In this document: positions 1-64,000 of the stretch, one piece after another
Numbering within the stretch: the stretch's first letter is position 1
Layout: the number at the start of each line of letters is the position of its first letter
NCBI GenBank assembly: GCA_905181815.1
Contig: CAJIZA010000001.1
Coordinates: forward strand, 868,001-932,000
Length of the DNA stretch: 64,000 nucleotides
Direction of reading: 5' to 3'
Origin: an uncultured Planktomarina sp.
GTDB taxonomy: Bacteria; Pseudomonadota; Alphaproteobacteria; Rhodobacterales; Rhodobacteraceae
Translations under genes and position numbers: made by a program
Notes under the pieces: model-generated
Told to the model about the DNA's origin: nothing
The model's input: the letters and a program-made list of their open reading frames with translations, nothing else
Databases searched by the model: none

Positions 1-847
1 ACATCTGGCGATAAGATACCGCCTGTTTGGATAGATCATCATAAATGATTAAAGCATGCTTGCCGTTATCGCGGAAATACTCTGCCATGGACGTCGCCGC
101 ATAGGGTGCCAAGAACTGCATCGGTGCGGGGTCAGAGGCGGTTGCGGCCACAACGATTGAATAGTCAATCGCACCAGATTCTTCGAGCTTTTTCACCAAT
201 TGAGCCACAGTCGAACGCTTTTGACCCACTGCCACGTAAACGCAATACAATTTTTCGGTGTCGTCCGCCGCCACATCATTGTATGATTTTTGGTTCAAGA
301 TCGTATCGAGCGCCACGGCTGTTTTACCAGTCTGACGGTCCCCAATGATCAATTCGCGCTGGCCACGGCCGATCGGAATCATCGCATCTACGGACTTTAA
401 ACCTGTCGCCATCGGCTCATGCACCGATTTACGCGGGATGATGCCGGGCGCTTTAACGTCCGCTTGGCTCCGCAATTTGGTTTTGATCGGACCTTTGCCG
501 TCCAATGGATTGCCCAAACCGTCAACAACACGGCCCAGCAATTCTGGACCAACAGGAACGTCCACAATAGAGTTTGTGCGTTTGACTGTGTCGCCTTCTT
601 TAATATCCCGGTCGGACCCGAAAATAACAACACCAACGTTGTCCGATTCCAAGTTTAGCGCCATCCCTTGGATGCCGCCGGGAAATTCGACCATTTCACC
701 AGCTTGAACGTTATCCAAACCATACACGCGCGCAATACCATCCCCAACGGAAAGGACACGGCCCACTTCGGCAACTTCAGCTTCTTGGCCAAAGTTTTTA
801 ATCTGGTCTTTTAAGATCGCAGAGATTTCTGCAGCTTCGATCGCCAT
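1..847 (-). CDS. atpA: F1F0 ATP synthase subunit alpha (partial, 3' end outside window)
   Basis: This encodes the regulatory nucleotide-binding alpha subunit of the F1 head of ATP synthase. About 282 N-terminal residues are visible; the reading frame runs off the left edge. The start is the ATG at 847, directly after the atpH stop codon. The N-terminus ([16 protein letters not shown]) and the P-loop GDRQTGKT near residue 170 are typical of AtpA, as are the downstream stretches on the exchange of bound nucleotide. It is co-transcribed with atpH, and the rest of the F1 operon (atpG, atpD, atpC) should lie beyond position 1. The identification is secure from the sequence. Confidence 0.97.
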
Positions 848-1408
848 TTATCCGACCTCTTTCATTTTGTTCTGAAGGGCATTGAGCTTGGAGCGGATCG
901 ACGTGTCGATCATCTTAGAGCCCATTTTAACGACAAGACCGCCAATTAGGCTTTCATCAACAGTCGCTTTGATTTTCACGTCAAGGTCCAATTGAGCCTT
1001 GAGCGTTTTGGCCAATTTCGTGGCCTGCGTTTTGGTCAGCGCTTTGGCAGAAGTCACCTCAGCGGTCACCTCGCCCTTATCCTCCGCGATTCGCGCACGC
1101 AGTGCCGCCAAAAGGCTGGGCAGTACAAACAAACGGCGCTTAGCAGCCATCAACGACAGCGTGTTGACCATTATTGGTTGCAATTTCATTTTCTGGGCCA
1201 CGGCTGTGATCGCCTGCCCCATTTCTGCACGTGTGTAGACGGGTGATGTCACCAAAGCGCGCAAATCTGCGCTTTCGCTCAATGCGCTCTCCAGCACATC
1301 TACATCAGCCTCCAGTGGCTTCAACTTCTTGTCGTCTTTGGCAAGCGAAAACACCGCTGTTGAATAGCGGCTTGCAATACCAGAAGAGATCGATGCTGGT
1401 TCGGACAA
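848..1408 (-). CDS. atpH: F1F0 ATP synthase subunit delta
   Basis: The delta subunit (OSCP homologue) sits on top of the F1 head and links it to the peripheral stalk. The predicted protein has 186 residues, the usual length. I chose the TTG at 1408 (protein starting [12 protein letters not shown]) because an AGAGGG ribosome-binding site lies at 1415-1420 and because family members start near this point. An in-frame TTG at 1456 would add 16 residues but has no evident ribosome-binding site. The stop is followed immediately by the atpA ATG, so the two genes are tightly coupled. This is the first gene of the F1 operon; its promoter should lie in 1409-1640, where I see no confident -35/-10 pair. 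Confidence 0.93.
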
Positions 1409-1640
1409 AGACAACCCTCTCGATGCTGGCCCGTCCGAAACTTGAGCTTCAGACAAAGGCGTTGGACGCGCGCCATAGATCTATAGCGGCAAAATCTCAC
1501 GCGGTTTAGCAGAGCATTTCGCACGCCGCAATGCTAATGACGGGCAAAAAGACCGCAAAAATTCCAAAAACAAAGCATTTACGAAGGGTGCGTACTTTTG
1601 TTCCGCCTAAGACGCGCAAAAAAGCCGAATCCGTAGGATG

Positions 1641-2402
1641 TCAAAGATTGCCCGATTGTGCAGAAATCGGATCTGGAGCTTTGATCCCCTCCAAAATCCC
1701 CAAGGAGCGCGAGATAATCTGCCCCAAGCCAGGCCGACGGGGACGCGGCACTTGCTTGCTCACCTCCAGAATCAGAACGCCGCCCCCGCGCCAAGCTGGG
1801 ATATTTTGCCCAATGCGCTCAATCGGCCCGGACATGCGCCGCCAAAGCGATCCAGACCACGGCGGCTGATAGAGGGCCATCACATGATGCTCGGGCAAAA
1901 ACCCATGCCACTTCAGCCGAGATTCCAATTGCCCAGCGGTATAGGGGCGCGCAAAGGAGAACGGCGTGCCTTCTCTACGCGCCCAGAGACTGGCTCGATT
2001 GGGCACAATGAAGATGGCGCGGCCAGCAGGTGCCAGCACCCGGTAACATTCCTCCAGCACCGCAGCGGCATGTTCTGAAGTATCGAGCCCATGCAGCACC
2101 AGGAGTTTATCAACCGAGCCAGTTTCCACTGGCCAGCGGGTTTCTTCGCAAAGCACCGAACAATTGGGCAGGCCCGGCGGCCAATGCATGACCCCTTGCC
2201 GGGCAGGCATTAAAGCTGTGACCCGCCGCGCCGAGCTCAAATAAGGGCGCAAAAGCGGCGCTGCAAAGCCATAGCCAAGCACCGCCTCATGCCGGGCTTG
2301 CGGCCACAGACGCAAAACCTGCTCTCGAATCGTTGCCTGCACCGAGCGGCCCAAGAAGGACCGATAGTAAAACGCCCGCAGCTCACGCACATCTAAATGC
2401 AT
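1641..2402 (-). CDS. Class I SAM-dependent methyltransferase (function unknown)
   Basis: A 253-residue protein with the layout of a methyltransferase type 11 domain. It has a glycine-containing segment near residue 43 (LGYGFAAP), an acidic/aromatic middle and a C-terminal half with a DKLLVLHGL strand and a RVLAPAGRAIFIVPN strand that matches the beta-5 region of SAM methyltransferases. The SAM-binding glycine motif is somewhat degenerate, so the substrate cannot be named. It is divergent from gloB with only 61 bp between start codons, suggesting a shared promoter region. No signal peptide or membrane segment is evident. Assignment to the superfamily is fairly sure; a specific role is not. Confidence 0.8.
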   Translation of the reverse strand: MHLDVRELRAFYYRSFLGRSVQATIREQVLRLWPQARHEAVLGYGFAAPLLRPYLSSARRVTALMPARQGVMHWPPGLPNCSVLCEETRWPVETGSVDKLLVLHGLDTSEHAAAVLEECYRVLAPAGRAIFIVPNRASLWARREGTPFSFARPYTAGQLESRLKWHGFLPEHHVMALYQPPWSGSLWRRMSGPIERIGQNIPAWRGGGVLILEVSKQVPRPRRPGLGQIISRSLGILEGIKAPDPISAQSGNL

Positions 2403-2463
2403 TGCAGTTTGGTCCTCATGGATTACAGTCAGCCTAAGGCTAACAAATAAAGGCTAAAATACC

Positions 2464-3261
2464 ATGGTAAATTCGAGTGTCACGATTTATACCCTACCCT
2501 GCCTGTCAGATAATTATGCCTATGTTGTTTTCAATAGTGCCAACGGCACAGCGGCTATTGTGGACGTGCCGGAAGCGGGGCCTTTGGTCGATAAAATTTC
2601 CGAGCTGAATGTGCCAGTCACCGACATATTTTTGACTCATCACCATTCGGATCATGTTGATGGTCTTGCCGATCTACAAGCCGCTTTAACCGATTCTTTA
2701 AGCCAGGCGCCCGCACAGGTCATCGGCGCCAGAGCCGACGCGCACCGCCTGCCAGCCTTGGATCGGTCCGTCGGCCCAGGGGATTGCCTCACGCTTTGCG
2801 GAATTGAAGGTGACGTCTATGACGTCTCTGGCCATACGCTAGGTCACCTGGCGCTGCATTTGCCAAGCGCACGAGCGGTTTTCACCGCCGACAGTTTGAT
2901 GGCTATGGGTTGCGGCCGCCTGTTTGAGGGTTCGGCGGCGCAAATGTGGCACAGCCTGCAGCAGCTCCGTTCGCTGCCACAAGACACATGGGTTTACTCG
3001 GGGCATGAATACACGACGTCTAATATGGCCTTTACGCAATCATTAGGCGAAGACAATCCTGCCATTGCTGCCCGAGCCGCACAAATCACTAAAGATCGCA
3101 CAGCAGGTCGACCGACGGTGCCAAGTCCCTTGGCCCTTGAGATGCAAACCAATCCGTTTATGCGCGCTGATGACCCGGCCCTAAAGGCGGCCATGGGCAT
3201 GCCAGGATCTACCGCTGGGCAGGTTTTCGCGGAAATTCGCTCCAGAAAAGATAAATTTTAG
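2464..3261 (+). CDS. gloB: Hydroxyacylglutathione hydrolase (glyoxalase II)
   Basis: Hydrolyses S-D-lactoylglutathione to D-lactate and glutathione, the second step of the glyoxalase pathway for methylglyoxal removal in the cytoplasm. The metal-binding motif THHHSDHVDG is at residues 58-67. A second metal ligand region (SGHTLGHLALH) and GHEYT near residue 180 are also present. The length of 265 residues is normal for the family. The start is the ATG at 2464. The gene is divergent from the methyltransferase and precedes clpA on the same strand by 138 bp. Confidence 0.95.
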   Translation: MVNSSVTIYTLPCLSDNYAYVVFNSANGTAAIVDVPEAGPLVDKISELNVPVTDIFLTHHHSDHVDGLADLQAALTDSLSQAPAQVIGARADAHRLPALDRSVGPGDCLTLCGIEGDVYDVSGHTLGHLALHLPSARAVFTADSLMAMGCGRLFEGSAAQMWHSLQQLRSLPQDTWVYSGHEYTTSNMAFTQSLGEDNPAIAARAAQITKDRTAGRPTVPSPLALEMQTNPFMRADDPALKAAMGMPGSTAGQVFAEIRSRKDKF

Positions 3262-3399
3262 AAGAAATTTGGCGATAAAAGTGCGTTATTTAATTTTTAT
3301 TGCCTAAATAGCAGATTCCCCCTTGAAGGTTGCCTAAGAAAACCGAAATCTTATGGGGAGAGCGATAATAACGATCACAGATTTTTGTAGGAGACGCGC

Positions 3400-5730
3400 G
3401 TGCCATCATTTTCCGCATCATTAGAAAACGCCATCCACGAAGCGCTAGCCGCTGCCAATGCTCGCAAGCATGAATTGGCTACTTTGGAACACTTGCTGCT
3501 GGCTCTTCTCGATGAACCCGATGCTGCAAAAGTTATGCGCGCCTGCTCTGTTGATCTCAAGCTCCTGCGTAAAGCTCTTGTCGATTTTATCGAGGACGAC
3601 CTGAGCACTCTTATCACCGATGTGGATGGATCAGAAGCCGTGCCAACAGCCGCCTTTCAGCGGGTGATCCAACGGGCCGCCATTCATGTGCAATCCTCAG
3701 GGCGTACAGAAGTTACGGGCGCCAATGTTTTGGTTGCAATATTTGCCGAACGCGAAAGCAACGCGGCCCATTTCCTACAAGAGCAAGACATGACCCGCTA
3801 CGATGCGGTGAATTTCATCGCCCACGGGGTGGCCAAAGATCCCGACTTTGTCGAAAGCCGGCCAATCGTTGGCGCCGAGGATGAGGCGGAGATGTTTGAT
3901 GGCGAAGGACATGAAACCGCCGAAAAAGAGAGCGCTTTGGCGAAATATTGCATCGACCTCAATGAAAAATCTGCCAAAGGCAATGTTGATCCGCTGATTG
4001 GCCGCGAACATGAGGTTGAGCGCTGTATCCAGGTGCTGTGCCGCCGCCGCAAAAACAACCCGATTTTTGTTGGAGATCCCGGCGTCGGTAAAACCGCTAT
4101 TGCCGAAGGTCTGGCGCGCAAAATTACCCAGGGCCAAACCCCAGCGATTTTGTCAAAAACAACCATCTATTCACTAGATATGGGCGCACTTTTGGCGGGA
4201 ACACGCTACAGGGGCGATTTTGAAGAACGCCTCAAGGCGGTGATGAAGGAGATGGAAGAGCATGATGATGCGGTGCTGTTCATTGACGAAATTCACACGG
4301 TAATCGGTGCCGGCGCCACCTCTGGCGGGGCGATGGATGCATCCAACCTGCTGAAACCTGCGCTGCAGGGCGGCAAACTGCGCTGTATGGGCTCGACAAC
4401 TTATAAAGAATTCCGGCAGCACTTTGAAAAAGACCGCGCTCTGGCTCGCCGTTTTCAAAAAATTGATGTGGCCGAGCCTTCCGTGGAAGATAGTGTGAAA
4501 ATCCTAAAAGGGCTGAAACCGTATTTTGAAGAGCATCACGACGTAAAATATACCTCCGATGCCATCAAAACTGCCGTTGAATTGGCTGCGCGCTATATCA
4601 ATGATCGCAAATTACCAGACAAGGCAATCGATGTTATCGACGAGGCCGGCGCAGCGCAGCATTTGCTGAGTGACAGCAAGCGGCGCAAAACCATCGGGGT
4701 GAAAGAGATTGAAGCTGTAGTCGCAAAAATTGCGCGAATTCCGCCCAAATCAGTGTCCAAAGACGATGCAGAGGTTCTGCGCGATCTTGAATCCGGTCTA
4801 AAACGGGTTGTCTTTGGTCAGGATACGGCGATAGAAGCCTTGGCCTCGGCCATCAAACTGGCCCGCGCTGGTCTGCGTGAACCAGAAAAGCCCATCGGAA
4901 ACTATTTATTTGCAGGGCCTACCGGCGTTGGCAAAACCGAAGTAGCCAAGCAATTAGCCGATGGTCTGGGCGTTAAGCTGATCCGCTTCGACATGTCCGA
5001 ATATATGGAGAAACACGCCATAAGCCGCTTGATCGGCGCTCCTCCTGGCTATGTCGGCTTTGATCAAGGCGGTATGCTGACCGACTCCGTCGATCAAGAT
5101 CCCCATTGCGTGCTCTTGTTGGATGAAATCGAAAAAGCCCACCCGGATGTTTTCAACATCCTTCTGCAGGTCATGGATCATGGTAAATTGACAGATCACA
5201 ATGGCCGCACTACGGATTTCCGCAATGTTGTGTTGATCATGACCTCCAATGCCGGAGCATCAGAAATGTCCAAAGCCGCGATCGGATTTGGTCGCGAGCG
5301 ACGCGAAGGAGAAGACACCCAAGCCATTGAACGCACATTTACGCCCGAGTTCCGCAATCGCCTCGATGCAGTCGTAAGTTTCGCGCCATTGAACCGCGAT
5401 GTCATCGCACAGGTGGTCGAAAAATTTGTTCTGCAACTCGAAGCGCAATTGATGGATCGCAACGTGTCCATCGAGATTACCAAAGCGGCCGCCGACTGGC
5501 TTGGCGTAAAGGGCTACGATTCCAAAATGGGCGCACGTCCCTTGGGCCGGGTGATCCAAGAGCATATCAAAAAGCCATTGGCCGAAGAATTGCTCTTTGG
5601 CAAACTTACCAAAGGCGGCGTGGTCAAAGTTGGTGTGAAAGCCGGCGCATTGGATCTAAAAATCGAAGAGCCTCAAAAGCCGCGGATTACCAATAAAGAC
5701 AAGAAACCTCCACTTTTGACCGCCGAATAA
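3400..5730 (+). CDS. clpA: ATP-dependent Clp protease ATP-binding subunit ClpA
   Basis: AAA+ unfoldase that feeds substrates to the ClpP peptidase. The 776-residue protein shows an N-terminal Clp repeat domain (residues 1-145), a first AAA module with Walker A GDPGVGKT, a second with GPTGVGKT, and the C-terminal D2-small domain. An IGFG element in the second module (residues about 627-630) fits the ClpP-docking loop. The start is GTG at 3400, supported by a TAGGAG ribosome-binding site at 3388-3393. No clpS adaptor gene lies immediately upstream, where it is found in many relatives; it may be elsewhere. Confidence 0.96.
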   Translation: MPSFSASLENAIHEALAAANARKHELATLEHLLLALLDEPDAAKVMRACSVDLKLLRKALVDFIEDDLSTLITDVDGSEAVPTAAFQRVIQRAAIHVQSSGRTEVTGANVLVAIFAERESNAAHFLQEQDMTRYDAVNFIAHGVAKDPDFVESRPIVGAEDEAEMFDGEGHETAEKESALAKYCIDLNEKSAKGNVDPLIGREHEVERCIQVLCRRRKNNPIFVGDPGVGKTAIAEGLARKITQGQTPAILSKTTIYSLDMGALLAGTRYRGDFEERLKAVMKEMEEHDDAVLFIDEIHTVIGAGATSGGAMDASNLLKPALQGGKLRCMGSTTYKEFRQHFEKDRALARRFQKIDVAEPSVEDSVKILKGLKPYFEEHHDVKYTSDAIKTAVELAARYINDRKLPDKAIDVIDEAGAAQHLLSDSKRRKTIGVKEIEAVVAKIARIPPKSVSKDDAEVLRDLESGLKRVVFGQDTAIEALASAIKLARAGLREPEKPIGNYLFAGPTGVGKTEVAKQLADGLGVKLIRFDMSEYMEKHAISRLIGAPPGYVGFDQGGMLTDSVDQDPHCVLLLDEIEKAHPDVFNILLQVMDHGKLTDHNGRTTDFRNVVLIMTSNAGASEMSKAAIGFGRERREGEDTQAIERTFTPEFRNRLDAVVSFAPLNRDVIAQVVEKFVLQLEAQLMDRNVSIEITKAAADWLGVKGYDSKMGARPLGRVIQEHIKKPLAEELLFGKLTKGGVVKVGVKAGALDLKIEEPQKPRITNKDKKPPLLTAE

Positions 5731-5774
5731 GCGCTATCAACCACTCAAATCGGCCCGTTACGGGGGAAACCGGA

Positions 5775-8144
5775 TTACCGCTCCGTTAATTTCAGCTCAA
5801 TCCTCCGATTTTGCGCCCGTGCTACACGGGAGTTGGCAGGATTAATGGGCTGATACTCGCCAAACCCATTGGCTGAGAGCCGGCGCGGCGGCATCTGCTC
5901 AGAGGTCATCAAATATAACACCACAGACAGCGCGCGCGCTTGGCTCAGCTCCCAATTGTTTTGAAATTTACTGCCAGGAAGGATCGGTTGGTCATCGGTG
6001 TGACCATCCACTTGCAACACCCAATCAATATTTTGCGGAATTTCTTCAGTGACATCCTTCAAGATATTTGCGACTTTCGATATCTCTTTACGGCCAGCCG
6101 CCGTCAGCTCAGCACGGCCAGAGGCGAAGAGCACTTCAGAGGAGAAGGCAAAACGGTCACCAATAATGCTTACCCCATCGATATCCTCCAAAAGACCGCG
6201 CAGACTGCCAAAAAACTCCGACCTATAGCGCTCCAGTGTTTTGGCCTCGGCTTCAAGCCGGGCCTTCTCCTCTTTCAGGCGCTGCTTTTCAGCCGCTTCC
6301 AAGGCCAGGTTGCGCTTAGATTCCGCCGCGACTTGTGCCAGTGCCACGTTCAGCTCACTGCCAAGATTGGTGATCTTCACATTATTGTCCACATCGCGAC
6401 GTTTGTAATCGCCCAGCGTGGCTTGAAGCCCACTAATTTGGGCGCGCAATTCACGCACCTCTTGGCTCAGCAGCGCCATTTTGCGCTGCGCCTCCGTAGA
6501 AATCGCCTTTGCCTCCTGTAGCTCAGCCTGGGCCATTGCCAACAAGGCCGCCTTCTGCTCGGCAGAGTTCAATTTCCACTCGGCCGATAGGCGCGCAGCA
6601 ATGGCTTTGGACAGCGCGGAACGCAAATCATCTGTGTCCGCATTCTGCGCGTTCGCCTCTGCTGCCTGCAAAGTGACTGTCAGGCTCTCAAGACGGAACA
6701 ATGCCGCTTGCAACTCCTGTTGATTTACCTCATCACGTGCGCTCAGCGCTGCCAGCTCTTCTTGCGAAAGTGCCTCCGCCAATCGCGCCGCCTCAAGTGC
6801 CAACAAGGCCTTCACCAGTTCGTCATCCAACGTTTTTTCAGCGCTCTGCGCCGCGGCCAAAAGCGCCAGGGTTTCCTCCGCTTTTTTGCGCTGATCGTTC
6901 AACTCCAAACTCAAAGAAGATATCGCCGCTTCACTCTGTTCCAGATCCGCCCGCAGTTTTTCAGCCGCGGCTGCCATGGACAATTGTTCGAGTTCGCTCT
7001 GGCTCAAAGCCGCTTCCACTGCCTCCAAACGTTCGCGCAAAAAGGCCGCAGACACACGATTTAGCTCTTCGTCATTCAATGCGCTCACCAATTCTTCAGC
7101 GCGGCGGCTCAACTCTTGGTTTTCCTGTTCAAGCTGGGACGCCCGTTCTTGCTGCGTCGCCAAAAGCGCCAGGGTATTGGCAAGGTTGATATTTGTATTC
7201 TGCGCATCCCGGCGCAGATCAGCCAGCATCTCATCCATGAGTTCACGTTGACGTTCCGCCAGCGCAGCCTGCTCGGTCTTTGCTGCAATTGTCGCCTGCG
7301 CCGCCAGCAATGATTGCTGCAAACTGGCCTTATCTTCATCCAAAGTGGCCAGTTCTTCACGGCGTTGCGCCTCTATTTCGATCAACTGCTGCAGGCGGAT
7401 CTCAAAATCTGCAATCGTGGCCTTGGCTTTAGATTTTTCGTCCTGTAACGCGCTGATCTGCGCCTCTGCATCTGCAATACGCGCCGTGTCTTGCAGCGAT
7501 TGGGCAAGAAGCAGGGTCAATTGCGCTTCCAGCTCCGTGATCTGCCCTTCCGATTGGGTTTGATCGCGCAAAAGTGCAGCCACTTGCGCTTCGAAATCTA
7601 AGATCGTGCCTTCAGACTGGGCCTGCTGCGTTTGCAGTTGTGACACTTGTAATTTGAACCCCTCAATCTCACCTTCCGCACGCTGTTGAAGCGCCAACAG
7701 ATTGGCAACCTGTGTCTCAAAATCGTTGATCCGTGTGGTAGCAGCCTTGAGGTCTGCGACCCGTGCATCGCGCTCTGCGGTCAAAGTCGCGATAAGGCCC
7801 AATTGCCGTTCCCCTTGAGCCTGCGCGGCGGCAAGCTGATCGTCGAGCTTGGCGACCTGAAGGGTGAGATCGGACACAGCAGCGCGCTCCAAACCCAAAG
7901 CATCGCCCAGAGCCAGAATCTGCCCTTCCAAATCTTCCAATTGCGCATTTTTCTGGACGATATCTACGTTGAGTTCATCAAGCATCACCCCCTGCCCTTT
8001 GACGGTTTGCTGCAATACAAATTGCATCACCGCAAAGATCGTAAGCACAAACATCAAAACCAGCAGTAAGCCAGTCATCGCATCTACGAACCCCGGCCAG
8101 ATAGAGGCTTGGAACCTTGCGCCAGTACGTCGGGAAAGTGCCAT
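5775..8144 (-). CDS. MotB/OmpA-type peptidoglycan-binding protein with long coiled coil
   Basis: A 789-residue protein with three parts. A short cytoplasmic N-terminus leads into one membrane segment at residues 19-43, which contains an aspartate (FVDAMTG) like the proton-carrying residue of MotB, TolR and ExbD. About 580 residues follow that are rich in Leu, Ala, Gln and Glu and strongly predict coiled coil. The C-terminus (about 650-789) is an OmpA/MotB peptidoglycan-binding domain with DGHTDDQP and NRRIELKL. It is the partner of the upstream MotA/TolQ-like gene, whose stop lies 7 bp before its start. Together they look like a stator-type proton channel whose shaft is anchored in the cell wall. 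The cellular role is unknown; no flagellar genes are nearby. Confidence 0.85.
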   Translation of the reverse strand: MALSRRTGARFQASIWPGFVDAMTGLLLVLMFVLTIFAVMQFVLQQTVKGQGVMLDELNVDIVQKNAQLEDLEGQILALGDALGLERAAVSDLTLQVAKLDDQLAAAQAQGERQLGLIATLTAERDARVADLKAATTRINDFETQVANLLALQQRAEGEIEGFKLQVSQLQTQQAQSEGTILDFEAQVAALLRDQTQSEGQITELEAQLTLLLAQSLQDTARIADAEAQISALQDEKSKAKATIADFEIRLQQLIEIEAQRREELATLDEDKASLQQSLLAAQATIAAKTEQAALAERQRELMDEMLADLRRDAQNTNINLANTLALLATQQERASQLEQENQELSRRAEELVSALNDEELNRVSAAFLRERLEAVEAALSQSELEQLSMAAAAEKLRADLEQSEAAISSLSLELNDQRKKAEETLALLAAAQSAEKTLDDELVKALLALEAARLAEALSQEELAALSARDEVNQQELQAALFRLESLTVTLQAAEANAQNADTDDLRSALSKAIAARLSAEWKLNSAEQKAALLAMAQAELQEAKAISTEAQRKMALLSQEVRELRAQISGLQATLGDYKRRDVDNNVKITNLGSELNVALAQVAAESKRNLALEAAEKQRLKEEKARLEAEAKTLERYRSEFFGSLRGLLEDIDGVSIIGDRFAFSSEVLFASGRAELTAAGRKEISKVANILKDVTEEIPQNIDWVLQVDGHTDDQPILPGSKFQNNWELSQARALSVVLYLMTSEQMPPRRLSANGFGEYQPINPANSRVARAQNRRIELKLTER

Positions 8145-8151
8145 CGCGCGC

Positions 8152-9321
8152 CTAGCTCTGATCGTAGATTGTTGGATTAGACAGGGCCCTGATCGCCTTT
8201 GTCAGATTGGCCAGATCACTGCGAATTTCGGACAGGCTTTCTTGCCGGCCACTTGAGACTTCCTCAAGCACGCGCAGCATCTGCACATCGATCGAACGCA
8301 GACGCATCCGGCTCTCCGCATCCATCCCATCGCCGCCGCCTTCGCCCATCCGCGCGATCATCCGCTCTTGACTGGCCGCCACGCGTTCAAGGGCTTCGGT
8401 CTGCCCCTGATCGAGCTTTTGCGTGAGTTTTTCCAAGCTCGCCGTCATCGCCATCAAATGCGACTGCACATGGGCCTGATCCTGCCCCGTCTGGGCATAC
8501 ATCCGCGCGATACCGTCCATTTGCTCAGACATCTGTTCCATCATCGCGCCCAGCATGGTGTTTTGCGCGCCCTCTTCACCCTCGCCACCCGAGAAACCCA
8601 CACGGGTAATGGTCGACAACCACTCTTCCAATTCGCCATAAAATCGGTTCTGCCCACGGCCAGAAAACACCTCAAGCAACCCGACAATCAGTGAGCCCGC
8701 CAGACCCAATAATGAGGAGGCAAAGGCCACGCCCATCCCGTCCAGTTGTCCCTCAAGACCCAGCTGCAGGCGCGAGAAAATATCCACCACGCTTTCATTC
8801 TCCCCCGGAGTCAGCGATTGGATCGTGGCTACCAAGGCTGGCACGGTCGTGGCCAGGCCATAAAACGTGCCCAACAGACCAATAAGGATCAGCATATTGG
8901 TGATATAGCGCGTCAATTCGCGCTGCTCATCAATCCGCGTCGATACTGATTCCAAAATAGACCGCGATGAGGCCGAACCGAGCTGCGTCCGCGCGCCGCG
9001 CCCACGCAGCAGGCTGGCCAATGGCAAAAGCAATTGCGGCGGCTTGGCCTCCTCATGCCCCTCGCGCTGGCTGGCGAAGCCTTCGATCCATTGCACCGAA
9101 TAGATCAGCGACAAAACCTGATGAAAACAGGTGGCCACGCCGATGAGGAACACAAAGAGGATAAAGGCATTGAGATAGGGATTGGCCCAAAAGGTTGGCC
9201 CGACGCTAGGATAGGCCAAATAGCCCAATCCCATGACCCCGCCAACAATGGCCAGCATGGTGAGGATTTGACTAAACGGCTGCGAGAACTGAGGCGTTTG
9301 GTCTCGGCGGATATGATCCAT
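8152..9321 (-). CDS. MotA/TolQ/ExbB-family proton channel protein
   Basis: A 389-residue inner-membrane protein. Membrane segments are visible at about residues 19-38 and 49-70. Two more, each followed by the conserved small-residue pattern of MotA/TolQ channels, lie around YITNMLILIGLLGTFYGL and GMGVAFASSLLGLAGSLIVG. The C-terminal half is soluble and helical. I chose the ATG at 9321 because AGGA lies about nine bases upstream; an in-frame start at 9369 would add 16 residues and cannot be excluded. The gene forms an operon with the following MotB/OmpA-like gene. It would form the pentameric channel around the dimeric partner. Confidence 0.85.
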   Translation of the reverse strand: MDHIRRDQTPQFSQPFSQILTMLAIVGGVMGLGYLAYPSVGPTFWANPYLNAFILFVFLIGVATCFHQVLSLIYSVQWIEGFASQREGHEEAKPPQLLLPLASLLRGRGARTQLGSASSRSILESVSTRIDEQRELTRYITNMLILIGLLGTFYGLATTVPALVATIQSLTPGENESVVDIFSRLQLGLEGQLDGMGVAFASSLLGLAGSLIVGLLEVFSGRGQNRFYGELEEWLSTITRVGFSGGEGEEGAQNTMLGAMMEQMSEQMDGIARMYAQTGQDQAHVQSHLMAMTASLEKLTQKLDQGQTEALERVAASQERMIARMGEGGGDGMDAESRMRLRSIDVQMLRVLEEVSSGRQESLSEIRSDLANLTKAIRALSNPTIYDQS

Positions 9322-9388
9322 ATCTGTGGTCCTGCCCTTAAATTCTAAGTGTCTGAGTTTACTGCGCATGGCCCTTTAAGCCAAGCGG

Positions 9389-9919
9389 TTATGCAGATTT
9401 AGTTAAATTTGCGACTTTCTTCGCCAAATAATCCAATTGTGGATCAGGGATGCCCAGATCGTGCAACATATCCGCAGTTTTAAATAGGTATTCCGGGTTC
9501 GGCCCGCGCCCCCCCACGGCACCCGCGATGATCTCGGCCTGCTGATCCAGCGCATAGAGGCAATATTGCGCATGATCGCGGTCCACCACATAAGTCACGG
9601 CCCGCGAAATGCGCCCATCTGCCATGGGCAAATCCACCCATTTTTCCACGTAGGCCGATGAAATCAACTCCCGCACGCGCAGCTCTTGCAGCACATGCTC
9701 GGCCTCACCCTCATGCACCCGCAGTGCCAGCCCGGCGCAGGCATCCGCCGCCTCTGCCGCATCCAGTGCGAGAACCAAACCCGGATCCTCAGGCGTACCG
9801 CGATGATGGATGGAGCGCATGCAAAAGGAGCGCCGATAGCCCGGTAGATCCGCGCGCACCTGCTCAACGGGCTCAAACCCGGGGTTCCACAGCAAGGAGC
9901 CATAGCCAAACACCCACAT
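9389..9919 (-). CDS. chaC: ChaC-family gamma-glutamylcyclotransferase
   Basis: Likely degrades glutathione to 5-oxoproline and Cys-Gly in the cytoplasm. The N-terminus VFGYGSLLWNPGF is the hallmark substrate-binding loop of the gamma-glutamylcyclotransferase fold. A later acidic residue region, YVEKWVDLPM, fits the ChaC subgroup. The length of 176 residues is usual. The ATG at 9919 is preceded by GGAGGGGA. The gene stands alone between the proton-channel pair and tyrA, with about 300 bp upstream. Confidence 0.88.
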   Translation of the reverse strand: MWVFGYGSLLWNPGFEPVEQVRADLPGYRRSFCMRSIHHRGTPEDPGLVLALDAAEAADACAGLALRVHEGEAEHVLQELRVRELISSAYVEKWVDLPMADGRISRAVTYVVDRDHAQYCLYALDQQAEIIAGAVGGRGPNPEYLFKTADMLHDLGIPDPQLDYLAKKVANLTKSA

Positions 9920-10215
9920 TTTAGCTGTCCCCTCCGACCAACCTCAAATCGCGCACTCTATACGCCCTATTGAGCACCAAGAAAATACCCCGCCAACATC
10001 CCGCGCGCCGATATGATAGAGAAATATGGCATAGGATATTGAGCCAAAGGCAGATTTTTAGAAGCGATTTTGGGGGCGCGAATGATGGAGCCAGCAGAAA
10101 AACCCTGTTTGAGACTGGCGAGGCTGTCGAAGGATCATGAAGAAAATACACCGCTGTGGAACGGGTGTCAAAAATATTTGTTGAGACCGCAGCCTTTAGA
10201 TGCGCTTGACCTGCC
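9920..10215. other. Intergenic region between chaC and tyrA
   Basis: About 296 bp. It holds the chaC ribosome-binding site at its left end and presumably the chaC promoter. Open frames across it overlap tyrA on the same strand in another frame and have no recognisable product. I see no RNA gene, repeat or convincing terminator. Confidence 0.4.
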
Positions 10216-11121
10216 TTAGCTCTTCTTGCGACCAAAATCCGGCGCATCGGTATCTTGCCCCGCATCGATGATGCCCCGGCGGATGGCGCGGGTTCGGGTG
10301 AAATAATCGTGCAACATCTCACCATCCCCGGTGCGGATCGCCCGTTGCAGCGCAAAGAGCTCTTCTGTGAAGCGGCCAAGGATCTCCAGAGTTGCGTCCT
10401 TATTGGTCAAAAAAACATCGCGCCACATGGTCGGATCACTGGCCGCGATGCGGGTAAAGTCGCGAAAGCCCGTGGCGGAGAAGTTGATCACCTCCGAATT
10501 CGTCACCCGGTGCAGATCATCGGCCACACCTACCATCGTATAGGCGATTAAATGCGGTGCATGGCTGGTCACCGCCAGCACCAAGTCGTGGTGGTCAGGA
10601 TCCATTTCCTCCACCTTCGCCCCAAGCGCCTGCCAATATGTCGACAGCTGCGCCACCGCAGCTGTATCGGCATCATTGGGGGTCAAAAGGCACCAGCGAT
10701 TATCAAACAGCTCGGCAAAGCCCGCAGTCGGCCCGGAATGTTCGGTGCCAGCCAGCGGGTGGCCCGGAACGAAATGCACACCCGGCGCAATATGCGGCGC
10801 CACCGCTTCAATCACCGCGCGTTTCACTGAACCCACATCCGTCACCGTAGCGCCGGGTTTAATATGCGGTGCCACCTCAGCCATCACAGCGCCCATCGCC
10901 CCCACCGGCAAGCAGAGCACCACTAGATCCGCCTCGCGCACCGCACTTGCCAGATCATCGCAGACCGTATCGCAAAGGCCAATCTCGCAGGCCGTGGCGC
11001 GGGTCTTTTCCGAGCGGGCATAGCCTGTCACATGCGCACGCATACCCGCCCGGCGCATCGCCCAGAACATCGACGAGGCAATCAACCCTAAACCAACAAA
11101 GGTGACGCGTTCATAGCTCAT
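10216..11121 (-). CDS. tyrA: Prephenate/arogenate (cyclohexadienyl) dehydrogenase
   Basis: NAD-dependent oxidative decarboxylation of prephenate or arogenate in tyrosine biosynthesis. The N-terminal Rossmann motif is VGLGLIASS. The central region [12 protein letters not shown] carries the conserved catalytic histidine of this family. The length is 301 residues from the ATG at 11121. That ATG overlaps the hisC stop in an ATGA arrangement, so translation is coupled to the aminotransferase. No chorismate mutase or ACT domain is fused. The HisC-TyrA pairing is common in alphaproteobacteria. Confidence 0.92.
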
Positions 11122-12203
11122 GGCGTTTTCTCCAAAAAGCCCCGCACCGCCTGCAGCACCCGCGCGCAGCCCGCTATATCCGGCACTGTGATGCGCAAAC
11201 ACTCCGGCAAACCATAGCTGCCCACCCGGCGCACAAGAATGCCAAAGCTTTGCAAATAGTCATCGCAAGCCTCCGCCTGCGCTTGAGTGGTGAAACGCGC
11301 CAGAATGAAATTCGCATCGGACGGGTCAGAGGCCACGCCCAACGCGGCCAGCTCCTCGGCCAAAAAGGCGCGTGCCGCGTTGTTTTGCGCCCGGTGTTGA
11401 ATGACGAAGTCATGATCGCACACCGCCGCCTCACCGGCAGCCAATGCCGGGGTGGAAATATTGAACGGTCCACGAACGCGGTTGAGCACATCGATGATAT
11501 GTTGCGGCCCATAGCCCCAGCCCACGCGCAATCCGCCCAGCCCATACATTTTCGACAGGGTACGCAGCATGACCACATTATCATGCGCTTCAACGAACCG
11601 CGCGCCACCGTCCCAGCCTTCGACATAATCGGCATAGGCCCCATCGAGCACGATCACCACAGTCTTCGGTGTTTTCGCAATCAAATCAGCAATATCTGCA
11701 TCAGAAATTTTTGTCCCCGTAGGATTGCCCGGATTGGCAATGAAGATCATCCCTGTGCGCGAGGTAATAGCGGCCAAAATCGCCTGCACGTCCACATGTC
11801 GCTCTGCCTCTGGCACACAGACAATGCGCGCACCTGCAGCCATGGCATAAAGACGGTACATCAAAAACCCATGCTCAGTATGAATGACCTCCACCTCGGG
11901 GCCTGCATAGGCCTGGCAAAGAAAGCTAATCAGCTCATCGGATCCGCAGCCACAGATGATCCGCTGCGCGTCCAAACCATGCAGCACCGCCAAAGCCTCA
12001 CGCAGCACACTGTGATCGGCGGACGGGTAGCGATGCAGCGTGCCGGCTGCCTCTGCAAGCGCCTGTTGCGCCGAAGCAGGTGGACCGTTGGGGTTTTCGT
12101 TCGATGACAGCTTGAGAATGTCCTGCACGCCCTGGACAGAAGATTTTCCGCCGACATATAGCTGAATATTCAAAATTCCAGGCTGAGGTTGTGGCTGTGT
12201 CAT
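11118..12203 (-). CDS. hisC: Histidinol-phosphate / aromatic aminotransferase (HisC family)
   Basis: PLP-dependent class I aminotransferase, 361 residues. The N-terminal substrate region [12 protein letters not shown] is typical of HisC. The PLP lysine lies in [17 protein letters not shown]. Binding regions GCGSDELI and ANPGNPTG are also present. AAGGAAAT lies upstream of the ATG at 12203. Its product can serve histidine biosynthesis. Coupling to tyrA suggests it also, or mainly, transaminates aromatic 2-oxo acids or prephenate. The other his genes in the window (hisG, hisZ) are 7 kb away in a separate unit. Confidence 0.92.
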
Positions 12204-12344
12204 GTGATATTTCCTTCTGCCGTTCTTCTAACGTCAATCTCAAGCATTTCCAGCGGTTTTTAAACTGACAATGCCTCGCCAAGCCTATGCTTTGTGCCAC
12301 TGTGGCGAAAAGCGGGGCAGTGTAAACTGGACATATAGCTCCAA

Positions 12345-12383
12345 ATAAAAAAAGGCCGCGGCGGTTTCCCGTCGCGGCCTTTG
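12345..12383 (-). terminator. Rho-independent terminator after rpsD
   Basis: A 14-base stem at 12351-12364 and 12369-12382 (AAAGGCCGCGGCGG pairing with CCGTCGCGGCCTTT, one mismatch) has a short TTTC-type loop. Reading the minus strand, it ends in a run of seven Ts (12347-12353). It lies 20 bp after the rpsD stop and is the clearest intrinsic terminator in the window. Confidence 0.9.
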
Positions 12384-12402
12384 AAACTTAATCTGGCGAA
12401 GA

Positions 12403-13023
12403 TTAGTTCTTCGCGTAGAATTCCACCACGAGGTTCGGCTCCATCATCACAGGATATGGCACGTCACCAAGACCTGGAGTGCGCACAAAAATCGCGGTCA
12501 TCTTGCTATGATCTGCGTCGATGTAGTCTGGCACATCGCGTTCGGCCAATTGTGTGGCTTCGAGCAAAACCGCCATCTGCTTAGAGCGATCACGCACCTC
12601 GATCACGTCACCTTCAGATACTCGATAAGACGCAATATTCACTTTCTTGCCGTTCACGCGCACGTGGCCATGATTCACAAACTGGCGCGCCGCAAAGACT
12701 GTCGCCACGAATTTTGCACGGTATACAACCGCATCCAAACGGCTCTCCAAAAGCCCAACCAACTGCTCACCTGTGTCTCCTTTGAGGCGCTCTGCTTCCG
12801 CATATATGCGGCGGAATTGCTTCTCGGTCAAATCGCCGTAGTAGCCTTTCAGCTTTTGCTTCGCGCGCAGCTGTGTGCCAAAATCAGATAGTTTGCCTTT
12901 GCGGCGTTGACCGTGCTGGCCGGGGCCATATTCACGACGATTAACGGGTGATTTAGGACGACCCCAGATATTTTCGCCCATCCGGCGGTCAATTTTATGT
13001 TTGGCAGCGGTACGTTTTGTCAC
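12403..13023 (-). CDS. rpsD: 30S ribosomal protein S4
   Basis: Primary 16S rRNA-binding protein of the small subunit and, in many bacteria, an autoregulator. The 206-residue sequence contains the S4 RNA-binding domain with RLDAVVYRA and the signature [20 protein letters not shown] chose the GTG at 13023 (protein starting [16 protein letters not shown]) because AAGGAGAT lies eight bases upstream and because the family starts here. The longer in-frame ATG start at 13065 lacks support. It is a single-gene unit with its own terminator. Confidence 0.97.
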
Positions 13024-13411
13024 CGGCTGATCTCCTTCGATAAAGTCGAAGCCCAAAATGGGCACCTATGAAGGGCGTTGTCCTTTGGGCGAACCCCGAC
13101 AGGCTTCCCCTTGCGAGGGCCACCAACACCAATGGGCCGCGGATGCCAGTCCTAAATGGGGATGTCAAGGCTAAAGAGGAACGCCTTGCGACGTTCCTCT
13201 TTTATCCATTGCTCCGATGAGCCTATGGAAAGTGCGGGGCACTGCGTCCACGTCTCTGTGAGATCTTAAAATCCCATTGGTGGCGTCTGGTCCAGCCAGA
13301 TTACTGCTCAGTCTTGCGCTGCTTGGTACAGTCGTAACAGAGGTGATTCGCCTTGTGAATCCCTCTTGTAGCATTTTTTCAGCGCCAGCATGCACCACCA
13401 AAGCAGAGCAT
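13024..13411. other. Intergenic region upstream of rpsD, with a hairpin
   Basis: About 390 bp between the helicase stop and the rpsD start. On the minus strand a TTGACA hexamer (13168-13163) lies about 140 bp upstream of rpsD, but no good -10 follows it. A strong hairpin at 13173-13202 splits the region. The right half (13203-13411) carries no ORF or tRNA that I can recognise. The left half would be the rpsD leader, which is GC-rich and can fold extensively; S4 leaders are often regulatory, but I cannot assign a known motif. Confidence 0.5.
13173..13202 (-). terminator. Hairpin, probable terminator downstream of the DEAD-box gene
   Basis: Perfect 11-base arms AAAGAGGAACG (13173-13183) and CGTTCCTCTTT (13192-13202) enclose an 8-base loop. 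Both strands end in a short T stretch, so it could work in either direction. It lies 210 bp beyond the helicase stop, farther than usual. It may instead end a short transcript from 13203-13411. Confidence 0.6.
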
Positions 13412-15379
13412 TTAGGATGACTTGCGCTTAGGCTTACCGGGATCAAACTTGTGCTTATCCACGCGCGCGCTTGTCTTGCCCCCTTTGGGCCTGCCCGCGC
13501 CTGCCTTTGTTGCCGGCTTTCCGCCGGGCTTACCCCCCAACTTGCCCATAGAGGGTTTGCCCGCGCTCGGTTTCCCACTTCCAGTTTTTTTCTTGAAACT
13601 CTCAACCACGCCGTCGGGGCGGCTTTGCGCGACCATCTTTGATTTAAATTTGGGTTTGCCTTCACTCGCTTTGGGCTTACGCGTTTTGGGTGATGGCGCA
13701 TCGTTCCAATCTATTGGCCCGCTGGACTTTTCGACACGCGACTTTTTATCTGATCGGGGTTTTGGCGCGCTTGAACGCTCATAGGGAATATCGGCTGGTG
13801 GACCTTTAAGTTCGGTCACAGCCGCATCATCTTCAACGGTCATATTCGGGCCCAAGGCTTTCTTGAACCCCTCAACACTGGAGTGTTTAACTTCAAAAAA
13901 TGAGACATCAAGATGAATTTTGATCGCGCCAATGTCATGTTTGGTCAACCCGCCGGCATTACAAATCATCGGCAAGAGACGACCGGGCAATGTGCCAGAG
14001 GCACGGCCACCGGGAATGGAGAACCAAACTGTTGGGCCAAAATCTGCAACTCTGCGTGGCTTGGCCTCTTTGGCCTCGCGCGCATCTACCGCAGAGAGCT
14101 CTTCGGGGGCGGATTGCTTGGCCGTGTACACCCGCAAGAAAGCCGCAGCCACCTGGGCTGGAGAGAAATGGGATAAGAGCTCATCAACCGCCACCTGATC
14201 AGTCGCTGAAATTTCCTCATGCCAGGCGGGATCTTCCAAGAGCCTGGCCCGATCCTTTGCTGTTACCTCTTCCGCGGAGGGCGGCACGGCCCATTCCGCT
14301 TTCACCTTCGCACCTTGTAAAATGCGCTCTGCCTTGCGTCGCACAGAGGGTGGCACGATAAGCGCGGAAATTCCTTTGCGCCCGGCCCGGCCCGTACGGC
14401 CCGAGCGATGCATCAAAGTTTCAAAATTGCTCGGCAATTCCGCATGCACCACCAAATCTAAATTTGGAAGGTCAATCCCCCGCGCAGCCACATCGGTGGC
14501 CACACAGATCCGCGCCCGGCCATCACGCATGGCCTGCAAGGCGTGAGAGCGTTCCGCCTGGCTCAATTCCCCCGAAAGGCTGACCACAGAAAAACCACGA
14601 TTCGACAGGCGCGTGGTCAAGCGATTGACCATGACCCGCGTATTGGCAAAGACCAAAGCATTCGGGGCTTCATAAAAGCGCAAGACGTTGATGATTGCAT
14701 TTTCCATATCCCGCGCTGCCACGTTTAAGGCGCGGTACTCGATATCGGTGTGCTGGGATTTCTCCGCAACGGTCGACACCCGCTGCGCGTCCCTTTGATA
14801 AGATTTTGCCAAAGTCGCGATTGATTTTGGCACCGTGGCCGAAAACATCAAAGTGCGGCGCATCTCAGGCGCATGACTGAGGATAAACTCCAGATCTTCT
14901 TTGAAGCCCAAGTCGAGCATTTCATCAGCCTCATCGAGCACCACCGCCCGCAGCTCAGACAAATCAATCGAACCACGCATGATGTGATCGCGCAAACGAC
15001 CCGGCGTGGCCACAACAATATGCGCCCCGCGGGCCAAAGCCCGGCGCTCGTCGCGCATATCCATGCCGCCCACGCAAGAAGCCATCGTCACCTGCGCTTC
15101 GCCATAAAGCCATTGCAGCTCACGCTTGACCTGCAATGCCAGCTCACGAGTGGGGGCAATGATCAAAGCCAAAGGGTGAGACGCGCGGTCAAAAACCTCA
15201 TCGCTTCCCAAAAGGCTGTCACCAATGGCCAGACCAAAGCCAACAGTCTTACCGGATCCCGTTTGGGCCGATACCAGTAAGTCGGCCTGTGCCAACCCCG
15301 GAGCGGTTACAGCCAATTGAACAGGAGTCAAAGTGTCGTAGCCGCGCTTTTGCAGCGCGTCAGCTAGAGCTTTTTTCAC
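13412..15379 (-). CDS. DEAD-box ATP-dependent RNA helicase with DbpA-type domain and basic tail
   Basis: RNA helicase of 655 residues. It shows motif I AQTGSGKT, PTREL, TPGR, motif II DEAD, SAT (motif III) and HRSGRTGRAG (motif VI). After the helicase core (about 1-370), residues about 450-530 resemble the DbpA/CsdA RNA-binding domain. The last about 110 residues are a low-complexity Lys/Gly/Ser/Pro tail with repeated GKPS, GGKPG and KPK units, expected to bind RNA non-specifically. The start is GTG at 15379 without a strong ribosome-binding site. Likely roles are ribosome assembly or mRNA decay, possibly cold adaptation. Closest named relatives are DeaD/CsdA and DbpA, but I cannot choose between them. 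Confidence 0.9.
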   Translation of the reverse strand: MKKALADALQKRGYDTLTPVQLAVTAPGLAQADLLVSAQTGSGKTVGFGLAIGDSLLGSDEVFDRASHPLALIIAPTRELALQVKRELQWLYGEAQVTMASCVGGMDMRDERRALARGAHIVVATPGRLRDHIMRGSIDLSELRAVVLDEADEMLDLGFKEDLEFILSHAPEMRRTLMFSATVPKSIATLAKSYQRDAQRVSTVAEKSQHTDIEYRALNVAARDMENAIINVLRFYEAPNALVFANTRVMVNRLTTRLSNRGFSVVSLSGELSQAERSHALQAMRDGRARICVATDVAARGIDLPNLDLVVHAELPSNFETLMHRSGRTGRAGRKGISALIVPPSVRRKAERILQGAKVKAEWAVPPSAEEVTAKDRARLLEDPAWHEEISATDQVAVDELLSHFSPAQVAAAFLRVYTAKQSAPEELSAVDAREAKEAKPRRVADFGPTVWFSIPGGRASGTLPGRLLPMICNAGGLTKHDIGAIKIHLDVSFFEVKHSSVEGFKKALGPNMTVEDDAAVTELKGPPADIPYERSSAPKPRSDKKSRVEKSSGPIDWNDAPSPKTRKPKASEGKPKFKSKMVAQSRPDGVVESFKKKTGSGKPSAGKPSMGKLGGKPGGKPATKAGAGRPKGGKTSARVDKHKFDPGKPKRKSS

Positions 15380-15512
15380 GAGAGTATCTTTCTATGTCAT
15401 GCGGGCGCTGCAGCCCCCCATGGACCGACCAACCCCAATTCGGCGCCGCAGGGGCACCTAAACAGATCGCGGATAGGCGTTTTTGCAGCAAAAGTATAGG
15501 GCGGGCGTAAAT

Positions 15513-15884
15513 TTAGGAGCCCACACCCCCCCGGCGCCGCATACGGCGCTTATGGGCCGCAAACAATAGGGGTGCGAGACATTGACGATAAATCACAGAG
15601 GATATTACCTTAATGGGTTTGAAGTTGACTATCGGTGCCAATACCCAAAAATAAGGCAGTTGCCGCCAAATAACCACAAAGGCCTCGACGCCGATCAAGA
15701 TCTGCTCGCCGCGGCGGACGTGCAGCTGTTTCGCCGCTTGATCTTCACTAAGCCCCCAATCCGCAGCCGATTGCGCAGTAATTTCCACATAGGCTAAGTC
15801 ATCGCCGGAGATGCGCTTGTAATGCTCTATTTCCCGACGACAAATCGGGCATTCAGCATTATAAAGAACTTCTAATTGGGCCAT
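15513..15884 (-). CDS. DCC-family (DUF393) thiol-disulfide oxidoreductase-like protein
   Basis: A small protein of 123 residues with the DxxC-like start EVLYNAECPIC, placing a CPIC redox motif at residues 12-15. This is the hallmark of the DCC (DUF393) family, thought to have a thioredoxin-like fold. A hydrophobic C-terminal part (ISSVIYRQCLAPLLFAA) could contact the membrane, and the protein ends in an Arg-rich tail. It stands between the helicase and nrdJ with no evident operon. The substrate is unknown; family membership is likely. Confidence 0.8.
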   Translation of the reverse strand: MAQLEVLYNAECPICRREIEHYKRISGDDLAYVEITAQSAADWGLSEDQAAKQLHVRRGEQILIGVEAFVVIWRQLPYFWVLAPIVNFKPIKVISSVIYRQCLAPLLFAAHKRRMRRRGGVGS

Positions 15885-16000
15885 AGGTCACTGCTTTCTG
15901 TTTATTTTTTATGAGAAACGGATAGGTCATCTCGCGGCAAGAACCAGCGGTGACAAAAGCCCAGCCCTGCAAAAGGATTAGCACGCCGGACCTATGCAAT

Positions 16001-18262
16001 TCAGCCACATTTCGAATAGCCGCAGCTGCCGCAGGTCATGCAGCCTTCGACCATACGTAGATCAAATTGCCCACAGCTTGAACAGGCGGCGCCCCTGGAT
16101 TGCTCAAGGTTCACCACTTCGGCTTGCGGGTCGGATTTGAGCCCCATGCCTTCGCCAGACAAAAAGCCCATGACCACCATGTGATGCTCAATCACCCCGC
16201 CGATAGCGGCCAGAATCGAGGGGATATATTTCCCGTCCACCCAAGCGCCGCCTCGCGGGTCGAAAACCGCTTTAAGCTCTTCAACCACAAAGCTAACGTC
16301 ACCACCGCGCCGGAACACTGCCGAGATCATCCGCGTGAGTGCCACGGTCCAGGCGAAATGCTCCATGTTCTTGGAATTGATGAACACTTCAAACGGCCGG
16401 CGGTGCCCGTTGAGCAACAGATCGTTCACGGTGATGTAAAGTGCATGCTCACTATCCGGCCATTTCACCTTATAGGTTTGCCCTTCCAGCGCCTCGGGGC
16501 GGCTCAAAGGCTCGCTGATATAGACAACATCGGCGCCTGTATCAGCCTCGGGAGCTTTTTCGCCCTCCTCTGAAACAGACAAAACAGATCCGGTCACCGC
16601 ATTGGGCCGATAGGTGGTGCAGCCTTTGCAGCCTTGATCCCAAGCTGCCATATAAACGTCTTTGAAGGCCTCAAAGCTGATATCTTCGGGGCAATTGATC
16701 GTTTTAGATATAGAACTGTCGATCCATTTTTGCGCGGCAGCCTGCATCCTTACATGTTCAAGAGGCGCGAGAGTTTGCGCATTGACAAAGTAATCAGGAA
16801 GCTCCGCATCGCCCATCTTATCGCGCCACATTTGCACGGCATAGTCGATCACTTCTTCTTCTGTGCGCGTGCCATCTTTTTGCAGAACTTTACGCGTATA
16901 GGCATATGCAAAGACTGGCTCAATTCCAGAAGACACATTGCCCGCATAAAGACTGATCGTGCCAGTAGGAGCAATGCTGGTCAGAAGTGCGTTACGAATG
17001 CCATGCTCTGCAATTGCATCGCGCACATCAGCGTCCATCTGCTCCATCGCGCCACTGGCCAAATAGCCCGCAGCATCAAACAGTGGAAACGCCCCCTTTT
17101 CCTTTGCCAGGTCAACCGAGGACAGATAGGCTGCTCTGGCAATTTGATGCATCCAAGAGTCCGTTTGAGCCGCGGCCTCCACGGAGCCATAACGCAGCCC
17201 AACCATAAGCAAAGCATCCGCAAGCCCGGTCACCCCAAGGCCAATTCGGCGCTTGGCCTCTGCCTCGCGTTTTTGCGCCTCCAGAGGGAAGCGGCTGGCA
17301 TCCACCACGTTGTCCATCATCCGAACCGCGGTTGCGACCAAATCAGACAAGACCGCCTCATCCAGCGTCGCCTGATCACCAAAAGGATCAGAGACCAAAC
17401 GGGCCATATTGATAGATCCCAGCAAACAGGCACCATAGGGCGGCAACGGTTGCTCACCGCAAGGGTTGGTGGCCGCAATGGTTTCGCAATAATTGAGGTT
17501 ATTGGCCTGATTGATGCGGTCAATAAAGATCACGCCTGGTTCGGCAAACTCAAAAGTGGAATTCATAATTTGATCCCAAAGCTCGACCGCCCGGAGGGTC
17601 TGGTAAACCTCCCCTTCAAAAACCAAGTCCCAAGGATCGTCCGCCTTGACCGCGGCCATAAAAGCATTCGTGACCAAAACCGAGACGTTAAACATCCGCA
17701 AGCGCGCAGGATCGCGCTTTGCGGTGATGAAATCCAAAATATCGGGGTGATCACAACGCATGGTCGCCATCATAGCGCCGCGCCGGCTGCCGGCCGACAT
17801 AATCGTGCGGCACATGGCATCCCACACATCCATAAAGGACAAAGGACCAGAAGCATCCGCAGCAACGCCCTTAACTTTCGCCCCCTTCGGGCGAATGGTC
17901 GAGAAATCATATCCAATGCCGCCACCTTGCTGCATCGTCAGCGCAGCCTCTTTCAGCATGTCAAAAATTCCGCCCATACTGTCGGGAATTGTGCCCATGA
18001 CAAAGCAATTGAACAAAGTCACACTGCGCTCTGTACCCGCACCGGCGGTGATCCGCCCCGCTGGCAAGAATTTGAAATCTGACAAAGCATCGTAGAACTT
18101 CGGCTCCCACTCAGACGGCGCAGTTTCTACGGAGGCCAACGCCCGCGCGATGCGCCGCCAGCTGTCCTCGACGGTGTTATCAATCGGTGTTCCATCCGCT
18201 TGCTTGAAGCGGTATTTCATATCCCAGATTTGTTCGGCGATTGGAGCTGTAAAGCGTGTCAT
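16001..18262 (-). CDS. nrdJ: Adenosylcobalamin-dependent ribonucleoside-diphosphate reductase (class II)
   Basis: Reduces ribonucleotides to deoxyribonucleotides using a B12-generated thiyl radical, independent of oxygen. The 753-residue protein has the class II barrel with NPCGEQPLPPYGAC, the radical-site segment LTSIAPTGTISLYAGN, and a C-terminal zinc/cysteine region (CSSCGQF, CMTCGSCGYSKCG). I chose the ATG at 18262 because GGGACGG precedes it; an ATG at 18274 has no ribosome-binding site. A near-perfect NrdR box lies about 110 bp upstream. A cobU gene at 50 kb in the same window fits a B12-producing lifestyle. Confidence 0.96.
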   Translation of the reverse strand: MTRFTAPIAEQIWDMKYRFKQADGTPIDNTVEDSWRRIARALASVETAPSEWEPKFYDALSDFKFLPAGRITAGAGTERSVTLFNCFVMGTIPDSMGGIFDMLKEAALTMQQGGGIGYDFSTIRPKGAKVKGVAADASGPLSFMDVWDAMCRTIMSAGSRRGAMMATMRCDHPDILDFITAKRDPARLRMFNVSVLVTNAFMAAVKADDPWDLVFEGEVYQTLRAVELWDQIMNSTFEFAEPGVIFIDRINQANNLNYCETIAATNPCGEQPLPPYGACLLGSINMARLVSDPFGDQATLDEAVLSDLVATAVRMMDNVVDASRFPLEAQKREAEAKRRIGLGVTGLADALLMVGLRYGSVEAAAQTDSWMHQIARAAYLSSVDLAKEKGAFPLFDAAGYLASGAMEQMDADVRDAIAEHGIRNALLTSIAPTGTISLYAGNVSSGIEPVFAYAYTRKVLQKDGTRTEEEVIDYAVQMWRDKMGDAELPDYFVNAQTLAPLEHVRMQAAAQKWIDSSISKTINCPEDISFEAFKDVYMAAWDQGCKGCTTYRPNAVTGSVLSVSEEGEKAPEADTGADVVYISEPLSRPEALEGQTYKVKWPDSEHALYITVNDLLLNGHRRPFEVFINSKNMEHFAWTVALTRMISAVFRRGGDVSFVVEELKAVFDPRGGAWVDGKYIPSILAAIGGVIEHHMVVMGFLSGEGMGLKSDPQAEVVNLEQSRGAACSSCGQFDLRMVEGCMTCGSCGYSKCG

Positions 18263-18372
18263 GGACCGTCCCATCTATAAGCACAAATACAAATGTAGGG
18301 AGTAAAGCTAGCCCGCACGCGTTAAAAGGTCAACTTGTATCCCCGGCTCGAATCTGATCTTTTGCAGATCAT

Positions 18373-18388
18373 ACACAATATATAGGGT
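18373..18388. promoter_or_regulatory. Putative NrdR box
   Basis: The 16 bases ACACAATATATAGGGT match 15 of 16 positions of the published NrdR consensus (acaCwAtATaTwGtgt). The site is in the region between nrdJ (minus) and the DUF1489 gene (plus), ending 6 bases before the latter's start. NrdR represses ribonucleotide reductase genes when deoxynucleotides are plentiful. NrdR boxes usually occur in pairs; I do not see a convincing second copy at the usual spacing. Confidence 0.75.
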
Positions 18389-18394
18389 GGCAAG

Positions 18395-18826
18395 TTGTCG
18401 AAATACGTAAACTTAGTAAAACTCAGCGTCGGCACAGAGTCGATTGGTGGTCTGCGCGCTTGGCAGTCTAGCCCTGTGGCGCAGACCCGCGATGGGCTGC
18501 CGCGCCATGTCACCCGCATGTGGCCAAAACGCAGTGAAGAGCTGCTTGCAGGCGGTTCAATCTATTGGATTATCAAGGGTGCAGTTTTGTGCCGCCAAAA
18601 GCTGATCCGCCTAGATGAGGCCATTGGTTCAGACGGCATTCGCCGCTGTGCGATTGTCACAGATCCAGAGCTGATCGCTGTGGCCGCAACTCCCAAACGT
18701 GCCTTTCAAGGCTGGCGCTACCTGCAACCAAACGACGCGCCCCCGGATTTAGCACAAGCCCGCCCCAACGATGACACGCTGCCGGCCGAGATGCAGGCGG
18801 CTTTGGCCTATATCGGTATTTTATGA
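18395..18826 (+). CDS. DUF1489 family protein
   Basis: A 143-residue cytoplasmic protein of unknown function, conserved in alphaproteobacteria. The opening KYVNLVKLSVGTES, the middle TRMWPKRSEELLAGGSIYWIIKG and the phrase GWRYLQPNDAPPDL match the DUF1489 family pattern. The start is TTG at 18395 with AGGGTGG nearby. It is divergent from nrdJ and convergent with hisG, whose stop is 3 bp away. No catalytic motif can be named. Confidence 0.85.
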   Translation: MSKYVNLVKLSVGTESIGGLRAWQSSPVAQTRDGLPRHVTRMWPKRSEELLAGGSIYWIIKGAVLCRQKLIRLDEAIGSDGIRRCAIVTDPELIAVAATPKRAFQGWRYLQPNDAPPDLAQARPNDDTLPAEMQAALAYIGIL

Positions 18827-18829
18827 CCA

Positions 18830-19504
18830 CTATTGAGTGCCAATTTTCCGGATCAAAGGCCCACAATCACCACCAGCGTTGCGCGATTTCCAGAGCGTCG
18901 CTTCAGATTTCAAGACTAAACCGTCCTCCAAAATCCGCAGGTGATTGGCCGCAATCGTAGCGCCGGTGGTGGTGATATCTGCAATGGCTTCGGCGGTCTC
19001 ATTCTTCACCGCACCTTCAGTCGCGCCCTGACTGTCCACCAATTGATAATCCGCCACACCCTGCGCGGTTAAAAACTGGCGAACCAGACGGTGATATTTG
19101 GTAGCGATCCGAAGACGGAAGCCATGTTCGGCGCGGAACCGGGCTGCAACCGCATCGAGATCGTGTAGATAGGTCACATCGCGCCAACAGGCTGGTACGG
19201 CGATAATCAGATCTGCGAAGCCAAAGCCCATCTCAGCCACAGGCTCGACCGCATCTGCCCAATTGGCAAGTTTCTCATGAACCAAATCCGTACCTGTCAC
19301 CCCAAGGTGAATGCGCCCAGCAGCCAATTCGCGCGGGATTTCGCCGGCAGAAAGCAACACAAGCTCAACCCCATTGACCCCCTCAACCCGGCCGACATAC
19401 TCGCGATCCGAGCCAGATTTCAACAGCTGAACACCACACTCTGCGAACCAATCAAAGGTCTCTTTCATCAACCGCCCCTTGGAGGGTACACCAAGCTTTA
19501 TCAT
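18830..19504 (-). CDS. hisG: ATP phosphoribosyltransferase catalytic subunit (short form)
   Basis: First step of histidine biosynthesis, joining ATP and PRPP. The 224-residue length marks the short form, which lacks the C-terminal regulatory ACT-like domain and needs HisZ. LGVPSKGRLMKETFDW is the conserved N-terminus. ISDITTTG-type PRPP-binding residues appear as IADITTTGATIAAN. The ATG at 19504 overlaps the hisZ stop (ATGA), so the two subunits are translated together. Confidence 0.96.
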   Translation of the reverse strand: MIKLGVPSKGRLMKETFDWFAECGVQLLKSGSDREYVGRVEGVNGVELVLLSAGEIPRELAAGRIHLGVTGTDLVHEKLANWADAVEPVAEMGFGFADLIIAVPACWRDVTYLHDLDAVAARFRAEHGFRLRIATKYHRLVRQFLTAQGVADYQLVDSQGATEGAVKNETAEAIADITTTGATIAANHLRILEDGLVLKSEATLWKSRNAGGDCGPLIRKIGTQ

Positions 19505-20547
19505 AATGCGCTCCCCGTTGCCGCCCGCAGGCTGTATTCAGGCCGAATAATACCACCCACCGCCGGCACCGCCCGGCCCTGCCCTAAGACGCGGGTCAAA
19601 GCATCATAGCGCCCACCGGAGGCGATGGCTGGCCAACCAACCTTTGCGGCATAAAAGCCAAACACAAACCCATCGTAATATTCCATAGCCGTTAGCCCAT
19701 AGGCCACCTCAAACCCGATCTGCGCCACATCCACCCCAGCAGTATCAAGCGCTTTGATCCGGACGGCCATATGTGCGACCGCAGGGCCAATGGAGGGCAA
19801 GCGGCGGGTGAGCGCTTGCAATAGTTTCAATGCGTCCGGCAATTTGCCCCGTATTGCCAATAGATCCGTCAAAGCCTCAATCTCAGCGGCGGGAATGGGC
19901 GGTGCTGTGGCCTCGTCTTGCAATTGGGCCAAACGTTCATGCACATCCTGTGCTGTACGTAGACCAATATGCTGCCCGCCTGCCCCTAAAACTTTCTGCG
20001 CCACAGGCTGCGAAAACCGCGTCAGCAAGGACTGAAACCGCAAGGGGCGCCAAATGTGACGCCGCAAAGCCGCCTTTCGCGCGCCAGAAGTGGTCAGCCC
20101 GTCAATTGCCGCCCGCAAGAGCCCGACATCACCAGTTGAGGCGGTTAGACCCAAGGGCGCCAGAATCCGGTGAAACAGTCCGAAGACTTCGGCCTCTATC
20201 CCCGCAGGCGCGCTACGGTCAAACACTTCATAACCCACTTGCTCGCTTTGCGCCGCGCGGCCAGTCGCGCTGTCTTGATAGCGAAACACCGGCCCGGCAT
20301 AGGTATAGCGGGCGGGCTCCGCGCTGACGGCCATGTGGCGCTGAACCACCGGCACAGTGAAATCTGGCCGCAGCATTTGCTCACCGCGCAAAGGATCTGA
20401 GGTCACATAGGCGCGTGCGCGGATATCTTCACCATACAGGTCTAGCAATACAGCGGCCGGTTGAAGAATATCTGCCTCTACCCGCACCGCGCCTGTGGCC
20501 TCAAAGACCGCCAAAAGGCGTGCAGTCTCTGCACGAAGCTGGCTCAT
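19501..20547 (-). CDS. hisZ: ATP phosphoribosyltransferase regulatory subunit
   Basis: HisZ is a catalytically inactive relative of histidyl-tRNA synthetase that activates the short HisG and carries histidine feedback. The 348-residue protein keeps the class II synthetase core ([27 protein letters not shown]) but lacks the anticodon-binding domain. It overlaps by 4 bp with both hisS upstream and hisG downstream. This gives a three-gene coupled set of the true synthetase, its paralogue and the partner enzyme. Confidence 0.94.
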
Positions 20548-22043
20548 TGCGTCGCGCCCTGTGCCGCCAGCATCTCACGCACCTTGTCCACGAACTGCGC
20601 CCGAGGCGCTTCAATTTGACTTGGCCGAGCCTTCCATTCTTCCAAGCTGGCCTCTTTGGCCAATTGCGCGCCCAGGATCAAATCTTTAATCTGCACAATC
20701 CCAGCCGCTTGCTCATCACCGCCTTCGATGATCGCAATGGGACTGTTGCGATTGTCTGCATATTTCAGCTGATTGCCAAAATTCTTGGGATTACCCAAAT
20801 AAACTTCGGCACGAATTCCCGCTGCGCGCAGTTCTGTTGCCATAGCCTGATAGTCGCCCATACGTGCTCTGTCCATCACGGTGATGACCACTGGACCGGA
20901 CTGTTTGTTTTGCATTTGCCCCTTCATGCGCAACGCCGCCAAGAGGCGGTCGACACCAATTGAAACACCTGTTGCCGGCACTTCTTGCCCAGTGAAGCGC
21001 TTCACCAAATCGTCATAACGCCCGCCTCCTGCAACCGAACCAAATTGTCGAGGACGGCCTTTTTCATCCTTGATTTCAAAGGTCAACTCGGCCTCATAGA
21101 CCGGGCCAGTGTAATAGCCCAAACCACGCACAACCGACGGGTCTAGCACGATGCGATCCGCGCCATAGCCCTGGGTTGTAACAAGTTCAGAGATCTGTTG
21201 TAGCTCATCCACGCCAGCTTCACCTATCACCGAGCCTGCGACCAGACAGCGTAAATTGCTCAAGGTTTCCACACTGGTGGCGCCCAACGCCTGCATGAAT
21301 CCCATGACCACCCCCACTTGCTCTGCGGCAAGCCCAGCACCTTGGGTGAAATCGCCACTAGCATCTTTCCGGCCCGCGCCAAGCAGCGCCCGCACACCCT
21401 CCAGCCCCAAACGATCCAGCTTGTCGATCGCCCGAAGCACAATGCCGCGCTCTTCAGTAAATTTGCCAAAGTCCAAAGGATCCAAAATGCCGGCCACTTC
21501 CATCACACCATTTAGCACTTTGCGATTGTTCACTCGGATAATGTAATCACCGCGGACAATGCCCACTTTTTCCAACGTGTCAGAAAGCATCGTGCAAATC
21601 TCTGCATCTGCGGCCATACTGGCTGATCCAACCGTATCCGCATCACATTGATAAAACTGACGAAACCGGCCAGGTCCAGGTTTTTCATTGCGCCAAACTG
21701 GCCCCATGGCAAAGCGGCGATAGGGGCTGGGCAGCTCATTGCGGTGTTGGGCATAGACCCGCGCAAGAGGCGCTGTCAAATCATAGCGCAACGCCAGCCA
21801 ATCTTCATCCTCTTGCCAGGCAAAGACACCCTCATTCGGGCGATCCACGTCGGGCAGAAATTTACCCAAGGCCTCCACTGTTTCCACAGCGCTGCTTTCC
21901 AGCTGCTCAAATCCATAGAGATGATACACATCCGCAATGCGCCACAGCATCTCCGCCCGCTCGGACACATCCGCGCCGAAGTAATCGCGAAACCCTTTTG
22001 GCGGCAGCGCCTTTGGTTTGGATGCTTTTTTCTGTTTGGCCAT
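20544..22043 (-). CDS. hisS: Histidyl-tRNA synthetase
   Basis: Charges tRNA-His. The 499-residue class II synthetase shows the motif 2 region [15 protein letters not shown], the histidine-specific segment [23 protein letters not shown] (motif 3 region) and a C-terminal anticodon-binding domain. I chose the ATG at 22043, which has AGGGG six bases upstream, over the TTG at 22049. It heads the hisS-hisZ-hisG unit and is divergent from slyX. Confidence 0.96.
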
Positions 22044-22166
22044 GATCAACCCCTATGTATTGGTCTGCATTTAACCGCCCCAGCGCCGAGGGGCAACATG
22101 CGAGTTGACCTACGCAGAGACCGGGCCCGCAAAAAGACACTTGATCCACGAGGTGAGATCGCGCAC

Positions 22167-22373
22167 ATGGCAGGTATGACACAAGCACTTGAAGAACAAA
22201 TCGCCCATCTGACTCGCACTGTCGAAGATCTCTCAAACGTTGTCGCCAAACAGGATGTCGAGTTGCGCCGACTGACTGGGATTTTCGATCTTTTGGCACA
22301 GCACGCTCGGGATCGTGAGGCCGATGGCGGCGGTGGCGTCATTCTCGGTGATGAACGCCCGCCGCATTATTGA
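22167..22373 (+). CDS. slyX: SlyX family protein
   Basis: A short protein of 68 residues (65 if the second ATG at 22176 is used). It is almost entirely a heptad-patterned helix (LEEQIAHLTRTVEDLSNVV) and ends in the family's C-terminal PPHY. GAGGTGAG lies upstream of the ATG at 22167. SlyX proteins are widespread, form coiled coils and have no established function. The gene lies between the divergent hisS and the convergent dnaE. Confidence 0.8.
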   Translation: MAGMTQALEEQIAHLTRTVEDLSNVVAKQDVELRRLTGIFDLLAQHARDREADGGGGVILGDERPPHY

Positions 22374-22395
22374 GGCTCAAGCTCTCGGCAGCTGT

Positions 22396-25300
22396 CTATA
22401 AATCTTCCACCATCAATACGCCTTCAAGGCTTTTCAAAGCGCCTTTGATTTGCGGCGTTACAGGGAAATTTTGGCCTAGGTCCATATCAACCTCTCCGGG
22501 CAGGCTGTCATCGAGCAGACAAAACGAGATCGGACCCTTCGCGCCTAGCTTGGTGGCGCGCGCCGCCTCTCTCAAAACCGTCGCGACAGGCTCAATCGCA
22601 AGGGGCGTGTCGAGATAAATCCGCAAGCCGGCGCCGCCCGCCTGGGCCACCGCCCCATCCATGGGCTGTACCGAGCGGCAAAGCAATTTGAGCTGCTCAG
22701 CCTCCATCGTCGCCTCAACGCTCAAAACAATCTTCGAGCCCGCCTCAAGATGTTCGCGGGACGCTTCAAGCGTATCGCTGAACATGGTGGCCTCAAAAGC
22801 GCCGGTTGTATCGCTCAGCTGCACAAAGGCAAATCGATTGCCACGCGCAGATTTACGCTCCTGTCGCCCAGCCACAATCCCAGCCAATTTGGCGACAAGG
22901 GGACCATCCTTGGCTTTTTCACTCAGCTGGTCAAGCGTAATGACCCCAGAGCGTTTGAGAGAGGACATATAGTCATCCAACGGATGACCTGACAGGTAAA
23001 AGCCTATCGCCTTAAACTCTTCTGCCAATTGCACCGCAGGCAACCAATTGGGCACGGGAGATAGGCGCGGTTCGGGCAAGTCCTCACCCGCCTCACCAAA
23101 TAGGCTGACTTGGCTCGAATTGCGCTGCTCATGCACCGCAGCTGAATAGGCGACAAGATCATCCAAACTGTCAAATACCCGGTGACGATTATGGTCCAAT
23201 TGATCAAAAGCCCCAGCCCGCGCTAACATCTCAAGGGGTCTTTTGCCCACGCGTTTGATATCCACACGCCGGGCAAAATCAAACACTGTGCTAAAAGGCC
23301 GATCGCCGCGGCCATTGATAATCAGCCCCATCGCCTCAACCCCGACATTTTTCAACGCGCCAAGCCCATAAACCAAAGCGCCTTCGGCCACGTCAAACCG
23401 CGCTTGCGAACGATTCACACAGGGTGGGATGTAGGGAAGAGTGAACCCTTTGCGCACTTCATCAAAATAGATCGCCAGCTTATCTGTGAGATGTAGGTCA
23501 CAATTCATCACCCCGGCCATAAACTCAACCGGGTGATTGGCCTTAAGCCAAGCGGTCTGATAGCTCACCACCGCATAGGCGGCCGCATGGGACTTGTTAA
23601 AGCCATAGTTGGCGAATTTATCGAGCAAATCCCAGGTCGCTTTGGCGGTTTTTTCGTCCACCCCGTTGCCCGCAGCTCCAGCCAAGAACTTGGGCCGTTC
23701 CGCGTCCATCGCCTCTTGGATTTTTTTCCCCATTGCGCGGCGTAATAGATCTGCGCCACCCAATGAATAGCCCGCCATTTGACGAGCGATTTCCATCACC
23801 TGCTCTTGGTAAACAATTATACCCTGCGTCTCATCTAAGATATGATCCACCGAAGGGTGCAGCAGCTCACGCTCACTTAATCCGTTTTTGACCTCACAAT
23901 ATTTTGGGATGTTTTCCATCGGCCCCGGCCGATAGAGCGCCACCAAGGCCACAATGTCTTCAATGCAGTTGGGCTTCATGCGCTTAAGCGCATCCATCAT
24001 GCCGCTGGATTCCACCTGAAAAACCGCCACCGTTTTAGCTGCGGAATAGAGCGCATAAGAGGCCGCATCGTCCAAAGGAATTGCGCTGATATCGCCCTCC
24101 ATCCCGGGTGGCGGCGTATACAGCGCGCGCCCATCGGCCGATTGATGCAACAAGCGCGAGCGATTGATTAAATCCACCGCATTTTGGATCACCGTCAGCG
24201 TCTTGAGGCCCAAAAAATCGAATTTAACCAAGCCGGCCTGCTCCACCCATTTCATATTAAACTGCGTCGCCGGCATGTCAGAGCGCGGATCTTGATAGAG
24301 CGGCACCAATTGATCCAATGGCCGGTCGCCAATCACCACGCCCGCCGCATGGGTTGAGGCGTTCCGCAGCAGCCCTTCTACTTGCTGCCCATAGGTCAAC
24401 AGTCGATCCACGACCTCTTCAGCTCGGGCTTCTTCGCGCAGACGTGGCTCATCGGCTAGCGCCTTTTCGATACTCACCGGTTTAACGCCTTCTACCGGGA
24501 TCATTTTAGAAAGGCGGTCGACCTGCCCGTAGGGCATTTGCAGCACCCGCCCGATGTCACGCACCGCCGCTTTCGATAATAGGGCCCCAAAAGTAATAAT
24601 TTGCCCCACCCGGTCACGGCCATATTTTTGTTGCACATAGCGGATCACCTCTTCACGACGATCCATGCAAAAATCGATGTCGAAATCGGGCATTGAAACC
24701 CGTTCTGGGTTCAAAAATCGCTCAAACAACAAGCCATAGCGCAGAGGATCCAAATCAGTAATCGTCAACGCAAAGGCCACGAGCGAGCCGGCGCCTGAAC
24801 CGCGCCCCGGCCCCACTGGGATATTTTGCGCCTTGGTCCAAGCAATAAAATCTGCAACGATCAAGAAATAGCCGGGGAAACCCATACCCTCGATGATGTC
24901 CAGCTCGAAATCAAGCCGCTTTTGATAGTCCTCACACGAAACCGCATGGGGGATCACGGCCAAACGGCGCGCCAACCCCTCATTGGATTTCCGCCGCAGT
25001 TCTTCAACCTCATCATCGGCAAATTTAGGCAGAATCGGATCGCGCTTATAGGCTTTGAACGCGCAGCGGCGGGCGATTTCGACTGTGTTGTCCAGAGCCT
25101 CCGGCAGATCCGCAAAGAGCACAGCCATTTCTGCCGGTGATTTCAGATAATGCTGTGGGGTGAGGCGTCGTCTCGGGCCTTGTTGATCCACATAAGAGCC
25201 CTCAGCAATACAGATCAACGCATCATGGGCCTCGTAAATTTCTGGCTTGGGAAAATATACATCGTTGGTGGCCACCAACGGCAATTCCATCGCATACGCC

Positions 25301-25896
25301 ATTTCAACCAAGCCACGTTCGCTGAGCCTCTCGGCCTCGGGCATACGCCCATCCTCGCTCGGATGACGTTGCAGTTCCAAATAAAGCCGATCTCCAAAGG
25401 CCTGTGCCAAACCTTCAAGTAAAGCCTGCGCCTTGAAGGTTTGACCGTTTTGCAGCAATTTTCCCAAAGGCCCATTGGGCCCACCCGTTAGGCAGATCAC
25501 ACCCTCCGCATGGGCGGCCAGCCGCGCCATTTGCACCTGTGGCAGCGCTCCGTCACTGTCCAGATAGAGGCAAGAATTGAGCGCCATGAGATTTTCATAA
25601 CCTCGCTCATTTTGCGCCAAAAGCACCAACGCCGCCGGAGCCCGCGGCTTTTCAGTCACGGGTGCGGGGTCATAGACCATATCCACCTGGCAGCCGATGA
25701 TTGGCTGAATACCCGCCTTGGACGCCGCCTCCGAAAACTCTAGAGCGCAAAACATATTGTTGGTATCTGTCACCGCAATGGCCGGCATGCCCATGGAAAC
25801 CGCCAAATCTGGTAATTTCTTGAGCCTTACGGCCCCCTCGAGCAGTGAATATTCGCTATGAACTCGAAGATGGATGAATTTTGGATTCTCGCGCAT
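22396..25896 (-). CDS. dnaE: DNA polymerase III subunit alpha
   Basis: Replicative polymerase catalytic subunit, 1166 residues. It has an N-terminal PHP domain (FIHLRVHSEYSLLEGAVRL), the polymerase active-site segments PGRGSGAGSLVAFAL and MPDFDIDFCMDRREEV, helix-hairpin-helix elements and a C-terminal OB fold (KLAGIVAGRQERKSA). I chose the ATG at 25896 because family members start just before FIHLRVH. A TTG at 25980 would add 28 residues unlike the family. The ribosome-binding site is weak for either start. Confidence 0.96.
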   Translation of the reverse strand: MRENPKFIHLRVHSEYSLLEGAVRLKKLPDLAVSMGMPAIAVTDTNNMFCALEFSEAASKAGIQPIIGCQVDMVYDPAPVTEKPRAPAALVLLAQNERGYENLMALNSCLYLDSDGALPQVQMARLAAHAEGVICLTGGPNGPLGKLLQNGQTFKAQALLEGLAQAFGDRLYLELQRHPSEDGRMPEAERLSERGLVEMAYAMELPLVATNDVYFPKPEIYEAHDALICIAEGSYVDQQGPRRRLTPQHYLKSPAEMAVLFADLPEALDNTVEIARRCAFKAYKRDPILPKFADDEVEELRRKSNEGLARRLAVIPHAVSCEDYQKRLDFELDIIEGMGFPGYFLIVADFIAWTKAQNIPVGPGRGSGAGSLVAFALTITDLDPLRYGLLFERFLNPERVSMPDFDIDFCMDRREEVIRYVQQKYGRDRVGQIITFGALLSKAAVRDIGRVLQMPYGQVDRLSKMIPVEGVKPVSIEKALADEPRLREEARAEEVVDRLLTYGQQVEGLLRNASTHAAGVVIGDRPLDQLVPLYQDPRSDMPATQFNMKWVEQAGLVKFDFLGLKTLTVIQNAVDLINRSRLLHQSADGRALYTPPPGMEGDISAIPLDDAASYALYSAAKTVAVFQVESSGMMDALKRMKPNCIEDIVALVALYRPGPMENIPKYCEVKNGLSERELLHPSVDHILDETQGIIVYQEQVMEIARQMAGYSLGGADLLRRAMGKKIQEAMDAERPKFLAGAAGNGVDEKTAKATWDLLDKFANYGFNKSHAAAYAVVSYQTAWLKANHPVEFMAGVMNCDLHLTDKLAIYFDEVRKGFTLPYIPPCVNRSQARFDVAEGALVYGLGALKNVGVEAMGLIINGRGDRPFSTVFDFARRVDIKRVGKRPLEMLARAGAFDQLDHNRHRVFDSLDDLVAYSAAVHEQRNSSQVSLFGEAGEDLPEPRLSPVPNWLPAVQLAEEFKAIGFYLSGHPLDDYMSSLKRSGVITLDQLSEKAKDGPLVAKLAGIVAGRQERKSARGNRFAFVQLSDTTGAFEATMFSDTLEASREHLEAGSKIVLSVEATMEAEQLKLLCRSVQPMDGAVAQAGGAGLRIYLDTPLAIEPVATVLREAARATKLGAKGPISFCLLDDSLPGEVDMDLGQNFPVTPQIKGALKSLEGVLMVEDL

Positions 25897-26215
25897 GGCG
25901 CATGGATAAACTGCCGATGCCCCGGCATCCAGAGTAAAACGTCCCACAGGCCAATCTGCCGCCTCGGGTGCACCCAGCAAGGAGAAATCTGCGGAAAATT
26001 AATTGCAATCAAATAAACAGTCGCGCTTGAGCGTTTAGTTATCGCGCCCCGGCAGGCGCTGCCGTCTTTTCCACTGAAACGTGCTCTATGCAGAAGCCAT
26101 TATTTTCTTGCCCGACTCACAAAAATCAGAGTTAATATATGCGCGCCCAACTTGGTTTTACGCCGCATCGGACCTCGGCGCGAAAAATTAACAGACAGTG
26201 GCACGACCCTTTCAA
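25897..26215. other. Divergent intergenic region dnaE / xdhA
   Basis: About 320 bp between two divergent start codons, so it should hold both promoters. The middle is AT-rich (about 25998-26030 and 26095-26145). I see no certain -35/-10 pair, operator palindrome or small ORF. Part of the left end may be translated if dnaE uses the upstream TTG at 25980. Confidence 0.4.
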
Positions 26216-27589
26216 ATGAACATGTCATTTCTCCTCAATGGGAAGTCGGTGTCTGCCGCACCCAAAACTGGCAGTGAAACTCTTTTGGATTATTTGCGCC
26301 TTGAGGCGGATCTCTGCGGTACCAAAGAAGGCTGTAACGAAGGGGATTGCGGTGCTTGCACCGTCATCGTCACGGGACAGGATGGCGTGCCCCGCCCTAT
26401 GAATGCTTGCATATTGTTTTTGCCACAGCTTCAAGGCTGCACCGTGCGCACGGTGGAGGGGCTGCCCGGACCTGATGGCACGCTGCACCCAGTGCAGGAG
26501 GCCATGATAACCCATCACGGTGCGCAATGTGGATTTTGCACCCCGGGATTTGTCACAACCATGGCCGCGGCACATACCACGGGCGAAACGGATTTCGATG
26601 CGGCTCTGGCGGGCAATCTATGTCGCTGCACAGGCTACGCTCCCATCATTCGCGCAGCTCAGGCTGCAGCTCACGTCCCGGCACCCTCTTGGATGGCTGA
26701 ACGGCCAGAGGCCCCGGCCCTTCAGAGCCGCGATGATATTTTTTGTCCGCCCTCCTCCGATGAATTGGCCCAGTGGTATGCCCGCAATCCAGAAGCCACC
26801 CTCATCGCGGGCGGCACCGATGTGGGGCTATGGGTGACGAAAAAAATGAAAGACCTCGGGCCTGTAGCCTTTGTGAGCCACGCAGAGGATCTGCGCCAAA
26901 TCCACGATGAGAAAGACATTCTGCGCATCGGCGCGGCGGTCACAATCACAAATTTGATGCAGGCCATAAGGCCGATATCAGCCTCGCTGCACCAGCTCTT
27001 CAGTCGCTACGGCAGCCCACAGGTACGCAATGCGGCGACGATCGGTGGCAATATCGCCAATGGCTCGCCCATCGGAGATGGCTCGCCCGCCCTTATTGCC
27101 ATGGGCGCGCGCTTGGTTCTGCGCCGTGCAGATGAGCGCCGCAAAGTTGATTTAGAAGATTTCTTTATCGCCTATCAACAGCAAGATCGCCAACCGGGGG
27201 AATTTGTGGAGAGCATCGAACTGCCCAAGGCACAGGACAGGCTGCGCTGCTATAAACTGTCCAAAAGGTTTGATCAGGATATTTCCGCAGTGTGCGGCTG
27301 CTTTAATTTGGAGCAAGAGGACGGTGTGATCACACAGGCCCTTATTGCCTTTGGCGGCATGGCAGCCACCCCCGCAAGGGCACGTAAAACCGAGGCAGCT
27401 TTGTGTGGCAAACCCTGGAGCTTGGAGACATTCCACCAGGCAAAATCCGCTATGGCCGAAGACTTCACCCCTTTGAGCGATATGCGCGCCAGCGCGGGCT
27501 ATCGGGCGAAAGCAGCGGGCAATATGCTGATCCGTTATTTTCATGATCTGCAAGAGACCCCAGTCAACATTCGCGAGGTGCACCCATGA
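26216..27589 (+). CDS. xdhA: Xanthine dehydrogenase small subunit (2Fe-2S and FAD)
   Basis: Carries electrons from the molybdenum centre to FAD and NAD+. The N-terminal [2Fe-2S] ferredoxin domain has CGTKEGCNEGDCGACTV (Cys 34-48). The second, helical cluster domain has CGFCTPGF and CRCTGY. Residues from about 180 form the FAD-binding domain (LIAGGTDVGLW, RNAATIGGNIANGSPIGD). The length is 458 residues from the ATG at 26216; a GTG at 26198 is an alternative, and neither has a clear ribosome-binding site. It overlaps xdhB by 4 bp. It is the first gene of a run with xdhB, xdhC and a purine ABC transporter. Confidence 0.93.
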   Translation: MNMSFLLNGKSVSAAPKTGSETLLDYLRLEADLCGTKEGCNEGDCGACTVIVTGQDGVPRPMNACILFLPQLQGCTVRTVEGLPGPDGTLHPVQEAMITHHGAQCGFCTPGFVTTMAAAHTTGETDFDAALAGNLCRCTGYAPIIRAAQAAAHVPAPSWMAERPEAPALQSRDDIFCPPSSDELAQWYARNPEATLIAGGTDVGLWVTKKMKDLGPVAFVSHAEDLRQIHDEKDILRIGAAVTITNLMQAIRPISASLHQLFSRYGSPQVRNAATIGGNIANGSPIGDGSPALIAMGARLVLRRADERRKVDLEDFFIAYQQQDRQPGEFVESIELPKAQDRLRCYKLSKRFDQDISAVCGCFNLEQEDGVITQALIAFGGMAATPARARKTEAALCGKPWSLETFHQAKSAMAEDFTPLSDMRASAGYRAKAAGNMLIRYFHDLQETPVNIREVHP

Positions 27590-29889
27590 GCTCCGCAGCC
27601 AGCCTCCCGCATGACGCGGCGCGTCAGCATGTGAGTGGCAGCGCGCGCTATGTAGACGATATCCCGACGCCGCAGGGGACCCTGCATCTGGCGTTTGGCC
27701 TTTCATCCTGCGCTGCGGGGCAGATCAAATCAGTGGATCTGGGTGCCGTGCGCGCCTGCCCAGGAGTACATTTGGTGCTGGAGGCCAAGGATCTTCCCCA
27801 TGCCAATGACGTCTCCCCCTCCGCCCATGACGAGCCACTTCTCGCGGATGGCCAGGTGCATTATGCTGGCCAGCCAATCTTTTTGGTGGTGGCCGAGAGC
27901 CATCATCTGGCCCGCCGCGCCGCGCGTTTGGCCATGATTGAGATCAAAGCTGAACCGGCCATATTGACAATAGAGCAGGCTCTGGCCGCCGAAAGCCGCT
28001 TTGAAGATGGGCCTCGGATCTATACAAAAGACACGCCCCAAAGCGCCATGGACGACGCGATCCATCGATTGCAGGGCCAAATTAACCTTGGCGGGCAGGA
28101 ACACTTTTACCTCGAAGGGCAAGCCGCCCTCGCTCTGGCCGGCGATCACGGGGATGTGGTAATCCATTCCTCAACCCAGCACCCAACTGAAATTCAACAT
28201 AAGGTAGCAGAGGCGCTGAATATTGCACTGCATGCCGTGCGCGTGGAAGTACGGCGCATGGGCGGTGGTTTTGGTGGCAAAGAAAGTCAAGGCAATGCGC
28301 TGGCTGTCGCCTGCGCGCTAGCGGCCTCTTTCACCGGACGGCCTTGCAAAATGCGCTATGACCGTGACGATGATTTCATCATCACAGGAAAACGCCATGA
28401 CTGCCGAATTGACTATGACGTCGGCTTTGATGACAGCGGCCGGATCCAGGCACTGGAGTTTACCCATTATTTCCGCTGCGGCTGGGCGCTGGATCTGTCT
28501 TTGCCAGTGGCAGATAGAGCGATGTTGCACGCGGATAACGCCTATGACCTGCCGCATGTAAAAATTAACTCACACCGACTCAAAACCAATACCCAAAGCG
28601 CCACAGCCTTTCGCGGCTTTGGCGGCCCGCAGGGGATGGTGGGCATTGAACGGGTGATGGATCATATCGCCCACAGCCTGTCTTGCGATCCCGCAGAGGT
28701 GCGCCGGCGCAACTATTACCCCGAAATGACCTCCAAGCCCGCCGCGCGCCCGTCGATTACCCCCTATCAGATGGAGGTGACCGATTTCATCTTAGGTGAC
28801 ATGACCGAAAGCCTGTTGCAGCGCTGTGACTACCACGCACGCAAAACTGAGGTTGCGCGCTGGAATGCCCGTAATGCGCTGCTGAAACGCGGCATTGCAT
28901 TTAGTCCCGTGAAATTTGGGATATCCTTTACATTGACCCATCTCAACCAAGCCGGCGCCTTGGTGCAAATCTACACAGATGGATCTGTTTTGATCAATCA
29001 TGGCGGCACGGAGATGGGCCAAGGCCTGTTTCAGAAATTGACACAGGTGGCCGCACGCAGCTTAGGAGCACAGCAGGCGGTCATTCGCGCCTCGGCCACG
29101 GACACCAGCAAAGTTCCCAATACCTCTGCTACCGCTGCCAGCTCTGGGGCTGATCTCAACGGCATGGCAGTGCAAGCGGCCTGCGACACGCTTATTAGCC
29201 GGCTCAAAGACCATGTGGCCGCGCAACACGGCAGAAAGCCCGAAGAGATCTCCTTTGAGGAGGGACAGGTCACCGCCCCGGGTCTCTCGCTCACTTGGCA
29301 AGAGGTGATCGCTTCAGCCTATGAGGCGCGTATTTCGCTCTCCGCCACGGGATTTTACAAAACACCCGAGATTGCTTGGGATCGCATAAAGGGCGCGGGG
29401 CGGCCGTTTTTGTATTTCGCCTATGGCGCAGCGGTGACAGAGGTCGTGATTGACACGCTCACGGGCGAAAACCGTATCCTACGCTGCGATATTCTTCACG
29501 ATTGTGGGGCATCACTGAACCCAGCCTTGGACATCGGACAGATCGAAGGCGGCTTTGTGCAAGGCGCGGGCTGGTTGACGACGGAGGAGTTGGTTTGGGA
29601 CGCATCGGGGCAGCTTAAAACCCATGCGCCCTCCACCTATAAGATCCCCGCCTGTTCCGACCGGCCAGAAGTTTTCAATGTGGATCTATGGTCGGGGCAA
29701 AACACGCAAAAAACCATTTACCGCTCAAAAGCCGTGGGTGAGCCGCCCTTTATGCATGGTATTTCCGCCTTTCTGGCGCTATCAAACGCTGTCGCGGCCT
29801 GCGGACCGGAGTATCCCGACTTGCAAGCGCCAGCTACTTCCGAGGAAGTGTTCAACGCCATCGGCAGGGCGCGAGCATCTACGCCATGA
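27586..29889 (+). CDS. xdhB: Xanthine dehydrogenase large subunit (molybdopterin-binding)
   Basis: Catalytic subunit that hydroxylates hypoxanthine and xanthine to urate at the molybdenum cofactor. The 767-residue protein shows the cofactor-contact motifs GGGFGGKES and AFRGFGGPQG. The C-terminal segment QGAGWLTTEEL contains the catalytic glutamate region. It is coupled to xdhA and xdhC by 4-bp overlaps. The split into two chains (XdhA/XdhB) is the usual bacterial form. It would accept the xanthine produced by the ndm-like demethylase 6-9 kb downstream. Confidence 0.94.
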   Translation: MSSAASLPHDAARQHVSGSARYVDDIPTPQGTLHLAFGLSSCAAGQIKSVDLGAVRACPGVHLVLEAKDLPHANDVSPSAHDEPLLADGQVHYAGQPIFLVVAESHHLARRAARLAMIEIKAEPAILTIEQALAAESRFEDGPRIYTKDTPQSAMDDAIHRLQGQINLGGQEHFYLEGQAALALAGDHGDVVIHSSTQHPTEIQHKVAEALNIALHAVRVEVRRMGGGFGGKESQGNALAVACALAASFTGRPCKMRYDRDDDFIITGKRHDCRIDYDVGFDDSGRIQALEFTHYFRCGWALDLSLPVADRAMLHADNAYDLPHVKINSHRLKTNTQSATAFRGFGGPQGMVGIERVMDHIAHSLSCDPAEVRRRNYYPEMTSKPAARPSITPYQMEVTDFILGDMTESLLQRCDYHARKTEVARWNARNALLKRGIAFSPVKFGISFTLTHLNQAGALVQIYTDGSVLINHGGTEMGQGLFQKLTQVAARSLGAQQAVIRASATDTSKVPNTSATAASSGADLNGMAVQAACDTLISRLKDHVAAQHGRKPEEISFEEGQVTAPGLSLTWQEVIASAYEARISLSATGFYKTPEIAWDRIKGAGRPFLYFAYGAAVTEVVIDTLTGENRILRCDILHDCGASLNPALDIGQIEGGFVQGAGWLTTEELVWDASGQLKTHAPSTYKIPACSDRPEVFNVDLWSGQNTQKTIYRSKAVGEPPFMHGISAFLALSNAVAACGPEYPDLQAPATSEEVFNAIGRARASTP

Positions 29890-30806
29890 GTTTTGATCTT
29901 ATAGGAATCAATGCGGCCATAACCGCCCATGGCGCAGTGACCCGTATTGTGATTGCTGACATAAAAGGCTCTTCGCCGCGTGAAATCGGCGCATCGATGT
30001 TGCTTTGGCCAGGAGGACAAAGCGGCAGCATTGGCGGCGGTGCTTTGGAGTATCAAGCCTCGCAAGCGCCACAACCCGGCCTGCGGCGCTATCCACTGGG
30101 GCCAGAGCTGGGGCAATGTTGTGGTGGCCATGTGACGCTGGTTACGGAGCACTTCACCAGGCCCATTAACATAACCGATGTCTTCATCCGCCGCATAGAA
30201 GGCGACATGGCGATGCCTCTGCCCATTGCACACTTGCAAAAGGCTCGGCGTAACGGCTCAGCGGACCCCGCGGCGCTGATCTGTACCGCAGGCTGGCTTG
30301 CAGAAACCCCAACACCGGCCGCGCAACCACTGTGGATCTGGGGAGCGGGGCATGTGGGCCGGGCGGTCGTGCATATAGCCTCCCAGATGCCAGATTTTGA
30401 GCTGACTTGGATTGATACGAGTCCAGACCGCTTTCCCGAAACCCCGCCCGAGGCAGTGACGCTTGTCCCTGCCGAAAACCCAGCGCCGCTGATGGCCCAT
30501 GCGCCGCGTCACGCGCAGCATTTGATATTCACCTATGCCCATAGTCTGGACCTCGCGCTGTGCCACGCCGCTCTACTGCGCGGATTCGATTTTTGTGGTT
30601 TGATTGGATCGGCCAGTAAATGGGCGCGGTTTCAGCGGCGATTGATGGCCTTAGGACATGCGCCAACAGTAATTTCAAAAATAACTTGCCCAATTGGCGA
30701 TCCAAACCTCGGAAAACAGCCAATTTCTATTGCGATTGGAGTCACCCAAGCCCTATTGTCACACAACATGAACGCCAAAATGCGATACGGGAATGCTCTT
30801 TCATGA
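29886..30806 (+). CDS. xdhC: Xanthine dehydrogenase accessory protein (molybdenum cofactor insertion)
   Basis: XdhC binds molybdenum cofactor, helps its sulfuration and delivers it to XdhB. The 306-residue protein has the N-terminal XdhC/CoxI domain (VIADIKGSSPREIGASM, GSIGGGALEYQA, GQCCGG) and a C-terminal Rossmann-like domain (WIWGAGHVGRAVVHIA, GLIGSASKWARF). The ATG at 29886 and the stop at 30806 both overlap neighbours by 4 bp. This ties cofactor insertion to expression of the enzyme and transporter. Confidence 0.92.
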   Translation: MSFDLIGINAAITAHGAVTRIVIADIKGSSPREIGASMLLWPGGQSGSIGGGALEYQASQAPQPGLRRYPLGPELGQCCGGHVTLVTEHFTRPINITDVFIRRIEGDMAMPLPIAHLQKARRNGSADPAALICTAGWLAETPTPAAQPLWIWGAGHVGRAVVHIASQMPDFELTWIDTSPDRFPETPPEAVTLVPAENPAPLMAHAPRHAQHLIFTYAHSLDLALCHAALLRGFDFCGLIGSASKWARFQRRLMALGHAPTVISKITCPIGDPNLGKQPISIAIGVTQALLSHNMNAKMRYGNALS

Positions 30807-32308
30807 GTAAGACACTTTTAAACCTACACGGGCTGACAAAGGCTTATCCCGGCGTCATTGCCAATCAGGATGTGGGGTTTGGCATCGGCACGGGAGAAAT
30901 TCACGCGCTCTTGGGCGAGAATGGCGCTGGTAAATCAACCTTGGTCAAGATGATCTACGGGTTGGTGCGACCCGATTCCGGACAAATGCAACTTTTTGAT
31001 GCGCCCTATGCCCCCGAAGAGCCCCGTGCGGCGCGGGCCGCCGGCGTGGCGATGGTGTTTCAGCATTTCAGCCTCTTTGAGGCTTTGAACGTGGCGGAAA
31101 ATATCGCCCTCGGCATGGAAAACCCGCCAAAGTCCAGCGCCCTCTCGGTACGGATTACGGAAGTCTCTGAGGCCTATGGCCTGCCGCTGGATCCGGAGCG
31201 GTTGGTGGGGGATCTCTCTGCGGGGGAACGCCAAAGGGTCGAGATCGTCCGCTGCCTTTTGCAAGACCCCAAACTGCTCATCATGGATGAACCCACCAGC
31301 GTTTTGACCCCGCAAGAGGTACAAACCCTCTTTGCCACGCTGCGCAAGCTCAAGTCAGAAGGCACCTCCATTCTCTACATTTCCCATAAACTCGAGGAAA
31401 TTCGCGATCTATGTGAAACCGCAACCATTTTGCGCGCAGGGCGCAAGATCGCCACATGCGATCCGCGGAAAAAATCCGCACGCGCGTTGGCAGAGATGAT
31501 GGTCGGCGGCACGCTCAACTCGGCAAAACCGCAACACGGCGCGCTCGGCGATGTGGTGCTCGACGTGGCAGATCTTTCACTTGCACCGCAAACAACCTTT
31601 GGCACAAGTTTGAAAAATATTTCTTTTTCCCTTCGCAAGGGTGAAGTCTTAGGGATCGGCGGCGTTGCGGGCAATGGCCAAGACGAGCTGGTTGCTTGCC
31701 TGTCTGGTGAAGTGCTCCGCCCGCAAGACCGGATTAAACTCAACACGATGGGTATTGGGCATTTGGCCCCAAATGCACGGCGCGCCTTGGGACTTTTGGC
31801 CGCCCCAGAGGAGCGTTTGGGCCATGCGGCCGCGCCCGATATGAGCCTGACGGAAAATGCCATGCTCACGGGGATGGTGCGCAAAGAGCTGAGCCGTTCA
31901 GGCTTTCTGGACTGGCCGCGCGCCCGCGCTTTTGCCCAGGAGGTGATTGAAACCTTCGATGTGCGCACGCCCGATGCACAGTCTGCCGCACGGTCCCTGT
32001 CCGGCGGCAATTTGCAGAAATTCGTCATCGGACGCGAGGTTCTGCAAAATCCTTCAGTCTTGATCGTCAACCAACCCACTTGGGGCGTCGATGCAGCCGC
32101 GGCGGCGGCAATTCGCCAAGCCTTGCTAGACCTGGCAAGCCAAGGCGCAGGGGTCATCATCATCAGCCAGGATTTGGATGAGCTTATAGAAATTTCCACC
32201 AATTTCGCCGCACTCAATGCCGGCTGCCTGTCAGCCGCCCGCCCAATGTCGGGCCTAAGTTTGGATGAAATTGGCCTCTTGCTGGGAGGCGCCAATGCTG
32301 CGGCTTGA
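30803..32308 (+). CDS. ABC transporter ATP-binding protein, purine/nucleoside (BMP-type) importer
   Basis: A 501-residue double ATPase of the sugar/nucleoside type. The first domain has Walker A GENGAGKST, signature LSAGERQRVEI and Walker B LLIMDEPTSVLTP. The second keeps LSGGNLQKFVIGREV, but its Walker A is degenerate (GVAGNGQDEL), as is usual for the class. I chose the ATG at 30803, which overlaps the xdhC stop (ATGA); longer frames are read-through into xdhC. Coupling to xdhABC argues for xanthine, hypoxanthine or a related purine as substrate. Confidence 0.92.
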   Translation: MSKTLLNLHGLTKAYPGVIANQDVGFGIGTGEIHALLGENGAGKSTLVKMIYGLVRPDSGQMQLFDAPYAPEEPRAARAAGVAMVFQHFSLFEALNVAENIALGMENPPKSSALSVRITEVSEAYGLPLDPERLVGDLSAGERQRVEIVRCLLQDPKLLIMDEPTSVLTPQEVQTLFATLRKLKSEGTSILYISHKLEEIRDLCETATILRAGRKIATCDPRKKSARALAEMMVGGTLNSAKPQHGALGDVVLDVADLSLAPQTTFGTSLKNISFSLRKGEVLGIGGVAGNGQDELVACLSGEVLRPQDRIKLNTMGIGHLAPNARRALGLLAAPEERLGHAAAPDMSLTENAMLTGMVRKELSRSGFLDWPRARAFAQEVIETFDVRTPDAQSAARSLSGGNLQKFVIGREVLQNPSVLIVNQPTWGVDAAAAAAIRQALLDLASQGAGVIIISQDLDELIEISTNFAALNAGCLSAARPMSGLSLDEIGLLLGGANAAA

Positions 32309-33380
32309 AAAACGCCCGAACCCCTCAAAGACTTGGGCTTATATGGCTCCGGCTCTGGCCGTTTTTGCCACGATGATCGGCGGCGGCATCATGTTTGCCG
32401 CTTTGGGAAAGGATCCCTTTGAAGCCATCCGCACAATTTTCTATGATCCACTGTTCTCCGAATTTGCATGGTATTATCGCCCGCAGCTTTTGGTCAAAGG
32501 CGCGCCTTTGATTTTGATCGCCATCGGTCTGTCGATGGGGTTCCGCGCTGGCATTTGGAACATTGGCGCCGAGGGACAATATATCATCGGTGCGATTTGT
32601 GGCGCAGGCGTGGCGCTAGCTGTCTACCCGGCGCAAAGTGCTTTCATTTTTCCCACCATGATCTTTTTTGGCGCATTGGGCGGCTTTGTCTGGGCTATAA
32701 TTCCTGCGATTTTGAAAACAAGGTTTGGCACCAACGAAATCTTAGTGAGCCTCATGCTGGTCTATGTCGCAGAACAGCTGCTGGCGTCTATGTCGCTGGG
32801 TTTGTTGAAAAACCCTGAAGGATTTGGCTTTCCCGGGTCTCGTAATTTGCAGCAATACGCCAGCGCGCACAATGCAGAGCTTTGGACAGGCACCGGCATT
32901 CACATGGGCGTTATGTTTGCCTTCATCGCCGTGATTTTTGCCTATGTCTTACTGGCGCGGCATCAAATGGGCTTTCACATTCGTTTGACCGGGGAAAGCC
33001 CCAAGGCGGCTAAATTTGCCGGGGTCAATCCAAAGCGGCTTGTGGTTTATTGCCTTGGATTTAGTGGCGCTTTGGCGGGGCTGGCCGGCATGTTTGAAGT
33101 CTCCGGACCCAGCGGACAAATCAGTATTGATTTCAATGTCGGCTACGGGTTCACGGCCATCATTGTGGCATTTTTGGGCCGGCTCCATCCGATCGGCATC
33201 CTCTTGGCCGGACTGCTCATGGCACTGACCTATATTGGTGGTGAGATTGCGCAATCCAGTCTCGGCCTGCCCTCTGCGGCGATCCAGGCCTTTCAAGGTA
33301 TGTTGCTGTTCTTCCTTCTTGCACTCGACATGCTGACAAATTTCAAAATAAGATTCACAAGCGTGGGGAGCCCCGCATGA
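32295..33380 (+). CDS. ABC transporter permease, purine/nucleoside importer (1)
   Basis: An inner-membrane permease of 361 residues with about ten hydrophobic segments. The conserved coupling element GFRAGIWNIGAEGQY is typical of the permeases working with BMP-type binding proteins. The ATG at 32295 has GGGAGG upstream and lies 14 bp inside the end of the ATPase gene. It pairs with the next permease. Confidence 0.9.
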   Translation: MLRLEKRPNPSKTWAYMAPALAVFATMIGGGIMFAALGKDPFEAIRTIFYDPLFSEFAWYYRPQLLVKGAPLILIAIGLSMGFRAGIWNIGAEGQYIIGAICGAGVALAVYPAQSAFIFPTMIFFGALGGFVWAIIPAILKTRFGTNEILVSLMLVYVAEQLLASMSLGLLKNPEGFGFPGSRNLQQYASAHNAELWTGTGIHMGVMFAFIAVIFAYVLLARHQMGFHIRLTGESPKAAKFAGVNPKRLVVYCLGFSGALAGLAGMFEVSGPSGQISIDFNVGYGFTAIIVAFLGRLHPIGILLAGLLMALTYIGGEIAQSSLGLPSAAIQAFQGMLLFFLLALDMLTNFKIRFTSVGSPA

Positions 33381-33429
33381 AGACCTGCAGACGTCAGCCA
33401 GACTTGAATTCAAACGGGACGTATACGTG

Positions 33430-34362
33430 ATGGATTTAAGCGCTATCAGCCCAACTCTTTTGGTCGCATCACTCATGGTGGCCGCAACACCTATTTTATT
33501 AGCGGCCATTGGGGAGTTAGTAGTCGAAAAATCTGGAGTTTTGAACCTTGGGGTTGAAGGCATGATGATCATCGGTGCCATTGCCGGTTTCTCCGCAGCC
33601 GTGAGCACAGGCTCGCCCATCATCGGCTTTATTTGCGCAGCGCTTGGCGGGGCGGCCCTCTCCTTAGTATTTGCACTTTTGACGCAATTTTTTCTGTCGA
33701 ACCAAGTTGCCACGGGTCTGGCGCTGACTCTCTTTGGCCTCGGGCTTTCGGCGCTGATGGGGCAAAGCTATATTGGGATTAAGCCCCCGTCGAGCGTGAA
33801 GTTGGATCTGCCTGTCATTAGCGACATCCCCATCCTCGGCCCGATTTTGTTTTCTCATGACATCACAGTTTACGTCGCTTTGGCCTTGGTTACTGGAGTC
33901 TGGTGGTTTTTGAAATATACTCGTGGGGGTTTGATCCTACGTGCTGTGGGAGAAAGCCATGATGCGGCCCATGCTCTGGGCTATAAGGTCGTCAAAGTCC
34001 GCATATTGGCAATTATGTTTGGCGGCGCATGTGCCGGACTAGGGGGTGCATCGCTCTCGCTGGTGCGCGTGCCACAATGGACGGAAGGTATGACCGCTGG
34101 CGCGGGCTGGATCGCCCTGGCCATTGTCGTGTTTGCGAGCTGGAAACCGGCCCGTGCGCTTCTGGGTGCCTATCTTTTTGGTGGTGTCGCCGTTTTGCAG
34201 TTGAACCTTCAAGCTGCCGGTATATCAGTTTCAGTTGAGTATTTGTCGATGTCACCTTACGTGATGACCATAGTTGTCCTCGTAATTATGTCTGCTAATC
34301 GATCAAGATCGGCATTGAATGCACCGGCAGCACTTGGCCGTGTATTTCATGCCTCACGCTGA
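33430..34362 (+). CDS. ABC transporter permease, purine/nucleoside importer (2)
   Basis: The second permease of the same importer, 310 residues, with about eight to nine membrane segments. The motif EKSGVLNLGVEGMMIIGA is the counterpart of the GAEG element in permease 1. A GTG at 33427 is directly before the chosen ATG at 33430. The gap of about 50 bp after permease 1 is the widest in this operon. No binding protein follows on this strand; the nearest is the opposing BMP gene at 34498. Confidence 0.9.
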   Translation: MDLSAISPTLLVASLMVAATPILLAAIGELVVEKSGVLNLGVEGMMIIGAIAGFSAAVSTGSPIIGFICAALGGAALSLVFALLTQFFLSNQVATGLALTLFGLGLSALMGQSYIGIKPPSSVKLDLPVISDIPILGPILFSHDITVYVALALVTGVWWFLKYTRGGLILRAVGESHDAAHALGYKVVKVRILAIMFGGACAGLGGASLSLVRVPQWTEGMTAGAGWIALAIVVFASWKPARALLGAYLFGGVAVLQLNLQAAGISVSVEYLSMSPYVMTIVVLVIMSANRSRSALNAPAALGRVFHASR

Positions 34363-34433
34363 CTGCTCGCATTCTACTGGCAATGATACCGCGCGTTGGG
34401 TTGACGACACATTGAACACATATGTTTCAACAA

Positions 34434-34464
34434 ATGTGAGGCCGGCAGTTAGCCGGCCTCACAT
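34434..34464. terminator. Bidirectional terminator between convergent operons
   Basis: A perfect 13-base inverted repeat: ATGTGAGGCCGGC (34434-34446) and GCCGGCCTCACAT (34452-34464), with a 5-base loop. It lies between the end of the xdh/ABC operon (34362) and the end of the opposing BMP gene (34498). The T tracts on both sides are short, so termination may be partial. Confidence 0.75.
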
Positions 34465-34497
34465 ATCTGATTTATAAAGCCGTTTACACGGACAACC

Positions 34498-35580
34498 TTA
34501 GGTAGGTGGCGATGCCGTTATACCTTCAACATAGAAGTCCATAGTATCTAGTTGCATACGTGTCGCTACTTCACCTTCCGCAAGAAACGCTGTTCCGTCT
34601 TGCTTGTTGATCGGGCCGGTAAATCCAAACAATTCACCTGCACTAATAGCATCTTTAACACGCTGTGCTTCAGCTTCCACCTCTGCAGGCATGTTAGCGA
34701 ATGGCGCCATGCCTACTGCGCCTGTGTTCATGTGGCCAAAGTAATCGCCTGTGGTCCAAGTACCATCAAGCACCTGGCCAACTTTGTCGATGTAGTATGG
34801 ACCCCAGTTATCTATCGTAGCTGTCAACTGTGCCTTAGGCGCAAACTTCATTTGATCTGATGCTTGTCCAAAGCCCACTACCCCAGCTTCTTGAGCCGCT
34901 GTGAGTGGTGCGGGTGAGTCAGTATGCTGAGCAACCACGTCACACCCCTGTTGGATCATTACGTTTGCAGCATCACCTTCCAAGCCCGGATTATACCAAG
35001 TGTAAACCCAGGTAATAGAAAGTTCTACATCAGGGTTCATTTTTTTTGCACCCAAATAGTATGTGTTAATTTCACGCATGACTTCTGGAATTGGAAATGA
35101 TGCAACGTAGCAAATTTTATTTGTTTTTGTCATCATACCAGCAATAACACCTTGAACGTGTCGTGCTTGATATAATTTCAAACCATAATTTGCAGCGTTA
35201 TCTGCCTGCTTGTAACCAGTTGCATGCTCAAATTTTACATTTGGAAACTTTTTGGCCACATTCAACACAGCATCCATATAACCAAACGATGTTGCGAAAA
35301 TAATGTCTGCGCCATTCAGAGCCATCTGCGTCATTACTCGCTCTGAATCTGGGCCTTCTGGCACACTCTCCACGTACACAGTTTCAACTCTATCACCGTA
35401 TTCCGCCTCTACTTGCTGACGACCAATATCGTGACGATATGTCCACCCATGATCACCTGTTGGGCCTACATAAATAAATCCAACTTTTACTTTATCTTTG
35501 GGTTCATCAGCATAGGACGGCACAACGAATCCAGCTGCCAATACAACTGCTGACATAAATACTCTTAGTAGTTTCACCAT
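34498..35580 (-). CDS. BMP-family ABC transporter substrate-binding protein (purine/nucleoside type)
   Basis: A periplasmic binding protein of 360 residues. Residues 1-24 form a signal peptide ending SYA before DEPKDKVKVGFIYVGP. The mature part has the BMP/PnrA pattern (GDHGWTYRHDIGR, ADIIFATSFGYMDAVL, QQGCDVVAQHTDSPA). Family members bind purine nucleosides, and some bind free bases. It points against the neighbouring ABC operon, which has an ATPase and two permeases but no binding protein. It is in the AT-rich block with the ndm-like genes. It could serve that transporter, possibly with a methylated-purine ligand; the ligand is inference. Three TTGATCA-like repeats lie upstream of its start. 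Confidence 0.88.
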   Translation of the reverse strand: MVKLLRVFMSAVVLAAGFVVPSYADEPKDKVKVGFIYVGPTGDHGWTYRHDIGRQQVEAEYGDRVETVYVESVPEGPDSERVMTQMALNGADIIFATSFGYMDAVLNVAKKFPNVKFEHATGYKQADNAANYGLKLYQARHVQGVIAGMMTKTNKICYVASFPIPEVMREINTYYLGAKKMNPDVELSITWVYTWYNPGLEGDAANVMIQQGCDVVAQHTDSPAPLTAAQEAGVVGFGQASDQMKFAPKAQLTATIDNWGPYYIDKVGQVLDGTWTTGDYFGHMNTGAVGMAPFANMPAEVEAEAQRVKDAISAGELFGFTGPINKQDGTAFLAEGEVATRMQLDTMDFYVEGITASPPT

Positions 35581-35628
35581 ATATCCTTTCTAGTTTCTTA
35601 AGTGCGAATAAAACGTAAGATCTACTAA

Positions 35629-35664
35629 TTGATCACTCGAACTTGATCAAACACACTTGATTAA
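35629..35664. repeat. Three phased TTGATCA-type direct repeats (operator candidate)
   Basis: TTGATCAC at 35629, TTGATCAA at 35643 and TTGATTAA at 35657 follow each other at exactly 14-base spacing. The second and third units are embedded in a longer repeat, ACTTGAT(C/T)AA. They lie about 50-85 bp upstream of the BMP start, where a regulator could act. No regulator gene is adjacent. Confidence 0.6.
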
Positions 35665-35867
35665 TGCTTGTGAATGCTAATGCATGAGGGGCGGTTGGTC
35701 CATCAGTATTGCGTCAGCGATTAAATCTGTTTCGATTAGTACCTGATTAGGCCTGACTGCTTGATACTTGACCGAACGAGCCAACATATTCCGTTCGCCT
35801 TAACAATTGGAACAATTATTTATTTCGGCACCAATTTTCAGAGGTTTATCCCAAAGTTTAAAACATC

Positions 35868-35883
35868 CGCTAGGCGCCTAGCG
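35868..35883 (-). terminator. 16-bp palindrome, possible terminator of the ndm-like operon
   Basis: CGCTAGGCGCCTAGCG is a perfect palindrome that can fold as a 6-bp stem with a GCGC loop. It lies 22 bp beyond the GST-like gene stop. Reading the minus strand, GATGTTTTAAA follows. This fits a weak terminator, but a protein-binding palindrome is equally possible. Confidence 0.4.
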
Positions 35884-35905
35884 ATGGTCTGTAAATATCA
35901 GAGCG

Positions 35906-36535
35906 TTATGCAGCTTTGCTGGTAGGGAATATCCCCGGCATAGTTATGAAACCATCGATCCGCTTTACACGATCGCACCAACGTCGAATCGCTGGGAAAT
36001 CCATCCTAGAAATTCCACCTTCTTCCGAAAGGGCAACATAAGGGAAACAACTTATGTCAGCAATGGTTGGAAACGGCGTTTCAACGAGCCAATCGTCTCC
36101 ACGTTTTTCGGAAAACCATAGATGCTCATCTAGAATTCGAAACAATCGGTGTGCGCCAGCACGCGCGGTGTCAATATCCAAATCATAAAAAAATGTGTCA
36201 TGCAGGCGAGCAGCCGATGCCGTGGCAGTTATTTCATCTGCTACTCGCATCCAATTGTCGATGCTCAAGCGCTGTTTTTTAGGATACCAAAACCCAGATT
36301 TGTCGTAATTTTCAGCGATATAAGACAAAATGACATCTGACCCGCAAAAAATTGCATCTGAATCTTCAAAAATTGGTAATTGCCCAAGTGGATTAAGCGA
36401 CAGCAGAGCTTTCGACTTATGTTCACGTCCAGGGTAGAAGTCTACCGGCTTGGTATCAAAATTTAAACCCAAAATACTTAGAAACAGCCGGACTTTATAA
36501 CAATTTCCAGACAGTTCGTAGTCATATAATTTCAT
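35906..36535 (-). CDS. ndmE: Glutathione S-transferase-like protein, NdmE-like subunit
   Basis: A 209-residue protein with a thioredoxin-like GST N-domain (KLYDYELSGNCYKVRLFLSIL, NPLGQLPIFEDSDAIF) and an all-helical C-domain. It starts 11 bp after the stop of the Rieske-ferredoxin reductase gene and is the last gene of that operon. In P. putida CBB5 the methylxanthine N7-demethylase needs a GST-like protein, NdmE, as a structural partner of NdmC and NdmD. The same trio is seen here, which is the basis of the name. On its own the sequence would only be called a GST-family protein, so the symbol rests on context. Confidence 0.72.
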   Translation of the reverse strand: MKLYDYELSGNCYKVRLFLSILGLNFDTKPVDFYPGREHKSKALLSLNPLGQLPIFEDSDAIFCGSDVILSYIAENYDKSGFWYPKKQRLSIDNWMRVADEITATASAARLHDTFFYDLDIDTARAGAHRLFRILDEHLWFSEKRGDDWLVETPFPTIADISCFPYVALSEEGGISRMDFPAIRRWCDRVKRIDGFITMPGIFPTSKAA

Positions 36536-36546
36536 TTACTGGTTCC

Positions 36547-38256
36547 CTATATATCCAAAACAAGTTGGTTTGATTTTGACCTTGAAACACAAGTAATGAT
36601 CTTTTGGTTCGACGCCTTCTCTTTTGTCGAAAGATATACATCCTGATGATCAGGCTCACCCCCGATCACAGTCATCAAACATGTGCCGCAAGCACCTTGT
36701 TCACAGGAACTTGGGACTTCAATTCCATTTTCTCTTAAAATCTGCAGAATTGTCTTGCCTGCCGGCACTTGTAGGGTCAACGCTGACCGGGATAGCGCTA
36801 TTTCAAAGGTCGTCTTATCGTCAATTTCTTTCGAATTTTTAAAATACTCAAAGTGAACCGCTTCGTCTGGCCATCCACACTTCTTTGCAGCTTCACGAGC
36901 CGCCTCCAACATTACACCAGGACCACATATATAGACATGTTGAGCCGCAACATAATTAGCAAGAACACCAGAAATTACATTGCGTGTTGCTCGCGGCGAG
37001 AGGCCCATGTAAATTTTTGTAAGAGCATCCAAGTCCTGCAAGATCTCCGGAAACGCCAAATCAGCTTTGGTTTGGACAAAGATATGCAGCTCGAATGGTA
37101 GTTCCTGAGCTTTAAGCGCTTGAGCCATAGAGAGTAAAGGCGTGATACCTATACCGCCTGAAATTAGAATCGTTTTCACCGCATCACGGCGAAGTGGAAA
37201 GTTGTTATGTGGCGCCGATATTGCAATGACATCGCCTTCTTGAACATCATCATGAAGGCATATTGATCCGCCACGAGATGCGACATCGCGTTTAACACCG
37301 ATAGTGTAGTGATCGGTTTGACCCGGTCCATTTGTTAGTGAATATTGCCGCAGCATACCGTTAGGTAGGCTGACGTCTATGTGTGCACCGGGTTGGAAGG
37401 TTGGAAATTGTTCGCTAAACGCCTCAAGCCGAAATGCCATAACTTGTTGAGCTGTAAGCCATTTTCTAGCAACCTTTGCACGCAACTCAACTTTTGGGCC
37501 AGCAGTATTAATGTTTGGCATTTGAGCGAGATCTTTAGCAACAGGCTTAAATTCCACCTCTATAGCTCGCGGAGGAGCGAGACCACTCACAGCCAGTTCT
37601 ATTTTGTCTCGTAGGGCTGTCATCATCGCATTGTGATGCCTCAGAGCAACGATGGGATCGATTGGTTGGGGTATCAACAAGCCACGTATGATTGTTTTCC
37701 CTGAATCAACAGGTTGGAAAAATAGTTGCAACTCGGACACCCCAGATTGAAGGGTCATAGATGTGTCGCTCTTATGCGTTACCATTCCATAAGGGTAATC
37801 GGTCGCAAATTTTTGTACTAAGTCAGATGGAGCGTTTATTTGAATTGCACGCAAAGTTAAGGGTACTGTATCCGTTAATGTAACAGGCGTCTCAAAACTT
37901 CGTTCAGGCGCCACAACTGACCAAACAAGCCCATACTTCTCAATGCATTGATAAGCATTGTTGCAAACGGTGCGAGCGGGTGCGTCAGCAGGATGGGCCG
38001 GAATATAGGTGCAGCCTGCGGTTCGATTCGCATATCGCCACCCATGATAAAGACAACGGAGTTCACTACCCTCGTTCAGACCTATGCTTAACCGTACACC
38101 ACGATGCAGGCACCTATTTTCCCAGACATTTACATGGCCGTCATCAGCGCGCCAGATGGCTAATTCATGCCCCCAAAGTTGACCCTGATAAACATGTCGT
38201 AATGGAAGGTCGCTGCTTGAGGCAACAGGATGCCATTGGCTAAGGTCAACTTTCAT
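36547..38256 (-). CDS. ndmD: Rieske/FNR/ferredoxin fusion reductase, NdmD-like
   Basis: A 569-residue electron-transfer protein. An N-terminal Rieske [2Fe-2S] domain has C49-L-H51 and C68-L-Y-H71. A middle region of about 130 residues lacks an iron site. A flavin domain has RQYSLTNGP at 303-311, followed by NAD-binding GGIGITPLLSM and YICGPG. A C-terminal plant-type [2Fe-2S] domain has Cys 518, 523, 526 and 556. Ordinary VanB/PDR reductases have no Rieske domain; this extra one is the known hallmark of NdmD, which lends its Rieske centre to N-demethylases. I chose the ATG at 38256, with GGAG upstream, over the in-frame start at 38289. It should reduce the neighbouring NdmC-like subunit using NADH. 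Confidence 0.82.
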   Translation of the reverse strand: MKVDLSQWHPVASSSDLPLRHVYQGQLWGHELAIWRADDGHVNVWENRCLHRGVRLSIGLNEGSELRCLYHGWRYANRTAGCTYIPAHPADAPARTVCNNAYQCIEKYGLVWSVVAPERSFETPVTLTDTVPLTLRAIQINAPSDLVQKFATDYPYGMVTHKSDTSMTLQSGVSELQLFFQPVDSGKTIIRGLLIPQPIDPIVALRHHNAMMTALRDKIELAVSGLAPPRAIEVEFKPVAKDLAQMPNINTAGPKVELRAKVARKWLTAQQVMAFRLEAFSEQFPTFQPGAHIDVSLPNGMLRQYSLTNGPGQTDHYTIGVKRDVASRGGSICLHDDVQEGDVIAISAPHNNFPLRRDAVKTILISGGIGITPLLSMAQALKAQELPFELHIFVQTKADLAFPEILQDLDALTKIYMGLSPRATRNVISGVLANYVAAQHVYICGPGVMLEAAREAAKKCGWPDEAVHFEYFKNSKEIDDKTTFEIALSRSALTLQVPAGKTILQILRENGIEVPSSCEQGACGTCLMTVIGGEPDHQDVYLSTKEKASNQKIITCVSRSKSNQLVLDI

Positions 38257-38269
38257 CTCGGACTCCAAG

Positions 38270-39139
38270 TCAAATTGATGGAATGACACCGTAGGTCAGA
38301 CCTTTTTTTGCAAGCCATCGGCGGTAAGCAATAGCAGATTTGTCAGCACGGATCGGTGTTTCAGCACGACTGTCAAGTGGTAAGCGTTTTGGAAACTGGT
38401 TCTCTAAGATCGACTTGTCCTGTCCAAAAATAATCTGCTGAAAATACCTAATACTTTCATAGCTATTTGCGACGTCAATCACACACATTCCGGTATGCGC
38501 ACGTGTCCATTCAGGACCCATCGGCTGAAGGAACATATAAATAACGTCCATCCGCCCTTCAGCTTCATACCCAGGACTAGATTTGTACAAGAGTGCACAG
38601 TTAGTATGCGGAACACGAAAAATGTAATCAACGTCCGCACCAGCCGCAGACGCCAACGAGGCCTGTGGTTGATAAAATCTACAACGGGTAGCCATGATTT
38701 CATCACGGCTTTCTGAAACGTCTACATCGTATTCTTTAACCTCAGTGTGCGGCTCCTCTCCCAGAATGCCAGTATGCACGAATGGAAAGTGTCCCATATC
38801 AAGAAAGTTTTCGATAGCGCGGCCGAATGATACGTTCACACCAAAAACTCCGGTAGCAACGTTTTGGCGATCAGGTTCATCAATTTCCTCGACGGCAAAT
38901 AATTCGTCTGGTGGTATTCCAAGACTGGTCCATAAAAACCCATATGCACGTTTTGTAGGTAGCACAAAACTCACATTGTCACATGACCAAACAAATAATT
39001 CACCCTTCGCTGTCTGCTGATAAAATAACGAACGGCCAAGAAGAACAGTTCTGTGTTTTTGACCAACTACTATTTCATTAAAGGAGCTGAGTGGATGCCA
39101 TTGATTTAGTACCACTGGATCGTCACAATCTTGTGTCAT
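38270..39139 (-). CDS. ndmC: Rieske-less non-heme iron N-demethylase catalytic subunit, NdmC-like
   Basis: A 289-residue protein of the Rieske oxygenase alpha-subunit family that keeps only the catalytic half. The mononuclear iron site is ENFLDMGHFPFVH (D114, H117, H122) with the carboxylate ligand D241 in FGQDKSILENQ. The N-terminal 80 residues lack both halves of the Rieske motif (no CxH, no CxxH). Loss of the Rieske domain is the known peculiarity of NdmC, the 7-methylxanthine N7-demethylase, which takes electrons through the Rieske domain of NdmD. It is first in the operon ndmC-ndmD-ndmE, with 13 bp to ndmD. The predicted reaction is removal of an N-methyl group as formaldehyde; 7-methylxanthine is the best guess at substrate. 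Confidence 0.82.
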   Translation of the reverse strand: MTQDCDDPVVLNQWHPLSSFNEIVVGQKHRTVLLGRSLFYQQTAKGELFVWSCDNVSFVLPTKRAYGFLWTSLGIPPDELFAVEEIDEPDRQNVATGVFGVNVSFGRAIENFLDMGHFPFVHTGILGEEPHTEVKEYDVDVSESRDEIMATRCRFYQPQASLASAAGADVDYIFRVPHTNCALLYKSSPGYEAEGRMDVIYMFLQPMGPEWTRAHTGMCVIDVANSYESIRYFQQIIFGQDKSILENQFPKRLPLDSRAETPIRADKSAIAYRRWLAKKGLTYGVIPSI

Positions 39140-39151
39140 ACTGCTACTTTC

Positions 39152-39409
39152 CTAGTCATTGAAAATATGGAACATCAGTTTTGATCGACTGAATGGATTT
39201 GTTGCCACAGTTTCACCCCCAAAAAAACCAAACAATAAACAGCATAGCAAGACAAATATCACGTACTGTATCAGAATTGGCGTGATCATTGAATTCCAGG
39301 CTTCGGAGATTTTCTTTTCAAGACTTTTTAAGACAATAAAGTGGACAACAAAAAAGTATAATGGGGAGAGAGGAGATCGTTTTTGCAAAACTAATATGAG
39401 TAACTGCAT
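39152..39409 (-). CDS. Possible small membrane protein upstream of ndmC-like gene
   Basis: An open frame of 85 residues ending 12 bp before the ndmC-like start. Two hydrophobic stretches (about 16-30 and 42-67) could span the membrane. A GGGAGAG element lies about nine bases before the ATG at 39409, and spacing suggests operon membership. I recognise no family, and an overlapping plus-strand frame of similar length exists. The sequence is AT-rich, in which such frames arise by chance. Treat as doubtful. Confidence 0.3.
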   Translation of the reverse strand: MQLLILVLQKRSPLSPLYFFVVHFIVLKSLEKKISEAWNSMITPILIQYVIFVLLCCLLFGFFGGETVATNPFSRSKLMFHIFND

Positions 39410-39688
39410 TATTAGATCTCTCCCAAGAGCATAGGTCTCCTCGCTTAGCGCAGAAATCGCACATCTTTAAAGCATTCCCAAAGAATGGACTTTGAACAAA
39501 ATATGACTAAACATTTTATATTGCCTGATAGGCTGTAATCGTCTTTCTATGAGAATAGCTAACAATCTAGTTCGGATATTCTTTGACGTTAGCGAAGAAT
39601 ATTAAATACAAGTGAAAAAGCGCTTGGCAATGAGTGTGACACCTCATTTTGACTTTTATAAATGAATATTACCATGCATTGTTGTCAA
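39410..39688. other. Right boundary region of the AT-rich block
   Basis: AT-rich sequence separating the divergent ndm-like operon and the FAD oxidoreductase gene. An imperfect inverted repeat lies at 39576-39602 (ATATTCTTTG / CGAAGAATAT, 7-base loop). No ORF of quality, mobile-element end or tRNA fragment is recognisable. GC content rises sharply just beyond 39690. Confidence 0.5.
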
Positions 39689-40768
39689 ATGATCGATTTC
39701 TTAGTCATAGGGGGCGGTATCGCTGGCATATCAGTAGCGGCGCGCTTGTCAGACTATGGGTCCTGCAGGGTCTTGGAGCGCGAGGCACATTTAGCCTATC
39801 ATACCTCAGGTCGCTCAGCAGCTCTCTATGAGGAAAATTACGGTAGCCCCTCCACCATCGCTCTTGCCAAAGCCGGCCGCGCAGATTGGGATAATTTGCT
39901 TGCCGGCGTGCTGAGCCCGCGCGGCTTTATGCTTTTGTGCCTGCGCGGTGAAGAAACGCAATTTGAGGCCGACCAGCAGCATATGGGCCTAACCGAAATC
40001 TCGATGGCAGAGGCCCAGGCACGCGTGCCGATCCTCGACGCCCAGGAGGTTTTGCGCGCAGCCTGCAGCACGACCGCGCAGGATATTGACACCGATATGA
40101 TGTTACAGCGCTTTGCCAAACTCTTGCGCAGTAATGGCGGGGTGATTGAAACGCATCAATGCGTTCAGGCCATTCAAAAAATTGCTGGCGGATGGCAGGT
40201 CACCTGCCAAGAGCAGACATTCACGGCGCGTCGGTTGATTAACGCGGCAGGGGCTTGGGGCGATGAGATCGCCGCACTGGCCGGTCTTGCACCCATTGGG
40301 CTGACGCCGATGCGCCGCAGTGTGGCACGACTGGCCGCGCCAGGTGGGCATGATCCTTCGACCTGGCCCGTGCTGTTTGGCCCGGGTGAGCGGTGGTATG
40401 CCAAGGCCGATGCGGGTGCATTGATTGTCTCGCTGGCGGAAGAGACCCCCAGCGTGCCCATGGATGCTTGGCCACATGATCAGGATCTGGCCGAAGCTCT
40501 GGCGCGCTATCAAGACTATGTGACCGAAGAGGTAACGCGGCCTATATCGTCATGGGCTGGCCTGCGCACGTTTGCGCCTGATCGCAATCTAGTCCTGGGC
40601 GCCGCGCCCCAAGAGGAGAGTTTCATCTGGGCCGTGGGACAGGGCGGATATGGATTTTTCACCGCCCCCGCCGCCTCGCAACTGGTGGCCGCGGCCGCGT
40701 TAGGCCGGAAACCGCAGCTGACGGCTGAGATTGTAGCACAGCTAAGCCCGGCGCGTTTTGTAACCTGA
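39689..40768 (+). CDS. FAD-dependent amine/amino-acid oxidoreductase (DAO family)
   Basis: A 359-residue flavoprotein. The dinucleotide-binding motif GGGIAGISVAARL is at the N-terminus. The DAO-type C-terminal end GQGGYGFFTAPAAS contacts FAD. No membrane segment or signal is seen. Members of this family oxidise D-amino acids, glycine, sarcosine or similar secondary amines; the substrate here cannot be told. I chose the ATG at 39689, just before the first beta strand. An upstream ATG at 39662 adds nine residues encoded by AT-rich sequence. It is convergent with the large dehydrogenase that follows. Confidence 0.82.
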   Translation: MIDFLVIGGGIAGISVAARLSDYGSCRVLEREAHLAYHTSGRSAALYEENYGSPSTIALAKAGRADWDNLLAGVLSPRGFMLLCLRGEETQFEADQQHMGLTEISMAEAQARVPILDAQEVLRAACSTTAQDIDTDMMLQRFAKLLRSNGGVIETHQCVQAIQKIAGGWQVTCQEQTFTARRLINAAGAWGDEIAALAGLAPIGLTPMRRSVARLAAPGGHDPSTWPVLFGPGERWYAKADAGALIVSLAEETPSVPMDAWPHDQDLAEALARYQDYVTEEVTRPISSWAGLRTFAPDRNLVLGAAPQEESFIWAVGQGGYGFFTAPAASQLVAAAALGRKPQLTAEIVAQLSPARFVT

Positions 40769-40787
40769 CGTCGCCAATCTGCAAGAA

Positions 40788-40814
40788 AACGGGGGGGCGT
40801 GATGCCCCACCCTT
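40788..40814 (-). terminator. Probable terminator of the dimethylglycine-dehydrogenase-like gene
   Basis: On the minus strand GGTGGGGC pairs with GCCCCCCC (one mismatch) across a short loop and is followed by CGTTTTC. It lies just after the stop at 40821. It may also end the convergent FAD oxidoreductase gene. Confidence 0.5.
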
Positions 40815-40820
40815 TGGATA

Positions 40821-43319
40821 TTATCCATCCATCCGAATGGTGGCATTGCTGGGATCATAAGGGCTGTCTTGCACCACTTCGCAATCCCAAAGACTGTTGA
40901 GCATTTTCACCTGCAACTTCGTACCCGGCACGGCAAGTTCTGGCGGCAGGTAGCCCATGCCGATAGATTTCTCAAAATGTACCGAATAGCCGCCGGAGGT
41001 GAGGCGACCAACTCGGGTCTGGCCATGATACAATGCTTCGCGGCCCCATGGATCCGCATCCTCCGGCCCGTCAATCAGAAGTGTGCAACATTTAACCCGG
41101 ACCCCAAGCGCCTCCATCGCCGCTTTGCCATGAAACTCTTTCGACAGATCCACAAAGCGTGGCAGATCAGCCTCAAGCGGCGTGGCATCGCGCCCCAGCT
41201 CTGTACCGAAAGCGCGATAGGACTTTTCCTGCCGCAGCCAGTTTTGCGCCCGCGCGCCCACCAATTTCATACCATGTTTTGCACCGGCTTTTTCCAGCAG
41301 GTCGAAGAGATAGTTCTGCATTTCCATAGGATGATGCAGCTCCCAACCCAGCTCGCCCGTATAGGCCACACGAATCGCATTCACCGGGCACATGCCCAGC
41401 TCAATTTTCCGTGCTGAAAGCCACGGAAAGCGCTTGTTGGATAGTGCAGTGGCCGGATCTGGATCATTAATCACATCGCGCAAGACATCGCGCGCCTTGG
41501 GACCTGCAAGGGCGAAAACTCCCCATTGGGTGGTGACATCTTGGAGCTCAACTCGGCCAAATTCAACCTCTTTATCCTGAATCGCCTTTTTCAGATAATC
41601 TTGATCATAGGCACTCCATGCCCCCGCTGAGACCAAATAATATTCCTGCTCAGAGAGGCGCACAATGGTGTATTCCGTGCGCGTGGTGCCATGGCCCGTC
41701 AAAGCATAAGTGAGATTGATGCGGCCCACGCGCGGCAGTTTATTACAGGTAAACCAGTCGAGAAACGCTGTCGCGCCGGCACCTTTGACGATATGTTTGG
41801 TAAAGGCTGTTGCATCCACAAGCCCGACCCCTTCGCGGATGGCGCGCGCCTCTTCGACCGCGTATTTCCACCAGGCTCCACGGCGGAAACTGCGGGACTT
41901 TTCGTCAAAATCTTCGGGCGCATCCAGCGGACCGAAATAATTGGGCCGTTCCCAGCCGTTGACCCAACCAAACTGTGCTCCGCGTGCCTTTTGCCGATCA
42001 TAGGCCGGCGCCGTGCGCAAAGGCCGCGCGGCAGGGCGCTCTTCATCGGGGTGGTGCAGAACATAGACGTGGTCGTAGCATTCTTCATTTTTGCGCATGG
42101 CAAATTCTGTGGTCATCCAATTGCCGTAGCGTTTGGGGTCTAGGTTGGCCATGTCAATCTCAGCCTCCCCATCCACCATCATCTGCGCCATATAATAGCC
42201 GGTGCCGCCAGCAGCTGTAATTCCAAAGCTAAATCCCTCGGCCAGCCACATATTGCGCAGGCCCGGCGCTGGGCCCACCAGCGGGTTGCCATCGGGCGTA
42301 TAACAAATTGGTCCGTTGAAATCATCTTTGAGCCCACTTTCCTCGCAGGAAGGTACGCGGTGGATCATCGCCATATATTGCTCTTCAATCCGCTCCAAAG
42401 CGAGCGGGAAAAGATCGGCGCGGAAACTGTCTGGCACCCCATGTTCAAAGCGCGCCGGTGCCTCTTTTTCATACACCCCGAGGATCCAACCGCCGCGTTC
42501 CTCACGCACATAGCTTTGCGCATCTGCGTCGCGGATCACCGGGTGTTCAGGATTGCCCTCAGCGCGGTAGGCCACCAGTGCCGGATCTTGCTCCAATACG
42601 ACAAATTGATGTTCAACCGGAATGGCTGGAATTTTGATACCCAACATTTTTGCTGTGCGCTGCGCGTGATTGCCAGAGGCTGTGACCACATGCTCCGCTG
42701 TGATCACAGTTTGCTCCTCCGAAGGCACAAGGTTTCCGCCCTTCTCCATCATTTTCGTGCAGGTCACTTCCCAGTGGCTGCCGGTCCAATGGAAACCATC
42801 CACCTGCCACTTGCGCTCAATGCTCACGCCAAGTTGCCGCGCGCCCTTGGCCATAGCCATGGTCACATCCGCCGGGTTAATATAGCCATCCGTGTGATGA
42901 TAGAGCGCTCCTTTAAGATCCTCGGTGCGAATGAGCGGCCATTTTGCTTTAATTTCATCCGGTGACATAAAGACATAGGGCACGCCGCAGGTTTCTGCGG
43001 TTGAGGCATAGAGGCGGTATTCATCCATCCGCTCGTCTGTTTGCGCCATCCGAAGATTGCCCACCACCGCAAAGCCCGCATTCAAACCGGTTTCCTCTTC
43101 AAGGGATTTATAAAAATCAACCGAGTACTTGTGGATATGCGTGGTTGCATAAGACATGTTGAACAGCGGCAAGAGCCCCGCCGCATGCCAGGTTGAGCCG
43201 GAGGTCAGCTCATCGCGCTCAATCAACATGGTATCCCAACCGCGTTTTCCAAGATGGTAGGCAATGGAGGTCCCAACTGCCCCGCCACCGACAACCAATG
43301 CTTTTACTTGCGTCTTCAT
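40821..43319 (-). CDS. Dimethylglycine/sarcosine dehydrogenase-like FAD and GcvT-domain protein
   Basis: An 832-residue two-domain enzyme. The N-terminal DAO half has GGGAVGTSIAYHL at 11-23. It also has the STWHAAG motif, whose histidine binds FAD covalently in dimethylglycine and sarcosine dehydrogenases. The C-terminal half (about 420-832) is a GcvT-like folate domain (LADATAFTKH-type region, RVAYTGELGWELH, GARAQNWLRQEKSYRAFGTEL, LTSGGYS) expected to capture the released methylene on tetrahydrofolate. The ATG at 43319 has AAGGAGT nine bases upstream; the longer frame to 43442 is not supported. Likely oxidative N-demethylation of a small methylated amine. The substrate is not known. Confidence 0.88.
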   Translation of the reverse strand: MKTQVKALVVGGGAVGTSIAYHLGKRGWDTMLIERDELTSGSTWHAAGLLPLFNMSYATTHIHKYSVDFYKSLEEETGLNAGFAVVGNLRMAQTDERMDEYRLYASTAETCGVPYVFMSPDEIKAKWPLIRTEDLKGALYHHTDGYINPADVTMAMAKGARQLGVSIERKWQVDGFHWTGSHWEVTCTKMMEKGGNLVPSEEQTVITAEHVVTASGNHAQRTAKMLGIKIPAIPVEHQFVVLEQDPALVAYRAEGNPEHPVIRDADAQSYVREERGGWILGVYEKEAPARFEHGVPDSFRADLFPLALERIEEQYMAMIHRVPSCEESGLKDDFNGPICYTPDGNPLVGPAPGLRNMWLAEGFSFGITAAGGTGYYMAQMMVDGEAEIDMANLDPKRYGNWMTTEFAMRKNEECYDHVYVLHHPDEERPAARPLRTAPAYDRQKARGAQFGWVNGWERPNYFGPLDAPEDFDEKSRSFRRGAWWKYAVEEARAIREGVGLVDATAFTKHIVKGAGATAFLDWFTCNKLPRVGRINLTYALTGHGTTRTEYTIVRLSEQEYYLVSAGAWSAYDQDYLKKAIQDKEVEFGRVELQDVTTQWGVFALAGPKARDVLRDVINDPDPATALSNKRFPWLSARKIELGMCPVNAIRVAYTGELGWELHHPMEMQNYLFDLLEKAGAKHGMKLVGARAQNWLRQEKSYRAFGTELGRDATPLEADLPRFVDLSKEFHGKAAMEALGVRVKCCTLLIDGPEDADPWGREALYHGQTRVGRLTSGGYSVHFEKSIGMGYLPPELAVPGTKLQVKMLNSLWDCEVVQDSPYDPSNATIRMDG

Positions 43320-43527
43320 CGCGCACGACTCCTTTTTGCGTTGCGCATAGGTTGCCCTAAGACGGCGTAAAAAGGGAAGTCGCGCCGACCTCCCAGTTGC
43401 AAAAACCGACCTCACAAGATTTTTCACACCAAAATATATCATCCCAAGGCGATTCTATCGCTGCGAAGCGCCCTTGCAGCGCGTCATGTGGCAGGGTAAA
43501 TGCATTCAATAAGCAGTGGGGTGCACT

Positions 43528-43812
43528 ATGCAGATTTGCCCATCTAAAATTCGCATTTGCCAAGAAATCGCCCAGCTGCGCGCAGCGGGGAAAACCATCG
43601 GCTTGGTTCCAACAATGGGTTTTTTGCACGACGGACATTTACAACTGATGCGCCGGGCCGCGCAGAGCGCGGATGCAGTTGTGGCGACAATTTTTGTGAA
43701 CCCGACCCAATTTGGCCCAAATGAAGATCTCGACCGGTATCCCTGCGATTTGAATCACGATTTAGCACTTTTGCGAGCCGAGGGTGTGGCAGCCGCATCT
43801 GGACACGCATGA
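43528..43812 (+). pseudogene. panC: Truncated pantothenate synthetase fragment
   Basis: This 94-residue frame matches only the N-terminal third of PanC, which joins pantoate and beta-alanine and is normally about 280 residues. It keeps the ATP-binding [14 protein letters not shown] and the following [17 protein letters not shown]. The match ends near residue 90 and the frame stops five residues later, overlapping the next gene by 4 bp. The KMSKS-like and C-terminal parts are missing, so it cannot be active alone. It looks like a deletion that fused the panC 5' end to the start of the SH3 gene. A complete panC may exist elsewhere, or the cell may need pantothenate. Confidence 0.8.
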
Positions 43813-44324
43813 TGATGACAAAACAATGGCAAAAAATTCTCAGCGTAATTTTTTACATCGCGCTCTGCGCCGGGCCAGGGCTCGCGGGTGCGCCACAAAA
43901 GGGCACTGTCACCCAATTGCCTATACCGCGCTATGTGTCCTTAAAGGCCAGTGAAGGCAATGTGCGGCGCGGACCGTCGCTTAGCCACCGCATTGATTGG
44001 ATCTTGAAATTGCGCAACATGCCACTGCAGGTGGTGGCCGAACATGGCCATTGGCGCAAAGTGCTAGATTTTGAGGGTGCGGGCGGATGGATCCATTATT
44101 CGCTTCTGTCGGGCGGACGCACAGTCATGATCGTGCAGGATCATGTGGATCTGCGCAATCAACCGACAGTTGAAGCCCTGACCACCGCCCGGCTAGAGCG
44201 CAACGTATTGGCGCGGCTTTTGTCCTGCAAACCCGATTGGTGCCGGCTGTCATCGGCAGGCTACAAAGGCTGGGCCCCCAAAACCGCGCTTTGGGGCGTT
44301 ACAGAGACTGAGATCTTCGACTAA
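43809..44324 (+). CDS. Secreted bacterial SH3-domain protein
   Basis: A 171-residue exported protein. The signal peptide is in the first about 27 residues (hydrophobic [18 protein letters not shown]). Two SH3-like repeats follow: the first begins [21 protein letters not shown] and the second [19 protein letters not shown]3b domains of this kind usually act in the periplasm on peptidoglycan or as protein-binding modules. Three consecutive ATG codons open the gene at 43809, 43812 and 43815. It overlaps the panC fragment and converges on the peptidase gene. Confidence 0.8.
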
Positions 44325-44325
44325 G

Positions 44326-46335
44326 CTACAATCCGCGATTGCGCAGCAAGGCAGTGGCATCCGGCAATTTCCCACGAAATGCCACATAGAGCTCTTCTGC
44401 ATCCGCGCTGCCACCGCGGGCCAAAATATTGGCCTGCAAAGCCCGTGCCCGTTCCCTATCAAACGGCCCGCCCGCCTCCTCAAAGGATGCAAAAGCATCC
44501 GCATCCATTACCTCTGACCACATATAGCTGTAATATCCGCTCGAATACCCATCGCCCGCAAAAACATGGGCAAATTGTGGGGTTGCATGGCGCATTCCAA
44601 TCGCCGCAGGCATGCCAATATCCGCCAAAATTTCGGCCTGCCGCAACATGGGATCTTGAGAAGCTGCAGCTTCATGGAAGCTTAAATCCACAAGTGCAGA
44701 AGCGATATATTCCACGGTTTGAAATCCCATATCAAATGTCGCGGCCCCGAGCATACGCTTGAGCAAATCATTCGGCATGACTGCGCCAGTTTGCGCATGA
44801 ATGGCAAATTTTTGCAGAACTTCAGGCACTTCAAGCCAATGTTCAAACAGCTGGCTTGGCAGTTCAACAAAGTCGCGCGCTACAGAGGTGCCAGAAACGG
44901 CCGAATAGCTGACATCACTCAACATCTGGTGCAGCGCATGGCCAAATTCATGAAACAGGGTGCGCGCATCGTCGAATGACAAAAGCGCGGGTGCCCCGTC
45001 AGAGGGTTTCGCAAAGTTGCAAACATTGATCACAATGGGCGCGCGTGGACTGGGCCTCTTCCGCTGGCTTTGCAAAGCGCTGCACCATGCGCCAGATCTT
45101 TTACCGCTCCGGGCAAAATAATCACCTATAAACAACGCCAAATGCGCCCCGTCGCGGCGCACCTCCCAAACCCGAGCGTCCTTATGGTGCAACGGCAAAG
45201 ACAGCTCTTGAAACGTCAGACCGAACAGGCGCTGCGCACAGTCAAAAGCCGCTGCAATCATTTGATCCAATTGTAAATAGGGCTTCAATTCCGCCTCATC
45301 TAGATCGTGATCCGCCTTACGGCGCTTTTGCGCATAGTAACGCCAGTCCCAAGCCATAAGTGGGCCATTCAGCCCGTCTTCAGCCATCATTTGGGTCAAG
45401 ATCGTCCCATCCGCCTCCGCCCGCGCCTTGGCCGGACCCCAAACCTGCATGAGAAGATCACGCACGCGGACCGGTGTCTTGGCCATCTGCGTTTCCAATT
45501 TAAACTCTGAAAAACTCTTATAGCCTAGCAAGGCCGTCTGCTCTTGCCGCAGGCGCAAGGTTTCACTGACAATCGCCCGATTATCCGTCTCACCGCCATT
45601 GGCGCCCCGTGCTGCCCAGGCCTTATAAGCCGTCTCGCGCAGACCCCGTCGGTCGGAAAATTCCAAAAATGGCACGATCAGTGACCGCGATAGGGTGACC
45701 ACAGGCCCATCCAGGCCCTTCTCCTGCCCCGCAGCTTCCGCGGCCTGCAACACAAAATCAGGTAAGCCCGCAAGATCATCTGCCTTCAATGGCAGAGCCC
45801 AGTCCCTTTCATCGGCCAGCAAATTTTGCATGAATGTCGTGCCCAAGCTGGCAAGCCGCGATTTGATCTCAGCCATACGCGCGGCCTCGGCCCCGGTCAA
45901 CTTGGCCCCGGCCCGAATGAAGTCCCGACGCGTCAGCATCAAAACTCGCTCTTGCTCAGGCGACAATCCCAAAGAGGCACGGCGTGACCAGAGATCTTCG
46001 ATCCGCCCAAATAGAGCAACATTCGAGGTTACGGCAGAGGCATAGGCCGACAGCTTCGGCGCAAAATCCCGTTGCAGCTCTTCGCGCAATGGCGTACTGT
46101 CAGTACTGGCTAAGGTATAAAACGCCGCAGCAAGCTGATTTAGCGGCTCTTCGGCCAATTCCTGCGCCTCAATGGTATTTTCAAAGGTGGGCACGTCTGA
46201 GCTCTTCGCAATGGCCTGCATTCCTGAGCGCGCTTGAGCCAATGCGGCATCCATAGCCGGGGCAAAACTGGCGTCTGATATGGTATCAAAAGGCGCGAGG
46301 CCAAAAGGGGTGATCCAAGGTTCAAGCAGGTTCAT
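44326..46335 (-). CDS. M3-family oligopeptidase / dipeptidyl carboxypeptidase
   Basis: A zinc metallopeptidase of about 669 residues that breaks down short peptides in the cytoplasm (Dcp/oligopeptidase A type). The zinc and catalytic motif is FHEFGHALHQM, with the third ligand downstream. The N-terminal helical half begins LLEPWITPFGLAPFDTI. I chose the ATG at 46335, with GGAAAG upstream, 1 bp after the moeB stop; an ATG at 46350 is possible. It is the last gene of coaBC-dut-moeB-peptidase. Confidence 0.92.
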   Translation of the reverse strand: MNLLEPWITPFGLAPFDTISDASFAPAMDAALAQARSGMQAIAKSSDVPTFENTIEAQELAEEPLNQLAAAFYTLASTDSTPLREELQRDFAPKLSAYASAVTSNVALFGRIEDLWSRRASLGLSPEQERVLMLTRRDFIRAGAKLTGAEAARMAEIKSRLASLGTTFMQNLLADERDWALPLKADDLAGLPDFVLQAAEAAGQEKGLDGPVVTLSRSLIVPFLEFSDRRGLRETAYKAWAARGANGGETDNRAIVSETLRLRQEQTALLGYKSFSEFKLETQMAKTPVRVRDLLMQVWGPAKARAEADGTILTQMMAEDGLNGPLMAWDWRYYAQKRRKADHDLDEAELKPYLQLDQMIAAAFDCAQRLFGLTFQELSLPLHHKDARVWEVRRDGAHLALFIGDYFARSGKRSGAWCSALQSQRKRPSPRAPIVINVCNFAKPSDGAPALLSFDDARTLFHEFGHALHQMLSDVSYSAVSGTSVARDFVELPSQLFEHWLEVPEVLQKFAIHAQTGAVMPNDLLKRMLGAATFDMGFQTVEYIASALVDLSFHEAAASQDPMLRQAEILADIGMPAAIGMRHATPQFAHVFAGDGYSSGYYSYMWSEVMDADAFASFEEAGGPFDRERARALQANILARGGSADAEELYVAFRGKLPDATALLRNRGL

Positions 46336-46336
46336 A

Positions 46337-47386
46337 TCAAGACTTTCCATCCGAAGAATTTGCGCCGCAAATAGGGCAATCTGCCCGCGGTTTGGTTTTT
46401 ATCACACGGTTTTGCGCATCGAGCACATTGTAAATCGCCATCTGGCCGCGCAATGGCGTGCCAGCAATCAAGATATATTTCAGCGCCTCCGCCGCCATGA
46501 GGCTGCCAATAATCCCGGGCAGGGCCGCAAAGACCCCAGCCTGCGCACAGCTAGGGGCCAGCTCTGGCTTGGGCGCGCTGGGAAACACACATTGATAGCA
46601 AGGACCAGAGCGCGCCGGATCAAACAGCGCCAGCTGACCTTCCCATTGACTTAAGGCTCCGCTGACCAGGGGTTTTGAGCGCGCCACGCAGGCCGCGTTC
46701 ACCAGATAGCGCGTCTCAAAATTATCCGTGCCATCCAACACCATGTCATATTGGCCGATGAGCTCTTCAACACTCTCGCCAGTAAGGCGATGGTTGTAAC
46801 TGTTCACAGCCACATAGGGATTTAATTCGCCAATTGCCCGAGCCGCAGAGGTAACTTTAGTTCGGCCAATGTCTGCGTCGCGATGAATAACTTGCCGCTG
46901 CAAATTACTGGCCACTACTGTGTCATCGTCAACAACGCCGATGGTTCCAACCCCGGCAGCCGCCAAATATTGCAGCGCCGGCGCGCCCAGCCCACCGGCA
47001 CCAATCACCAAGACCTTGGCACCACGCAGCCGCATCTGCCCTGCCCCACCAATCTCCGGCACAACGATGTGACGCGCATAGCGGTCCAGCTCGGCTACAG
47101 ACATCCCTGCATTTGCGGGGGGCACTGGCGGTGCCGCGCGGAACCGCAATTTGCGCAGGCCCTGCCAATAGATCCAAATAATCGCCGCAAAAGCCGCGAT
47201 GATGGCCCAAAGCTCCCACGATCCACCTGTTTTAAGCCGCAGCGGATGACCATCAGGCAAAATCAGGTGGGCTAAAATCACCCCCACAAACACCACCACA
47301 ATCATGCCCCAGCGTTGCCGGTGTGGCGCGCCCATAGCCCAACCAATGATCCAAAGAACCGCGCAAACTGTTCCAACAAGTATCAT
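46337..47386 (-). CDS. moeB: MoeB/ThiF-family adenylyltransferase with N-terminal membrane domain
   Basis: Activates the C-terminus of a small sulfur-carrier protein by adenylation, in molybdopterin or thiamine biosynthesis. The 349-residue protein has three hydrophobic segments in its first 75 residues (about 1-20, 27-45, 56-75). The E1-like catalytic domain has GAGGLGAPALQYLAAAGVG, the ATP/Mg region DDDTVVASNLQRQ and two zinc CxxC pairs (CYQC and CPIC). No rhodanese domain is present. The gene shares one base with the dut stop. Working for XdhB's cofactor is plausible. MoeB as against ThiF cannot be decided from sequence. Confidence 0.85.
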   Translation of the reverse strand: MILVGTVCAVLWIIGWAMGAPHRQRWGMIVVVFVGVILAHLILPDGHPLRLKTGGSWELWAIIAAFAAIIWIYWQGLRKLRFRAAPPVPPANAGMSVAELDRYARHIVVPEIGGAGQMRLRGAKVLVIGAGGLGAPALQYLAAAGVGTIGVVDDDTVVASNLQRQVIHRDADIGRTKVTSAARAIGELNPYVAVNSYNHRLTGESVEELIGQYDMVLDGTDNFETRYLVNAACVARSKPLVSGALSQWEGQLALFDPARSGPCYQCVFPSAPKPELAPSCAQAGVFAALPGIIGSLMAAEALKYILIAGTPLRGQMAIYNVLDAQNRVIKTKPRADCPICGANSSDGKS

Positions 47387-47844
47387 TAGCTGCGCCCTGT
47401 GGAGCCAAAGCCATCCAGGCCACGAGGCGTCGCGTCTAGCTTTGCCACCAGAGAAAACTCGGCTTGAACTACCGGGGCCACAATCATTTGCGCAATCCGT
47501 TCCCCATGTCGGACAGTAAAAGCCTCAGTGCCAGTGTTGAGCAAAATCACCCCAAGCGGGCCTCGATAGTCACTGTCGATCGTACCGGGTGAATTGGCCA
47601 AGGTAATCCCGTGTTTCAAGGAAAGCCCAGATCTCGGGCGGATTTGCACCTCATATCCCCCAGGTATGGCAAGGCGCAGTCCAGTGCCAATCAATGCCCG
47701 CGCGCCAGGCTGCACAATGACATCTGCACGGTCGGGAAAATTGGCCCGCAGATCAGCACCAGCAGCGCCCGTGGTGGCATAGGCCGGTAGGCCAAAGCTT
47801 GCATCGGCCCCAGCATCCCAGGTCATCTCAATGACAGGGTTCAT
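47386..47844 (-). CDS. dut: Deoxyuridine triphosphatase (dUTPase)
   Basis: Converts dUTP to dUMP and keeps uracil out of DNA. The 152-residue protein contains the five dUTPase motifs, among them [31 protein letters not shown] and the C-terminal flexible [11 protein letters not shown]. It overlaps coaBC by 4 bp upstream and moeB by one base downstream. The coaBC-dut pairing is common in proteobacteria. Confidence 0.96.
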
Positions 47845-49031
47845 GTCAAAGCATCCGCGATGCGGAGCGCCAGCTGCCGCGCAACACCGATCTTGGGCAT
47901 CTCATCCCAGGTCTCGGCTCCAACCGCGTCGATGACCGTGACCTTGTTGTGTGTCCCACCCATGATGCCTGTCTCAGGGCCCACATCATTTGCGACAATC
48001 CAATCGCAGCCCTTTCGCAGACGCTTTGCTGTTGCGTTGTTAATCACATTCTCGGTCTCTGCTGCAAACCCCACAACTAATTGCGGCCTCAGGTCATGCG
48101 CTGAAACACGCGCCAGAATATCTGAATTTTCGGCAAACTGTAAAACCGGCAGATCGCCAGAGGATCTCTTTTTGATCTTTTGCTCATGGGCGCCTGCAAT
48201 GCGCCAATCAGCTACAGCCGCCGCAAAAACCGCCGCATCAACAGGTAAAAGTCCCTCAACCGCGGCCAACATATCCTGAGCTGTTTGCACCGGATGCACG
48301 TCAACGCCAGTGGGGGGCGGCACGCTCGCCGGACCGGTGACAAAGCTGACCCGCGCGCCTAGGTCGCGCAAGGCCTCTGCCAGAGCTGCTCCCTGCGCAC
48401 CAGACGAGCGATTGGCGATGTAGCGCACGGGATCAATCGGCTCATGAGTGGGCCCAGAGGTCACCAGCACATGACGGCCCTCAAGAGGACCGTTGCGAAA
48501 AAAACCCGCGACCTGCGCCAAAATTTCATCCACTTCTGCCATGCGACCTGGGCCGTATTCACCGCAGGCCATCTCTCCGTCATTGGGGTCAATCAGCTGC
48601 ACCTCATCCTGTTGCAACTGCTTCAAATTGCGCTGCGTGGCGGGGTGCTGCCACATGCGCACATTCATGGAGGGGGCGATCATCACCGGGGTATCTGTGG
48701 CCAAAAGCAGGGTTGTGGCCAGATCATCAGCCATTCCATGCGCCATTTTGGCTATGATTTGTGCCGTGGCCGGCGCCACAAGAATAAGATCCGCTGCACG
48801 CGACAACTCGATATGTCCCATCTGCGCCTCTTCGGTCAGGTCAAACAGCTCCGTGTAGACCTTAGACCTTGCAAGGGCCGCAATTGATAGTGGCGTGACG
48901 AATTTCGCGCTGGATTGCGTCAAGACTGGCGTGACGCGCGAGCCCTGTGCAATCAACCTTCGAATCAAATCTGGGATTTTCACCGCGGCGATGCCACCAG
49001 AGATGATTAGGAGAATATGTTTTTCTTTCAT
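47841..49031 (-). CDS. coaBC: Bifunctional phosphopantothenoylcysteine synthetase/decarboxylase
   Basis: Carries out two steps of coenzyme A synthesis. The N-terminal flavoprotein domain (CoaC, 1-180) has APSMNVRMW and the substrate-clamp [11 protein letters not shown]. The C-terminal domain (CoaB) has [22 protein letters not shown] and a nucleotide-binding tail. The length of 396 residues is normal. It is upstream of dut with a 4-bp overlap. Note that panC, an earlier step of the same pathway, is only a fragment 4 kb away. Confidence 0.96.
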
Positions 49032-49047
49032 GGCTCACAGTTACGCA

Positions 49048-49074
49048 GCCAGACCTCGCTCTGCAAGGTCTGGC
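49048..49074 (-). terminator. Hairpin after rpoH
   Basis: A 9-bp perfect stem, GCCAGACCT (49048-49056) with AGGTCTGGC (49066-49074), lies 13 bp beyond the rpoH stop. There is no U tract after it on the minus strand, so it may be an inefficient terminator or a 3'-end stabiliser between rpoH and coaBC. Confidence 0.45.
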
Positions 49075-49087
49075 ACACCCAAAAAGC

Positions 49088-49966
49088 TCACTGGAAAAAT
49101 GCGCTTGCCTCAGGGGCCTGATCTTCCAGCGCCAGGCGCATTTTCTTAAACGCGGCGGCCTCCACCTGTCGGATCCGCTCTTTCGACAGACCCAATTCTT
49201 CACCCAAGCTCTCCAAAGTGCGCGGCACCTCGATCAATTTACGTTCCCGCACAATATATCTCTCGCGGTCGTTGAGCACGCTCATCGCTTGCACTAGCCA
49301 TTTGCGCAGCGCCTCCTGATCATGATCAAGCTCTACGATTTCAGCGGCTTGCGCGCTGTTATCTTCTAGCGCATCTATCCATTCCCGGCCTTCGTCTTCG
49401 GTCGATTGCGTCGCGTTAAGCGAAAAATCGGACCCAGACAAACGGCCATCCATCATCTCCACATCGTGCAGCGGCACGCCCAAATCCTGCGAAATCAATT
49501 GCTGCAATTGATGCCGATCCAGCGTTTGGCCGGCGTTATTGGCGTCGCGCTCAATCCTAGCCTGAATTCGGCGCATGTTAAAAAACAAAGATTTTTGCGG
49601 ACTGGTCGATCCAGTACGCACCATAGACCAATTGCGCATCACATATTCTTGCACAGAGGCCTTGATCCACCAAACCGCATAGGTTGAGAAACGTACGCCA
49701 CGATCAGGATCAAATTTCTCTGCCGCTTTCATAAGGCCGAGTCCGGCCTCTTGGATCAAATCTCCCATCGGCGCGCCATAGCGTTTGAACTTAGCGGCTT
49801 GCGAAATCGCCAACCGCATATAGGCATTGATCAAGCGGTGCAGGCTATGCTCGCATCGGTCATCACGCCAAGCGTAGGCCAATTTTAATTCCGTTTCAGC
49901 GTCAAGCATCTCTGCTTTCATTGCAGTACGCGGTAGAAAATTCTCTGTGCGGCCGTCTAAAGGCAT
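49088..49966 (-). CDS. rpoH: RNA polymerase sigma-32 factor (RpoH)
   Basis: Alternative sigma factor for heat or oxidative stress genes. The 292-residue protein has region 2 (GDLIQEAGLGLMKAAEKFDPDRGVRFSTYA, given here as the core GDLIQEAGLGLMKA), the RpoH-box-like QKSLFFNMRR, and region 4 with a helix-turn-helix (ESLGEELGLSKERIRQVE). I chose the ATG at 49966, with GGGAGGC upstream. Roseobacters usually carry two RpoH proteins. The N-terminus (MPLDGRTENFLPRTAMKAEM) looks more like the RpoHII type, tied to oxidative stress in Rhodobacter. That subtype call is from memory and less certain. Confidence 0.92.
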   Translation of the reverse strand: MPLDGRTENFLPRTAMKAEMLDAETELKLAYAWRDDRCEHSLHRLINAYMRLAISQAAKFKRYGAPMGDLIQEAGLGLMKAAEKFDPDRGVRFSTYAVWWIKASVQEYVMRNWSMVRTGSTSPQKSLFFNMRRIQARIERDANNAGQTLDRHQLQQLISQDLGVPLHDVEMMDGRLSGSDFSLNATQSTEDEGREWIDALEDNSAQAAEIVELDHDQEALRKWLVQAMSVLNDRERYIVRERKLIEVPRTLESLGEELGLSKERIRQVEAAAFKKMRLALEDQAPEASAFFQ

Positions 49967-50055
49967 CGTTTCGCCTCCCAATCAGTAAAAGATGAAGAAC
50001 TTGTTACTCTCTTCTTACGCAGGTACATGCAGGTTGGATCACTCTTGGGGACATA

Positions 50056-50589
50056 ATGCCTGCAGAAAACAACACTCCAGACCTACGCCTGGTGCTTGGC
50101 GGCGCAAATTCTGGCAAATCACGGGTTGCCGAACAGTTAATTGCGGCGACCGGACGGCCCCAGCGCTATATCGCAACAGCCCAGGCCTGGGATGATGAAA
50201 TGCGTGCCAAGATTGCGAAGCACCGCCGGCAACGTGGGCTGGGTTGGACCACTGTGGAAGCACCCCTGGATCTCACTGAAGTTCTGGCGGCGGCAAAGCC
50301 AGAAGAAATCGTGCTACTCGATTGCGTCACACTTTGGCTCAGCAATCTCATGATGGCCGAGCGGAATATTCAAACCGCTTGTGCCGAGCTTTGCACGGGT
50401 CTCACCCACGCCCCCTGCCCGGTGATTGTGGTCAGCAATGAAGTCGGTCAAGGCATCACGCCAGACAATGCGATGGCGCGGGCTTTTGTCAAACACCAAG
50501 GCGACCTCAATCAAGAGCTCGCCCGCCTGGCGCAAGAGGTAATCTTCGTCACCGTCGGCATCGCGCAAACTCTCAAGGGCAGGCTATGA
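50056..50589 (+). CDS. cobU: Adenosylcobinamide kinase/phosphate guanylyltransferase
   Basis: Activates adenosylcobinamide in the nucleotide-loop assembly of vitamin B12 (also called CobP). The 177-residue protein has the P-loop GGANSGKSRVAEQL, ATAQAWDDEM and VSNEVGQGITPDN, all diagnostic. It starts at the ATG at 50056, divergent from rpoH, and overlaps the following phosphatase gene by 4 bp. B12 made by this pathway would be used by NrdJ in the same window. Confidence 0.95.
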   Translation: MPAENNTPDLRLVLGGANSGKSRVAEQLIAATGRPQRYIATAQAWDDEMRAKIAKHRRQRGLGWTTVEAPLDLTEVLAAAKPEEIVLLDCVTLWLSNLMMAERNIQTACAELCTGLTHAPCPVIVVSNEVGQGITPDNAMARAFVKHQGDLNQELARLAQEVIFVTVGIAQTLKGRL

Positions 50590-51158
50590 GCGATTGGTTT
50601 TGGATAAGGCACGGCCCAACCCATGAAAAAAATTTCACCGGATGGCGCGACGTACCAGCCGATTTATCCGACCGCGCGTTAATCAGCCGCCTGTGTTCGT
50701 ATTTGCCGTCTGAGGCTGTGGTGGTTTCTTCTGACCTGACCCGCTCAGTCACCACCGCCGATGCACTTGCAGGCGCGCGCACCCGCCTGACTCATGAAGC
50801 CGATCTACGAGAGTTTCACTTTGGAGATTGGGATGGGCGGCATTGGTCAGATGTTGCACAGAGCGATCCACAATTGAGCCGCGATTTTTGGGAAAAACCC
50901 GGTGATATTACGGCCCCCAATGGCGAAAGCTGGAACATGGCCGCCGCCCGCGCTCGCCCGGTGGTCGACCGGTTGAATGCGGCCCACAACAGCATCATCG
51001 CCGTGGCGCATTTTGGCATCATCCTCACCCAGGTGCAACGCGCCCTTGATAGCAGCGCCTATGCCTGCCTTGCCCATAAAATCGATAATTTCAGCGTCAC
51101 CCATCTGCGCGAAGACCAGGGCAAATGGCGAGTTATCTGCATCAACCACTTGCCATAG
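50586..51158 (+). CDS. Histidine phosphatase family protein (CobC-like candidate)
   Basis: A 190-residue phosphoglycerate-mutase-like phosphatase. The catalytic RHGPTHE is near the N-terminus (H8 would be phosphorylated). The second histidine appears in VAHFGI. A CobC-type alpha-ribazole phosphatase is suggested by the 4-bp overlap with cobU. The family is broad, however, and sequence alone does not give a substrate. No signal peptide is seen. Confidence 0.82.
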   Translation: MSDWFWIRHGPTHEKNFTGWRDVPADLSDRALISRLCSYLPSEAVVVSSDLTRSVTTADALAGARTRLTHEADLREFHFGDWDGRHWSDVAQSDPQLSRDFWEKPGDITAPNGESWNMAAARARPVVDRLNAAHNSIIAVAHFGIILTQVQRALDSSAYACLAHKIDNFSVTHLREDQGKWRVICINHLP

Positions 51159-51248
51159 GGCTCGTGACCCTGCATCCGCAGATACAACTTCGCAAACCAT
51201 GATGGCCTATGCTTGCGAAACCCATAAACACACAGGAAAAAGCCGATC

Positions 51249-52016
51249 TCAGCCGCGCAATAGCCGGAAAGCCGCCGCCGCAGCCCAGCCAGAAAAAATG
51301 GCAATGGCCAATGACAGTAGGCCATAAACAACGGGGCGCTCATGGGCTAAATTATAAAGCCAACGCTCAATGCCAACCTTATGCACATCAATTGCGGTCT
51401 GATACTGCGACACGACCTCGCCGTCGCGCATGAGGAAAATACGCGCCGAATAAGCCCCCTCCACCAAATTTGATGGCAGGGAAACGGAGGTCGAAAACAA
51501 AGTTTGCTCTTGAAGCTGCACCGAACCGGGCAGCATTTGATAAAGACCCTGCTCTTCGCGCACGCGCACCAAAGCTTCGGTAAATTGATCTTTATTATTG
51601 GTGCTGGGGGGGACTGTCACTGCACGGATCAACTGGCGCACCGAGATTTGATGCCACAGATCAGATGCCTCACTGACAACGCGATCAAAGGGCCCGGTCG
51701 TGGCGACCGCGTAAAAACTGGGCGCCAAATCGACATCAAAAGCCTCAACATTGACCCAAATCCCCAAGCGTTTGTCCTTACGGCGCACCGTGACCGGGTA
51801 GCGTGGACTGGCGATGGTGACAACAACATCGAGATCACCAGCCGAACTGGCTGCGGTTTCATGTTTCAGGGCACCAAAAATTAAGATCTCCGATCCATTA
51901 AAAAACGCAGTGATGCCAATTTCGTTTTTCGACATGCCCAGAACAATGTCCTGTGCCGAAACCGGGCCAGCCAGGGCCAGCAGGACGAGAAGAACTCTTG
52001 CGAAAAAACCTTGCAT
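51249..52016 (-). CDS. TIGR02186 family membrane-anchored protein
   Basis: A 255-residue protein with a signal peptide (cleavage likely after VSAQ or nearby). A long beta-rich periplasmic domain follows (GMSKNEIGITAFFNGSEIL onward). One C-terminal membrane helix (YGLLSLAIAIFSGWAAAAAF) is followed by a short basic tail. It matches the TIGR02186 family known in alphaproteobacteria, of unknown function, typically paired with a TSUP transporter. The ATG at 52016 overlaps the stop of that transporter gene, with GGAGG upstream. Confidence 0.8.
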   Translation of the reverse strand: MQGFFARVLLVLLALAGPVSAQDIVLGMSKNEIGITAFFNGSEILIFGALKHETAASSAGDLDVVVTIASPRYPVTVRRKDKRLGIWVNVEAFDVDLAPSFYAVATTGPFDRVVSEASDLWHQISVRQLIRAVTVPPSTNNKDQFTEALVRVREEQGLYQMLPGSVQLQEQTLFSTSVSLPSNLVEGAYSARIFLMRDGEVVSQYQTAIDVHKVGIERWLYNLAHERPVVYGLLSLAIAIFSGWAAAAAFRLLRG

Positions 52017-52933
52017 CAATGGCCTCCGGCAACGCCAAGGCTGAACAGCTCGGAGGGTTCGACGACCAGGTCAAACGCCAGCTTAGCGCAAACAAGTAGC
52101 ACCATCAGCGCAAGAAGGATGCGCAGCTGCTCTGCTTTGAGCTTGGCGCCAATCATGGTGCCGAATTGCGCGCCGATCACCCCTCCGATCAAGAGCAATA
52201 CCGCCAGCACCATATCCACTGTATAATTAGTGGTGGCATGCAGCATAGTGGTAAATGCTGTGACGAAAATGATCTGAAACAGCGATGTGCCCACCACAAC
52301 TTTTGTTGGCATACCCAGCAGGTAAATCATCGCTGGAACCATCACGAAACCACCGCCCACGCCCATGATCGCCGCCAAGACACCAACTACAACGCCAACA
52401 ACGATGGGTGGGATTATGGAGATGTACAGACCCGACACTCGGAACCGCATTTTAAACGGCAAAGCATGCACCAAACCGCGTTTTTTACGCGGCTTGACAA
52501 CGGCCACCTGTTTCGATTTGCTCATCGCCCGCAGACTTTCAGCGAACATCAAGCTGCCAACGACGCCCAAAAATAGCACATAACACAATTTAACCAGGAG
52601 ATCGACTTGGCCCAAACTTTTGAGGTAATTGAACACAACCACCCCAAGCGCGGCACCGACCAGCCCGCCAATGAGCAGAACCCCACCCATTTTGAAATCT
52701 ACCGTCTTCCGTTTCACATGCGCCAACACGCCCGAAAACGAAGAGGCCACAATTTGATTTGCTTCGGTCGCAACGGCCACCGCAGGGGGGATGCCTATAA
52801 AAAACAAAAGCGGTGTCATCAAGAAGCCACCACCGACGCCGAACATGCCCGAAAGAATCCCCACAAGCCCGCCAAGACCCAGCAGAACAAAGGCATTCAC
52901 AGAGACTTCAGCGATGGGCAGATAGATATACAT
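52016..52933 (-). CDS. TauE/SafE (TSUP) family anion exporter
   Basis: A 305-residue inner-membrane protein with about eight membrane segments and two internal repeats. Each repeat is marked by a glycine-rich loop (GMFGVGGGFLMTPLL and AIMGVGGGFVMVPAM). TSUP proteins move sulfite, sulfonates or related anions. Coupled to the TIGR02186 gene. Sulfite export during sulfonate breakdown is a reasonable guess, but no sulfonate genes are in view. Confidence 0.88.
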   Translation of the reverse strand: MYIYLPIAEVSVNAFVLLGLGGLVGILSGMFGVGGGFLMTPLLFFIGIPPAVAVATEANQIVASSFSGVLAHVKRKTVDFKMGGVLLIGGLVGAALGVVVFNYLKSLGQVDLLVKLCYVLFLGVVGSLMFAESLRAMSKSKQVAVVKPRKKRGLVHALPFKMRFRVSGLYISIIPPIVVGVVVGVLAAIMGVGGGFVMVPAMIYLLGMPTKVVVGTSLFQIIFVTAFTTMLHATTNYTVDMVLAVLLLIGGVIGAQFGTMIGAKLKAEQLRILLALMVLLVCAKLAFDLVVEPSELFSLGVAGGH

Positions 52934-53041
52934 GGCGCCGCATAGCCCTAACGCTGGTCTCCGGCAAGGGCTTGCAAGGACGCGGTGCGAAATCTACGCT
53001 CAAAACGCACCTTTGGCCTTATCATCACCTAAAATTTGGCC

Positions 53042-54181
53042 TTATTTCTCTTTGACGTAAGCCACCCCACCTGACCGGGGCGGAATCGCTTTGCCAACGA
53101 AGCCTGCGAGGACCACGACAGTCAGCACATAGGGCAGCGATTGGATGAAAACCACCGGGATCTTGATCATACTGCCCAGACCGGCGTTCAAATTGCTCAA
53201 GGTTATCAAGGTCGCCACAATCGCAAGCCCCAAGCCCAGACCTCCCAAAACGATGCGATCAAGCAAGGTTTTGTTTCGCACATAGGCGAAAAGGCCACAT
53301 CCAAGCGCCAAAAGCACCCCGCTCATCGCCCAAGCCGGCAGGAGGATGTTTTGGAAGCGGTTGTCGACCGCAAAGAAAAACCCAAACAACAAACAGGCAC
53401 CCAGCGCATACCATGGCCGCCACTTGGCGAAGATCAAAGCAGCCAGAGCGATGAACCCACGGCCAGCAGACATATCTTTGACAAAACCGGCTTGCAAAGC
53501 CGTGGCCATGTAGGCTCCAGCAATCCCACATAAAACTCCGCAGATGCCAACCGCGGCGTAACGCAAACCCACGACAGAAATCCCCGCCGTATCCACCGCA
53601 GCCGGGTTTTCTCCTACAGCGCGCAAGCGCAAGCCAAAGCGGGTTTTATATAAAACAAACCACGTCAATGGCACCATCAAAAGCGCCACATAGACCAGCA
53701 AGGAATGCCCTGAAAGCAGCTCGGAATAGAGCTGCATGAAAGGCCCAGCCTGCGAAATTTCTTTCGCCGGCACGGCACCAGGCAGGCTGAGGGGTTCAAA
53801 ACGTCCGCCAGAGAGGAGCGGCGGGGTGCGCCCACCTTGGCCAAACCAATCTTGCGAAATCACCACCGTTAATCCGGCGGCCAAAAAGTTGATCGCAACG
53901 CCAGAAATGATTTGATCGCCGCGCAGGGTGATCGAGGCCAGCCCATGAATGGCAGACAGCAACAGCGCGGCGCCAATCCCAGCTAAAAGTCCCAACCAGA
54001 CCGATCCAGTGGTTGCGGCAATCGCCGCCGATAAAAAAGCCGCTGCCAGCATTTTTCCTTCAAGGCCAATGTCAAAAATACCAGCCCGCTCCGAAAACAA
54101 TCCAGCAAGGCAGGCCAGTAGCAGCGGCGTGGCCAAACGCAGGGAGCTGTCTAAAACTTGTAAGAGCGTGAGAAAATCCAT
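53042..54181 (-). CDS. ABC transporter permease, second nucleoside/purine importer (a)
   Basis: A 379-residue inner-membrane permease with about ten hydrophobic segments and the motif ERAGIFDIGLEGKMLAAA, typical of BMP-type importers. It is the last gene of a BMP-ATPase-permease-permease operon and starts 5 bp after the previous stop. The paralogue at 33430 is shorter but alike in organisation. Confidence 0.9.
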   Translation of the reverse strand: MDFLTLLQVLDSSLRLATPLLLACLAGLFSERAGIFDIGLEGKMLAAAFLSAAIAATTGSVWLGLLAGIGAALLLSAIHGLASITLRGDQIISGVAINFLAAGLTVVISQDWFGQGGRTPPLLSGGRFEPLSLPGAVPAKEISQAGPFMQLYSELLSGHSLLVYVALLMVPLTWFVLYKTRFGLRLRAVGENPAAVDTAGISVVGLRYAAVGICGVLCGIAGAYMATALQAGFVKDMSAGRGFIALAALIFAKWRPWYALGACLLFGFFFAVDNRFQNILLPAWAMSGVLLALGCGLFAYVRNKTLLDRIVLGGLGLGLAIVATLITLSNLNAGLGSMIKIPVVFIQSLPYVLTVVVLAGFVGKAIPPRSGGVAYVKEK

Positions 54182-54186
54182 AGCCT

Positions 54187-55284
54187 CTACCCTCTCCGCC
54201 GCAGGCTTAAAAACAAGCGCTCAAGCGGGCCTCGAACCATTAAGCTCAGAGCGCCAGTGAACAAAATCACCAAGGCCTGGATCACCACAATCAACTCCCG
54301 CGGAATTTTCGTCCAGAGCGCCAACTCCGCGCCGCCTTGGTACAAAAAGCCAAACAGCAATGCGGCAAGCAACACCCCAAGCGGGTGACTGCGACCCATC
54401 AAGGCCACAGCGATACCGATAAAGCCAGCCCCTTCGGTGAAGTTCAAAATCAACCGCTCACTTTCACCCTGCGTTGTATTGATGGCCATCATGCCTGACA
54501 AAGCGCCCGATATCATCATAGCCACCATAATGATTTTCACCGAGCCAATCCCTGCATAGCGCGCTGCAGGTTCAGATTTTCCCATAGCGCGAATTTCATA
54601 GCCCAACGGCGTACGCCAAATCAAAAACCAAACCAAAACACAGGCCACAAGTGCAAGGAAGAAACTCACATTCGCGGGTGCTGCTCGAAACATTTTCTCA
54701 AATCCCAACAGCCCAGCCATATCCTCAAAGGTTGGCAAATGGGTGGCGGCAGGGAAGTTTGCTGTGGCCGGGTCCATGCTGCCCTTAGGCTTTAACGCGC
54801 CGACCAAGAAAAAATTCAAAACTCCGGCTGCAATGAAATTAAACATGATGGTTGTTATAACAATATGACTGCCGCGTTTGGCCTGTAGATAGGCCGGAAG
54901 CCCAGCCCAGATCATACCAAAGAAGGCTGCACCAAGAGAGGCCCCGATGATCGCAAAGGTCCAATGCGGCCATGGGATGAACAGACAGACCAGCGCCACA
55001 CCAAGCCCGCCCATCATCGCCTGCCCCTCGCCGCCGATATTGAACAAGGCGGCGTGAAAAGCCACGGAGACCGCAAGCCCCGTAAAAATGAAATTGGTGG
55101 TATAATAGAGCATATAGCCCCAGCCCGAAGATCGCAGCAACGTACCCTCGATCATGAGCTTGAGCGCGGCAACAGGGCTTTCGCCGATGGCCAAGATCAA
55201 TAAAGCCGACAAAAGCGCGGCGATGATCAGCGAAATCAGAGGGACAAGAACCACATCAGCCCATTTTGGCATTACATCCATCAT
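54187..55284 (-). CDS. ABC transporter permease, second nucleoside/purine importer (b)
   Basis: A 365-residue permease with the GEGQ element (FHAALFNIGGEGQAMMGG) used to dock the ATPase. The ATG at 55284 has TGGAG about four to eight bases upstream. It matches the role of the permease at 32295 in the other importer. It lies 37 bp after the ATPase gene. Confidence 0.9.
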   Translation of the reverse strand: MMDVMPKWADVVLVPLISLIIAALLSALLILAIGESPVAALKLMIEGTLLRSSGWGYMLYYTTNFIFTGLAVSVAFHAALFNIGGEGQAMMGGLGVALVCLFIPWPHWTFAIIGASLGAAFFGMIWAGLPAYLQAKRGSHIVITTIMFNFIAAGVLNFFLVGALKPKGSMDPATANFPAATHLPTFEDMAGLLGFEKMFRAAPANVSFFLALVACVLVWFLIWRTPLGYEIRAMGKSEPAARYAGIGSVKIIMVAMMISGALSGMMAINTTQGESERLILNFTEGAGFIGIAVALMGRSHPLGVLLAALLFGFLYQGGAELALWTKIPRELIVVIQALVILFTGALSLMVRGPLERLFLSLRRRG

Positions 55285-55321
55285 TGCGCTCCACAGTTTT
55301 GCACGGCGGTTTGGCTCAGAT

Positions 55322-56857
55322 TCACGAGGAGGCCTCCCCTGTCACACCGGCCATTAGAAGGCCAAGCTCTTTTTCATTGGTTTTCGCCGGATCACGTTCG
55401 CCCATGATCTGGCCATCAAACATCACCGCAACGCGGTCAGAGAGCGAGAGAATTTCGTCAAGCTCCACAGAAACCAGCAAGATCGCCTTGCCCTGATCGC
55501 GCAGCGCAACAATTTGTTGGTGGATAAACTCAATGGCGCCGATATCGACGCCACGCGTGGGTTGTCCGATCAAAAGTAAGTCAGGATTTCGCTCAATCTC
55601 ACGCGCAAGAACAATTTTTTGCTGATTGCCGCCAGAAAAATTCTGAGCCGACAAATTCGGATTGGGCGGGCGCACATCGAAGCGCCGCATTTTCGCAGCG
55701 GTTTCCGCCTTGATCGCCGCATTGTCCATAAAAAACCGATTGGCCTGATGCGTCAGGTCACGGTGGTACCCAAAAACGGCATTTTCCCAAGCCATAAAGT
55801 CCATGATCAGACCTTCGCGCTGGCGATCCTCTGGCACATGGGCAATGCCATTGGCCCGCCGGGATTGTCCATCACTATCCGCACCCGTTAAATCCAACGC
55901 AGCGCCGTTCACTTTTACCGAACCAGTGGCGGTTTGGTATCCACCCAAAACTTCCAGCAATTCAGACTGCCCATTGCCCGCCACACCGGCAATGCCTAAA
56001 ATTTCACCGGCACGCAGCGAGAGGCTCACATCCTGCAGCCGCGTCACCCCGGCATCATCCACCACATTAAGACCGGTGATCTCCAGCACTTGATGTTTTG
56101 GCTGAGCCAGCGTTTTATCAACCCGTAGCAATACTTTCCGCCCAACCATCAGTTCCGCCAAATTTTCAGGGCTTGTTTGAGAGGTCTGCACCGTCGCCGT
56201 CATCTCACCGCGCCGCATGACGCTCACCGTATCGGTGATATCCATAATCTCCCGCAGCTTGTGGGTGATCAGGATGATGGTTTTGCCCTCTTCGCGCAGG
56301 CGCCCCAAAATACGAAACAGCTGATCGGCCTCCGTTGGAGTCAACACCCCAGTGGGTTCATCTAAGATTAATATACTGGCCCGGCGATACAGCGCTTTGA
56401 GAATCTCAACCCGCTGCTGCATGCCTACGCCAATCTCCTCGACCACCGCATCAGGATCCACATTTAACTCGTATTCCGCTGCCAATTCCGCCAATTCCGC
56501 CCGCGCCTTGCGTAGGGAGGGCGTCAGGAACGCTCCGCTTTCTGCGCCCAGGACGATGTTCTCAAGCACGGTAAAATTCTCAACCAGTTTAAAGTGTTGG
56601 AACACCATGCCGATGCCAGCAGAAATAGCAGCTTGGCTGTCTGGGATCGCCGTTTTTTGACCCGAAATAAAAATCTCGCCCGCGTCCGCTTTGTAAAACC
56701 CGTAAAGGATCGACATAAGTGTCGATTTGCCTGCGCCATTTTCACCAATAATGCCATGAATGGTCCCAGGCATGACACGGATTGAGATGTCTTTGTTAGC
56801 CTGCACGGGCCCAAAGGCCTTGGAAATACCCTTTAATTCAATCGCTGGCTGACTCAT
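55322..56857 (-). CDS. ABC transporter ATP-binding protein, second nucleoside/purine importer
   Basis: A 511-residue double ATPase. Domain 1 has IIGENGAGKSTLM and ILILDEPTGVLTP. Domain 2 has GVAGNGQSELLE, FSGGNQQKIVLAREI and LLLIGQPTRGVDIGA. Degeneration of the second Walker A is normal in this class. I chose the ATG at 56857 rather than the TTG just before it. It follows the binding-protein gene after a 75-bp gap containing a hairpin. Confidence 0.93.
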   Translation of the reverse strand: MSQPAIELKGISKAFGPVQANKDISIRVMPGTIHGIIGENGAGKSTLMSILYGFYKADAGEIFISGQKTAIPDSQAAISAGIGMVFQHFKLVENFTVLENIVLGAESGAFLTPSLRKARAELAELAAEYELNVDPDAVVEEIGVGMQQRVEILKALYRRASILILDEPTGVLTPTEADQLFRILGRLREEGKTIILITHKLREIMDITDTVSVMRRGEMTATVQTSQTSPENLAELMVGRKVLLRVDKTLAQPKHQVLEITGLNVVDDAGVTRLQDVSLSLRAGEILGIAGVAGNGQSELLEVLGGYQTATGSVKVNGAALDLTGADSDGQSRRANGIAHVPEDRQREGLIMDFMAWENAVFGYHRDLTHQANRFFMDNAAIKAETAAKMRRFDVRPPNPNLSAQNFSGGNQQKIVLAREIERNPDLLLIGQPTRGVDIGAIEFIHQQIVALRDQGKAILLVSVELDEILSLSDRVAVMFDGQIMGERDPAKTNEKELGLLMAGVTGEASS

Positions 56858-56882
56858 CAAAATCCCTTTGTCAACAAAGGCC

Positions 56883-56900
56883 GCGCCAAATCAATGGCGC
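56883..56900 (-). terminator. Stem-loop between binding protein and ATPase genes
   Basis: GCGCCA and TGGCGC enclose a 6-base loop. On the minus strand a short GGCCTTTGTTG follows. Such stem-loops after the binding-protein gene often lower expression of downstream ABC genes or protect the upstream message. A second small inverted repeat (CCTTTGTCAACAAAGG) lies just beyond. Confidence 0.4.
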
Positions 56901-56932
56901 AGCCCCTTAATTTTGGCCTGTTCGCAGGTCCT

Positions 56933-57931
56933 TTAGAAGGACAATGCGGGGCAGCTTTCGTCAGACGTATAGTCATGCACGGACAATGTGCCCGCAGTCA
57001 TGGCCGCGGCCGCTGCATCTACAGCGCTTTGCATATCTGCAGACACTAAAGACGCGTTGAACTCATCCAAGGCATAGCCGACGCCACCATTGGCCACGCC
57101 CATTTGGAAATTGCCTGTTTCAAGCGCATCGCCTTGGCTGAAGGCGTCGTAAACCGCATTGTCCACACGCTTCAGCATGGAAGTCAGAACCTTACCAGGG
57201 TGCATGTAGTTTTGGTTGCTGTCTACACCGATGGACAAAATGCCCTCATCAGCCGCTGTTTGCAAAACGCCAACGCCGGTGCCGCCGGCCGCAGCAAAGA
57301 CCACGTCCGCACCTTGACTGATCTGGGCTTTGGTCAGTTCAGAGCCTTTAACCGGATCATTCCAAGCGGCCGGGGTTGTACCCGTCATGTTGGCAATGAT
57401 TGTTGCATCTGCATTAATCGCCTTCACGCCCTGCGCAAAGCCACAGCCAAAGCGACGGATCAGTGGGATATCCATGCCACCAACGAAGCCGACAGTGCCC
57501 GTTTTTGAAGTCTGTGCGGCCAGCATACCGACAAGGTAAGAGCCTTCATGCTCGTTAAAACCAATACCACGCACGTTAGGCATACTCAGCCAGTTCACAT
57601 CGATCACTGCAAACTTAGTGTCAGGATAATCTGGCGCGACTTTGCCCAGGGCATCCGCGAAGGCAAAACCAGCCATGACAATCGGATTAGAACCAGCTTC
57701 AGCGAAGCGCCGCAAAGCTTGCTCGCGCTGAGCTTCATTTTGCAGTTCAATCTCACGGAAAGATCCGCCAGTTTCATCCGCCCAGCGCTGCGCGCCCTGA
57801 AAAGCAGCTTCGTTGAAAGATTTGTCAAATTTCCCACCAAGATCAAAGATGATAGCGGGGTCAGCCAATGCAGCGGTGGCACTCAAAGCCACAGCAGCAG
57901 CGCTGCCAAGAATAGTTTTCGTAAAGCTCAT
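56933..57931 (-). CDS. BMP-family ABC transporter substrate-binding protein (second importer)
   Basis: A periplasmic binding protein of 332 residues. The signal peptide ends SATAALA before DPAIIFDLGGKFDKSFNEAAF, the classic BMP/PnrA N-terminus. The region GADVVFAAAGGTGVGVLQTA is also typical. The ATG at 57931 has GGGAG upstream; a longer start at 57961 is not supported. It heads the operon with an ATPase and two permeases. The ligand is probably a nucleoside or purine. It differs from the AT-rich BMP gene at 34498. Confidence 0.92.
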   Translation of the reverse strand: MSFTKTILGSAAAVALSATAALADPAIIFDLGGKFDKSFNEAAFQGAQRWADETGGSFREIELQNEAQREQALRRFAEAGSNPIVMAGFAFADALGKVAPDYPDTKFAVIDVNWLSMPNVRGIGFNEHEGSYLVGMLAAQTSKTGTVGFVGGMDIPLIRRFGCGFAQGVKAINADATIIANMTGTTPAAWNDPVKGSELTKAQISQGADVVFAAAGGTGVGVLQTAADEGILSIGVDSNQNYMHPGKVLTSMLKRVDNAVYDAFSQGDALETGNFQMGVANGGVGYALDEFNASLVSADMQSAVDAAAAAMTAGTLSVHDYTSDESCPALSF

Positions 57932-58116
57932 AAAAGACTCCCATAAATAGCGACAACCCATCAGACAGAATCCTCTGGATCAAAACAAACAGATCCTTCG
58001 ATCATGACCAAATAAGCCCGTTCTGCCAAGGGAGCATCAATATAAATTTATGCTTTTACTAAGAAAATCACAGTTTAAGATCGTGAGCTCCCCAGAGCGA
58101 TTGAAAAATAACAAAA

Positions 58117-58548
58117 TTAAGTCAATAGGTTACGAAAAATCAATGCATCACATTTCGTGCCACCACGCCGCTGATAATAGCGTTTTCGGCGGCCAACGTG
58201 CTCGAATTCTAAGCTTCTATAGAGCCCAAGGGCCGGCGCATTGTCCGCAGCAACTTCCAAAAAGACTGAGCGCGCACCCAAAACCGCTGACGCCTCGATA
58301 AGCGCCAACATCATTTGCCGCGCCAAACCTTGCCTTTGTGCCTCAACCGCGCAGGCAACGACGAGAATTTCAACCTCATCAAGGACCAAACGCCCCATTG
58401 CAAAACACCCATGAACCGCGCTCACATGAACGCCCGGTTGCGTCATAAGATGTTGAAACTCATCTTCGGACCACGGGCGCGCATTGATAACTGCAGAGCG
58501 GTGAATCCGCGCGAGATCCGCTGCCGATACAGGCGTGTTAGGCGGCAA
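58117..58548 (-). CDS. rimI: GNAT acetyltransferase, RimI-like
   Basis: Likely N-alpha-acetyltransferase of ribosomal protein S18. The protein has about 143 residues with the acetyl-CoA region VEAQRQGLARQMMLALIEA and the tail EVAADNAPALGLYRSLEFEHVGRRKRYY. The start is uncertain: no ATG is near, and TTG at 58548 or 58563 would overlap the upstream Nfu gene by 11-26 bp. Frames reaching 58599 are read-through. It may also be another GNAT enzyme; RimI is the closest pattern. Confidence 0.78.
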   Translation of the reverse strand: MPPNTPVSAADLARIHRSAVINARPWSEDEFQHLMTQPGVHVSAVHGCFAMGRLVLDEVEILVVACAVEAQRQGLARQMMLALIEASAVLGARSVFLEVAADNAPALGLYRSLEFEHVGRRKRYYQRRGGTKCDALIFRNLLT

Positions 58549-59101
58549 CAGGGCGCACTTCAACCACTTCTGGGATGTAATGGCGCAGCAAGTTCTCAAT
58601 GCCCATTTTAAGCGTCAGGGTCGACGAGGGACAACCGGCACAAGCGCCTTTCATGTGCAGGTAAACGATGCCCCGATCAAAACCATGAAAGGTGATATCG
58701 CCGCCATCTTGCGCCACCGCCGGGCGCACGCGTGTGTCCAAAAGCTCTTTGATCTGAACAACAATGGATTCATCGGCGGCATCATAATCGCCCTGTGCTA
58801 CTGCGCCAGATTGCCCGTCCAACAGCACAGGCGCGCCAGATTGGAAATGCTCCATTATTGCGCCCAACAGAGCCGGCTTGATATGATCCCAGTCCGTTTC
58901 ATCCGTTTTGGTCACCGTGACAAAATCCGAGCCAAAAAAGACACCCGTCGTGCCCGCGACTGCAAACAATCGCTGCGCTAGGGGACTGCCGGAGGCACTC
59001 TCGGCCGATGGGAAATCCGCCGTGCCCATTTCCATTACAGATTGCCCAGGCAAAAATTTCAGCGTTGCAGGGTTCGGGGTACTTTCGGTTTGAATGAACA
59101 T
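58538..59101 (-). CDS. NifU/Nfu family iron-sulfur scaffold protein
   Basis: Carries and delivers Fe-S clusters. The 187-residue protein has an N-terminal Nfu domain (MFIQTESTPNPATLKFLPG) and a C-terminal NifU-like domain with the cluster motif CAGCPSS. The ATG at 59101 has GGAAGG eight bases upstream; the frame to 59158 is not needed. The architecture is that of mitochondrial Nfu1. Its clients could include the Fe-S proteins in this window. Confidence 0.92.
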   Translation of the reverse strand: MFIQTESTPNPATLKFLPGQSVMEMGTADFPSAESASGSPLAQRLFAVAGTTGVFFGSDFVTVTKTDETDWDHIKPALLGAIMEHFQSGAPVLLDGQSGAVAQGDYDAADESIVVQIKELLDTRVRPAVAQDGGDITFHGFDRGIVYLHMKGACAGCPSSTLTLKMGIENLLRHYIPEVVEVRPVAA

Positions 59102-59189
59102 AAAGCTGCCTTCCGGTTGTAGTGCCACAAATATGTGCTGCGGCCCGTTCAATGTCAAGTTTTTAGAATTATTCTAACTTTGAATGATG

Positions 59190-59645
59190 CTAGCTCAAAG
59201 CTTCTAATTGTTCTTTGCTTAGGGACCCCGGCACAATCACAATCGGCACATCCAAACTGCCTGATGATTTTGACAATTGTGTCACCAAGGGACCTGGCCC
59301 TTTACGATCTGTTGCCGCGCCCAAAACCAGTATATCCACCTCGGCATCATCGCGAATTTGCGACAAAATTTCCGGAACGATTTCGCCTTCGCGAATCACC
59401 AACTCCGGATCGACCCCGTGTTTCTCGCGCATCCACTTGGCAAAGACCTCGTAATGAGCCTCAATCCGCTCGCGGGCCTCTTCGCGCATAATTTCTCCAA
59501 CACCGATCCAGTGATTGAATTCCTCCGGTGGAATAACCGCGAGAATCTCGACCCGCGCGCCGGTGTTTTGCGCCCGCATGGCCGCAAAGCGCATCGCGTT
59601 CAAACATTCCGTGGAATTGTCCAGCACAACCATAAATTTACGCAT
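59190..59645 (-). CDS. Universal stress protein (UspA family)
   Basis: A 151-residue cytoplasmic protein of the UspA fold. The N-terminal strand is KFMVVLDNSTECLNAMRFAA. The ATP-binding-type C-terminal part is LVLGAATDRKGPGPLVTQL, followed by VPIVIVPG. The ATG at 59645 has GGAGG upstream. It is located between trpS and the Nfu gene on the same strand. The role is stress adaptation, unspecified. Confidence 0.88.
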   Translation of the reverse strand: MRKFMVVLDNSTECLNAMRFAAMRAQNTGARVEILAVIPPEEFNHWIGVGEIMREEARERIEAHYEVFAKWMREKHGVDPELVIREGEIVPEILSQIRDDAEVDILVLGAATDRKGPGPLVTQLSKSSGSLDVPIVIVPGSLSKEQLEALS

Positions 59646-59805
59646 CACAGGCCTCCGTTCGATCAGCATCATGCCTGGAGCAGCGCCCGCCCGCAACGCT
59701 AAATTGCGGCACCGATCAAATAATATGGCCTATTCGCCATAGTAAGTCTGTGGCCCAGAGCTCCCGAACCCATGCACAAACAACAGGGTGCAAAGAACAG
59801 GGCTC

Positions 59806-60822
59806 TTAGCGCAACATACCGACGATATCGTAGGTTTGTTGCAAGATCGGAGCGGCCAAAGCACGCCCACGTTCAGCGCCACGGGCCAAAATACGGTCAA
59901 TCTCATCGGGCTCTTGCATGAGGCGCGACATTTCGCTGGAAATCGGTGCCAGCTTTGAGACGGCCAAATCTGCAAGCTTTGGTTTGAATGCTCCAAATTG
60001 CTGCCCAGAAAATTCATCAACCACTGCCTGCGGTGTCTTCTCATTCAGTGCAGCATAGATATTAACCAAGTTGCGCGCCTCTGGCCGGCCGTCCAACCCC
60101 TCGAGCTTTTCCGGCAAGGGTTCGGCATCGGTTTTCGCCTTTTTGATTTTCTTGGCCAAAGCATCCGCATCATCGGTCATATTCAAACGGCTCATATCGC
60201 TGGGATCAGACTTGGACATTTTCTTTGTCCCATCGCGCAGGCTCATAACCCGGGTCGCCGCCCCTTCAATCACCGGTTCCGGGATAGGAAAAAAATCCAC
60301 GCCAAAATCATTGTTAAACTTCGTCGCAATATCGCGCGTCAGTTCGAGATGCTGCTTTTGATCTTCACCAACGGGTACATGGGTGGCGTGGTAAATTAAT
60401 ATATCCGCCGCCATCAAAGCCGGATAGCCAAAAAGACCAAGCGAGGCATTCTCACTGTTCTTGCCCGCCTTGTCTTTCCACTGTGTCATGCGCTTCATCC
60501 AGCCCATGCGCGCCACACAATTAAAAATCCAGCCCAGCTGCGCATGTTCGGGTACTTGGCTTTGATTGAACAAAATTGATTTTTCAGGATCAATGCCTGC
60601 GGCAATAAACCCGGCGCACAGCTCACGGGTATTGCGGCGCAGATCCGCTGGATTCTGCCAGACCGTGATCGCATGCAGATCAACCATACAATAGACAGTT
60701 TCAAATCCACCATTCTCTTGCATATCCACAAATCGCTTCATCGCGCCCAGATAATTGCCCAAAGTCAACCCACCTGAGGGTTGGATTCCTGAAAATACGC
60801 GCGGAATAAACTTTTCGGTCAT
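59806..60822 (-). CDS. trpS: Tryptophanyl-tRNA synthetase
   Basis: Charges tRNA-Trp. The 338-residue class I synthetase has the HIGH-region variant [13 protein letters not shown] and KKMSKSDPS (the KMSKS loop). The tryptophan pocket region is [15 protein letters not shown]. The ATG at 60822 gives the usual N-terminus [13 protein letters not shown]. The upstream neighbour is divergent. Confidence 0.96.
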
Positions 60823-60895
60823 GAGGGCCTCGGCTCTAGAATTCAGTCTTCACATCGCATAGTGAGCAAGGTCGAAGCCGTCAAGGAAGCACACC

Positions 60896-61570
60896 ATGTC
60901 CGACTCCCCTCCCCACGCCGTCAATCCCCTACCACCCGCGGTGATTGTACTGTTTTTGGCAGTGGTCATCGGCGAGGCATATATCGCCGGGGCCGAGGCG
61001 CAGCTTTGGGGGCAATTTGATGCCCGCATCGGCCTCATTCGGCAATTTGCCTTCCTACCAGAGGGGTTTGAACGGGCCTTGTCGGCTGGCATTTGGCAAG
61101 CAGAATTATTTTGGCGCATGCTCACCTACCCCTTCGTTCATGCCGCAGTCATGCAGTCCATTTTGGCCTCAGTTTTAATCCTGGCCTTAGGGAAATTCTT
61201 GGGCGAAATCTTAGGCAACACAGCGGTTTTCGCCATTTTCGGCATCTCTTCGGTGTTTGCAGCTCTTGGATACGCACAGTTCACCTCTAGCACATATCCG
61301 CTCTTCGGCGGCTATCCACCTGCCTATGGGTTGATCGGTGGATTTAGTTTTGTGCTATTTAGCCGCGCGGAAGGCCTGTTGAGCCACCAATTGCGCGCCT
61401 TCCGCATGCTAGGGATCTTAATGGCGATCAACATCAGCTTTTCTTTCTTCAGCAGCGGACCGCCGCTTTGGGTGGCTGAGCTTTGTGCCGCTGCAGCGGG
61501 ATTTATCTCAGCCGCTTTGATCCAGCCCGGCGGGCTTGCCAGTCTTGTGGCGAAATTTCGGCGTCATTGA
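60896..61570 (+). CDS. Rhomboid-like membrane protein, apparently without catalytic dyad
   Basis: A 224-residue protein with about six membrane segments laid out like rhomboid proteases (first helix, long WRMLTYPFVHA loop, then small-residue helices). The catalytic GxSG serine is not visible: the matching place reads GYPPAYGLIGG. The usual last-helix histidine is also not evident (AELCAAAAGF). It may be an inactive family member. The ATG at 60896 has AAGGAAG upstream. It is convergent with murJ. Confidence 0.75.
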   Translation: MSDSPPHAVNPLPPAVIVLFLAVVIGEAYIAGAEAQLWGQFDARIGLIRQFAFLPEGFERALSAGIWQAELFWRMLTYPFVHAAVMQSILASVLILALGKFLGEILGNTAVFAIFGISSVFAALGYAQFTSSTYPLFGGYPPAYGLIGGFSFVLFSRAEGLLSHQLRAFRMLGILMAINISFSFFSSGPPLWVAELCAAAAGFISAALIQPGGLASLVAKFRRH

Positions 61571-61581
61571 CCCATCACCAA

Positions 61582-63117
61582 TTAATCGGCCCGGCGTATC
61601 ATTTGACGTAATTGCACAAGGCTAAAAGCCCCAAGCAGGCGACCAGCCAGAGTGTAGCTGCACCCCGCCACCAATAAAATCACAGCCAGACCGAGCAGGC
61701 GCAGACCGCCCATCTGTAAAACGGGTTCCAAAGCACGGGCAGTGATCCAAACCACTGTGCCCATCACCAGGCTGGCCAGAAGAATGCGGACAGATCTTTT
61801 GCGCAACTGCGCATCCCAGCTTGCCGCCGGGCCAAAACGCTGCGCGCCCCACCACAGGCAGGCCAGCATGGCCCAACCGGCACAAGTTGCCCCATATGCT
61901 GCTGCCGTAAACCCGACATATTGGCTCAAACCGATCGCCACCACGGCATTGACCACCAATGCGACAAGGGCGAAGTTAAATGGGGACCTTGTGTCTTCGC
62001 GGGCGAAAAACACCGGCTGATAGAGCTTTTGCAACACAAAGGCCGGCAAGCCTAATCCGTAAATCGCAGTGGCCAAGGCTGTGGCTTGGGTATCACTGGC
62101 CACAAACGCCCCGCGTTCAAATAAAACCGAGACCAATGCCGAAGGGATCACAACTAAGGCCACCGTACAAGGAATGGTCAAAAGCAAAGACAGCTCTGCT
62201 GCGCGGTTGAAGGCCTCCTGCCCGCCCGCTTCATCCCCAACACGCAGCCGCCGCGACAGATCCGGCAGGAGCACAATGCCAATGGCAACCCCCACCACAC
62301 CAAGCGGCAATTGATACAACCGATCGGCATAATAGAGCCAGGCATTCGCCCCTTCAAAGTAACTGGCAATCTGCCGGCCCACCAGCAAATTGACCTGCAC
62401 AACCCCGCCAGCCAGTGCTGCAGGGCCTGCGATTATTGCCAAGCGCTTAAGCTCTGGTGTCATTTTCGGCAAGCGCGGCAACAGCCTAAACCCCGCCCGG
62501 AGCGCTGCGATCCACAACACAGCCAGTTGTGCAATCCCAGCCAAAGGCACGCTCCACGCCAGGGTCAAACCGATATCCCAGCCCAGCCATTGCGCCGCAA
62601 ATAGTGCCAGAATAAAGCAAACATTCAGTAAAACAGGCGCAGCCGCAGCCGCTACGAACCGCCCGGCTGAATTGAGCACACCCGATATCAAGGCAGCGAG
62701 CGAAATGAAAAGAATGTAGGGAAAGGCAATTCGGCCAAACAGCACGGTTAGATCGAAGCGCGCGTCGCCGACAAAGCCGCTTGCCATGGCCCAAACCAAA
62801 TAGGGCATCGCCAGCATGGCCAGCGCATTAAGTACAATAAGCAACAGCGCCAAGATCGACAACGCGTCGCGAGCAAACTCAAGCGGCCCATCACCCGAGG
62901 CTAACTTTTTTGAAAACATTGGTACGAAGGCGATATTAAACGCCCCTTCGGCGAAAAACCTACGGAACAGATTGGGCAGAGAAAAGGCCAGAAAAAACGC
63001 CTCTGCCACCGGAGAGGCCCCAAGAGCGCCCGCGATCAAAACATCGCGCAAAAACCCCATGAGGCGCGACACTAAGGTCCAAAACCCGACCGTAAAGAAC
63101 CCCCGAATAATCGTCAT
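61582..63117 (-). CDS. murJ: Lipid II flippase MurJ
   Basis: Moves the peptidoglycan precursor lipid II across the inner membrane. The 511-residue protein has about 14 membrane segments. The N-terminus shows WTLVSRLMGFLRDVLIA and the family-specific LPNLFRRFFAEGAFNIAFVP. The ATG at 63117 overlaps the glnD stop by 4 bp, an order common in this group. Confidence 0.96.
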   Translation of the reverse strand: MTIIRGFFTVGFWTLVSRLMGFLRDVLIAGALGASPVAEAFFLAFSLPNLFRRFFAEGAFNIAFVPMFSKKLASGDGPLEFARDALSILALLLIVLNALAMLAMPYLVWAMASGFVGDARFDLTVLFGRIAFPYILFISLAALISGVLNSAGRFVAAAAAPVLLNVCFILALFAAQWLGWDIGLTLAWSVPLAGIAQLAVLWIAALRAGFRLLPRLPKMTPELKRLAIIAGPAALAGGVVQVNLLVGRQIASYFEGANAWLYYADRLYQLPLGVVGVAIGIVLLPDLSRRLRVGDEAGGQEAFNRAAELSLLLTIPCTVALVVIPSALVSVLFERGAFVASDTQATALATAIYGLGLPAFVLQKLYQPVFFAREDTRSPFNFALVALVVNAVVAIGLSQYVGFTAAAYGATCAGWAMLACLWWGAQRFGPAASWDAQLRKRSVRILLASLVMGTVVWITARALEPVLQMGGLRLLGLAVILLVAGCSYTLAGRLLGAFSLVQLRQMIRRAD

Positions 63118-64000
63118 GATAGCGCCCTCGTCGCACCTTGCTTCAAAGAGTCCCGCAGTTTTTGCTCCAAAATGTCCCGCTTAGCCCTGGAATGCAGCTT
63201 CAGCCCAAACATGTCTTTGACGTAGAACGTATCAACCACCTGTTCACCATAGGTGGCAATCACCGCGCTGGAAATATTCACATTAGCCGCGGCCAGCGTA
63301 CGGGTCAGGTCATACAACAGTCCGAGACGGTCGCGTGTATCAACCTCAATGATTGTGTATATTTCAGAGCCTTCATTGTCAAAACTGATCGAGGTGGGTA
63401 CTTGAAACGCCCGCTCACGTTTTTTGATTTTATCACGCGATTGGATGGCTTCACGAGCCACAAGCGTGCCTTGCAAGGTGTCATTAATCATCTTCTCCAA
63501 CCGTCCAAGTCGCAGGTCCTCATAGGGATGACCTTCCGCATCCTGCACCCAAAAGACCGCAGTGGCGTAACCATCTTTACTTGTGAAGGTGCGCGCGTCG
63601 ACCACATTCGCCCCGCTCAAGGCCAAAGCGCCACAAATCCGGCTGAATACACCCGGGTGATCCGCCATAGCAAAGCAAACCCGTGTCGCGTCGCGATCTT
63701 CATCTGGCTGCAAATCCATGCGGATTTCATCTTCTGGAATATCCAAAAGCAGCCGGGCAAAAATCTGATGCGCTGTTACATGCAAACCTTGCCAATAAGG
63801 CGGATAATGGCGGTTCGTTTCGTGGCGCAGCGAAGCTTTGGACCAATCGGACAGCGCCTTACGCAGGTTTTTCTTGGCCTCGGTGCCGCGGTTTTCTCGG
63901 TTGAGATCTTCCAGCCCAGTCTCCAGCGCCTTTTTAGTTTGCCTGTACAACGCCCGGATCAGCACTGCTTTCCAATTGTTCCAAACCCCTGGGCCTACGC
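63114..64000 (-). CDS. glnD: Bifunctional uridylyltransferase/uridylyl-removing enzyme GlnD (partial, 5' end outside window)
   Basis: Nitrogen sensor that uridylylates and deuridylylates PII proteins. About 295 C-terminal residues are visible; the frame is open to the right edge and reads VGPGVWNNWKAVLIRALY there. Two ACT domains for glutamine sensing are evident (FAMADHPGVFSRICGALAL and IIEVDTRDRLGLLYDLTRTLA). The nucleotidyltransferase and HD domains must lie beyond 64000. Confidence 0.95.
   Translation of the reverse strand, partial: VGPGVWNNWKAVLIRALYRQTKKALETGLEDLNRENRGTEAKKNLRKALSDWSKASLRHETNRHYPPYWQGLHVTAHQIFARLLLDIPEDEIRMDLQPDEDRDATRVCFAMADHPGVFSRICGALALSGANVVDARTFTSKDGYATAVFWVQDAEGHPYEDLRLGRLEKMINDTLQGTLVAREAIQSRDKIKKRERAFQVPTSISFDNEGSEIYTIIEVDTRDRLGLLYDLTRTLAAANVNISSAVIATYGEQVVDTFYVKDMFGLKLHSRAKRDILEQKLRDSLKQGATRALS

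Follow-up and report, generated by a model that had tools for sequence, protein, structure and literature searches.

Three adjacent minus-strand genes in the window (the whole 64,000-nucleotide stretch of uncultured Planktomarina sp. DNA that was analyzed) encode an oxygenase, a reductase, and a GST-like protein. All three are open frames where the original prediction placed them, and the NdmCDE-like trio is therefore real. The range given in that prediction, starting at 34498, also takes in a fourth gene that it did not mention, which encodes a Bmp-family binding protein and is here called bmp'. These four genes converge on a plus-strand operon for xanthine dehydrogenase and an ABC transporter. 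The features are as follows.

26198-27589, plus strand: xdhA, xanthine dehydrogenase small subunit, first operon gene (open reading frame; 88 to 95% identical and syntenic in four close relatives; named by its position before xdhB and xdhC)
27586-29889, plus strand: xdhB, xanthine dehydrogenase molybdopterin subunit (TIGR02965, 1150.6 bits; cut-off, 849.5)
29886-30806, plus strand: xdhC, xanthine dehydrogenase accessory protein (TIGR02964, 225.1 bits; cut-off, 161.6)
30803-32308, plus strand: resident ATPase of a purine/nucleoside-type (BMP) ABC transporter (Pfam ABC_tran in two stretches; 94 to 97% identical in four close relatives; start taken from the open reading frame)
32265-33380, plus strand: resident ABC permease 1 (Pfam BPD_transp_2; 94 to 98% identical in relatives)
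33427-34362, plus strand: resident ABC permease 2 (Pfam BPD_transp_2; 91 to 93% identical in relatives)
34363-39674, no strand assigned: acquired cassette segment in place of the resident binding-protein gene (homology break against five relatives)
34434-34464, plus strand: candidate bidirectional terminator located where the two operons converge, a hairpin of 13 bp (simple pattern scan)
34498-35580, minus strand: bmp', the cassette's binding protein, of the PnrA/Bmp family (PF02608, 169.1 bits)
35867-35884, minus strand: hairpin that directly follows the ndmE-like gene (simple pattern scan)
35906-36535, minus strand: NdmE-like GST-family protein, 209 amino acids (GST_N matches; 56% identity to NdmE of L016)
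36547-38289, minus strand: NdmD-like protein, 580 amino acids, with Rieske, probably vestigial middle, FNR, and plant ferredoxin domains (34% identity to NdmD of L016 over 594 columns)
38270-39139, minus strand: NdmC-like catalytic subunit, 289 amino acids (46% identity to NdmC of L016)
39140-39661, minus strand: AT-rich intergenic region (36% GC) upstream of the ndmC-like gene, presumed cassette promoter region

Domain architecture of the trio

VanA_C is the sole Pfam model that matches the NdmC-like protein at E ≤ 0.001 (65.8 bits, residues 102 to 278). The iron site reads DMGHFPFVH, which supplies D114, H117, and H122, and a GQD motif ends at D241, while a motif search of the 289 residues found no CxH..CxxH (Rieske) motif. 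The protein thus does not combine a Rieske and a catalytic domain on one chain as a canonical Rieske oxygenase alpha subunit does. In the 580-residue NdmD-like protein, Pfam places a Rieske domain at residues 18 to 101, followed by an FAD/NAD reductase and Fer2 at 501 to 570; the Rieske motif runs from C60 to H82, and the ferredoxin motif starts at C529. These results bear out the predicted composition of both proteins, and the GST_N matches do so for the third. As called, the NdmC-like and NdmD-like frames overlap by 20 bases, and an alignment of homologues indicates that the true NdmD-like start may lie about 11 codons further downstream. The trio has the three parts of an NdmCDE-type split Rieske N-demethylase: an oxygenase with a mononuclear iron site but no Rieske cluster, a reductase that additionally carries a Rieske domain at its N terminus, and a neighboring GST-like protein.

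As the reference for NdmCDE of Pseudomonas putida CBB5, we used an ndmABCDE-type cluster from P. putida MT178 (L016). The full-length demethylase encoded there is near the crystallized NdmA (phmmer, 764.6 bits across 350 residues). BLASTP against NdmC, NdmD, and NdmE of this cluster, which lie in the same order, gave identities of 46, 34, and 56%. Because the E values are 2e-91, 3e-123, and 1e-91, respectively, the resemblance is not due to chance. By sequence, the best PDB matches to the NdmC-like protein are SxtDIOX, SxtT, and NdmA (76.8, 75.6, and 38.3 bits); they belong to the same catalytic-domain family, and each has its Rieske and catalytic domains on a single chain. Phthalate dioxygenase reductase (2pia) matches the FNR and ferredoxin half of the NdmD-like protein (residues 269 to 580, 223.7 bits) but, unlike it, has no N-terminal Rieske module.

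Profile comparison identified the N terminus of the NdmC-like protein as a degenerate Rieske remnant without the ligand block. The middle domain of the NdmD-like protein matched the catalytic domain over 24 columns with a score of 34.3, the best of 60 column shuffles being 19.7; because this match is short and local, it lends moderate support to the view that the domain is a catalytic-domain remnant. Such remnants suggest that the split enzyme arose from two ordinary Rieske oxygenase copies, each of which lost the half that the other retained.

The inverted cassette and its binding protein

DNA homology with five relatives stops at 34362, the end of the ABC permease 2 stop codon, and restarts at 39675 (39695 with L155 and 39689 with L159). 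Nothing in between aligns with the relatives, except that the two bmp genes resemble each other in antisense orientation. The trio and bmp' have been put in, inverted, in place of the operon's last gene, that for the binding protein. Five genomes are 92 to 95% identical to the window's by xdhB; G011, G003, G001, and G005 were compared as loci, and the fifth, G002, was left out because its xdhB and bmp genes are on different contigs. In the four close relatives, the flanking proteins are 87 to 99% identical to those of the window and the resident binding proteins are 56 to 58% identical to bmp'. The cassette genes have a GC content of 43 to 46%, against 55 to 59% for the flanking genes, and no NdmC-level match was detected in 19 other genomes of the genus, some of them incomplete. 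Judged by these sequence comparisons, the cassette is a horizontal acquisition, and the original prediction missed both this setting and the exchange of the binding protein.

Among 394 family genomes, the closest match to bmp' is a BMP of genome G402 (75% identity), and the two grouped together in a tree (100/100), with a long stem (0.57) leading to the pair. Eight resident BMPs from the genus were included in this tree and formed two clades (six and two rows, each 100/100), with bmp' outside both. (L197 and L226 in this tree are one G402 gene labeled twice, and L197 was left out later.) The gene order in G402 is xdhABC-ABC-perm-perm-BMP-Rieske-NdmC-GST, all in one direction, so that its BMP, like bmp', lies between an xdhABC-transporter operon and an NdmC-type oxygenase, one from a split-Rieske subfamily other than the window's. 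With its Bmp binding protein, ABC ATPase, and two BPD_transp_2 permeases, the transporter in the window is of the BMP/PnrA type, with a putative purine ligand. The sole other Bmp gene found in its genome is 25% identical to bmp', and the transporter therefore probably depends on bmp'. Upstream of the ndmC-like gene, Rfam gave no riboswitch match and a single match, to a microRNA family, below the gathering score. A promoter scan yielded 10 matches (shuffle mean, 10.9), which is no excess, and a terminator scan also yielded 10 (shuffle mean, 5.3; standard deviation, 2.4).

The genome, which is 91.7% complete, has four Rieske places: the trio, one that matches NdmA/NdmB at 28 to 31% identity across a stretch shorter than 100 residues, and two without a match at E ≤ 1e-5. 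No full-length NdmA or NdmB was found among them, in agreement with the predicted absence of both, and the combination of ndmA and ndmB with ndmCDE that marks a caffeine cluster was thus not detected in the 91.7% of the genome that is covered. The genome does encode a guanine deaminase (GuaD, 503 bits) and, away from the cassette, a glutathione-dependent formaldehyde dehydrogenase (611 bits). The cassette lacks a GuaD of the type linked to NdmC elsewhere, and a search of the 91.7% complete genome did not find one either.

NdmC subfamilies and purine-linked neighbors

In a quick tree without bootstrap, a starred split separated 152 NdmC-side rows, among the matches listed, from NdmA and NdmB. 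The window oxygenase fell with NdmC, far from NdmA and NdmB; a grouping away from NdmC had been named beforehand as the outcome that would count against the assignment. In a careful tree, the window oxygenase belonged to a clade of 28 rows (93/92) and Pseudomonas NdmC to one of 13 rows (94/87), with no star on either clade, and the quick tree likewise set the two apart. These trees lean against strict orthology with the proven NdmC. Because the two enzymes sit in different subfamilies, N7 specificity is a prediction for the window enzyme. At many loci, two NdmC paralogues stand in tandem and share a single NdmD and a single NdmE; of the 28 rows in the second-oxygenase clade, 27 lie directly upstream of another NdmC gene, and this clade goes with the Pseudomonas side in the quick tree and with the window's side in the careful one. 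The iron site is kept in 152/152 NdmC-family rows among the matches listed, a result that is partly built in because the genome scan, from which the best 80 loci were kept, used iron-site motifs. Many rows of the NdmC quick tree, the GuaD tree, and the BMP tree are tblastn segments rather than curated genes; the residue comparison excluded rows L057, L267, and L270 and duplicates.

With tblastn and bit-score cut-offs that we set, a purine-linked neighbor was present at 46 of the best 80 NdmC loci, at 22/30 loci in the family, and in 0/40 control stretches, the loci being related by shared ancestry. Genome G064 contributed two overlapping family loci (L162 and L163), so that the 30 represent 29 genomes, and 38 of the controls come from NdmC-carrying genomes and 2 from the NdmC-less G011; in one control, a GST match exceeded the NdmE cut-off. 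Among loci of at least 19 kb (53 of the best 80 and 25/30 in the family), 31 and 19, respectively, were purine linked. The linkage recurs across alpha- and gammaproteobacteria and actinobacteria, one example being the order xdhABC-Rieske-NdmC-GST-amidohydrolase-BMP-ABC-perm-perm in family genome G290. GuaD linked to NdmC forms a separate, divergent clade (99/99), is additional to the housekeeping GuaD in 10/10 genomes searched that have a linked GuaD, and occurs alongside members of the window's subfamily (e.g., L022, L063, and L082) as well as sisters of proven NdmC (L163, L242, L246, and L248). By the same cut-offs, 34 of the best 80 loci have no purine-linked neighbor. No xdh, GuaD, or BMP was detected in the DNA searched around several of the nearest trio relatives (L030, L031/L227, L032, L034, L229, and L230), which is short for L030 and L031, and tblastn detected no purine gene in the neighborhoods of the Devosia group.

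A review (PMC4408171) describes NdmCDE of the caffeine degrader P. putida CBB5 as a 7-methylxanthine N7-demethylase and reports ndmCDE homologues of unknown function in 18 organisms, including Sinorhizobium and Mesorhizobium. The original claim that the trio by itself defines this activity was thus overstated. The system described here differs from the P. putida cluster in several ways: NdmA and NdmB were not found, the cassette lacks a nucleobase symporter, the NdmC-like protein is of another subfamily (not starred), the trio is linked to xdhABC and a BMP-type ABC transporter, and the formaldehyde dehydrogenase lies elsewhere in the genome. The oxygenase is 62% identical to that of Sinorhizobium medicae (L015) and 59% identical to that of Mesorhizobium AR02 (L022), and those loci too have a BMP-type ABC transporter alongside. 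However, they come with a GntR regulator and with ABC genes of their own, whereas the window uses the resident ones, and the AR02 locus has its own GuaD, which the cassette lacks.

A proposed purine N-demethylation module

The xdhABC/purine-transporter setting and the guanine deaminase link in relatives make a methylated purine the likely substrate. We consider it somewhat probable that the module takes up a methylated purine and demethylates it to xanthine. The likeliest such purine would be 7-methylxanthine, as originally proposed, either direct or by way of 7-methylguanine, which RNA caps, tRNA, and rRNA leave behind. In this scheme, bmp' would take the place of the native binding protein and work with the resident ATPase and permeases to import the methylated base; 7-methylxanthine would be imported as such or formed from 7-methylguanine by a guanine deaminase. 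NADH would supply electrons, which the FNR and ferredoxin domains of the NdmD-like protein would relay to the Rieske cluster of the same protein and on to the NdmC iron, where the oxygenase would oxidize the N-methyl group, with the GST-like NdmE keeping the complex together. The formaldehyde released would be oxidized by the glutathione-dependent dehydrogenase, and xanthine would go to the neighboring xdhABC.

The same module acting at another methyl position or on another modified purine (e.g., 1- or 3-methylxanthine or another methylguanine) is the less likely of two purine readings. The separate subfamily of the proven NdmC (not starred) favors it, as do the tandem paralogues, which would be expected if subfamilies differ in methyl position, but the same GuaD clade goes with both subfamilies, which argues for one shared substrate class. 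The purine-free surroundings of several of the nearest trio relatives, the BCCT (betaine-type) transporter that adjoins the L032 trio, and the movement of the trio between contexts would suit a non-purine N-methyl heterocycle or amine, such as the marine N-methylpyridinium compounds homarine and trigonelline, with the insertion next to xdhABC being due to chance. This is improbable given that the cassette BMP replaces the purine operon's own and that purine linkage recurs in three large bacterial groups and in none of the 40 controls; papers found in a search on homarine demethylation concern, by their titles and abstract openings, other methylated amines. That the insert is hitchhiking or decaying and currently plays no part in purine metabolism is very improbable. 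Its AT richness and the lack of an NdmC-level match in 19 other genomes of the genus, some incomplete, are compatible with such an insert, but all four frames are intact, the catalytic and cluster ligands are retained, and the transporter probably relies on bmp'.

Beyond the demethylation module itself, we tentatively propose, at slightly less than even confidence, that several bacterial orders have an undescribed 7-methylguanine catabolism. This would run from BMP-type uptake through a deaminase dedicated to methylguanine (the separate GuaD clade) and split-Rieske NdmC(DE) to xanthine dehydrogenase. The window bacterium would have gained the demethylation part in one step, through a cassette that swapped the purine transporter's binding protein for one tuned to the methylated base. 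A literature search, with most subscription journals outside its scope, found no published 7-methylguanine route; judged by title and the start of the abstract, the papers it gave deal with different subjects. The linkage of a divergent GuaD, xanthine dehydrogenase, and a purine-type transporter would give NdmCDE homologues a concrete job, the recycling of methylated purines from RNA. The window is a natural experiment in which a transporter's binding protein was exchanged together with a demethylase, while close relatives kept the original.

Trio architecture and oxygenase phylogeny

The original prediction described three adjacent genes encoding a Rieske-less oxygenase, a Rieske-bearing reductase, and a GST-like protein, and Pfam, motif, and PDB-sequence searches found all three as stated: a 289-amino-acid protein with a VanA_C catalytic domain and no Rieske motif, a 580-amino-acid protein with Rieske, FNR, and Fer2 domains, and a 209-amino-acid GST family protein. 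The range assigned to the trio also spans a Bmp-family binding protein gene (34498 to 35580; here bmp') that the prediction had left undiscussed. Our reference was the cluster on plasmid pTmex-577K of Pseudomonas putida MT178 (L016). Because one of its full-length Rieske oxygenases matched crystallised NdmA (764.6 bits over 350 residues) and its reductase scored 163.8 bits over 87 residues against the NdmD ferredoxin domain of known crystal structure, we treated it as a genuine ndmABCDE cluster. The proposed comparison with NdmC, NdmD, and NdmE yielded identities of 46, 34, and 56%, respectively, to the L016 counterparts; against L016 NdmA and NdmB, the window oxygenase was 23 to 24% identical over about 220 residues.

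A quick 154-row tree separated all 152 rows of NdmC type from NdmA and NdmB, with the window oxygenase on the NdmC side rather than away from it. A careful tree of 51 rows contained three main groups plus the pair L033 and L108: the window oxygenase group (28 rows; support 93/92, not starred), the tandem second oxygenases (8 rows; 100/100), and the Pseudomonas NdmC group (13 rows; 94/87, not starred), most members of which have a separate small Rieske partner. The two trees disagree on where the tandem group joins, and both keep the window oxygenase separate from Pseudomonas NdmC. Among the rows compared, it is most closely related (77%) to L030, which belongs to a Paracoccaceae metagenome genome. 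The trio shares the NdmCDE architecture; strict orthology to the proven NdmC is not supported, the two falling in separate subfamilies with supports that are not starred.

Homologues of ndmCDE, described as being of unknown function, have previously been published for 18 organisms (PMC4408171). Because strict orthology is unsupported, several of the nearest kin show no purine genes in the stretches examined, and homologues had previously been noted without a function, we class the trio within the NdmCDE architecture and regard a methylated purine as a strongly indicated but unproven substrate.

Tandem NdmC paralogues sharing a single NdmD and NdmE between them were seen at L038 (9101 to 9967 with 10001 to 10906) and 26 further loci, and 27 of 28 second-clade rows lie directly upstream of another NdmC gene. 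Such paralogues possibly serve two methyl positions or form a mixed complex.

The cassette beside the xdhABC-transporter operon

The genes for the trio and bmp' (the cassette) converge with an xdhABC-transporter operon; a pattern scan placed a 13-bp hairpin between the two.

34498 to 35580, minus strand: bmp', Bmp-family binding protein
35906 to 36535, minus strand: NdmE-like GST family protein
36547 to 38289, minus strand: NdmD-like reductase
38270 to 39139, minus strand: NdmC-like oxygenase
Plus strand: xdhA, named by position
Plus strand: xdhB (TIGR02965, 1150.6 bits)
Plus strand: xdhC (TIGR02964, 225.1 bits)
Plus strand, after xdhC: BMP-type ABC transporter ATPase and two permeases (perm1, perm2)

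In four close relatives (L155 to L158), the order is dnaE, xdhABC, ABC, perm1, perm2, bmp, DAO, and DMGDH, with bmp on the operon strand, as it also is in L159, L160, L165, and L166, from four genomes that are more distant. In the window, the cassette takes the place of this bmp, in inverted orientation. All compared neighbours are 87 to 99% identical between the window and L155 to L158, but bmp is just 56 to 58% identical. DNA homology with the five relatives aligned stops at 34362, the perm2 stop codon, and restarts at 39675 (39695 for L155 and 39689 for L159), just inside the DAO gene; between these borders, antisense bmp is the sole similarity. The GC content of the four cassette genes is 43 to 46%, versus 55 to 59% for flanking genes. 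None of the other 19 genus genomes searched had an NdmC-level match (G009 reaches an E value of 7e-4 over 86 residues), and some BMP match occurred in 20/20. Besides bmp', just one Bmp gene was detected in the window's own genome, at 25% identity, so that no resident bmp turned up there. Also encoded on the window's minus strand are a second BMP-type transporter permease (53042 to 53998; 34% identical to perm2) and, at 57017 to 57847, another Bmp binding protein.

In a 64-row BMP tree, bmp' pairs with the BMP of G402, a genome of the same family (100/100; stem, 0.57). The eight genus rows fall into two other clades, of 6 and 2 rows, each supported at 100/100. A search of 394 family genomes likewise ranked G402 first (75%; runner-up, 61 to 62%); 362 of these genomes, the window's own included, have a BMP match at an E value of ≤1e-90. 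In G402, a single-direction run reads xdhABC-ABC-perm1-perm2-BMP-Rieske-NdmC-GST. Across 36 resident BMPs, 134 columns are conserved in ≥95% of sequences; both bmp' and the G402 protein are changed at 16 of these, consistent with altered specificity. Of the solved structures, those nearest in sequence bear the names basic membrane lipoprotein (3s99) and atrazine periplasmic binding protein (6pi5).

Purine genes beside NdmC in other genomes

Of the 394 family genomes, 30 have an NdmC-level match, the window's own among them. Neighbours were scanned by tblastn with fixed cut-offs at the best 80 genome-scan loci, 30 family-survey loci, and 40 control stretches, 38 of them from NdmC-carrying genomes; guanine deaminase (GuaD), 8-oxoguanine-deaminase-like amidohydrolase, BMP plus ABC, XdhB, or nucleobase symporter counted as purine linked.

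Neighbours of NdmC-type genes (best scan loci; family loci)
Any purine-linked gene: 46/80; 22/30
BMP plus ABC: 42/80; 20/30
GuaD of the NdmC-linked type: 10/80; 5/30
XdhB: 4/80; 4/30
Formaldehyde genes: 11/80; 1/30

At the same cut-offs, control stretches had a purine-linked neighbour in 0/40 cases. The family genome G290 carries a contiguous xdhABC-Rieske-NdmC-GST-amidohydrolase-BMP-ABC-perm-perm run, and Mesorhizobium AR02 has a transporter, GntR, ndmCDE-like genes, and guaD, in that order. By the chosen tblastn criteria, 34/80 best scan loci are missing a purine-linked neighbour, and for several of the nearest trio relatives, purine genes were not found in the stretches examined. Devosia and close kin (L060, L062, L064, L066, L069, L073, L074, L075, L076, L078, L079, L081, L083, L085, L086, and L095) carry the oxygenase, in most cases as part of a complete trio, and no purine genes were seen nearby; this subgroup may use the oxygenase otherwise.

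Elsewhere, the NdmC-like protein was matched at five places on pSymA of S. meliloti 1021; genes of NdmC type occur in the L014 stretch of that plasmid together with a BMP transporter and a FrmA-like gene. On P. putida 1290 pPp1290, the annotation splits the NdmD-type gene (L024:9850-11605) into three reading frames, so that it looks broken. Two IMG/VR (viral collection) contigs carry a distant NdmC-like stretch with 33% identity (L025:5001-5627 and L026:2274-2900).

NdmC-linked GuaDs from L022, L063, and L082 score 401 to 412 bits (guanine deaminase cut-off, 375.4), and the type forms its own clade (99/99; branch, 1.71; 27 rows, including duplicates). An additional, housekeeping GuaD (502 to 625 bits) was present in 10/10 genomes searched (those of L056, L059, L063, L068, L072, L082, L084, L088, L089, and L094). 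The single GuaD of Nocardioides L057 adjoins xdh genes and lies outside the NdmC-linked clade. At the 90% level, the two GuaD groups have 40 conserved positions in common and 9 that differ. That a second deaminase is kept beside a purine demethylase suggests methylated guanine as a substrate. Because one GuaD clade goes with both the window NdmC subfamily and the sisters of the proven enzyme, it offers the best argument that N7 specificity might carry over to the window oxygenase. The window's own genome yielded only a housekeeping-type GuaD (503 bits), which adjoins an oppositely oriented 8-oxoguanine-deaminase-like gene (670.2 bits; cut-off, 532); the two lie at L161:9253-11996, around 683 to 686 kb of C1.

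Possible origin of the split enzyme and a proposed reaction

NdmC residues 10 to 72 align to the NdmD Rieske domain (hhalign, 97.6%; E value, 4e-12), with a 48-residue gap in NdmC that removes H62, C79, and H82 and no cysteine opposite C60. Between the Rieske and reductase parts of NdmD, one short segment matches the NdmC catalytic domain and beats 60/60 column shuffles. In 28 family and plasmid loci of the NdmD-side profile, a separate Rieske protein of 198 to 233 amino acids has no attached reductase. Such stand-alone proteins, their second domain degenerate, adjoin NdmC and GST at L020:8339-8989, L226:9284-9895, L238, and others. We infer, with moderate support on the NdmD side, that a pair of oxygenase copies underwent losses of opposite halves and that, in certain lineages, a reductase became fused to the Rieske half.

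By analogy with NdmCDE (PMC4408171), the trio would oxidise the substrate N-methyl group, which would leave as formaldehyde. Electrons would pass from NADH to flavin, the ferredoxin cluster, the Rieske cluster, and the NdmC iron. Among the organism's own genes is one for a glutathione-dependent formaldehyde dehydrogenase, scoring 611.3 bits (cut-off, 543.95). The xanthine product would then go to the adjacent xdhABC.
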